NCBI GenBank assembly: GCA_012798435.1
Contig: JAAZNF010000005.1
Span: 1 to 32,152, forward strand
Origin: Myxococcales bacterium
Lineage (GTDB): Bacteria; Myxococcota; B64-G9
DNA length: 32,152 nt
Reading direction: 5' to 3'
Part shown: positions 1 to 32,152 of the stretch, piece by piece
How positions within the stretch are numbered: the stretch's first letter is position 1
How the letters are laid out: every line of letters starts with the position of its first letter
Position numbers and translations under genes: made by a program
The notes under the pieces: generated by a model
What the model was told of the DNA's origin: nothing
What the model saw: only the letters and a program-made list of their open reading frames with translations
Database searches by the model: none

Positions 1-201
1 AGGTTCGGGTTGAACGTCTCAACGACCCGCCCGGGACCGGCGAAGCCGGCCCCGCTGGATAAGGGGAACTTCAGTGATTCAAAGAGCAGATAGAGAGGCC
101 TGCCTGCGCAACATCCGTGCCTCCGCGTGCCTTCCCGCTTTTTTCTCCTGCTTGCTTATGGTGACTATCTTCCTGAGCAAGCCGGAGGATGTCAAGACGA
201 A
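1..201. other. Noncoding left edge, possible 3' tail of an upstream gene
   Basis: No complete gene is visible before the amidase stop at 202. Two plus-strand frames are open from the window edge, one to a TAG at 91-93 and one to a TAA at 60-62. Either could be the last residues of a gene lying to the left, but neither tail is recognisable. A TTGACA hexamer reads on the minus strand at 195-190 with no convincing -10 element. The inverted sequence around 147-183 (a GCTTGC/GCAAGC pair with a loop of about 20 bases) is too weak to call a terminator. Confidence 0.3.
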
Positions 202-1521
202 CTAAACTACTGAGCCCGGAACAACGACCGCCTCGACGGCGGCACTGAGGCGCAGCAACTTTGCGTCGCAGTTTCGGCGAGAGACGAGTTGCAGGCCGAC
301 CGGGAGCCCCTGCACGCATCCCATGGGGATGCTGATGGCGGGCTGGCCCGAGAGGTTGAAGGCGCAGGTGTTCTGCAGATAGACGTGCGAGCCTTGGCTA
401 CCGAACGGCCGCGCCGGGTAAGAAGTGGTCGGCAGCACGAGCGCGTCCACCTCGTCGAACACGGCGTCCAGGGCAGCCGCCAGCGCCTGAGCGCGCGCGC
501 GGGCCTGGGCATGCTTCTCCGGTGGCAGCGCCCGCCCACGCTCAAGATCCGCCCGCAGCGCAGGCGAGATGTCCTCCGCCGGTGCCGAGAGCAGCGCAGC
601 GTGGGAGGCGGCCATCTCCGGTCCGTAGATGGATGCCATGATCGAAAGCGCCTTCTCGAAGCCCTCGACCCGCAGGCGGGTGATTCCAAATCCCGCCCGG
701 CGCAGCGCCTGACACGATGAATCGAACAGCGCCGCCACGCCGGGATCGCTCTCGGACATCGGTTCGAGCACCCCCAGGCGAGCCGATTCGGCGGGCTCAC
801 GCGCGGCCCGGGCCATCCCCTGCCCCGCGGCGCCGGCCAGCGCCTCGAGCAACATGCCCACTCCGGCTACGCTGGCGGCGATCGGGCCGACGTGGTCCAG
901 GCTCAAAGACAGCGGCACCACGCCGGCGGTGGGCACGAGACCCGCCGACGGCTTCATCCCCACCACCCCGCACAGACTGGCGGGGATGCGCACCGAGCCG
1001 CCCGTGTCGGTGCCCAGGGCTCCCGGGACCAGGCCCGCCGCCACCGCCGCCGCCGAGCCGCCACTGGAACCGCCTGGGTGAAAGCCTTCTCGCCAGGGGT
1101 TGTGCACCGGGCCGGTCCAGGGGTTCTCGGAGGTCACGCCGTCGGCCAGCTCGTGCATGTTGGTGCGGCCCACGATCACGGCGCCGGCGTCGCGCAACCT
1201 TCGCACCGCCTCGGCGTCTTTTTCGGGGATGCGGTTCCGGTAGGCGCGGCAACCGGCCGCGCTGGGGATCCCGGCTTCGTCGAAATTGTCCTTGATGGCC
1301 AGCGCCAGGCCAAACAACGGGCCCGGTGCCCGTCCCGCACTCCGCGCCTCGTCCAGCGCCGCCGCCCGCTCGAGCGCTTGTCCGCGGTGGACGGCGACGA
1401 AGGCGTTGAGCCCAGAACGCTCGATATGCTCCAGACAGAGGCGAACATGCTGCAAGGAAGTCTGCTCGCCACGCGCTAGCACGTCGACGATCTGGGGAAG
1501 CGGCAAGGCCGAAAGACTCAT
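202..1521 (-). CDS. Amidase-signature family hydrolase
   Basis: This 439-residue enzyme belongs to the amidase signature (GatA-like) family, which hydrolyses amides, ureido acids and related C-N bonds through a Ser-cisSer-Lys triad. The triad is visible: Lys77 in AIKDNF, cis-Ser152 in the GGSSGGSAAA stretch, and nucleophile Ser176 in DTGGSVRIP. Its length is normal for a stand-alone member, and no gatB or gatC lies nearby, so a tRNA-amidotransferase role is unlikely. No signal peptide is seen, so it is probably cytoplasmic. It diverges from the molybdenum hydroxylase operon across 113 bases, which suggests a shared catabolic role. Known members in oxidative pyrimidine breakdown (ureidomalonase) and in allophanate or malonamide hydrolysis are possible analogues. 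The exact substrate cannot be read from the sequence. The ATG at 1521 lacks a strong Shine-Dalgarno sequence. Confidence 0.9.
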   Translation of the reverse strand: MSLSALPLPQIVDVLARGEQTSLQHVRLCLEHIERSGLNAFVAVHRGQALERAAALDEARSAGRAPGPLFGLALAIKDNFDEAGIPSAAGCRAYRNRIPEKDAEAVRRLRDAGAVIVGRTNMHELADGVTSENPWTGPVHNPWREGFHPGGSSGGSAAAVAAGLVPGALGTDTGGSVRIPASLCGVVGMKPSAGLVPTAGVVPLSLSLDHVGPIAASVAGVGMLLEALAGAAGQGMARAAREPAESARLGVLEPMSESDPGVAALFDSSCQALRRAGFGITRLRVEGFEKALSIMASIYGPEMAASHAALLSAPAEDISPALRADLERGRALPPEKHAQARARAQALAAALDAVFDEVDALVLPTTSYPARPFGSQGSHVYLQNTCAFNLSGQPAISIPMGCVQGLPVGLQLVSRRNCDAKLLRLSAAVEAVVVPGSVV

Positions 1522-1634
1522 GCTTCGAGGAGTCTATCAGACCTCGGTCCGCCCACAAAGCACGTTGCGTCCGGATTCTCTTTTCTCCCCTGCTCCATTC
1601 TGGTAGCTTGAAACCACCCAGGAGGAGCATGCTC

Positions 1635-2480
1635 ATGCAAGAACGCCTGGACTACCGCAAGGCCCACAGTGTGGAAGAAGCACTGACGCTCTTTCAGGAT
1701 CTCCCCAGAAGTCGTTACATGGCCGGGGGCACCGATCTGCTGCCCCGCGCGCGCGGAAGCGGCCAGGCCCCGAGCCGGCTGGTGGACATCAAGGGCATCC
1801 CGGAGCTTTCGCGCATCGAGGAGCTTCCCTCGGGCGATCTCCGGATCGGCGCCGCCGTGAGCGTGGCGGCGGTGGCGGCGCACCCTACCGTGCGCCAGCG
1901 TTTTTCGGCGCTTTCACTGTGCGCCTCGGCCCTGGGCTCGTACCCGCTTCGCAACCGGGCCACCGTGGTGGGCAACATCTGCAACGCCTCTCCCTGCGCG
2001 GACACCGCCGCGGCGCTCTTGTGCCTGGACGCGACGGTGCTGTGCGTCGGGCCGGCCGGACCACGCCGGATCCCCATCCACGAGTTTTTCGTCGGGCCCG
2101 GCCAGACCTCGCTCGCGAGCGGCGAGCTCGCGCTGGCCGTGGAGATCCCGGCGGCCTCGGCCGGAGGCCGCGCCGAGCTGGGCCGGCTCAGCCGCAGGCA
2201 GGGCGTGGACATCGCCACGGTGGCGGTGCTGCTCTCGGTGCTACCGCAGCGCAGCCCCCGGCACCGGGTGGCGCTGCTCAGCGTGGCCCCCACCCCGCGG
2301 CGGGCGTCCGAGGCGGAAACTCTCCTCGATCAGCGCGGGCCGTCCGCGGCGAACGCTGCCGCCGAGGCGGCCATGGCGGCGGCCCGGCCCATCGACGACG
2401 TGCGCGGGACGGCGGCCTACCGGCGCGAGATGGTCGGGGTGCTGCTCACCCGCGCGGTGCGGGCCCTGGGCGCGGCCTGA
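1635..2480 (+). CDS. Molybdenum hydroxylase FAD-binding (medium) subunit
   Basis: This 281-residue chain is the FAD subunit of a xanthine dehydrogenase/CoxM-type heterotrimeric molybdenum hydroxylase. It passes electrons from the 2Fe-2S subunit to the final acceptor. The first FAD-binding motif AGGTDLL is at about residues 30-36. The second is RNRATVVGNICNASPCAD, matching the family pattern of a GNI core followed by SP.AD. The C-terminal CODH_FADC-type domain follows. I chose the ATG at 1635 because AGGAGGAG at 1620-1627 lies 7 bases upstream; an in-frame ATG at 1629 and a TTG at 1608 are placed poorly for that site. It is first in a seven-gene operon and 14 bases ahead of the 2Fe-2S gene. 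Confidence 0.92.
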   Translation: MQERLDYRKAHSVEEALTLFQDLPRSRYMAGGTDLLPRARGSGQAPSRLVDIKGIPELSRIEELPSGDLRIGAAVSVAAVAAHPTVRQRFSALSLCASALGSYPLRNRATVVGNICNASPCADTAAALLCLDATVLCVGPAGPRRIPIHEFFVGPGQTSLASGELALAVEIPAASAGGRAELGRLSRRQGVDIATVAVLLSVLPQRSPRHRVALLSVAPTPRRASEAETLLDQRGPSAANAAAEAAMAAARPIDDVRGTAAYRREMVGVLLTRAVRALGAA

Positions 2481-2494
2481 ACGGAGGAATGGCC

Positions 2495-2986
2495 ATGGCG
2501 ATCCCCATCCGGGTCAAGGTGAACGGTCAAGTGGAAGCACTGGAGGTGGCGCCGGACGAGAGCCTGCTTTCGATGCTGCGCGAGCGGCTCGATCTGACAG
2601 GCGCCAAGGAGGGTTGCAACGAGGGTGAGTGCGGCGCCTGCGTGGTGCTGCTCGACGGCAAGGCGGTCAACGCCTGCCTGGTGCTGGCGGCCGAGGCCGA
2701 CGGGCACGAGGTGACCACCATCGAGGGGCTGGGGCGTCCCGGCGCCCTGCACCCGTTGCAGAAGGCCTTCCTGGCCCACCAGGCGGTGCAGTGCGGGTTC
2801 TGCACCCCGGGCATGATCATGACGGCGCTGTCGCTGCTCTTGGAGAATCCCGCCCCGACAGAAGAAGAGGTGCGCACGGCGATCTCCGGGAACCTGTGCC
2901 GCTGCACCGGCTACCGCCAGATCCTGGACGCCGTCCAGGCAGCCGCCCAGGAGATGCGGGCCGGCGCCCAGGGGAGGCGGCCATGA
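2495..2986 (+). CDS. Molybdenum hydroxylase 2Fe-2S (small) subunit
   Basis: This 163-residue protein carries both 2Fe-2S clusters of the hydroxylase. The plant-ferredoxin-like cluster is bound by Cys41, Cys46, Cys49 and Cys61. The second, helical-domain cluster is bound by Cys100, Cys103, Cys135 and Cys137 (CGFC and CRC motifs). All eight ligands are present, and the length matches the CoxS/NdhS-type small subunit. The start at 2495 is favoured because GGAGG at 2483-2487 is 7 bases upstream; the alternative ATG at 2489 would be too close. The stop overlaps the next start (ATGA at 2983-2986), so translation is probably coupled to the large subunit. Confidence 0.94.
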   Translation: MAIPIRVKVNGQVEALEVAPDESLLSMLRERLDLTGAKEGCNEGECGACVVLLDGKAVNACLVLAAEADGHEVTTIEGLGRPGALHPLQKAFLAHQAVQCGFCTPGMIMTALSLLLENPAPTEEEVRTAISGNLCRCTGYRQILDAVQAAAQEMRAGAQGRRP

Positions 2987-5313
2987 GCCAGGGACGCTGG
3001 GTGGGTCGGGACGTTTTGCGGGTGGACGGGCTGGAGAAGGTCACCGGCGCCGCCCGCTACCTCGCCGACGTGAAACTGCCGCGCATGCTGTACGCCCAGG
3101 TGGTGCGCTCGCCCCATCCCCACGCCCGCGTGCGCGAGGTGGATGTCTCCCGTGCCCTGAGCGTGGCCGGGGTGCGGGCGGTGGCCACGGGCCGCGACTT
3201 CCCCTTCCACGTGGGCATCTACCTCAAGGACCAGACCGTCTTCGCCACCGACCGGGTCCGCTTCGTGGGCGATCCGGTGGCGGCGGTGGCGGCCGAGAGC
3301 CCGGAGGCGGCCCGGGAGGCCGCCGCGCTGGTGCGGGTGGAGTACGAACCGTTGCCGGCCCTGTTCGACGTGCGTCAGGGCATCCTGCCCGACGCGCCGC
3401 TGGTCCACCCGGACCTGGGCAAGTACCAGGTGGTGCCGTGGATCACGCCGCAGGCCGGCACCAACATCTGCAACCACCTCAAGGTCCGCAAGGGCGACTA
3501 CCACGCGGCCCTGAAGACGGCGGCCCATGTGGTGGAGAACACCTTCGTGGTACCGCAGGTGCAGCACGTCCCCATGGAGGTCCACGGCAGCGCCGCGCGC
3601 ATGGATCTCTCGGGCAAGCTGGAGGTGCTCACCTCGGCCCAGAGCCCGTTCACCGTGCGCCACCTGCTGTGCGCCTGCTTCGGCCTGAGCCACGGCGACG
3701 TGCGGGTGATGGTGCCCCAGGTCGGCGGCGGTTTCGGCGGCAAGGCGGGCATCAACCTGGAGCCGATCGTGACCGCGCTGGCCATGCGCGTCCCGGGGCG
3801 CTGGGTGCGGCTGGTGCTCACCCGGGCGGAGGAGTTCTACGCCGCGGTGGTGCGCCAGGGGCTGGTGGCGACGCTCACCACCGGGGTGGACCGATCGGGC
3901 AAGGTGGTGGCCCAGCGCATGCACTACCTGTGGGACTGCGGGGCCTACGGCGGCTACGGCGTGAACGTGGTGCGCGCGGCGGGGTACACCTGCGGCGGGG
4001 CCTACGAGTTCCCCAACGTGTGGGGCGACTCCATCGGGGTGTACACCAACCGGCCGGTGGGCTCGGCCTACCGCGGCTTCGGCATGCAGGAGATCCACTG
4101 GGCGCTGGAGCAGCAGATGGACATGGTGGCCCACGAGATCGGCGAGGACCCCATCGCCTTCCGCCTGAAGAACTGCCTGGGCCCCGGCAAGCGCACCGTG
4201 ACCGGCCAGCTCCTCGACGAACACTCCGGCCGGGTGGACCAGTGCATCCAGCGGGTGGCCCAGGCCTTCTCCGAGCCGCTCGCGACGCGCCCGGGCCGGT
4301 TGCGCGGCCGCGGCCTGGCCTGCGCGGTCAAGGCCCCCGCCATGCCGAACGACGCGGCCAGCTCGGTGCTCCTCAAGTTCTGCGAGGACGGGGTGCTGGA
4401 GGTCCTGGTCTCGGGCATCGACTACGGGCAGGGCCTGCGCACGGTGGCGGCCCAGTTCGCGGCCGAGGCCTTGAACCTCCCCATCGAGCAGGTCCGGGTG
4501 CGCAACCTGCCCGACACGGACCTGTCGCCCTACGACTGGCAGACGGTAGCCTCGCGCCAGACCTGGGCTACCGGCAACGCCATCCTCAGGGCGGCCGAGA
4601 AGTGCAAGGCCCAGCTCTTCGAGACGGCATCTCAGGTGCTGGGCGCGCCGGTCGAGCGGCTTGCGCTTCGGGATGGACAGGTGGTGGACACCGGCGGCGC
4701 GGGGCGGGTGCCCATCACGCGGCTGGTGATGGGATACCAGTTCCCCGACGGCCACGTCATCGGCGGGCCGGTGGCGGCCGCCGCCCACCATGTCCCCGAG
4801 GGGCTCTTGTTCCTCGACCCCCAGACCAGCCAGAGCGCGAAGCCGGTGGCCAAGTGGACCTTCGGCGCCCAGGGCGTGGAGATCAGCGTGGACCCGGACA
4901 CCGGCCACATCCAGGTGGATCGGGTGGTGGCCTGCTACGACGTGGGCCAGGTGGTCAACCAGGGGTTGATCCTGGGCCAGACCTACGGCGGGGTGGTCCA
5001 GGGGCTGGGCACCGGCCTGATGGAAGAGCTCAAGCTCGACCTTTTGACCGGCAAGGCCCAAAACGCCAACCTGGTGGACTACAAGATCCCCACCGCCCTG
5101 GACGTCCCGGCGGCGCTGGAGGCGAGCTTCGTGGAGACGCCGCAGAAGGATGGCCCCATGGGCGCCCGCGGCATCGGCGAGCACACCATGATCCCCACTC
5201 CGGCCGCGCTGGCCAACGCGCTGTACGCGGCGTGCGGCATCCGCATCCAGGAGATGCCGCTGACCGCCGAGAAGGTGCGCGCGGCCCTCCGAGAAAAGCG
5301 CGCCAAGGGGTAG
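2983..5313 (+). CDS. Molybdenum hydroxylase molybdopterin-binding (large) subunit
   Basis: This 776-residue catalytic chain of the xanthine dehydrogenase superfamily hydroxylates its substrate, usually an N-heterocycle or aldehyde, with water as oxygen donor at a Mo-molybdopterin centre. It has the aldehyde oxidase/XDH a/b hammerhead domain at about residues 20-130. The molybdopterin-binding motifs QVGGGFGGKAG and SAYRGFGMQE follow, and the C-terminal GARGIGE supplies the catalytic glutamate. The AYRGFG loop is the XDH/aldehyde-oxidase type, not the CoxL AYRCSFR loop, so it should not be called CO dehydrogenase. Substrate specificity is unknown. The downstream carbamoyl-transfer and cyclic-amide hydrolase genes favour a purine-, pyrimidine- or hydantoin-like ring. 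Maturation factors (XdhC/CoxDEF type) are not in the window. Confidence 0.93.
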   Translation: MSQGRWVGRDVLRVDGLEKVTGAARYLADVKLPRMLYAQVVRSPHPHARVREVDVSRALSVAGVRAVATGRDFPFHVGIYLKDQTVFATDRVRFVGDPVAAVAAESPEAAREAAALVRVEYEPLPALFDVRQGILPDAPLVHPDLGKYQVVPWITPQAGTNICNHLKVRKGDYHAALKTAAHVVENTFVVPQVQHVPMEVHGSAARMDLSGKLEVLTSAQSPFTVRHLLCACFGLSHGDVRVMVPQVGGGFGGKAGINLEPIVTALAMRVPGRWVRLVLTRAEEFYAAVVRQGLVATLTTGVDRSGKVVAQRMHYLWDCGAYGGYGVNVVRAAGYTCGGAYEFPNVWGDSIGVYTNRPVGSAYRGFGMQEIHWALEQQMDMVAHEIGEDPIAFRLKNCLGPGKRTVTGQLLDEHSGRVDQCIQRVAQAFSEPLATRPGRLRGRGLACAVKAPAMPNDAASSVLLKFCEDGVLEVLVSGIDYGQGLRTVAAQFAAEALNLPIEQVRVRNLPDTDLSPYDWQTVASRQTWATGNAILRAAEKCKAQLFETASQVLGAPVERLALRDGQVVDTGGAGRVPITRLVMGYQFPDGHVIGGPVAAAAHHVPEGLLFLDPQTSQSAKPVAKWTFGAQGVEISVDPDTGHIQVDRVVACYDVGQVVNQGLILGQTYGGVVQGLGTGLMEELKLDLLTGKAQNANLVDYKIPTALDVPAALEASFVETPQKDGPMGARGIGEHTMIPTPAALANALYAACGIRIQEMPLTAEKVRAALREKRAKG

Positions 5314-5316
5314 TCC

Positions 5317-6195
5317 TTGAGGCTCTCTCACCCCTGCTGCCGGACCTTCGACGGGCGGTTTCGCTCACGGCTTGCGGCTTTTTCGGGCCGGGTGGCGAGC
5401 CGGAGCACCCACAGCGCGCTCGTATCTGGTGACGACGGCGAGGAAATCGTGCTTCTTACGCACGACCGGACACTGGTCCCCCGCGGGTTGAGGCTCCCCG
5501 AGGGCGCGCGCCTTCCGGATCCCGGCGCCGCCGTTCGCATCGACTGCGCCTGTTTCGAGCTTTCGCACCCCGACGGGAGCCGGGAGCGATGGTTCCTCGA
5601 TGGCCCGGGCCAGGATCTCTTCGTGCCCGTGCGAGGACAGCAACCGGCCGCGCCCCGTCCCGCGCTGGTCATGGATGCGCTGCCCGCGCGCACACGAGCG
5701 CTCCTCGGCGTGGCACCGGAAGCGCGGCTTTGCCCAGACATCGAGGCCCGACCGACCTTCGCTGAGCTCGAGCTCGACCGGTTGCGCGCCCTGCTCGAAG
5801 AACTCACCGCTGGCCTGCGCGGCCTCACGCATGGCCACGAGGTCTGCCTGGAGGAGGCCGTCGACGGGCTCCTGGGCCTCGGCAGCGGCTCGACGCCCAG
5901 CGGAGACGACGTCCTGGCGGGCGCCGCGGCGGCGGCCCGGACGCTGGGCCTGCCCGGTGCCCGGCGCCTGGGTGAGGCGTTGACGGATCTTTCGCCCGAC
6001 GCGACCACCGCGGCCGGCCGGGCCATGTTGCGCGAGGCGGCCGCGGGGTTTTTCGTGTTGCCGCTCTCTACCCTGGCAGGCGCCTGGCCGGCCGCCGGGC
6101 GCTCGACGATCGAGGCGCTCATCGGAGTCGGCGCTTCGAGCGGCGCCGACATGCTGGCTGGCTTCTTGGCGCAGACGGAGGCTCTATATGCCTGA
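5317..6195 (+). CDS. DUF2877 protein, AllH/YlbF-like carbamoyltransferase subunit
   Basis: This 292-residue protein belongs to the DUF2877 family. The E. coli member YlbF (AllH) is one of three proteins that together form oxamate carbamoyltransferase. The diagnostic motif GSGSTPSGDDVLAG is visible at about residues 189-202. The N-terminal segment from FSGRVASRSTHSALV matches the usual family start. The start codon is TTG at 5317, only 3 bases after the hydroxylase stop, with AAGGGG at 5305-5310 as the likely ribosome site; a GTG at 5391 is a weaker alternative. Its last 8 bases overlap the FdrA start. No signal peptide or membrane segment is seen, so it should act in the cytoplasm with the next two gene products. 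Confidence 0.85.
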   Translation: MRLSHPCCRTFDGRFRSRLAAFSGRVASRSTHSALVSGDDGEEIVLLTHDRTLVPRGLRLPEGARLPDPGAAVRIDCACFELSHPDGSRERWFLDGPGQDLFVPVRGQQPAAPRPALVMDALPARTRALLGVAPEARLCPDIEARPTFAELELDRLRALLEELTAGLRGLTHGHEVCLEEAVDGLLGLGSGSTPSGDDVLAGAAAAARTLGLPGARRLGEALTDLSPDATTAAGRAMLREAAAGFFVLPLSTLAGAWPAAGRSTIEALIGVGASSGADMLAGFLAQTEALYA

Positions 6196-7723
6196 ACGCA
6201 TTCTGATCCACCGCGCCCAGTACCATGACTCGGCTTATCTCATGCGGCTGTCCCGGCGCCTCGCGCAGAGCGAGGGCATCTCGGAAGCCGTGGTGGTCAT
6301 GGCGACGGAGATGAACCGGGCCTTGCTAGCGAGCGTGGGCTTTCGCTCCGCCGAGCTAGATTCGGCCCGGCCCCTGGACCTGGTGGTCGCGCTGCGTGGG
6401 AAAGACCTGGCGGCGCTCGAGCGCGCCGGCGCCGAGTGCGAGCGGCTGCTGTCCCAGGACGATCGCCCAGCCGCGTCCGGCGCCGCCGCCCGCCCCGCCA
6501 GTCTGCGCGAGGCGCTGCGGGAGCACCCCCAGGCGGAGCTGGTCAGCGTGGCGGTGCCGGGCGAGTACGCCGGCCACGTGGCCCGACAGGCCATCGAAGC
6601 GGGGCGGCACGTGTTCTTGTTTTCCAACAACGTGCCGCTCGAGCAGGAGATCGCGCTCAAGCGCGAGGCGCGCGCGCGCGATCTTCTGCTCATGGGCCCG
6701 GACTGCGGCACGGCCATCCTGGGCGGCGTGGGGCTCGGCTTCGCCAACCGGGTGCGCCGCGGCCCGGTCGGCCTGGTCGGTGCCTCGGGCACCGGCCTGC
6801 AAGAGGTGTCCAGCCTGTTGCACCAGCTCGGCTCGGGTGTCTCCCATGCCATCGGCACGGGCAGCCGCGATCTGTCCGCCGAGGTCGGCGCCATGATGAC
6901 CGAGGCCGGCCTGCGCCTGCTGGCCGCCGATCCCGACACCCGGGTGATCGGGCTCATCGCCAAGCACCCCGCGCAGGAGGTGGCGGAGCGATTGCACCGG
7001 CTCCTGGCGGGGTTCGGCAAGCCCGTGGTGGTGCGCTTCCTGGGGCAACCCGCCCGTTCTTCCTCGGCCGGGGTGAAGTACGCCGATTCGCTCGAAGAGG
7101 CGGCCTGCCTGGCCGCCCGGCTTTCAGGCGCGCCCCGCGACCGGCTGGAGGACGCCGCCTCGTCCGGTGCCGAATCCCCAGTTGAACCGGAGGCGAGCGC
7201 GCCCGGGCGCCTGGTGGGCCTGTTCGGAGGAGGTTCCCTGGCCTCCGAGGCCGCGCTCACGCTCCGCAGCCGAGGCCTTCCGGTCGAGGAACCGGGTGAG
7301 CCGCTGCTCCCCGGCCAGCCGCTCCCCGGTGCGGCGCACCTGGTGGTGGATTGCGGCGAGGAGTTCTACACCCGCGGCAAGCCCCACCCCATGGTGGACC
7401 AGACCGTGCGCTGCGAGCTGATCCGCCGGCTGGGGGCCGATCCCGCCGTCGGGGTGCTGCTTTTCGATCTGGTGTTGGGCGACGGCGCCCACCCCGATCC
7501 CGCGCCCGAGTTGGCACAGGCCCTGGAGGCGGCACGCGCGGCGCGCGGCCGGCGGCCCCTGCGCGTGTTCGCCTCGGTCACCGGCACCGAACTGGATCCC
7601 CAGGACGCCAACCGCCAGCGCGGCGTGCTCGAGCGGGCGGGAGCGCGCTGTTTCCCGTCCGCCTGGCGCGCCGCCGTGGGGGCCGCCGACGAGCTGCTCG
7701 GCGTGAGAGGTAAAGACGCATGA
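6188..7723 (+). CDS. FdrA/AllF-like carbamoyltransferase subunit
   Basis: This 511-residue homologue of E. coli FdrA (AllF) is slightly shorter than the E. coli protein. It carries a succinyl-CoA-synthetase-like Rossmann module: a CoA-binding-type domain at about 100-190 and GPVGLVGASGTGLQEV at about residues 193-208, followed by a second ligase-like half. In E. coli, AllF with AllG and AllH converts oxalurate plus phosphate to oxamate and carbamoyl phosphate. Here it sits between the AllH-like and AllG-like genes, overlapping both (8 and 4 bases), so the three subunits are almost certainly made together. Whether the carbamoyl donor is oxalurate or another N-carbamoyl acid is not shown by the sequence. 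Confidence 0.9.
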   Translation: MPERILIHRAQYHDSAYLMRLSRRLAQSEGISEAVVVMATEMNRALLASVGFRSAELDSARPLDLVVALRGKDLAALERAGAECERLLSQDDRPAASGAAARPASLREALREHPQAELVSVAVPGEYAGHVARQAIEAGRHVFLFSNNVPLEQEIALKREARARDLLLMGPDCGTAILGGVGLGFANRVRRGPVGLVGASGTGLQEVSSLLHQLGSGVSHAIGTGSRDLSAEVGAMMTEAGLRLLAADPDTRVIGLIAKHPAQEVAERLHRLLAGFGKPVVVRFLGQPARSSSAGVKYADSLEEAACLAARLSGAPRDRLEDAASSGAESPVEPEASAPGRLVGLFGGGSLASEAALTLRSRGLPVEEPGEPLLPGQPLPGAAHLVVDCGEEFYTRGKPHPMVDQTVRCELIRRLGADPAVGVLLFDLVLGDGAHPDPAPELAQALEAARAARGRRPLRVFASVTGTELDPQDANRQRGVLERAGARCFPSAWRAAVGAADELLGVRGKDA

Positions 7724-9177
7724 AAAACCTGCCGCCCGAAAATCGCAACCCGCTGAAGATCCCCCAAACGGTCTTGCACCTGGGCCTGGCCGAGGTGGCC
7801 CAGGGCGCCCGCGGCGCCGGGGTGCCGGTGGTGGAGGTGGACTTCGTGCCCCCCTGCGGCGGAGATCCCCGCCGGATGGCGCTGCTCGACGAGCTTTCGC
7901 GCCCGGCCCTGGCCGCGCGCATCGAGGAGGCCAACCAGCAGGCGCTGAAGAGACTCCTCACGGCACAACCCCACCTGGTGGGCATCGGCCGGGCCCGCGA
8001 GGTGGTGCCCGGCATGCGCGACGATCTGTTCCTGCACGCCGGCCCGCCCATCTCCTGGGAGCGCATGTCCGGCCCGCTGCGCGGTGCGGTGATGGGTGGG
8101 TTGCTCCTGGAGGGCCGGGCCAAGGATCCCCAGGAGGCCGCCCGCCTGGCCGCCGCCGGCGCCGTGCGTTTCGAGCCCTGCCACGCCCACCAGGCGGTGG
8201 GCCCCATGGCGGGGCTGGTGACGCCGTCCATGCCGGTGTGGATCCTCGAGGATCGCGGCCCGAACGGAGCGGACGGCCGGCCGCGCCGCGCCTTCTGCAC
8301 CTTGAACGAGGGCCTGGGCAAGGTGCTGCGCTACGGGGCCTTCTCGTCCGAGGTGATCGAGCGGCTCCGCTTCATGGCCGAAACGCTGGCGCCGACTCTG
8401 CAAGCCGCCCTCGAAGCCCGCGGTCCGATCGATCTGAAAACGCTGTTCGCCCAGGCGTTGCAGATGGGCGACGAGGGCCACAACCGCAACCGGGCCGGCA
8501 CCTCGCTCTTGTTTCGCGAGCTGGCCCCCGCCCTGGCACGCACCGCCCGGGACGGTGAGACCGCCGCCCGGGTGCTGGAGTTCATCCACAAGAACGATCA
8601 CTTCTTCCTCAATCTGACCATGCCCATGGCCAAGCTGTTGCTCATGGCCACCGAGGGCATCCCGCTGGCCTCCTGCGTGTCCATCATGGCCCGCAACGGC
8701 ACGGACTTCGGCATCCAGCTTTCGGCCCTGCCAGGGCGCTGGTTCGTGGGCCCGGCGCAGGTGGTGCGCGGTTTGTACTTCCCCGGCTTCTCCGAGAAGG
8801 ACGCCAACCCCGACATCGGCGACAGCGCCATCACCGAGACGGCCGGCTTCGGCGGCTTCGCCATGGCCGCGGCCCCGGCCATCGTGCAATTCGTGGGGGG
8901 AACCCCCGAGGACGCCCTGAACACCACCCGCCGCATGGCCGGCATCACCCTCGGCGCCAACCCAAGCTTCGCCATCCCGTCGCTGGGCTTCAGCGGCGCC
9001 CCCACCTTGATCGACCTACGCAAGGTGATCGAGCTCGGCCGCCTGCCGACCATCAACACCGGCATCGCGCACCGCGAGCCGGGGGTGGGCCAGGTCGGGG
9101 CCGGGCTGGTGACCCCCCCCTGGGAATGCTTCCATCAGGCCTTCGAGGCCTTCGTCGCTCACGCCCGCGAGGCGTGA
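7720..9177 (+). CDS. DUF1116 protein, YlbE/AllG-like carbamoyltransferase subunit
   Basis: This 485-residue DUF1116 protein is homologous to E. coli YlbE (AllG). Family-typical blocks are CHAHQAVGPMAGL at about residue 154, GHNRNRAGTSLL at 253, the ATEGIPLASCVSIMARNGTDFG block, and a glycine/alanine-rich ITETAGFGGFAMAAAP segment. It starts inside the FdrA stop (ATGA overlap at 7720-7723), which implies translational coupling and fixed stoichiometry. The set of DUF2877, FdrA and DUF1116 is complete here. A carbamate kinase (AllK type), which in E. coli turns the product carbamoyl phosphate into ATP, is not present in the window. Confidence 0.9.
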   Translation: MKNLPPENRNPLKIPQTVLHLGLAEVAQGARGAGVPVVEVDFVPPCGGDPRRMALLDELSRPALAARIEEANQQALKRLLTAQPHLVGIGRAREVVPGMRDDLFLHAGPPISWERMSGPLRGAVMGGLLLEGRAKDPQEAARLAAAGAVRFEPCHAHQAVGPMAGLVTPSMPVWILEDRGPNGADGRPRRAFCTLNEGLGKVLRYGAFSSEVIERLRFMAETLAPTLQAALEARGPIDLKTLFAQALQMGDEGHNRNRAGTSLLFRELAPALARTARDGETAARVLEFIHKNDHFFLNLTMPMAKLLLMATEGIPLASCVSIMARNGTDFGIQLSALPGRWFVGPAQVVRGLYFPGFSEKDANPDIGDSAITETAGFGGFAMAAAPAIVQFVGGTPEDALNTTRRMAGITLGANPSFAIPSLGFSGAPTLIDLRKVIELGRLPTINTGIAHREPGVGQVGAGLVTPPWECFHQAFEAFVAHAREA

Positions 9178-9190
9178 CAAGGAGGAGAAC

Positions 9191-10096
9191 ATGCTTCCGA
9201 TCGAGTTGAGCATCCCGCTGGGCATCGGCACCCCGGCCTGGCCGACCTACGAGCCGTTGCAGATGAAATACTTCAAGAGGCTGGCCCCCAACGGCGCCAA
9301 CGGCCAGCTCCTCACCCACTCCAACCACGTGGGCACGCACCTGGACGGCGAGATCCACTTCTTCACCCCGGGCCGCGACATCGCCCAGCTCCCGCTCGAC
9401 TACCTGATGCACGCCGGCGCCATCGTGGACCTGTCGGACGCCGCCGGCGAGTACGACGTATACACCTCGAAGATGGTCGAGGAGCGGGTCGAGGTCCGCC
9501 CGGGCGACATCCTCATCATCCACACCGGCTTCCACCACTTCGGCTGGGATCAGCCGACCGCCAACGAGGTGAGCTACATGGTGAAGCACCCCGGTCCGGA
9601 CCGGGAGTTCGCCCGCTGGGCCAAGCGCAAACAGTTGCGCTGGATCGGCGTGGATTGCGGCAGCGCCGACCACCCCATGAACACCATCATCCGCAACTGG
9701 ATGCCGCGCGAGGCCCGCCAGGCCGAGCTGCACTTCCGCAAGAAATACAAGCGGCCGCTGGCGAAATTCTTCGACGACTCCAAGTACCAGCTCATGCACA
9801 TCGAGATGTTCGACCACGGCATCATCCACGCCGAGTGCCTGGGCGGGGACATCGACCTGCTGCTCAACCGCCGGGCCGTGATCGGCGCATTCCCCTGGCG
9901 GCTGGTGGACGGCGAGAGCTGCATCTGCCGTATCCTGGCCTTCGTGCCCGAGGAGGAGCACCAGCGGCTCATGCAAAAGAAGGCCAAGGCGGCACTCACC
10001 CGCTTCGGCGACATCGCCGGGGCGAAGAACGAGTGGCTGCACGCCGAGGGCCGGGCCCGCGCGGCCGCCCATCGCAAGAGGCGCTCGCGCGGGTGA
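9191..10096 (+). CDS. Cyclase-family metal-dependent hydrolase
   Basis: This 301-residue protein is of the cyclase family (PF04199), which includes kynurenine formamidase and isatin hydrolase. Members use a divalent metal, often Mn or Zn, to hydrolyse amide bonds, some of them in rings. The metal motif HxxxHxDxxxH is intact as His46, His50, Asp52 and His56 in HVGTHLDGEIH. Other family blocks are VDCGSADHP and the C-terminal HAECLGGDID. It follows the AllG-like gene by 13 bases with a strong AAGGAGGAG site, so it is the last gene of the operon. In this context a role in opening the oxidised heterocycle is the most economical idea. It has no signal peptide. Confidence 0.9.
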   Translation: MLPIELSIPLGIGTPAWPTYEPLQMKYFKRLAPNGANGQLLTHSNHVGTHLDGEIHFFTPGRDIAQLPLDYLMHAGAIVDLSDAAGEYDVYTSKMVEERVEVRPGDILIIHTGFHHFGWDQPTANEVSYMVKHPGPDREFARWAKRKQLRWIGVDCGSADHPMNTIIRNWMPREARQAELHFRKKYKRPLAKFFDDSKYQLMHIEMFDHGIIHAECLGGDIDLLLNRRAVIGAFPWRLVDGESCICRILAFVPEEEHQRLMQKKAKAALTRFGDIAGAKNEWLHAEGRARAAAHRKRRSRG

Positions 10097-10181
10097 TGCC
10101 CACGGGGCAGCTTGCGCCATCGAGGGCGGTCTGCTACCTTCGGCCCACCATACAGCGGAGGCCCGCCCGGCAGGTTCGCCC

Positions 10182-12779
10182 ATGACCGAGATCACCGTCC
10201 CCCCCCAACCCGTCGTTCCGCCGCTCGCCATGCACGACGGCTACGGCCCGCTGCTGCGAGCCTTCTTCTCCCGCTACTTCGATCCCATCCGCTTCCCGCC
10301 CGAGGCCGCCGCGCGCATCCGGGAGATCGCCGAGCGCGGGCCGGTGGTGTACGTGGGGCGTTCCGCCAACCCGGTGCACTTCTTGTACCTCAACCACATG
10401 TGTCTGAAACACCGGCTCCCGCTAGCGGCCTTCGTCAATGAGGTGGACCCGATCCTGTTCGAGCCGGTCGGGCTCCTGCTCGGGCACATGCGCGACCTGG
10501 CCCGGGACGATTCGAACGAGCCACCGGACACCACCATCCATCCCGAGACGGTCCAGCTCGCTGCCATGCTCCAGGCGAACCGCTCCGCGCTGCTGTTTTT
10601 GGATCGCCCCGCCACCCTGACCAGCGTGGGCGGCGGAGACGGCACGCGCCTGCTCGAGACCCTGATCGAGGTGCAGCGGCGCATGGATCGCCCCATCCAC
10701 CTGGTACCCCACATGTTCGTGTGGGATCGCCACCCCGAGCGGGAATCGAAGAGCCTCACCGACGCGGTCTTCGGGCAACCCGAGGCCCCCGGCCTGCTGC
10801 GCTCGCTGTGGGTGCTGTGGCGCCGCTACCGCAACGCCTTCCTGAAGGTCGGCGAACCGCTGGATCTCAAGGCGTTCCTCGAGCAGGAGGGCCCGCCGGA
10901 CGCGGCACAACAAGCGCCGCGGCTTTTCGAGGCGCTGACGCAGCGGTTCTCGCTGGAAACCTACGGAGTCACCGGGCCGCGGCTCCGGCCGCACCAGGAG
11001 TTCATCCGCGACATCCTCTCGGATCCCCACCTCCTGGAGCACATCGCCTCCCAGGCGGCCGGCGACAACACCCGCACCGAGGCCCTGCGCCAGCGCGCCA
11101 ACGACCTATTGGACGAGATCGCCGCCGAGCCGCGCATCCGCTGGCCGCTGTTCCTCAACGCCGTGCTCAACGTCTTCTGGAGACGCATGTACGAGGGCGT
11201 GGTGGTGGATCAGGAAGGCTTCGAGCGCATCCGAGCCGCCCTGCGCAAGTCCCCGGTGGTGTTCTGCCCGGCGCACCGCTCGCACGTGGACTACCTCATC
11301 TTGAGCCAGATGTGCCTGCAGGAGGCGCTGCCGCTGCCCCACATCGCGGCGGGCATCAACCTGTCCTTCTGGCCCATGGGGCCCATCTTCCGCCACTCGG
11401 GCGCCTTCTTCATGCGCCGCTCGTTCAAGGGCGATGATCTGTACCCGGCGGTGTTCCGCACCTACCTGCGCCACGTCATGCGGGAAGGGTTTCCCATCGA
11501 GTTCTTCATCGAGGGCACCCGCTCCCGGACCGGAAAGCTCCTGCCGCCCAAGTTCGGCATCCTCTCCTGGCTGGTGCAGGCCTGCCTGGACGAATCCGAC
11601 GGCGACATCCACTTCGTGCCGCTGTCCATCGACTACGAAAAGATCGTGGAAGCGCGGAGTTACGTGCGGGAGCTCTCCGGGGGCGAGAAAGAGAAGGAGA
11701 ACGTGGTGGCCCTGGTGAAGGCCGGGGAGGCGCTGCGCAGCCGCTACGGCAAGATCTACCTGCAGGTGGGCAAGATCGTGTCGCTGCGCGAGTACCTCCT
11801 GCAGCGCGGCTACTCCGCCGCGCCCGACGAGGAGTCGCGCCGTCAGCTGATCTCGGCCCTGGCCCACGACATCCTCTTCCGTATCAATCAGGTGGCCACG
11901 GTCACTCCTTCCGGCCTGCTGGCGTTCTGCCTGCTCACCCACCGGCGGCGGGGCATGAGCGAGAAGAAACTGCTGGAGCGGGCCCGCTGGGCGGCCGAGT
12001 GGATCTCCCGCCGGCGGCCGGCGCGGTTCTCTCAGACCCTGTCCGACTTCCCGCGAGCGCTGGCCGAGGCCGCCTCCCGCTTTGCCCGGGATGGGCTGAT
12101 CACCCTGCAGGACACGGGGCTGGACGTGGTGCTCTCGCCGGTCGAGCACCGTCGCCTGGCGTTGGATTACTATCGCAACAACGTGATCCACCACTTCGTG
12201 CCGGCCTCGATCGTGATGCTGGCGCTCCAGTCCTTCACGGTGGAGGCAGTGCCGCGGGGCCCTCTCGCCGAACGCATCCAGGACCTGTCCCAGCTCCTCA
12301 AACAGGAGTTTCTGTTCCGCAGCCGACGCGAGTTCGACTCCGAGCTGCAGGAGGCCCTGACGGACCTGGGCCGCCTGGGCCTGCTGCGCTCGGAGGGCGA
12401 CTTCGTGGTCAAGAGCGAGGCGACCGGAGAGCTGGGCCAGGTGTTCTGCGGCGCCCTGGAGCACTTCCTGGAGTCGTACCTGTTGTGCGCCCGGGGCCTT
12501 TCGCTGCTCGAGCCCCAGCCGTTGCCCGAGCGCGAGTTCCAGAACCGCCTGCTGAAGCTCGGCGAGCACGAATTCGCCCAGGGGGAGCTGCGCTGGCCCG
12601 AGGCGCTATCGAGAGATCTGTTCCGCAACGCCATCCAGCGTTACACCGAGATGGGCCTTCTGGAACTCTCCTCTGCCGGGCGCAAGGACAGCCGCCTCGG
12701 CCTGACCCCACTGGGGAAGGACGCCGCTCGGCGCGAGGAGCTGTGCCAGCGCATCCGCCGTTTCCTGCCGCGGAACTAG
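10182..12779 (+). CDS. plsB: Glycerol-3-phosphate 1-O-acyltransferase PlsB
   Basis: This 865-residue protein is a PlsB-type acyltransferase that puts the first acyl chain on sn-glycerol-3-phosphate at the inner membrane. Acyltransferase block I, HRSHVD, spans His365-Asp370. Further blocks are GAFFMRRSFKG, EGTRSRTGK (from Glu444) and VPLSIDYEKI. The order and spacing match E. coli PlsB (807 residues), including IAAGINLSFWPMGPIF. The C-terminal PlsB domain (THRRRGMSEKKL onward) is complete. The N-terminal 300 residues contain a second, inactive-looking acyltransferase-like half. The 85-base gap after the catabolic operon and the unrelated function suggest it is a separate unit, although no clear terminator or strong promoter is visible in the gap. 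It is convergent with the CHAT gene, with 13 bases between stops. Confidence 0.95.
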   Translation: MTEITVPPQPVVPPLAMHDGYGPLLRAFFSRYFDPIRFPPEAAARIREIAERGPVVYVGRSANPVHFLYLNHMCLKHRLPLAAFVNEVDPILFEPVGLLLGHMRDLARDDSNEPPDTTIHPETVQLAAMLQANRSALLFLDRPATLTSVGGGDGTRLLETLIEVQRRMDRPIHLVPHMFVWDRHPERESKSLTDAVFGQPEAPGLLRSLWVLWRRYRNAFLKVGEPLDLKAFLEQEGPPDAAQQAPRLFEALTQRFSLETYGVTGPRLRPHQEFIRDILSDPHLLEHIASQAAGDNTRTEALRQRANDLLDEIAAEPRIRWPLFLNAVLNVFWRRMYEGVVVDQEGFERIRAALRKSPVVFCPAHRSHVDYLILSQMCLQEALPLPHIAAGINLSFWPMGPIFRHSGAFFMRRSFKGDDLYPAVFRTYLRHVMREGFPIEFFIEGTRSRTGKLLPPKFGILSWLVQACLDESDGDIHFVPLSIDYEKIVEARSYVRELSGGEKEKENVVALVKAGEALRSRYGKIYLQVGKIVSLREYLLQRGYSAAPDEESRRQLISALAHDILFRINQVATVTPSGLLAFCLLTHRRRGMSEKKLLERARWAAEWISRRRPARFSQTLSDFPRALAEAASRFARDGLITLQDTGLDVVLSPVEHRRLALDYYRNNVIHHFVPASIVMLALQSFTVEAVPRGPLAERIQDLSQLLKQEFLFRSRREFDSELQEALTDLGRLGLLRSEGDFVVKSEATGELGQVFCGALEHFLESYLLCARGLSLLEPQPLPEREFQNRLLKLGEHEFAQGELRWPEALSRDLFRNAIQRYTEMGLLELSSAGRKDSRLGLTPLGKDAARREELCQRIRRFLPRN

Positions 12780-12792
12780 CCGGCGCCGGAAC

Positions 12793-15700
12793 CTACTCGC
12801 CCAGGCCAAACAGCACGAATCCGGCCCAGTGGCCCGGGTGCGGGAAATACCGCCGCACCACCTGCTGGGCCAGGCGCAGCGCCCGGGCGGGTGGGTGGTG
12901 GGACAGCTCGCGATAGAGCCTCTTCATGAGCATGGCCGTCGCCGGATCGGCGACGCGCCACAAGCTGGCGATGACGTTTTGGGCGCCCGCGGACAGGAAG
13001 GCGCGGGGCAGACCCGCCAACTCGTCTCCCGCCACGCCGCCCGTGAGCGCGGAGTCGCAGGCCGACAACGTCACCAGGCGAGCCGACAGGAACAGGTCGA
13101 ACACCTCCTGCGCGCTGAGGTCTCCATCCCCGTTGGGCCCCGGTGAGAGCAGCAGCCGGCTGCGCAAGGGGTTGCGCGCGTCGAAGGTGCCGTGGCAGGC
13201 CAGGTGAACGAACTCGGCGTTCGGCAAGCGTTCGATGACGCGGTCCTTGCGGGCGTTCCCCCGGAGCCAGCGTTCGGCGCCGGGGAGCTCTCGCGACACC
13301 TCCACCGCCTCCAGCTCCGAAAGCGGCAGCGCCGGCCGGCCCTCCACGGTCGGGTTGCCCACCACCAGGGCCTCCCCGCTCGGCCCCAGCCGCTGCTCGT
13401 CGCGCCGCCGTAGCTGGTCCAGCATCAGCGCCGAATGCAACCAGAAAAGATCGAAACGCTCCCCCAGGATTCGCCCACTGCTGTCGCGCAGCGCGGCGAA
13501 CGGAACGCGGGCCAGGATGCCGTGGGGCACGATCCCCAGGCGCTCTGCCCCTGCCAGTTGATCCTCGACGGGCTCCAGCAGATCCCGGTACAGGAGGGCG
13601 AGCTCCCCGTCCACGGGTTCGAAATGCTGCATGTCCTCACGCAGCTCCTTGACGCGCCGCTCGAGCTCCGCGCGAGCCACCGGCACGACGCGCAGCAGGC
13701 GCCGATCGCCTCTCAGCGCCCACACCATGACCTGCTCGCGGGCGACGAAGTAGTCGAGCAGCACGGTATCCGGCGGGATCCTGCCCTCCAGATCCTGCAA
13801 GCGGATCTCCTGCATCTCGATCCGCTCGGCCAGCTCCGGTTGGATGCGGCGCAGCTCGAGCAGCGCCGCGTTCTTGCGCTCCATCGCCTCCTGAACCCGC
13901 CGGGCCTCGTCTCCGGTCGGGTCTTGAAGCCGGGCCTTTCCGGCCAAGATGCGATCCGCGTCCTGGATGGCCGCAAGGCACTCGTTGGCCCGCCCTCCCG
14001 CGCGGATGTCGCGCCCGGCCAGCAGATCCAGCAGGCGGCGCGAACGCGAGCGTTCGACCATGACCAGGGCGTCGTCGTCCCGCCCGAGTCTCCACAGCAT
14101 CCGCACGGCGGACTCGTAGAGTTCATACTTGTCGTCGGACAGCCCCGCCTGCAGATCGCTACCCGCGACCACCCGCATGCTCTCGACCAGCCGCAGCGCT
14201 TCCCGGTAATGGGCCAGGGCCGGCTCCAGCTCTCCCCTGCCCGCCCGCAAGTCGCCGAGCACGCGCTGTGCCCGCCAGGCGACCTCCTTCAGCCCGAGCT
14301 CGGTGGCGATCCGCTCCGCCTCCAGGGCATGGTCTTGCGCCGCCTCGCCCCCGCCCTCCAGGGCGCGTTCCGCGTCCGCCAGGCCCAGCAGCACCTTCGC
14401 CTGGTTGAACCGATCCTGCGCCGCGCGGCTGAGCCTCAGGGCCTCGTCGAGGTTGCGCTTGGCGGCGGCCCGGTTCCCGGCGGCGAGCTCCAACAGGCCC
14501 AGGTTGCGAAGATCGTACGCCCGACCCAGCTCGTTCTTGCGCGCCTCGTCCAGGCGCAGGGCCTCCTCGAAGCGCTGGCGGGCCAGGGCGGTGTCCCCGG
14601 CCTCGCGGGCCACCGCTCCGAGGTTGTTGAGCTGAGTGGCCTCTTCGTCCGCCAATCGGGCCTGGCGCGCCTCCTCCAGCGCCTGGCCCAGACGCTGCTC
14701 CGCCTCCTTCAGGTCCCCCAGGTTGAGGGCGATCAACCCTCCCAGGCTCCGGGCCATCACGGCCAGGCGGCGATCCCCCGCCTGCTTTGCCAGCTCCAGG
14801 GCGCGGCCCTGGGCGGCCCAGGCTTCCGGGTAGTCCCCGTGGTACCAGTGCGCGTGCGCCTGCTCGATGAACCCCGCGGCCTGTCCGGCCGCGTCCATGA
14901 GCTCCCGCGAAATCCCCAGCGCTCGCTCGGCCTGCTGCAGCGCCGCGGAATAGTCGCCGGCGGCCAGATCGCAGCGCGCCAGGTCCAACCCGATAGCGGC
15001 CTCTTGCGCGCGTTCCTTGAGGGCCCGCGCGATCCCCATGGCCGCCAGGAAACGCTCGCGCGCCACGGCGACGTCGTTGAGGCGCCGCAGGTAGATCGTC
15101 CCCGCGTTCTGCTCGAGCTTGAGGCGGCTCTTTTGATCTCCCAACGACTCGTAGATGGAGCTGGCCTTGCGCAGGGCCGCCAGCGCTTCCGGATAGCGCG
15201 AGGCGGCGTCCAGGGCCAGCGCCAGGTTGGTCCAGGCACCGGCAGACTCGGCCGGGTTGCCGCTTCTCTCCAACGCCTCGGCCGCGTCGCGTAGCAGTTC
15301 CTCGGCCGCGCGGTGGTTTTGCAGGCGAGCCTCCAGCACACCCAGCAGCGCCTGCGCGCGCGCCACGGCCACGGCGTCTCCCGCCCGCCGGGCGATGTCC
15401 ACGATCTGGGTCTGGTGGAACCGCGCCCGCGAGAAATCCTCCAGGTGGAAGGAGCACTGGACCAATCCCTGTTCGATGCGGGGCAGCAGCTCCTCGCGTC
15501 CCAAGAAGCGCGCCCAGAAGCGCGTCCGCAAGAACGCCTCCTGCGCCTCCTTCCAGCGCTTGGCGCTGTATGCCGACATGGCGCGCTGGACATCCGCGGG
15601 CAGCGCGGCTTCGGCGCGTGCGCGCCGCTCGGTGGCGTCGAGCCCCGGATCACCGAGGACCTGCCAGGAAGGCACGGCGGCCTGCGGCCTGGGCCCGCGC

Positions 15701-18700
15701 CCGTTCAGCGCAGATACGGCCGCCGCCGGACCGGCACGCTCCAGGAGGGATAAAAGTTCCGGCAGGGCGGCCTGGACCAGATCCGACAGCCGATCGCCGG
15801 GCACCACGACGCTGGGGACCCCGGCGGCGATCATGGCCGCCAGCAACGCCTCCCGCGCTGGGACATCGCGTGGCTCGAGAAGAGCGACCCACAGACTGGC
15901 GCGCGCGGTCTGCTCGTCCAGCACGAGGCCCTCACGCCCTCCTCGCACCCAGGGACGGAGCAGGCGCAACGGGTTGCCCCGGAGCAACTCCTCCAAGAAC
16001 ACCACGCCCGCCTCCTCCCCGGCCAACGCGCGCGCCGCGGCACTCCCTTCGGTCGGGCGGACGTTCAGTTCGCCCAGGCGCTCCTTCAACGCCCACGCGA
16101 ACGTCGCCCCGGGCGCCCCGCCGCGCCACAGCCCGATGCGATAGTTGAAGCGCGGGCTCCGGCGCAGGCGGACCAGGTCCGAGGCGGTCGAAAGGCGGCT
16201 CACCGAAAGCCGCGCCCGCAACGGAACCCCATCCAGCTCGAGCTCCTCCAGCGGGATCTCGCTCGTTCCCGCGGCCAGCAGGACGGTGCGCCGACCCGCG
16301 AGTTCCTTGCGCCAGGGTTCCGCCAGCCACTCCGTCAGCCGGCGCCTGGCGAGCCGGGAGCGCTCGGGATCGCCGCCGCGCAACTCCTCCACCGTCTGCC
16401 GCAGCGCCGTGGCCGGCACCGGCAACGTCACCTCTCTCATCCCATCGCCCGTGATCCAGAAGCTGATCAGCCGCCGGGGGGTCGGGACGTAGACGAGCAT
16501 GCCTTCGCCAGGCAAGAGCGCCGCGCGGATCTCGGCGGCCGAGGCGGCCTGGCCCCAGAGCAGCCACAGGGCATTGGAAGCGGCTGTCCGGGCGCGTAGC
16601 TCAGCGAACTCCGCAAGCCCGGACTCGACCTCGCGCTTCGAGCGGGCCCGCTCCTCCTCCGTCGCCGCAGGCTCGAGCCGCGCCAGGGCCGCTTGCACGC
16701 GGATGACGATCTGTCGAAACCGCTGGAGCGACTCCGCCTCCTCGGGGACGAGCAGCTCCATGTCGTCGGTCTGCAGCCGATCCTGTCGGTCTCGCAAGCG
16801 GGCGTTTTCGAACCATTCCAGGGCCGCGGCGGTATCCTCCCGGGCCAGCGCCTCTTCTCCCAGCGATCGCAACAGCTCGTCCCGGGCCAGCCGGGCGGCA
16901 CGGTCGTGCCGTGTCCCGGCGAGTTCGCTCGGCAACGACAGCAGCGCCTTGGCCCTGTCCAGCGCAGGGGCGCCGGAGAGCCGCCAGGCCACGGGCACCA
17001 GCCCAAATTCCTCGCTGCGGCGTTGGTTCTCGCGCCGCAGCGCGTCCGCCGCCTGTGTGTCGCCCTCGAACTCGCGCAAGACGGCCAGGTTGTCACAGGC
17101 CAGCGTCGCCGCAATCAGCTCCTCGCGGTTCCGCGGATCCTCCGCCGGACAGGCGCGCGCCAGATCTTCGCCCGCCTGCTCCAGACGCCGGACCGCGTGA
17201 TCCAGAAACGCGAAAGATTGCATGAGCTGGCGCTCGGGATCCGATTGGGCCGCGAGGAGGGGTTGCGAGAGCGCCGCCCGGAATCCAGCGACGCCCCGGG
17301 CGCTGGCAAAACGACGGAGCAGAGCGGGGTCTACGAGATCGCCGGCCCGCTCCACCCGGCCCTGGATGGCGGACAGGCGCTGGTCCACCTCCAGCCAGCT
17401 CACGCCGCTCTCGTCGGCCGCGGCAAGGCTCGCCAGGTTGGCACCTCCGGCAGCCAGCCCCTCTGCCTCCTGAGCGGCGTCGGCATACGACAGCGACTCG
17501 CGCACCTGGCGGGCGGCCTGCGAAAGCTCGCCGGCGCGGGCCAGCCGATCGGCCTGCTGGCTGGCCGCTCGAGCGAAATCCGGGGCCAGGGCTTCCACCC
17601 CTTCCCGTTGCATCTCGACGGAAAGAAGCTCGAGGGCGCGCGCGCCGGCTGCCAGCGCCAACCATGGATCTCCCATTCGCCAGAAGAGCCGGCTCTGCAG
17701 CATCGCCAGCAGGTACCGCTCTTGTGCCCGGCTGAATCCGAAGGCCGCCCGCGACCCGCGCCCGCTGACCGCTACCGACACCCCGCCGCCGGCGTCTTCC
17801 GCCTCGCCGAGCCGGGCAAGGAGCCTCTCGGCCTCGGCGAAGGCTCCGGCGGCCTCCTCGAGCCTGTTCGCCAGCATCAGGTTGTTGGCCAGGTTGCGCT
17901 GGCAGATCTCCTCCCGCGCCACCTGCTTCTCCTCCCGGTAGATCCGGCAAGAGCGGCGGAAGGCCTCGATCGCCGCCAGGTGGTCTTCCGCCATCTGGTG
18001 CGCTGCCCCCAGCGCGCTCCACAGCCAGCCGAGGCGAGCGCGCCGGGCCGGCTCGCGCTCCGCGTGCTCGATGGCGGCGGCGAAGCTCCGCCGAGCGTCT
18101 TCATGTTCTCCCGCCAGGAAGGCGGCCCGCCCGAACTGCTCGAGGAACACCTGCCGGGTCACCGGGTGGCGGAACGGGAATCCCGCGGCTTCGCGCCTCT
18201 TGAGGAACTGATGGGCCTGGCGGTGGTTGCCAAGCAAGAAATGCACGTTGCCCAGGTTCTGCAGCAGGTCTGCTTCGGTCTCCGGTTGGGTGCGCGCGTC
18301 GAGCAACGTGAGCGCCGTATCGTAGGCCGCCGCCGCGCGGCTCAGCGCTTCGCCATCTCCGTCTTGTCTTCCGCGCTGCTCCTCGATCCAGCCCAGGGTC
18401 TGGTGGGCGTACGGCAGCCGCTCGTCGAGCGCCAACGCCTCGCGCAGGTGGCGCTCCGCCTCCGAGAAGTGCCGGGGCGGCTCGTGGTAGGTCAACGCCA
18501 GCCCGACCAGGTAGTGCGAGAGTTCGTTCGGGCGCGCCGCCAGGAGATCGCGGCAGCGCTGGAGCGCGGGCGCGATCTGGCCCGAGCGCGCCATGAGATC
18601 CAGCCAGCGCCGCCACAACACCGGATCGTCGTCGTATTGCTCCAACATGCGCTGCGCTACGCGCAGCGCGCCCGCGATCTCACCGCGCGAGGTGAGTTCG

Positions 18701-20685
18701 TCCAAGGTGCGCCGCCCGAGCTCCTCCAGTTCGCGCCGCGCCGGCACCGCCGCGGCCGGATGATCCGGGAACCGCCGCAGCAGGTCCACCGCTCGATCCA
18801 GGGCCGCGCCGGTATCGCCAGCGCCGCGGTCCAGCCGGGAGAGTGCCAGCAGCGCCCGACCGGCCAGATCCGGAGGCGTGTCCTTGCTTTCGAACACAGC
18901 CGTGAGGGCCGCCCGCGCCCGGCCCTGCTGGTGCTGGCCCAGGTACCACTCGCCGAGGGCCAGGCCGGCCAGGCTGCGGAGATCCGGCAGGTGTTCGCCC
19001 TCCTGTATCAGCTCTTGCAGGCGCTCCAGCGCCGGGCGCGCGTCGGCCGCCTCGGGCAGTGACAACGAAAGCCCCACCAGGAATTCCGCGGCCCGGCGTC
19101 TTTCGGCCGGGGTGGCCCGCAAGGCCTTCAGCACGGCCAGCGCATCGCCTCGGGCGCCTTCCGGATTGCCGGTGCGGTTCCACAGCTCCGCGCGCTGCAG
19201 CAGGGCCTTCACCGCCAACCGGCTCTGGCTCTTCTGCGCTTCGAGGGGCTGCGCAAGCGCCTCGAGCGCCTCGTCGGGACGACCGGCCCGATCCAGGATC
19301 TGGGCGCGCAACAAGGCGCGCCGCGTTTCGGATACCGGCAACGACTCGACCTCACCGAGGAACTCCTCGATACGCGCGCGCCGTTCCAGAAGCTGCGCCC
19401 CGGACAGCCCCGCGGGCAGCTCGCGCTGGACGCGCGCCGCCAGCAAGCCCCATCGAGCCCGGTTCCGGATGGAGGCCAGGCGCGCCTTCTCCGACAGAGC
19501 CGAGAACATCTCGACCGCCTCTTGCAGCCGGCCCGCCTCGAGCAAACGCTCTCCCTGAAGCACCCGCGAAAGCTCCACCTCGCCGAATGCCCCGAGCTCG
19601 CGCTCGGCCCGGCGCAGCCAGTACAGGGATTGCTGCAGGTCGGGCGCGCCGTTGGCACGCGCCAACATGTCCTTGCGACTGCCGACGGGAGCGCCCAGCC
19701 CGGTGATGGAAGTCCGCCAGATGTCCAACCCGCCTTCACTGCGGCTGGCGTAGTACACATCGTTGCCCATGATCCGGGGCTGGATGTCGGACGAGAGTCC
19801 GGTCGTCAGCGGGAATGGCTCCGAGGCGCGGCCGTCCGAGGCGATCTCCACCCGCCACAAGGAGGGGCGATCGGCGGTGTCGATGCGACCGTCGCCATTG
19901 GTGTCGTCCTGGAAGCGGGAGAACACCACCCGCCACGGCGCGACCTCGCCGCCAAAGGCGGGGAACGCCTCGGGGCGATCGCAAGCGGTGAGTGGCCGCT
20001 CGCCGCCATCGGCAAGATCGTGCAGCCAGATGCAGGGAGGCCCCTCGCGATTCGGCGAGGTGAAGGCCAGGTAGCGCCCGTCCGGCGAGACCGCGGGGTC
20101 GAACCCGTCGCGGCGGGTCAGCCGCGAGACGCTGCGACTGGCGGCGTCCAGGAGGTAGATGCCCTCGCTGTCGCTGTCGGGCTGGAGCCGCGTGAAGGCC
20201 AACCGGCCATCCGGGAGAAATGCCGGCTGTCGCTCCGCGGTGTTGCGATCGGTGAGCCGGTCGAGCCTGCCGCTCGCCAGATCCAGCAGGAAGATGTCCC
20301 CCTTGGCGTCGAGACGCTGGGAGACGAAGGCCAGCTTCTTTCCGTCGGAGGAGAGGGCCGGATCGAAATCGTCGGCGGGATCGCTGGTGACGCGCCGGGG
20401 CGTTCCCCCGGAGAGCGGCCGCACCCAGATCTCCCGGTCCTGTCCCTGGTTGGACACGTAGAAAAGCCGGCGTCGGACGATGTCGACGACCGGGGAGAGT
20501 TCGTCTTCCAACCCGCGGGTGACCTGGCGCGACTCAAAAGAGACAACGTCTTCGGTCGGCCCCTCGATGGCGTGCCGACCCGCGGCGCACCCGCCGGAGA
20601 AGACCAGCAGCAAGGCCGCGAAGGCACGACCTCCGCCCGTGGCCCTACACGTGGAAGACGTCGATTTCCTGCTTGAGACGCGCAC
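12793..20685 (-). CDS. Giant TolB-propeller/TPR protein with degenerate and intact CHAT domains
   Basis: This 2630-residue protein appears exported: Arg/Lys-rich start, hydrophobic AFAALLLVF, then SGGC with Cys33, an atypical lipobox. Residues about 45-335 are PD40/TolB propeller blades (DDFDPALSSDGKKLAFVS style). About 345-1150 are TPR repeats, then a coiled region. About 1395-1680 resemble a CHAT fold without the catalytic His and Cys. About 1700-2180 are canonical TPRs. About 2240-2630 form an intact CHAT domain with catalytic His2498 (HLACHG) and Cys2543 (SACDS). CHAT domains are caspase-like proteases that usually act in the cytoplasm after TPR-mediated sensing. The GTG at 20685 overlaps the chemoreceptor gene by 41 bases; the only in-frame later options, a TTG near 20607 and adjacent CTGs, would remove the signal peptide. 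Its target is unknown. Confidence 0.88.
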   Translation of the reverse strand: MRVSSRKSTSSTCRATGGGRAFAALLLVFSGGCAAGRHAIEGPTEDVVSFESRQVTRGLEDELSPVVDIVRRRLFYVSNQGQDREIWVRPLSGGTPRRVTSDPADDFDPALSSDGKKLAFVSQRLDAKGDIFLLDLASGRLDRLTDRNTAERQPAFLPDGRLAFTRLQPDSDSEGIYLLDAASRSVSRLTRRDGFDPAVSPDGRYLAFTSPNREGPPCIWLHDLADGGERPLTACDRPEAFPAFGGEVAPWRVVFSRFQDDTNGDGRIDTADRPSLWRVEIASDGRASEPFPLTTGLSSDIQPRIMGNDVYYASRSEGGLDIWRTSITGLGAPVGSRKDMLARANGAPDLQQSLYWLRRAERELGAFGEVELSRVLQGERLLEAGRLQEAVEMFSALSEKARLASIRNRARWGLLAARVQRELPAGLSGAQLLERRARIEEFLGEVESLPVSETRRALLRAQILDRAGRPDEALEALAQPLEAQKSQSRLAVKALLQRAELWNRTGNPEGARGDALAVLKALRATPAERRRAAEFLVGLSLSLPEAADARPALERLQELIQEGEHLPDLRSLAGLALGEWYLGQHQQGRARAALTAVFESKDTPPDLAGRALLALSRLDRGAGDTGAALDRAVDLLRRFPDHPAAAVPARRELEELGRRTLDELTSRGEIAGALRVAQRMLEQYDDDPVLWRRWLDLMARSGQIAPALQRCRDLLAARPNELSHYLVGLALTYHEPPRHFSEAERHLREALALDERLPYAHQTLGWIEEQRGRQDGDGEALSRAAAAYDTALTLLDARTQPETEADLLQNLGNVHFLLGNHRQAHQFLKRREAAGFPFRHPVTRQVFLEQFGRAAFLAGEHEDARRSFAAAIEHAEREPARRARLGWLWSALGAAHQMAEDHLAAIEAFRRSCRIYREEKQVAREEICQRNLANNLMLANRLEEAAGAFAEAERLLARLGEAEDAGGGVSVAVSGRGSRAAFGFSRAQERYLLAMLQSRLFWRMGDPWLALAAGARALELLSVEMQREGVEALAPDFARAASQQADRLARAGELSQAARQVRESLSYADAAQEAEGLAAGGANLASLAAADESGVSWLEVDQRLSAIQGRVERAGDLVDPALLRRFASARGVAGFRAALSQPLLAAQSDPERQLMQSFAFLDHAVRRLEQAGEDLARACPAEDPRNREELIAATLACDNLAVLREFEGDTQAADALRRENQRRSEEFGLVPVAWRLSGAPALDRAKALLSLPSELAGTRHDRAARLARDELLRSLGEEALAREDTAAALEWFENARLRDRQDRLQTDDMELLVPEEAESLQRFRQIVIRVQAALARLEPAATEEERARSKREVESGLAEFAELRARTAASNALWLLWGQAASAAEIRAALLPGEGMLVYVPTPRRLISFWITGDGMREVTLPVPATALRQTVEELRGGDPERSRLARRRLTEWLAEPWRKELAGRRTVLLAAGTSEIPLEELELDGVPLRARLSVSRLSTASDLVRLRRSPRFNYRIGLWRGGAPGATFAWALKERLGELNVRPTEGSAAARALAGEEAGVVFLEELLRGNPLRLLRPWVRGGREGLVLDEQTARASLWVALLEPRDVPAREALLAAMIAAGVPSVVVPGDRLSDLVQAALPELLSLLERAGPAAAVSALNGRGPRPQAAVPSWQVLGDPGLDATERRARAEAALPADVQRAMSAYSAKRWKEAQEAFLRTRFWARFLGREELLPRIEQGLVQCSFHLEDFSRARFHQTQIVDIARRAGDAVAVARAQALLGVLEARLQNHRAAEELLRDAAEALERSGNPAESAGAWTNLALALDAASRYPEALAALRKASSIYESLGDQKSRLKLEQNAGTIYLRRLNDVAVARERFLAAMGIARALKERAQEAAIGLDLARCDLAAGDYSAALQQAERALGISRELMDAAGQAAGFIEQAHAHWYHGDYPEAWAAQGRALELAKQAGDRRLAVMARSLGGLIALNLGDLKEAEQRLGQALEEARQARLADEEATQLNNLGAVAREAGDTALARQRFEEALRLDEARKNELGRAYDLRNLGLLELAAGNRAAAKRNLDEALRLSRAAQDRFNQAKVLLGLADAERALEGGGEAAQDHALEAERIATELGLKEVAWRAQRVLGDLRAGRGELEPALAHYREALRLVESMRVVAGSDLQAGLSDDKYELYESAVRMLWRLGRDDDALVMVERSRSRRLLDLLAGRDIRAGGRANECLAAIQDADRILAGKARLQDPTGDEARRVQEAMERKNAALLELRRIQPELAERIEMQEIRLQDLEGRIPPDTVLLDYFVAREQVMVWALRGDRRLLRVVPVARAELERRVKELREDMQHFEPVDGELALLYRDLLEPVEDQLAGAERLGIVPHGILARVPFAALRDSSGRILGERFDLFWLHSALMLDQLRRRDEQRLGPSGEALVVGNPTVEGRPALPLSELEAVEVSRELPGAERWLRGNARKDRVIERLPNAEFVHLACHGTFDARNPLRSRLLLSPGPNGDGDLSAQEVFDLFLSARLVTLSACDSALTGGVAGDELAGLPRAFLSAGAQNVIASLWRVADPATAMLMKRLYRELSHHPPARALRLAQQVVRRYFPHPGHWAGFVLFGLGE

Positions 20686-23227
20686 TTTTCTCGGCCAAGG
20701 ACTGCGTGGCCTCGCCCATCTCCTGCGCGGCCTTGGCGTGGTTCTTGGCGATCTCCCGCACCTGCTCGATGACCCGCAGGATATTGTCCGAAACCACCAT
20801 CTGTTCCGACAGGGTCGTGCGGGTCCGCTCCGCCGAGTCTCGCATGTCCCCCACCGTGGCCAGCGCCAGGCGGTTCTCCTGGGCCTGCTGGTTCACCAGC
20901 TTGCCGATGGCCTGCGTGCTCTGCAAGGTATCGCGGAAGGCGGCCAGCAGCTCCTCGCCGCTGCGGGTCTGCCCGGAGGCGGTCTCCGAGATCCGGCCGG
21001 CCAGCTCGGCTACCTGGTTGATCTCGCGGGTGACCACCGCGCTGGAGCGAGCCTGAGTCTCCGTGAACTTGGCGATTATCTCCACGTTCTCGGCCGCGCG
21101 CTGGACGTTGACCAGGATCTGGTTGAGCGATTCCCCCGCCTGTTGGGCCAGGTTCACGCCCTCGTTGACCGTGGCGCCGCCGCCGCGCATGACGCGGATG
21201 GCCTCGCCGGAGGCTTCCTGGATGTCGGTGATCATCTGCCCAATCTCCCGAGTGGAAGACCCGGTACGCTCGGCCAGGGAGCGGATCTCGTCGGCCACCA
21301 CCGCGAATCCCCGGCCGTGCTCGCCGGCCTGGGCGGCGATGATGGCCGCGTTGAGGGCTAGCAGGTTGGTCTGATCGGCGATCTCCTCGATCACTCCCAG
21401 GATGGAGCCGATGGCCTCGATGCGGTTGCCGAGCCCCAGAATGACGCTGGAGGCCTGCCGGGTGGACTCTACGATCCGATCCATGCCCTCGATGGTGCGC
21501 CGCACGGCCACCGCGCCTTCCTGGGCCACGTCGATGGCCCGGCGGGTCATCTGGGCGGTCTCCGCCGCCCGGTTGGTCACCTCGGCCACGGAGCGATCGA
21601 CCTCCGACATCGACTGGGCGGAGCGTACGGCGCCGGCGCTGAGCTCGTGGATGACCTGGGCCACCTCCTGCACGGCCCGGGTCATGCGCTCCACGATCTG
21701 ACCGGTGCGATCGACTGTCCCCTGCAACGAATCGCATTCCTTCAACATGAGCGAGAAACCCTGGCTCACCTTGTCGGCGACCTCGGCGGTCTCGCGGGCG
21801 GAGAGGGCCAGTTTTTTGAGCGCCTCGGTGCCGCTACCGATGGTCTGGTTGAGGCTGTGGACGGCGTTGCTGGTTTCGAGCACCGACTGAGCCTGCACAT
21901 CGGCCCCGGTGGCGATGGCCGAGGCCTTGAGCAATAGCCGGTCGCAGGTGCTGGCGATCTGGTTGGCCAGGGTGGAGACGTCGCGCACCATCCGCCGCAG
22001 GTTATCCGCCATGGCATGCAGCGCGTCCCCCAGCTCGCCGATCTCGTCGTCTCCCACCACGGTCAGATCCCGGCGCAGCTCGCCGCGGGCCACCTCGCCG
22101 GTGAACATCACCATGCGCCGGATGGTGCCACCCAGGTACGCCGCGAACAGCCATCCCAGGCCGGCCGCCACGACCAGCGAGCACAGCAGGATGCCCAGCG
22201 TCAGCCCCAGCAGGGTGCGCTGCGTGCTGAACAAGGCCGCGGCCCGCACCGGCGCGATGAGCACCCTCGACGAGTCCGCGCTGAAGGCGAAGGCGTAGCT
22301 GCCGGAGCCCGCGGGATCCGTCACGGTGCCCGAGACCCCGGGGCCGCGCAGGGCGACGATGGTCCGGTACAGTTCGCCAGAGAGGGGCTCGGCGTCCTGG
22401 CTGCGAAAGGCCGCCCCGTTCTGGTTCACCAGGTGCAGGAAGACGCCCTCCCCGAGCTTGCGGGATTCGGTGGTGAGGTACTTGTCGATCTCGCTCCGTC
22501 CGGCACCATCTTGCTCCAGGATACGCGCCCCGCGCTCCACCAGCACCAGGCCGCTCTCCATGCGCCGGCCCAGTTCCTCGGCCATGAGCCGGTTGGCGTG
22601 GAAGTTGCTGAAGGCTCCCACCAGCAGGGCTGGCATGCAGGCCAGGCCGAACCCCAGCATGATGGTCTTGCTTCCGAGGGACAACCCGCGCCGCCGCGGT
22701 CCGCCCCTGCCGTAACTTGACGCCGCCTCCAGCGCCTCTCCGGAACGAGCGCCAGGGGAGAAGAAGAACACCATGCCCATCGCCTGCGCCCCGAACAACC
22801 CCAGCAGCAGGAAGTAACCCAGGTACTGAACCGGGAGGTCGGCCTCCCAGATCATGAACAGGCCCACCCCGTTCATGAGCAGCACGGGACAGACGCCGCC
22901 GGTGATGGCCAGCTTGAGGTACAGACTGCCGGCTGCCCGTCGGGCCCTGTCGATGATGGCGTCCTCCAGTTTCTTGCCGGTCAGGTGGGCCTCGTAGAAA
23001 TCCATGAGCGGCTGGTAGAAGCGCAACACCAGAAAGACGGTGCACCAGCCTATCAGCACGGCGCCGGCCCACAGCACGATCTCGAACAGGAGCCAGTGAC
23101 CCTTCGGCGGGGGAAAGAACCAGATGATGAACAGGTTGCTGACCAATACCACCAGGCCCCACAAACCGACCAACAGGCCGGCCGTCCGGATGGGTGAAAC
23201 GTGGCGAGAACGGTCGGTTTCGTTCAC
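20645..23227 (-). CDS. Methyl-accepting chemotaxis protein with multi-TM N-terminus
   Basis: This 860-residue chemoreceptor transmits signals to CheA/CheW. TM helices lie at about residues 15-37, 44-70, 102-127, 134-155 and 187-207. A periplasmic-type loop of about 120 residues follows, then TM6 at about 330-355, a HAMP domain and a long MCP signalling domain. The hairpin tip has EEIADQTNLLALNAA followed by I630, Q633 and E636, where Tsr has Glu, Arg and Glu. There is no CheR-binding pentapeptide at the C-terminus (EIDVFHV). The start is GTG at 23227 with GAGGG just upstream; extending upstream would run antisense through the next gene. A sigma-70-like promoter lies at 23281-23254. No che genes are nearby, so its array partners must be encoded elsewhere. 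Confidence 0.92.
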   Translation of the reverse strand: MNETDRSRHVSPIRTAGLLVGLWGLVVLVSNLFIIWFFPPPKGHWLLFEIVLWAGAVLIGWCTVFLVLRFYQPLMDFYEAHLTGKKLEDAIIDRARRAAGSLYLKLAITGGVCPVLLMNGVGLFMIWEADLPVQYLGYFLLLGLFGAQAMGMVFFFSPGARSGEALEAASSYGRGGPRRRGLSLGSKTIMLGFGLACMPALLVGAFSNFHANRLMAEELGRRMESGLVLVERGARILEQDGAGRSEIDKYLTTESRKLGEGVFLHLVNQNGAAFRSQDAEPLSGELYRTIVALRGPGVSGTVTDPAGSGSYAFAFSADSSRVLIAPVRAAALFSTQRTLLGLTLGILLCSLVVAAGLGWLFAAYLGGTIRRMVMFTGEVARGELRRDLTVVGDDEIGELGDALHAMADNLRRMVRDVSTLANQIASTCDRLLLKASAIATGADVQAQSVLETSNAVHSLNQTIGSGTEALKKLALSARETAEVADKVSQGFSLMLKECDSLQGTVDRTGQIVERMTRAVQEVAQVIHELSAGAVRSAQSMSEVDRSVAEVTNRAAETAQMTRRAIDVAQEGAVAVRRTIEGMDRIVESTRQASSVILGLGNRIEAIGSILGVIEEIADQTNLLALNAAIIAAQAGEHGRGFAVVADEIRSLAERTGSSTREIGQMITDIQEASGEAIRVMRGGGATVNEGVNLAQQAGESLNQILVNVQRAAENVEIIAKFTETQARSSAVVTREINQVAELAGRISETASGQTRSGEELLAAFRDTLQSTQAIGKLVNQQAQENRLALATVGDMRDSAERTRTTLSEQMVVSDNILRVIEQVREIAKNHAKAAQEMGEATQSLAEKSARLKQEIDVFHV

Positions 23228-23253
23228 CTGGTGTCCCTCGAACGAACGGGCCC

Positions 23254-23281
23254 ATTGTACCTTGAAGTATCGAAGAGTCAA
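23254..23281 (-). promoter_or_regulatory. Sigma-70-like promoter for the chemoreceptor-CHAT unit
   Basis: On the minus strand a TTGACT -35 element (23281-23276) and a TACAAT -10 element (23259-23254) are separated by 16 bases, about 27 bases before the GTG start. Both match the consensus at five of six positions. Confidence 0.7.
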
Positions 23282-23299
23282 ACGAATCGCCGGGTTGCA

Positions 23300-23328
23300 T
23301 TGGCCTTTCGAGCGGTCTCGACTATAAT
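23300..23328 (+). promoter_or_regulatory. Sigma-70-like promoter for the MopE-repeat lipoprotein
   Basis: A perfect TATAAT -10 element at 23323-23328 is preceded by TTGGCC (23300-23305, four of six matches) with a 17-base spacer. The ATG is at 23351, giving a leader of roughly 15 bases with GAGGAG as the ribosome site. It is back to back with the chemoreceptor promoter. Confidence 0.65.
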
Positions 23329-23350
23329 GGAGCTGGTTGCGAGGAGCCTC

Positions 23351-24763
23351 ATGAAAATAACGATTTGCCTCATGGTGCTTGCGCTTTCCCTCAGCCTGGC
23401 CGCGTGCTCCTCCGGAGGGGAGGCCGGCTGCCGCGTCGACACCGACTGCCCCTCGGGCCGGTACTGCGCCATCCTGTCCGGGGATTGCGTGTACGACTGT
23501 GTGCTGGCGTCGGACTGTCCCGAGCGGTACCGCTGCACCGGCCGGGGCCGGTGCGAGCTCGGCTGCTCCATCACCCACGGCGGCGTCGAGGACTGTGACG
23601 GGGTGGACAACGACTGCGACGGCGACACCGACGAGGATCTCTCGCCGCGTTCCTGCGAGCGCACGAACAGCTACGGCACCTGCACGGGCACCGAAACGTG
23701 CGTGTCCACCGCCTGGCAGTGCGACGCGCTTGTCCCGGCGCGCGAGATCTGCGACGGAGTGGACAACAACTGCGACGGGCAGACCGACGAGGGGTTCAAC
23801 TCGGGGCAACCCTGTTCCGGAGAGGGCGCCTGCCCGGACGGCGTGTGGGAGTGCGTGGACTCCACCGGGCAGCGCTGCAGCACCCTGCCGGGCGGCTCGG
23901 ACGACCGCTCCAGCGCGGAGGTCTGCGACGGTGTGGACAACGACTGCGACGGCGAGACCGACGAGGACATCCCGCCGCTGGACGAGTGCGAGCTGGGGGC
24001 CGCCGCCCACGACGGCAAGGACAACAACTGCAACGGCGTGCCCGACGAGCCCGGCTGCATGGTGCGGGTGCCCTACACCCTGGAAGGGTTCGTCGTGCTG
24101 ATCGACAAGTACGAGGCCACCGTCTTCGAAAACGCCGACTGCACCGGACAGCGCTTCGGCGAGGAGAAGTCCAGCTACGACTACCCCGCCGGCTGGCCGC
24201 CCAACGACACCAGCGTCACCGTGACCCTGTACGCCTGCTCCCTGCCGGGCCTTCGCCCCTCGCGCAACTTGACCTGGTACCAGGCGCGCCGGGCCTGCCA
24301 GGCTTCGGGCAAGCGCCTGTGCACCAAGCGGGACTGGTCCATGGCCTGCGGCGCCGACTGGGACGGCAGCAACTTCCAGTATCCATACGCCGACCGGGTC
24401 TACAGTCCCACCGCCTGCAACACCTTCACCCGTCTCGTCGGCGACACGGTGGCGAGCGGATCCCTGGACACCTGCCGCTCGCGGATCGGCAGCTATGACC
24501 AGAGCGGCAACCTGTGGGAATGGACGGATTCGCCCTGCGAGAAAGACGCCGCCAAGCGCTCGGTGCAGGGCGGCGCCTACGAGTGCTGGACCCAGACGAC
24601 CTCCGGCTGGGAGGCGTGCGACTTCGACGACCCGGACCAGCGGCGCACGGACATCGAGCAGCGCCACCAGTGCCAGTACCCCATGACCTACACCGACTAC
24701 TGCGACTCGCCCCTGACCGCCAACGCCACCATGGGCTTCCGCTGCTGTTGGGATCCGCCCTGA
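23351..24763 (+). CDS. Lipoprotein with MopE-type repeats and FGE-like C-terminal domain
   Basis: This 470-residue surface lipoprotein has signal MKITICLMVLALSLSLAAC with lipid-site Cys19. A Cys-rich segment (residues 27-72) leads into MopE-type repeats. Three have the pattern CDGVDN(D/N)CDGxTDE and a fourth is HDGKDNNCNGVPDE. MopE-type repeats are thought to bind metal (Ca or Cu) and stabilise extracellular proteins. From about residue 237 a formylglycine-generating-enzyme/sulfatase-modifying-factor-like fold appears: VLIDKYEAT, TWYQARRACQASGKRLCT, SGNLWEWT, GGAYEC and a terminal GFRCC. The catalytic CX4C pair of true FGE is not visible (the next Cys after GGAYEC is about 13 residues on), so a non-enzymatic or ligand-binding role is more likely. 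The start is supported by GAGGAG at 23341-23346. Confidence 0.88.
   Translation: MKITICLMVLALSLSLAACSSGGEAGCRVDTDCPSGRYCAILSGDCVYDCVLASDCPERYRCTGRGRCELGCSITHGGVEDCDGVDNDCDGDTDEDLSPRSCERTNSYGTCTGTETCVSTAWQCDALVPAREICDGVDNNCDGQTDEGFNSGQPCSGEGACPDGVWECVDSTGQRCSTLPGGSDDRSSAEVCDGVDNDCDGETDEDIPPLDECELGAAAHDGKDNNCNGVPDEPGCMVRVPYTLEGFVVLIDKYEATVFENADCTGQRFGEEKSSYDYPAGWPPNDTSVTVTLYACSLPGLRPSRNLTWYQARRACQASGKRLCTKRDWSMACGADWDGSNFQYPYADRVYSPTACNTFTRLVGDTVASGSLDTCRSRIGSYDQSGNLWEWTDSPCEKDAAKRSVQGGAYECWTQTTSGWEACDFDDPDQRRTDIEQRHQCQYPMTYTDYCDSPLTANATMGFRCCWDPP
23596..23976 (+). repeat. Three dispersed copies encoding the MopE motif
   Basis: Near-identical runs encoding CDGVDN(D/N)CDG begin at about 23594, 23751 and 23928, roughly 157 and 177 bases apart. 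Each keeps the gtggacaac core. They are coding repeats within the lipoprotein gene, not a mobile or CRISPR repeat. Confidence 0.8.
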
Positions 24764-24768
24764 TCCGG

Positions 24769-25269
24769 CTATTTCTCCGCCACCACCTCGAACACCAGCT
24801 CCCCGTCGTCAGAGACGAAGGACTGGGGGCAGCCGAAGATCTCGCACAGGCCGACGGTCCCCAGATCATCGGGGCGCGGGGTGAGGTACAGGGCCCTGCG
24901 GTAGGCGCCGACCCGACAGGTGCACGGAACGAGCGTCCGTAACGGCTCTTCGCAGATGGGGCAGACGAGCTGCAGCCGCGTGCCCGGCGGAAGGTCGGGC
25001 CCCTCCTTGCGGGCATCGTTGATGATGGGCGAGAGGTAGAAGTCTTCGGCGGGGCCGCCCTCGCCACCCACCAGACCCCGCACGTGGATGGCGGGGAGCC
25101 CGTCGAAGGTCACCGCCCGCACCATCAGGTTGTGGCCGTTGTGGCAGTACACCGCGGGAAGGTATGCCTTGCCGTCCTTCCTGCGGATGCGGCTCGAATC
25201 GGTGAACCGGTAATCCTCGAGGTATTTCTCCAGCCGGACGCGGCGCACAAATTTCTCTTCTTCTGCCAT
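24769..25269 (-). CDS. Cys-rich protein of unknown function
   Basis: This 166-residue protein was not assigned to a family. It has no signal peptide or TM helix, so it should be cytoplasmic. Eight cysteines fall in metal-site-like groupings: YCHNGH, CPIC, CTC, and a late CEIFGC. They suggest one or two zinc-ribbon-like sites near residues 40 and 100-150. The N-terminus is charged (MAEEEKFVRRVRLEKY). The gene is convergent with the MopE-repeat gene, with only 5 bases between stop codons, so the two transcripts probably overlap. It diverges from the beta-helix gene. Confidence 0.75.
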   Translation of the reverse strand: MAEEEKFVRRVRLEKYLEDYRFTDSSRIRRKDGKAYLPAVYCHNGHNLMVRAVTFDGLPAIHVRGLVGGEGGPAEDFYLSPIINDARKEGPDLPPGTRLQLVCPICEEPLRTLVPCTCRVGAYRRALYLTPRPDDLGTVGLCEIFGCPQSFVSDDGELVFEVVAEK

Positions 25270-25297
25270 GGGTTGTCCCCTGCCCCCGAGTTTTCGG

Positions 25298-25327
25298 TTG
25301 ATGCCTTACCATGTTTTACCGCACAAT
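25298..25327 (+). promoter_or_regulatory. Weak candidate promoter before the beta-helix gene
   Basis: TTGATG at 25298-25303 and CACAAT at 25322-25327 are 18 bases apart, each with four or more matches to the sigma-70 consensus, about 35 bases before the ATG. It is tentative. Confidence 0.35.
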
Positions 25328-25361
25328 GGCAATCGTCGTGCGCAGGAGAGTGGAGGTGACC

Positions 25362-27410
25362 ATGTCCCGAAAGCTCTGGTTGTGGGGGTCCATCGCGGCG
25401 CTGCTCTGGTGCGGCCGCTCGCGGGCCGAGGATCGCCTGACCCTGCTCGATCCGGTGCGGGTGGACCGTCCCACGCTGATCCACCTCGGCGTACAGCTCC
25501 TCATCCAGGGCGATGACGACCACGACGCCACGGTATCGGTCCGCTATCGCGCGGTGGGGCAGAGCGCCTGGCGGGATGGCCCGCCGCTCTTCCGGGTGCG
25601 GCCCGAGGACGTGGCCGGGCTTTCGGTGCCCGAGCAGTTCGCCGGAAGCCTGTTCTACCTGCGCCCTGGCACCGAATACGAGATCGAGCTTGTCGTCCGC
25701 GATCCCGACAACGGCTCGGAGCTGGTCCGGACACTGACCGCGCGGACTCGCGGCGTGCCAGGCGATCCGGCGCAACCGGACACGGTCAATGTCTCCGATG
25801 CCACCGGGCTGCGCTCCGCTCTCTCCGCCGCCCGCGCCGGAACGATCATCGTCCTGGCCGACGGCACCTATTCCGGCACGTTCTCCATCAACCAGAGCGG
25901 GACGGCCGAGAACCCCATCGTCATCCGCGGACAACACCGTGACGGGGCGATCCTGGATGGCGGTGGCAGCACCGGAAACGTCTTCGAAATCTACGGAAGT
26001 TTCGTGCACCTCGAGAACCTCACCCTGCGGAACGCCAACCGAGCGCTGCGCTTCCAGGGCGCCGGCACCGAGGGAAACGTGGCCCGGCGGCTGCGCATCC
26101 GCGACGTGCGCCTGGGCATCGGCAGCCGCGAGAACCAGAAGGACTTCTACATCTGCGACAACGACCTGCAAGGGCTGCTCCAGTGGCCGACGATCTACAC
26201 CGACGACGGCGGGACGCACGCCAACGACGACGGCATCAACCTGGCCGGGGACGGCCACGTGGTGTGCCACAATCGCCTGCAAGGCTTCGGCGACGCGCTC
26301 AAGATCGAGCAGGACGGGAGCCGGGCGGTGGACTTCTACGGGAACGAGGTGGTCAGCGCCTACGACAACGCGATCGAGCTCGACACGCTGGCCGGGAACG
26401 GCCGGGCGGTCTTCAACCGCTTCACCAACGCCTTCATGCCGGCCTCCTTCCAGCCGGTGTTCGGGGGGCCGGTGTATTTTCTACGCAACGTGGTGGTCAA
26501 CTACACCTCGGAGCCCCTCAAGTTCCACAACAGCACCTCGGGTGTCTTGGTCCTGCACAACACCTTCGTGAGCCCCGGCGCGCCGCTGGTGGTGTGGGAC
26601 GACACGACCAGCTCCCACTTCGCTATCCAGAACAACATCTTCCTGGGCCCGGCCGCTCTCGGCGGCGCGCGCACCGTGGACTGGAGCGGCACGGTTCGAG
26701 ACGGCCTGTTCGACTACAACGCCTACCGCCCGGACGGGGGCTTTCGCATCCGCTTCGAGTCGGGGGCGGTGTCGGTGTCGAGCTTCGCCGCTCTGCAAGG
26801 CGCCGGCGTCGAGAGCCACGGCCTGCTGCTCGCGGCGTCGCCGTTCGAGAGCGGGCTCGAGCCGCCCACGAGCTACACCGAGACCCTCTCCCCACCCGAG
26901 GCCATCCTCTCCGCGACCACCCCGGCGCTGGACCGGGGCCTCCTGCTCCCCGGCATCAATGACGCCTTCCGAGGAAGCGGCCCCGATCTGGGCGCGCTCG
27001 AACGCGGCTGTCCCTCCCCCATCTTCGGCATCCGGCCCGAGGGCGTGGACGAGCGGAGCGAGCCGTTCGGCTGCGAGACCGGGCAACCCATCGAGGAGGA
27101 CGGCGGCGACGGGGACGCCGGGAGCGGCGATGCGGGGGTGGACGCATCCGACGGTTCCCAACAAGGCGATGCCGGCGATGCCTCGCCCGGGGACCCAACC
27201 GCCGACGCCGGCACCGACACGGGAGCGGCGGACGATGGCCTTCCACCCGCGGACGGCGGAGACGGGCTGGCGCCGGGAGACGGCTTGGGCGAGCGGATGT
27301 CGGGTGGTTGTGGCTGCGCCTCGGCACCCGCTCCGGCCGCGCTAGGCATCGCGGGGTTGTTCTTCCTCCGGCGACGAAAGACGCCAGAAAAAGACGCCCT
27401 GATCTGCTAG
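25362..27410 (+). CDS. Secreted parallel beta-helix protein with MYXO-CTERM tail
   Basis: This 682-residue secreted protein has a cleavable signal (MSRKLWLWGSIAALLW). A fibronectin-III-like domain lies at about residues 25-140 (YLRPGTEYEIEL). A right-handed parallel beta-helix at about 145-540 has repeated short strands (FVHLENLTLRNANRAL, VFEIYGS), as in polysaccharide lyases and alginate epimerases. After an Asp/Gly-rich linker (about 575-645) the C-terminus is GGCGCASAPAPAALGIAG, a hydrophobic stretch, then RRRK. This is a MYXO-CTERM sorting signal, normally removed by a dedicated myxobacterial rhombosortase-like system and linked to surface attachment. The start at 25362 is chosen for GGAGG at 25352-25356; an upstream ATG at 25311 has no such site. 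The substrate is unknown but a polysaccharide is likely. Confidence 0.87.
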   Translation: MSRKLWLWGSIAALLWCGRSRAEDRLTLLDPVRVDRPTLIHLGVQLLIQGDDDHDATVSVRYRAVGQSAWRDGPPLFRVRPEDVAGLSVPEQFAGSLFYLRPGTEYEIELVVRDPDNGSELVRTLTARTRGVPGDPAQPDTVNVSDATGLRSALSAARAGTIIVLADGTYSGTFSINQSGTAENPIVIRGQHRDGAILDGGGSTGNVFEIYGSFVHLENLTLRNANRALRFQGAGTEGNVARRLRIRDVRLGIGSRENQKDFYICDNDLQGLLQWPTIYTDDGGTHANDDGINLAGDGHVVCHNRLQGFGDALKIEQDGSRAVDFYGNEVVSAYDNAIELDTLAGNGRAVFNRFTNAFMPASFQPVFGGPVYFLRNVVVNYTSEPLKFHNSTSGVLVLHNTFVSPGAPLVVWDDTTSSHFAIQNNIFLGPAALGGARTVDWSGTVRDGLFDYNAYRPDGGFRIRFESGAVSVSSFAALQGAGVESHGLLLAASPFESGLEPPTSYTETLSPPEAILSATTPALDRGLLLPGINDAFRGSGPDLGALERGCPSPIFGIRPEGVDERSEPFGCETGQPIEEDGGDGDAGSGDAGVDASDGSQQGDAGDASPGDPTADAGTDTGAADDGLPPADGGDGLAPGDGLGERMSGGCGCASAPAPAALGIAGLFFLRRRKTPEKDALIC

Positions 27411-27445
27411 ACTGGACCCGGACTGGTATTTCCACGGGAGCACCC

Positions 27446-27940
27446 ATGCGAACGTTGTTGCGGGATCTCTATTTTCAGACCCTGCAAGGGCTGGCACCTC
27501 TCGCCACCTACAACCAGGACAACCACGGCTGCGACTGGGGCACCAAGAACGACAACCGCAGCGGGTTCTTCCTGCCCGAGCTCACGCGCGAGGCGCTGTT
27601 CCAGGCCATGTTCGAGCGGCGTTCCTTCGCCACCACCGACAAGAACGCCACGATCGTGATGATGGCCCAGGGCGAGTGCTGGATGGGCTCGATCTTGCGA
27701 GGAGCCACCTACCTGAACTTGAGAGTGACCGCGTCGGATCCCGATCCGGACGACGCCTTCCTCGCCATCGAGTTCTACGGACCTCAGAAGACTCTCCTGT
27801 CGACGTTCGACTGCGCCGGGACCAACCCCTGCGTCGCAGAGCTCTCGGTCCCGGTGATCGGCTCCACCGACGTCGTGGCCCGGGCCACCATGCAGGACGG
27901 CGGATCCCTGGTGGCCGCGCCGATCTGGGCCTCGCCCTAG
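27446..27940 (+). CDS. Truncated CehA/McbA-like metallohydrolase, C-terminal part only
   Basis: This 164-residue product resembles only the C-terminal part of CehA/McbA-type PHP metallohydrolases. The core NQDNHGCDWG, LTREALFQAMFERRSFATT and QGECWMGS matches the family end, where a His in a DNHG-type motif is followed by a LTRE..A...R.FATT segment. The N-terminal PHP metal-binding region and any signal peptide are missing, and the DNA just upstream is the end of the beta-helix gene. A weak GGGAG ribosome site precedes the ATG, so it may still be translated. It could be a remnant of a deletion, a small stand-alone protein, or an accessory piece. A full enzyme function is not expected. Confidence 0.6.
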   Translation: MRTLLRDLYFQTLQGLAPLATYNQDNHGCDWGTKNDNRSGFFLPELTREALFQAMFERRSFATTDKNATIVMMAQGECWMGSILRGATYLNLRVTASDPDPDDAFLAIEFYGPQKTLLSTFDCAGTNPCVAELSVPVIGSTDVVARATMQDGGSLVAAPIWASP

Positions 27941-27968
27941 AGCGACATCGCCACCGAGGGAGAATCCC

Positions 27969-29348
27969 ATGCGCTTCTGTTCTTGGATTTGCCTTCTCTT
28001 GAGTTTGCTCGGCGTGTGCTCCGCCTGCACCGGTTCGATCGGATCTTCCGGCCGGCCCGACGGGGACGAGGACGCGCCGATTTTATTGGACGGGACAGAT
28101 GGCACCGGCGGCGACGCGGGCACGATGGGTGACGACGGCAGTGTCACAGACGCGGGACAGGACGCCGGCGCCGACGCCGGCGCGGATCCGGGGCCCGACG
28201 CCGGGCAGGACGACGGCGGCGATGCGAGTACCGACGCCGGGAGCGATGCCGGAACCGGCGATGGTGACGGCTCGCCGGGCCGGGTGCTCCAGGTCGGCCC
28301 GACGCGCACTTACAAGACGCCCTGCCAGGCGGCGGCCGCCGCGCGTGACGGAGACACCATCGAGATCGACGCCGGGGAATACCTCGGCGACGTGTGCGCC
28401 TGGACCCGAAACGACCTTACCATCCGCGGCGTGGGCGGGATGGCGCACCTGCGCGCGAACGGGGCGGCCTACGGCGGCAAGGCCATCTGGGTCATCCAGG
28501 GGGATCACACCACGGTGGAATGGATCGAGTTCTCCGGCTGCACCGTCCCGGACCAGAACGGCGCCGGCATCCGCCAGGAGGGCACCGGTCTTACCGTGCG
28601 CCACTGCTCCTTCCACGACAACGAGGACGGCATCCTGGCGGGCGACGATCCCGAGAGCGACATCCTGATCGAATACTCCGAGTTCGCCCGCAACGGCTAC
28701 GGCGACGGGCAGTCCCACAACCTGTACATCAACCACGTGCGCCGGTTCACCTTCCGCTTCAACTACTCCCACGCCGCCCACCAGGGCCACGAGCTCAAGA
28801 GCCGGGCCTACGAGAACGTCATCCTCTACAACCGCATCAGCGACGAGGCCGGCGATCCCAGCTACACCGTGCAGCTTCCGAACGGCGGCCTGAGCATCGT
28901 GATCGGCAACCTGCTAGAGCAAGGCCCGGACAGCCCCAACCACACCCTGTTCTCCTATGGTGACGAGGGACTCACCAATCCCACGCCGCAGCTCTTCATG
29001 GTCAACAACACCCTGGTCAACGACTACGACGGCGGGACGTTCGTGCGCATCGCCGCAGGCGCCACGGCGACGCTCACCAACAACCTCTTCGTGGGCTCGG
29101 GCACGCGCGTCTCGGGCACCGCGCAGGAGACCAACGACCTCTCCGACGCCAACGGGGCTTGCCTTTCCGACCGGGCCGGCTTCGACTACCACCTCGTGGC
29201 CGGCTGTCCGGCCATCGACGCCGGCGCCGACCCGGGCTCGGCGGCGGGCTTCGATCTCGTCCCGCGCAGCGAATACCTCCACCCCTGCGCCGAGGAGCCC
29301 CGGCCCGCCTCTCCCCCACTGGACGTGGGTGCGTACGAGTTCCGCTGA
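27969..29348 (+). CDS. Lipoprotein with Asp/Gly-rich linker and parallel beta-helix
   Basis: This 459-residue lipoprotein has signal MRFCSWICLLLSLLGVCSAC with likely lipid-site Cys20 (lipobox somewhat unusual). A long D/G/A-rich linker (residues about 30-105) leads to a right-handed beta-helix. Repeated rungs such as NDLTIRGVGGMAHLRANG, TVEWIEFSGC, LTVRHCSFHDNEDGI and DILIEYSEFARNGY place it with pectate-lyase-like or polysaccharide-acting proteins. The catalytic residues are not evident from the sequence alone. GAGGGAGA at 27956-27963 is the ribosome site. It lies 28 bases after the CehA-like fragment on the same strand and is convergent with the GH5-like gene. Confidence 0.85.
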   Translation: MRFCSWICLLLSLLGVCSACTGSIGSSGRPDGDEDAPILLDGTDGTGGDAGTMGDDGSVTDAGQDAGADAGADPGPDAGQDDGGDASTDAGSDAGTGDGDGSPGRVLQVGPTRTYKTPCQAAAAARDGDTIEIDAGEYLGDVCAWTRNDLTIRGVGGMAHLRANGAAYGGKAIWVIQGDHTTVEWIEFSGCTVPDQNGAGIRQEGTGLTVRHCSFHDNEDGILAGDDPESDILIEYSEFARNGYGDGQSHNLYINHVRRFTFRFNYSHAAHQGHELKSRAYENVILYNRISDEAGDPSYTVQLPNGGLSIVIGNLLEQGPDSPNHTLFSYGDEGLTNPTPQLFMVNNTLVNDYDGGTFVRIAAGATATLTNNLFVGSGTRVSGTAQETNDLSDANGACLSDRAGFDYHLVAGCPAIDAGADPGSAAGFDLVPRSEYLHPCAEEPRPASPPLDVGAYEFR

Positions 29349-29370
29349 GCGGTTTTTCGGCGGGGTTCGC

Positions 29371-31026
29371 CTAGGGCGTACAAGGGTCGGGCCGGGCCAC
29401 GGGCGCCAGGACGCCGTTGATGACCCCGTTGGAGTCCACCAGGGTCCACAACTCCGGCTGCTCCGCAGTGTCGTAGGTCCAGAACAACCAGGCCGAGAAC
29501 CCTCGGGCACAGCTGCTCACCTGCAAGTCGCGCATGGCCCAGGCCGCATCTGTCAGCGCCGGATAGCGATTCTTGAAAGCGCCGAACTCACCCATCCAGA
29601 GAGGTCTCTTCGGGTCCACGGAGTTCCATTCGATGCTGGCCAGATCGCCATCGAGGGTCCAGTTGGCGTCAGCATCGTAAATGTGGATATCCATGAAGGA
29701 CAGGTTGGAATACCGGCTCAAAGAGGAAGGCCGCGGCGGGAAGCGCGGCTCTTCTCCTGGTCCGGGTATCGGCAGCAATCCCTGGGGACCCGACCGGCCC
29801 ACGGCACGGTAGGTGAACATCCCCACGGTGACCAGGGCTTCGGGATCGACCGACTGGATGGCAGCGGTCAACTGGTTGGCGTAGGAGACGGCGTTGGCGT
29901 CCCAGGCTTGCTGTCGCTGCGCCGGATCGGACATGTCGTAGCTTAGTCCGTCGGCGGTGCGCACCACCTTGTCCGTGCAGGCAAAGGCCGGATTGTTCGC
30001 GCAGGTATACGGGGGCGCGGGGTCGCAACAGAACGGCGGGTAGTCGCCGTTGGCATGCATCTCGTTCTCCAACTCGTAGGCGATGATGGTGCTGAGCAAC
30101 GCCTGGCCAATGCGCGCGCGGAGTGCATTGATGAAGTCCGTGACGTACGCGATCTTGGCGGTCCGCTCTCCGGCGTGCAGGTACATGGCGTTCCAGCCCA
30201 CCAGGTTGGGATCGGCGGGTGCGGCCAGAGAGCGATAGTGGGCGTTGATCGGCGTTCGTCCCACGATCGGCAGCACATACACGCGCTGCTCCGTAGCCCG
30301 GCGCACGAAATCGGCGAAGGCATCCAGGTAGGCCCCGTCCAGCCCTGCCGCGTCCCAGGTGCCGTTGATGCCGTTCGTCCGATCCCAGTCGCCGGAGTCG
30401 ATGAAGACGCGCACGACATTGTAGCCGTCCCGGTGCATCTGCCGCAGGGCGGACTCCGCCGCCTGTGGGTCGTATAGTGCGGGAGAAAAGGTCGAATGAT
30501 AGGGCACGACGGCGTATGAATGATCGTACACGAGGCGCACGTAGTTTGCGCCCCTCGGGACGAAGGGCGCGCTCTGGCCTTGTTGTCGCAAATAACCGTT
30601 GCCACCCGGGACCTCAACGAGTTGCACGCGCGGAAGGGGAAGCAGGCCGTCTCCATCTCCGTCTCCATCTCCATTTCCATCTCCATCCACCACATCCCCA
30701 TCGGCTCCGCCGTCTGAGCTCGCGTCACCATCATCACCTGCGTCGGCATCACAAAAGTCGTCCGCACCCGCGTCGAAACCACCGTCGTAAGTTCTGTCTC
30801 CGCCGCCATCCTGTGGGTCGTTGAATTCCCCCCCTCCACCATCATGACCGTCGTCGGCGGGCATGTTTTCTCCGTCGGTCGCCAGGTCGCTCTCGCCCCC
30901 GTCCGGACCGGCATCGCTGAGAACGTCCGCGCCATCGGGATGAGAAGAAGAACCGCTACAACCAGCAAAAACTGCGATCAAGGCCAGAAGCAGCTCTTTC
31001 CCTAAAAGCTCTTTGAACGCTTTCAT
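29371..31026 (-). CDS. Secreted GH5-like (clan GH-A) glycoside hydrolase lipoprotein
   Basis: This 551-residue lipoprotein has lipobox VFAGC with Cys23. A long Asp/Gly-rich linker (about 25-130) includes DGDGNGDGDGDGDG. The catalytic domain at about 130-551 is a TIM-barrel glycosidase of the GH5/cellulase superfamily. The proton donor is Glu322 in ELENEMH, the NE motif on strand 4. The nucleophile is Glu480 in WMGEFG on strand 7. VPRGANYVRLVYD and YNVVRVFIDSGDWDR match the early barrel. Glycan specificity (for example mannan, glucan or xylan) cannot be fixed by eye. The ATG at 31026 has only a weak GGGTGA upstream. Confidence 0.85.
   Translation of the reverse strand: MKAFKELLGKELLLALIAVFAGCSGSSSHPDGADVLSDAGPDGGESDLATDGENMPADDGHDGGGGEFNDPQDGGGDRTYDGGFDAGADDFCDADAGDDGDASSDGGADGDVVDGDGNGDGDGDGDGLLPLPRVQLVEVPGGNGYLRQQGQSAPFVPRGANYVRLVYDHSYAVVPYHSTFSPALYDPQAAESALRQMHRDGYNVVRVFIDSGDWDRTNGINGTWDAAGLDGAYLDAFADFVRRATEQRVYVLPIVGRTPINAHYRSLAAPADPNLVGWNAMYLHAGERTAKIAYVTDFINALRARIGQALLSTIIAYELENEMHANGDYPPFCCDPAPPYTCANNPAFACTDKVVRTADGLSYDMSDPAQRQQAWDANAVSYANQLTAAIQSVDPEALVTVGMFTYRAVGRSGPQGLLPIPGPGEEPRFPPRPSSLSRYSNLSFMDIHIYDADANWTLDGDLASIEWNSVDPKRPLWMGEFGAFKNRYPALTDAAWAMRDLQVSSCARGFSAWLFWTYDTAEQPELWTLVDSNGVINGVLAPVARPDPCTP
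30648..30688 (-). repeat. Hexanucleotide tandem repeat in the GH5 linker
   Basis: On the minus strand a GGAGAT/GGAGAC-type unit repeats about seven times with minor changes and encodes alternating Asp-Gly residues. Units of six bases keep the frame, so length changes would alter only the linker length. Confidence 0.75.
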
Positions 31027-31201
31027 GGATTCACCCGCTCTCTCTGACACGGCCTCCGGTTGCGACACGCATGCACCTGCCCACGCTGGTTTCACAGCAC
31101 CTCGAGATCGTTCGCCTCCAGAAACAAGTACAACAGAAGCGTGCACTGGAGTCACTGGGAATTCGTTGAAATCAGGTCTAGAGCCATCCAATCGGTGAGT
31201 C

Positions 31202-31630
31202 TTACTCCCCGAAGGTCTTGTCAATGGTGTCCTTGGCGCGGTGGAGCACGATGGCGTCCAGCAGGCGGCTGGCGGTGGGGTGGCGGCGCAGCTCCTCGAC
31301 CAGCTCCTTGCCAGCAAAGCGCAGCACCTCTGCCTGCTCGCGCGCCGTCACGGTAGCGGTGCGACGCACCCCGCTCACCCCGGCCACCTCGCCGAACAGC
31401 GAGCCCGGGCCCAGCGTATTCAGCTCCACGATGAAGCCCTCCTGCTGGGTCTGTACGTCCACCGTGCCCTTGCGCACCAGGAAGATGTCGGTGTCGCTGT
31501 CTCCCTGGGCGATGATCACCTGGCCGGCGCGGAAGGCCTCGATCCGGCCCAGGGCCGCCACGCGCCGCCGCGCCTCCTCGTCCAGCATGCGGAACAACAA
31601 GTTCCCCGCCGTGAGTTCCTCGAAGTCCAT
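31202..31630 (-). CDS. Small cyclic-nucleotide-binding-domain protein
   Basis: This 142-residue protein is one CAP/cNMP-binding domain with no DNA-binding helix-turn-helix or membrane part. It has the jelly-roll glycine AQGDSDTDIFLVRKG and the phosphate-binding cassette GSLFGEVAGVSGVRRTATV, with GE and the Arg of RRTATV kept. cAMP or cGMP binding is therefore plausible, although many such single-domain proteins use the fold as a scaffold. The ATG at 31630 has GGGAGGA seven to nine bases upstream. It is followed on the same strand by the GH5 gene after 175 noncoding bases with lower GC. Its partner is unknown. Confidence 0.88.
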   Translation of the reverse strand: MDFEELTAGNLLFRMLDEEARRRVAALGRIEAFRAGQVIIAQGDSDTDIFLVRKGTVDVQTQQEGFIVELNTLGPGSLFGEVAGVSGVRRTATVTAREQAEVLRFAGKELVEELRRHPTASRLLDAIVLHRAKDTIDKTFGE

Positions 31631-31838
31631 GCGTCCTCCCGCGCGGTGGGTTCGACGAGGCGAATGCTACGCCGTCTCGCCAGGTGTGGCAAGGGAGACA
31701 AACGAGTGGAACCCAGGATGTTCAGCATCGTCATCTTGACAGGCCGAACCTGGGCAACACACGAACAGAGGGTTTGCTCCGGGCTTTTCCTGGGAAGAAG
31801 GTTTTCTCGGTGTTGAGCATTCAGCGGCGGCGCGGCGC

Positions 31839-31868
31839 TTGACAGTGTCGCGCGCCGGATGGTTCAAT
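31839..31868 (+). promoter_or_regulatory. Candidate promoter before the zinc-ribbon gene
   Basis: TTGACA at 31839-31844 (perfect -35) and TTCAAT at 31863-31868 (four of six) are 18 bases apart, within the 291-base divergent gap. The ATG follows at 31922. A second TTGACA near 31734 lacks a -10 partner. The rest of the gap shows no gene. Confidence 0.5.
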
Positions 31869-31921
31869 CCGCCGTCATAGGATCCGGCCGGCGCCCGTCC
31901 GGCACGACAGGGAGAGCCTCC

Positions 31922-32152
31922 ATGGTCAAGTGCCCGAACTGCGGCAGGGAAAACGACGATTCGTTCCGCTTCTGCCTCGACTGCGGCAACGTGCTGCGCC
32001 CCGGCGCGACTTCGGAGAAACCCGCGCCGGCCGGGCCGCCGCCGTCCCCGGCTGAGCAGCCCGCTCCGGCCCCGCGGCCTTCCCGTCCGGCCACCGGCGC
32101 CCAGGCAAGACCCGCGAGCGCCATCCGTCCGGCCGCCCCGCCGCCCACCGCG
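31922..32152 (+). CDS. Zinc-ribbon protein, N-terminal part (runs off the window)
   Basis: Only the first 77 residues are present. They open with a zinc ribbon, CPNCG then CLDCG (Cys4, Cys7, Cys20 and Cys23), followed by a Pro/Ala-rich linker. Many bacterial proteins with this start carry an FHA, kinase-linked or membrane domain further on, but none is visible here. The ribosome site GGGAGAG lies just upstream of the ATG. Confidence 0.75.
   Translation, partial: MVKCPNCGRENDDSFRFCLDCGNVLRPGATSEKPAPAGPPPSPAEQPAPAPRPSRPATGAQARPASAIRPAAPPPTA

Follow-up and report, generated by a model that had tools for sequence, protein, structure and literature searches.

The 2630-residue protein encoded on the minus strand at positions 12793–20685 of the window (the whole stretch of 32,152 nucleotides analysed here), with a GTG start codon at 20685, is predicted to consist of two TPR–linker–CHAT units behind a TolB-like β-propeller. 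Alignment and profile comparison show that the two CHAT copies are homologous and that the catalytic His-Cys pair is kept in the C-terminal copy and lost from the middle copy. We found 15 such double-CHAT proteins in five families, all within a single phylum (Myxococcota); two of the 15 are truncated where their contigs end. The order of parts, a signal sequence, a PD40 propeller, TPRs, a pseudo-CHAT, further TPRs and a CHAT, was established from the ORF, Pfam and the family relatives. An ORF artefact was rejected, as every relative has this frame open and the full-length relatives align from the propeller to the CHAT.

All parts of the gene are read from the minus strand. By inspection, the N-terminus is lipoprotein-like (residues 1–33, 20587–20685), with a hydrophobic stretch ending in Cys33 (SGGC). 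The propeller occupies residues 50–345 (19651–20538) and is recognized by Pfam PD40 at 2.7e-21, while the TolB-like model of NCBIfam stays below its cut-off. It is followed by a first TPR region (residues 346–1249, 16939–19650), a helical linker (residues about 1268–1384, 16534–16884) and the middle domain (residues about 1385–1690, 15616–16533). A second TPR region (residues 1691–2290, 13816–15615) leads to the C-terminal CHAT (residues about 2300–2630, 12796–13788). A preliminary description of this DNA had placed a TPR array before each CHAT half, and Pfam bears this out, with TPR_12 matches that are strong ahead of the C-terminal copy (9.1e-29, seven stretches) and weaker ahead of the middle copy (9.4e-09).

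The middle domain is almost certainly a pseudo-CHAT, as judged from profile–profile comparison. The preliminary description held that a region at about 1395–1680 follows the CHAT pattern, and the motif LPGEGMLVYVP is found at residues 1391–1401 of the translated ORF, within this domain. Comparing nine middle rows from the window's family with eight C-terminal CHAT rows gave a match over 298 collinear columns (97.3%, E 2.4e-11) with a score of 87.8, against a maximum of 23.7 in 200 column shuffles, 24.4 for the reversed profile, and 14–24 for segments of the same protein not touching the middle domain. The catalytic lobe of the middle domain alone scored 64.7, against a maximum of 17.0 in 100 shuffles. 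Adding the linker raised the score to 140 over 410 columns, so that the shared homologous unit includes the pre-CHAT helical linker, and a larger set of 13 middle copies and 26 CHATs, separately aligned, reached 157. A profile search against CHAT had been named as a check on this assignment; the profile–profile comparison agrees with it, but the Pfam CHAT model gave no match in the middle domain for nine rows at up to E 1. NCBIfam likewise contained no match for the domain, and the middle profile found no sequence match among the CHATs of solved structure.

Structure prediction, proposed earlier as a further check, was of help for the first half of the domain, which was modelled well, and not for the catalytic half, where pLDDT falls below 50 (67.6 overall). 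Fold matches of this model are scattered and weak, led by the ciliary protein 7sqc_R1; Craspase TPR-CHAT chains rank high among them (E from 4e-3), interspersed with other folds. The CHAT assignment is therefore based on the sequence profiles and not on the model. The missing Pfam and NCBIfam matches, the low-confidence model and its weak, scattered fold matches are the points in favour of an unrelated alpha/beta fold that merely resembles CHAT. We regard that reading as extremely improbable and reject it, since the profile scores stand far above the shuffled, reversed and same-protein controls over about 300 collinear columns, the catalytic lobe alone is also far above its shuffles, and one relative carries a fossil AHG at the exact place of the catalytic His.

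That relative (G194) keeps ILYLGAHGALS in its middle copy, with the His exactly in register, and is the only one of 14 middle copies with His in this column; the others hold L, D, P, A, R or K. The Cys column holds P, A, S, G, L, V or I, and no Cys in any copy. The middle copies of the split family protein and of the truncated G015 protein likewise lack the catalytic pair, and the middle domain of the window's protein contains no His and no Cys anywhere. As the preliminary description had noted, the places of the lost catalytic His and Cys read VVFLEELLRG (residues 1561–1570, 15976–16005) and SLWVALLEPRD (residues 1597–1607, 15865–15897), with neither residue present. Its view of one copy as a degenerate pseudo-protease stands, given the absence of the dyad from the middle copies and the homology found by controlled profile comparison. 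Judging from the alignment, the loss of the pair in the middle copy is an old event. His2498 (codon 13192–13194) and Cys2543 (codon 13057–13059), assigned to the C-terminal CHAT in the same description, are in place, and both residues are kept in 15/15 C-terminal copies and in 11/11 other CHATs of the comparison.

The C-terminal CHAT (PF12770) is matched by Pfam at residues 2363–2627 with E 2.7e-62 and 211.3 bits against a cut-off of 24. Its model has a pLDDT of 75.5, and Foldseek matches it to Csx29, DdvA and separase. Ciliary C1 central pair proteins (7sqc, 7n6g, 9ijj) also match this fold. Another contig of the same genome encodes an additional CHAT protein (L025:9483–12845, minus strand), which consists of a single TPR-CHAT unit and has an intact His-Cys pair.

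Relatives were collected by several routes. A direct whole-protein search of named genomes found nothing, and the middle-domain search of the phylum returned matches in seven other genera of the window's family, where the relatives are long proteins with 33–41% identity, one of them split over two contigs. With the middle profile, three more families yielded ORFs of 2531–2728 aa, and another yielded truncated ORFs. The middle-domain alignment proved too variable as a query in some searches, and the propeller alignment worked; the relatives found with the propeller sit in MAGs labelled Myxococcota or Deltaproteobacteria. Plasmids searched with the middle domain and viral contigs searched with the propeller gave no relative, so that a mobile or phage origin is unsupported. 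Mean identity within the window's family is about 34–35% for the middle copy vs 54% for the C-terminal CHAT, and in the distant group 32% vs 45%; the middle copy thus changes faster than its C-terminal counterpart. It remains in frame and recognizable in five families despite this faster change, which makes it likely that it is retained for a purpose other than catalysis.

A tree of CHAT domains puts the middle copies in a single group (94/95) and the C-terminal copies in a second one (70/75), the pattern to be expected when the five families inherit a single ancestral double-CHAT protein. The preliminary description had proposed an ancient duplication. The middle unit may instead have come by fusion from another TPR-CHAT gene, a course of events that we consider quite possible: CHAT genes are abundant in the phylum (121/193 genomes), and the free tree keeps the middle copies apart from the C-terminal copies. 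However, holding the two groups together in an AU test made the tree just 0.75 log units worse (p = 0.46), several middle copies being long branches, and the best matches of the middle profile in genome searches are the C-terminal CHATs of its own family (E about 1e-19 vs 8.5e-16 for the best other family CHAT). A joint group is thus neither demanded nor rejected, and the tree is compatible with internal duplication as well as with fusion.

The location of the protein was approached from its N-terminus, judged by eye. All 12 proteins with a readable start have a hydrophobic N-terminus with a Cys near its end; the lipobox is canonical in four of these 12 and looser in the rest, including SGGC of the window's protein. 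The lipoprotein-like N-terminus together with the TolB-like propeller suggests export, with a location probably outside the cytoplasm, and the protein is probably exported and lipid-anchored. The lipobox of the window's protein is non-canonical, which counts against lipid anchoring.

Upstream of the CHAT gene, and overlapping its start by 41 bp, lies a gene for a protein of about 860 aa with six hydrophobic segments, a HAMP domain and an MCP signalling domain (20645–23227, minus strand). This overlapping MCP gene is found at the same place in 6/6 relatives from the window's family with a contig extending that far; in the family genome of lowest completeness (70%) neither the double-CHAT gene nor the MCP gene was seen. 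The ORF listed for it, 1340 aa long (20645–24667, minus strand), overstates the gene: the alignment with relatives begins only at about residue 483 of this ORF, which gives the length of about 860 aa with an approximate start codon. The tip of the MCP hairpin, LNAAIIAAQAGEHGR, is identical in 7/7 family members. CheW and other MCP genes are present in the genome. In the distant group the MCP neighbour is absent, and a different gene, homologous among its members and encoding a protein of about 1200 aa, precedes the CHAT gene (L093:1541–5182, L094:12339–15974, L095:987–5528, L096:9252–13085 and L097:2114–5698). The MCP is thus a trait of the window's family and not a general partner of these proteins. 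The protein of about 1200 aa, which presumably resembles an AsmA-type envelope protein, has an N-terminal hydrophobic segment and a weak NCBIfam match to the LIC_11026 family; one copy scanned with Pfam gave no match.

On the other side, a glycerol-3-phosphate acyltransferase-like gene (10182–12779, plus strand) and the CHAT gene are convergent, and four family members have a close relative of the acyltransferase-like gene beside or near the CHAT gene. Further away, positions 1608–10096 (plus strand) carry genes for a xanthine dehydrogenase-like enzyme, the oxamate carbamoyltransferase subunits AllG and AllH, and a CoA ligase-like protein, a run that looks like a cluster for the breakdown of purines or allantoin. 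The stretch 25311–31317 holds a group of chondroitinase B-like, beta-helix and GH5 cellulase-like genes.

As the best explanation we tentatively propose an exported two-unit protein with a live C-terminal CHAT, a pseudo-CHAT for docking or allostery, and output via the MCP. The propeller and TPRs would bind a ligand or partner in the envelope. The pseudo-CHAT might act as a module for docking and allostery, holding back the active CHAT or bringing its substrate into position, and the released activity or a change of shape could be passed by the co-encoded HAMP-MCP membrane protein to the cytoplasm. We infer the peptidase activity, the regulatory effect of the pseudo-CHAT and the connection to the MCP, and the MCP would be the output route of the CHAT protein in the window's family only. 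A regulatory or docking role of the pseudo-CHAT is plausible by analogy with its best precedents, Csx29 CHAT1 and FLIP(L), while regulation in particular is possible rather than probable. In the window's family, the co-encoded membrane sensor and the live/dead protease pair hint at a built-in signalling protease switch.

Two other readings bear on this explanation from the side of each CHAT copy. The degenerate CHAT could have a purely structural part, as spacer or scaffold of a long solenoid of TPRs, without regulating the C-terminal CHAT. Few parts of the protein change faster than it does (mean identity 35% vs 54% for the CHAT), and the active-site places of the middle copies hold no common replacement residue, as a spacer would allow; but the middle domain has its own invariant positions and is kept in all double-CHAT proteins seen in the five families, and we think a spacer somewhat unlikely. 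At the other end of the chain, we infer that the C-terminal unit is a working caspase-like cysteine peptidase, as its intact pair would predict. The opposing reading, that neither CHAT cleaves in the cell and that the protein is a binding sensor or scaffold whose His-Cys pair is structural or vestigial, draws on the facts that no substrate is known and that the nearest solved match of extracytoplasmic type, DdvA, was deposited as a transmembrane anti-sigma factor with CHAT. Set against it, the pair is kept in every C-terminal copy and every other CHAT compared, as a catalytic pair would be, which leaves a purely non-catalytic protein unlikely.

A more specific version of the proposed explanation is a one-chain switch in the envelope, in which the dead CHAT would restrain the live one until a signal from outside is bound by the propeller or TPRs, with the MCP as direct target or as relay; we consider this version unlikely. 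If true, a one-chain switch driving an MCP would be a new type of input for chemosensory-type signalling. A pseudo-enzyme and its active relative in one chain also provide a natural test-bed for the restraint of proteases. The live/dead pair lies in a single gene, is old and has outlived the split of bacterial families. These proteins add probably extracytoplasmic members to a domain family known mostly for its CRISPR-linked proteases and for separase, and one family of them has a conserved chemoreceptor-like partner.

Among known systems, Csx29, the TPR-CHAT protein of type III-E CRISPR (Craspase), is the best fold match of the C-terminal CHAT model (E 6e-14) and shares the order of TPRs followed by a His-Cys CHAT. 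The protease region of Csx29 pairs a pseudo-caspase lobe (CHAT1) with an active one (CHAT2), and CHAT1 forms part of the contact surface with Cas7-11 (PMC10028731). There, the pseudo lobe lies within a single CHAT, whereas the dead part of the present protein is an entire second CHAT unit that has a linker and TPRs of its own. The middle domain aligns over the counterparts of both lobes, which indicates that a whole second CHAT has died and that it is not a pseudo lobe of the Csx29 type. Membership in Craspase or in a known defence system was rejected: the NCBIfam Csx29 model reached 42.9 bits against a cut-off of 300, no CHAT or caspase-like defence model of PADLOC matched (only a generic TPR model, at 27.6 bits), and no Cas7-11 or cas genes were found among the genes of the window scanned with Pfam.

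DdvA (8rot, 8rw5), a transmembrane anti-sigma factor with CHAT, is similar in being a membrane-associated CHAT protein and matches the C-terminal CHAT in fold (E 3e-13) and in sequence (2.3e-06); by its structure entries alone, it differs as an anti-sigma protein with one CHAT. Separase shares a caspase-like protease behind long helical repeats (fold match E about 5e-10), but is eukaryotic and has neither a propeller nor a second CHAT unit. In the literature, covered as full text minus most subscription journals, we found no paper on a system like this one, either under CHAT together with methyl-accepting chemotaxis proteins or under CHAT together with catalytically inactive caspases in bacteria. 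A parallel in logic is the human pseudo-caspase FLIP(L), which is catalytically inactive and both regulates and pairs with caspase-8 (PMC7586951). The analogy, one of logic only, is that of a dead caspase homologue regulating a live relative; FLIP(L) is a protein of its own and works by forming heterodimers, whereas in the double-CHAT proteins the dead and live copies are carried in one chain.

Follow-up and report, generated by a model that had tools for sequence, protein, structure and literature searches.

Does a CHAT (caspase-like) cysteine protease leave the cytoplasm in this organism, and if so, what would it do in the envelope? Most of what is known of CHAT proteases concerns effectors that act in the cytoplasm, in CRISPR and other defence systems, and a sequence-only reading of this locus had proposed one that appears to be exported. 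The stretch of DNA analysed here (the window; 32,152 nucleotides) makes up the whole of contig 80 in a genome of 5.05 Mb and 129 contigs, with a completeness of 97%. Our main reading, to which we give a probability of about 0.7, is that the window encodes an exported, membrane-anchored and very large CHAT protease, an envelope lipoprotein in which sensor, scaffold and protease would be combined.

The gene is a frame of 2630 codons on the minus strand (12793–20685), opened by a GTG at 20685, the first start codon past the upstream stop, and orthologues cover most of its length; its product is a probable lipoprotein. In the 2630-aa protein, Pfam reports PD40, many TPRs, which make up much of the protein, and a strong C-terminal CHAT domain. 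A first helical/TPR stretch (residues 346–1329; 16699–19650, minus strand; best TPR_12 stretch 850–918) lies between the propeller and a degenerate CHAT domain, and a second TPR stretch (residues 1691–2284; 13834–15615, minus strand; TPR_1 at 1817–1845, TPR_2 at 2019–2047) lies between the degenerate domain and an active-type CHAT domain, the limits of both stretches being simply the edges of the adjoining domains. The protease had been placed at 19690–20685, a span that corresponds to residues 1–332 only; the N-terminus and the propeller fall inside it, whereas the CHAT domain lies outside, 6 kb away. A CHAT protease with an N-terminal TolB-like propeller was rightly recognised, as PD40 and CHAT are both found, but the degenerate second CHAT domain and the chemoreceptor gene next door had been missed. 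The domain order, the export-like N-terminus, the His/Cys dyad, the degenerate CHAT domain and the gene pair can all be read directly from the sequence.

The N-terminus reads MRVSSRKSTSSTCRATGGGRAFAALLLVFSGGC, which agrees with the hydrophobic run and the SGGC with Ser at position -3 of the cysteine described earlier. This signal-peptide-like segment (residues 1–33; 20587–20685, minus strand) shares 41 bases with the 3' end of the upstream methyl-accepting chemotaxis protein (MCP) gene, so that GTG 20685 sits inside that gene, and the ribosome-binding site is weak (GAG 4 bases upstream, by eye). The weak site, together with the cytoplasmic action of the CHAT proteins from CRISPR and defence systems, could point to a cytoplasmic protein whose true start lies after the hydrophobic run, which we consider very improbable. 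The in-frame starts in about 80 codons from GTG 20685 are that GTG, a TTG in the hydrophobic run, a TTG in the conserved segment RQVTRGLEDELSP and a GTG in the propeller, beyond RQVTRGLEDELSP. GTG 20685 is the only usual start codon that gives the whole hydrophobic segment, and within these codons the first start past the hydrophobic run is the TTG inside the conserved RQxTTxLADELSP. A start there would strip residues that are conserved in the family, and relatives can encode the hydrophobic segment and the cysteine as well.

The comparison of orthologue starts, proposed earlier as the test that could refute export, came out in its favour, because all 18 orthologue N-termini by eye, and 17 of 18 by a numerical rule, can include a hydrophobic segment and a cysteine. 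The full set consists of the N-terminus of the window gene plus those of 18 orthologues from Myxococcota, read ahead of the propeller, three further loci from an alignment-based scan included. By eye, a hydrophobic run and a cysteine precede the propeller in 19 of 19 N-termini; by the rule (a hydrophobic 9-mer, then Cys within 7 residues) this holds for 18 of 19, the window among them, and only L035 falls below the hydropathy threshold. In composition-preserving shuffles the 18 passing N-termini have single p values of 0.02–0.38 (window 0.044), and combining them by Fisher's method, with p = 1 for L035, gives 2.6e-6, a value that ignores relatedness, since the 19 N-termini are not independent events.

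Lipidation is a separate matter. Leu or Val occupies -3 in 11 of 19 N-termini, position -1 holds G, A or S in 18 of them, and Asp is found at +2 in none; the residues were read by eye, with one Cys picked wherever two could serve. The E. coli sorting rule for lipoproteins relates the +2 residue to the destination membrane, and under this rule the outer membrane is indicated. The window's own box S-G-G-C, with Gly at -1 and Ser at -3, is among the poorest of the 19, and further poor boxes occur in orthologues (QFGC, GSGC, SWGC, LTRC). The protein might therefore be exported without a lipid, with the hydrophobic run as an uncleaved membrane anchor or a type I signal and the same domains in the periplasm. 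The window gene would be explained nearly as well by a signal that is cleaved without lipidation or by an anchor that is never cleaved, since neither Ser at -3 nor Gly at -2 suits a lipobox; moreover, DdvA is named a transmembrane CHAT protein, and several other CHAT proteins surveyed in these genomes carry type-I-like signals. Against it stand the cysteine after the hydrophobic run, kept in all 19 N-termini, unpaired and conserved across families, and the Leu or Val at -3 in most of them. We regard a non-lipidated protein as an unlikely alternative. Lipid anchoring is likely across the protein family, and for the window's own protein it is probable with less assurance.

Cysteine pairs bear on the compartment. 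In a full-length alignment of 19 rows there are three cysteine pairs, 15–17 residues apart, each of which is present or absent jointly. C218/C235, in the propeller, and C913/C928, in the first TPR stretch, are complete in 8 of 8 rows of the window's bacterial family and in 0 of 11 others, while C1801/C1817 is found in 0 of 7 rows of that family and the same 7 of 10 outside rows carry both residues. Each pair may be one inherited gain. Alignment noise was considered as an explanation and rejected, because no row has C1801 without C1817 or the reverse, and no family row lacks either residue of the two family pairs. The unpaired cysteines conserved across families are the lipobox C33 (two rows are misaligned here) and C2543; the partly conserved cysteines 360, 373, 2098 and 2497 have no paired pattern. 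Covarying pairs behave as disulphides would, which suggests an oxidising, extracytoplasmic compartment and argues further against a cytoplasmic protein. The orthologue N-termini, the covarying cysteines, the TolB-like propeller and the membrane-receptor gene next door all support the export first proposed for this protein, and we consider it very likely.

How unusual is such export? CHAT proteins had been taken as mostly cytoplasmic and an exported one as an exception, which our survey does not support for these bacteria. CHAT domains were found at 58 places in 26 of 39 genomes. Once the long propeller proteins and those of the window's genome were set aside, we read 20 of the remaining about 44 CHAT proteins, mostly from the top of the list. 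By eye, 18 of these 20 have signal-peptide-like or lipoprotein-like N-termini, one has a weak N-terminus of this kind and one has none. The second CHAT protein of the window's genome has a signal-like MSMVLVSSLVTLLLAAPGPAPS near its N-terminus, and when it is included, the His and Cys motifs are both found by pattern in 19 of 21 Myxococcota CHAT proteins (the Cys pattern is absent from the other two). Among nine CHAT proteins from plasmid records, six have clear signal-peptide-like N-termini, that of Picosynechococcus is weak, and those of Nostoc commune and Anabaena sp. 90 have no such N-terminus; in Nostoc commune, this may be the end part of a gene that was split, because the TPR gene directly before it encodes a hydrophobic segment at its N-terminus. 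The survey of 20 proteins suggests that export is the usual state of CHAT proteins in Myxococcota relatives, which matters when function is inferred from cytoplasmic examples. Among the literature matches listed, none had the export of a CHAT protease as its own subject; PMC11854122 mentions a CHAT protein of Bacteroides fragilis that appears transmembrane, and PMC8055020 lists a CHAT gene. Export-like N-termini on CHAT proteins are, by their sequences, widespread and little discussed in the literature searched.

The segment next to the putative anchor (residues 45–345; 19651–20553, minus strand) is a TolB-like beta-propeller. The PD40 propeller read earlier from the letters is borne out by Pfam (E 5e-17, best stretch 96–124), by a model that folds as a beta-propeller (mean pLDDT 88.5) and by Foldseek, whose best matches to the model are TolB. 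Sequence comparison also matches TolB, with a WD-40 protein as its top row. On the TolB family model (NCBIfam TIGR02800) the protein scores 121.3 bits, below the equivalog cut-off of 343.15. Besides the pair C218/C235, the propeller contains an EF-hand-like loop, DTNGDGRIDTAD (residues 261–272), which recurs in varied form in most of 18 rows, is missing from one, and may bind calcium.

At the other end of the protein, the C-terminal domain (residues 2285–2630; 12796–13833, minus strand) is an active-type CHAT domain, matched by PF12770 at residues 2363–2627 with an E-value of 2.7e-62 (211 bits against a cut-off of 24). His2498 and Cys2543 align with the HG and AC motifs of Csx29 and of the Craspase TPR-CHAT protein. 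Both residues are invariant in 16 of 16 C-terminal CHAT domains, where mean column identity is 47% and identity between domains falls to 22%. One orthologue has a divergent CHAT domain, and its gene is absent from the PF12770 matches at E 1e-20. Protease activity of the C-terminal domain is likely.

Pfam reports no CHAT domain in residues 1330–1690 (15616–16698, minus strand), but hhalign matches this segment to the active-type CHAT domain with 99% probability (E 9e-18). Its model (pLDDT 77.9) matches the Craspase TPR-CHAT protein 8d9f with Z 20.4 over 322 residues (rmsd 4.9), separase with Z 18.7 and DdvA with 15.2. A match to gingipain K (Z 11.5) ranks below the CHAT rows and was set aside. 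In the window protein the His- and Cys-equivalent positions are L1567 and P1605, and among 17 rows the His is kept in one (L035) and the Cys in none. The segment appears to be a CHAT domain that was once of the active type and is now dead. That one of two CHAT domains has lost its dyad, and that repeats form so much of the protein, would also suit an envelope scaffold in which both CHAT domains serve for binding and the dyad is retained for structural reasons. We think this improbable, since His and Cys persist in every C-terminal domain down to 22% identity, and in the degenerate domain, by contrast, they have been lost almost throughout.

When the first 895 residues of the protein were searched against 39 genomes, 19 matched, the window's own included; three of these have only short frames of 446–705 residues, which leaves a long relative in 16 of 39 genomes. 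Eight of nine members of the family matched, and the ninth is a genome 70% complete. With the full-length query, 17 frames match, the window's included, several of them being pieces cut by contig ends (16 stretches were fetched). A single-sequence scan of the genome contigs confirmed no relative, and the alignment-based scan gave 13 loci, 10 of them on contigs that equal in length contigs already in the set. Over the phylum, a profile of the degenerate CHAT domain matched 20 of 195 genomes; two of these matches are ordinary CHAT-sized frames of about 1100 residues, and the 18 genomes left indicate a patchy distribution. The named relatives are metagenome-assembled genomes labelled Deltaproteobacteria, Myxococcales or Myxococcota.

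The gene directly upstream encodes the MCP (about 860 aa; 20645–23227, minus strand; putative start GTG 23227), with MCPsignal at 144.6 bits and HAMP at 31.9 bits, both over the cut-off, and six hydrophobic segments in a simple scan. All 8 family members whose upstream DNA could be read have an MCP gene immediately before the CHAT gene and on its strand, in one of them as two overlapping frames. In 6 of 6 relatives searched, a set that leaves out the member with overlapping frames, the adjoining MCP is the best match to that of the window; in two genomes the match is confined to the part after about residue 330. Outside the family a DUF748-like gene (1132–1514 residues) takes this place in 8 of 11 loci, although five of the eight built the profile and only three are independent detections. 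Pfam DUF748 matches two of five such neighbours scanned, below the cut-off, and nothing matches the other three; we take these genes to be related to AsmA proteins. The remaining three loci have neither neighbour, and one of them has little upstream DNA. A distant relative of the DUF748-like gene is also present elsewhere in the window's genome. With a different neighbour in most loci outside the family, the chemoreceptor cannot be a universal partner. A functional link between it and the CHAT protein is plausible, and we hold it tentatively.

This neighbourhood also bears on whether the protein, instead of being a sensor, is a surface or secreted weapon or a defence factor (for predation, kin competition or phage response). 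In PMC10907252, CHAT figures among the effector domains of defence systems, and lipoprotein toxins are used by myxobacteria according to PMC8546572. However, Pfam scans of 12 window proteins turned up no defence gene, PADLOC run on the CHAT protein alone gave nothing beyond a generic TPR match, and the same neighbour is kept across the window's bacterial family. The defence-system reading was set aside on the PADLOC result, and a weapon or defence role in general appears quite unlikely.

In the envelope lipoprotein that we favour, a Sec-type signal with a relaxed lipobox would carry the protein across the inner membrane, and the N-terminal lipid would anchor it, most likely in the outer membrane. 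From the anchor outward would follow the propeller, the first TPR solenoid, the degenerate CHAT domain, the second TPR solenoid and the active-type CHAT domain. Binding of an envelope ligand or partner by the propeller, the solenoids and the degenerate domain may free the C-terminal CHAT domain, which would then cut an envelope protein. Because the gene is coupled to a chemoreceptor gene in the window's bacterial family, the first candidate for the partner is this receptor or its ligand, and the gene next door makes the receptor a concrete and testable one. A conserved family of proteins of about 2600 residues, probably anchored in the envelope and each combining a dead CHAT domain with one that looks live, would shift CHAT proteases into envelope signalling. 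Going further, the arrangement could be separase-like, with the degenerate CHAT domain holding or positioning a partner while the lipid-anchored active one cuts the periplasmic part of the chemoreceptor, and extracytoplasmic signalling in Myxococcota could have a broad, as yet unstudied layer made up of envelope CHAT proteases; we consider this extension doubtful. If true, chemoreceptor cleavage would be an irreversible proteolytic input to chemosensory signalling.

Several known systems share parts of this design. In DdvA of Myxococcus xanthus, the CHAT domain probably faces the periplasm. DdvA (PDB 8rot, 8rw5), a CHAT protein named a transmembrane anti-sigma factor whose structure is already solved, and given as an anti-sigma factor of M. 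xanthus in PMC4374960, resembles the window protein in being a membrane protein whose C-terminal CHAT domain has retained the HG and AC motifs. It differs in its size (991 residues), and the comparisons made show no propeller or second CHAT domain in it. TPR-CHAT/Csx29 of type III-E CRISPR (Craspase) likewise has TPRs followed by CHAT, with a His and Cys that align with H2498 and C2543; it is a cytoplasmic CRISPR partner, and the window protein scores 42.9 bits on the Csx29 model NF041237, below its cut-off of 300. Eukaryotic separase is a very large protein with a caspase-like domain at its end, whose protease fold matches the window's degenerate CHAT domain (the Z of 18.7 above), and it pairs a pseudo-protease with a protease. 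Separase is not known to be exported or to have a lipid anchor or a propeller, and in the window protein some 590 residues separate the two CHAT domains. The TolB protein of Tol-Pal has a propeller of the same kind, but is a stand-alone periplasmic protein with another N-terminal domain. Finally, CHAT proteins of Leptolyngbya, Nostoc sp. UHCC 0302, Fremyella and Caballeronia combine a signal-peptide-like N-terminus with a CHAT domain as the window protein does, and that of Azospirillum has such an N-terminus with LSGC; these exported-looking cyanobacterial and proteobacterial proteins are smaller, at about 727 to 1187 residues.

The gene divergent from the adjoining chemoreceptor gene (window 23201-24763, + strand) encodes MopE-type metal-binding motifs together with a sulfatase-modifying-factor domain, and its product would be a lipoprotein if translation begins at the internal start MKITICLMVLALSLSLAACSS. 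Further along the same strand, the proteins encoded at 25311-27410 and 27969-29348 give matches of parallel beta-helix type (Chondroitinas_B and Beta_helix), the score of the Chondroitinas_B match lying right at the cut-off.

On the 3' side of the CHAT gene, a run of genes at 2629-12779 (+ strand) gives matches to a molybdopterin-type dehydrogenase subunit, AllH, a CoA-ligase-like protein, AllG, a cyclase and a glycerol-3-phosphate acyltransferase. The run appears to be a module for breaking down purines or oxamate, adjoining the acyltransferase.

Outside the window's family, the CHAT gene is preceded, in the same orientation, by a gene for a DUF748-like protein (1132-1514 residues, with a conserved C-terminus) in eight loci (L030, L031, L032, L035, L036, L037, L046 and L049). 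In L035, the degenerate CHAT domain (3783-4730, - strand) retains GAHG at the catalytic His position, which is likely a relic of the active form.

Signal-peptide-like N-termini were also seen, judged by eye, in 18 of 20 other CHAT proteins of related Myxococcota (L092-L111). The genome that holds the window encodes a second CHAT protein (L090, 4483-7845, - strand), and its N-terminus is of this kind as well. The N-terminus encoded by the Caballeronia CHAT gene (L056, 2852-6840) is signal-like too, and this gene has type VI secretion genes on one side and a ShlB/FhaC two-partner secretion gene on the other.
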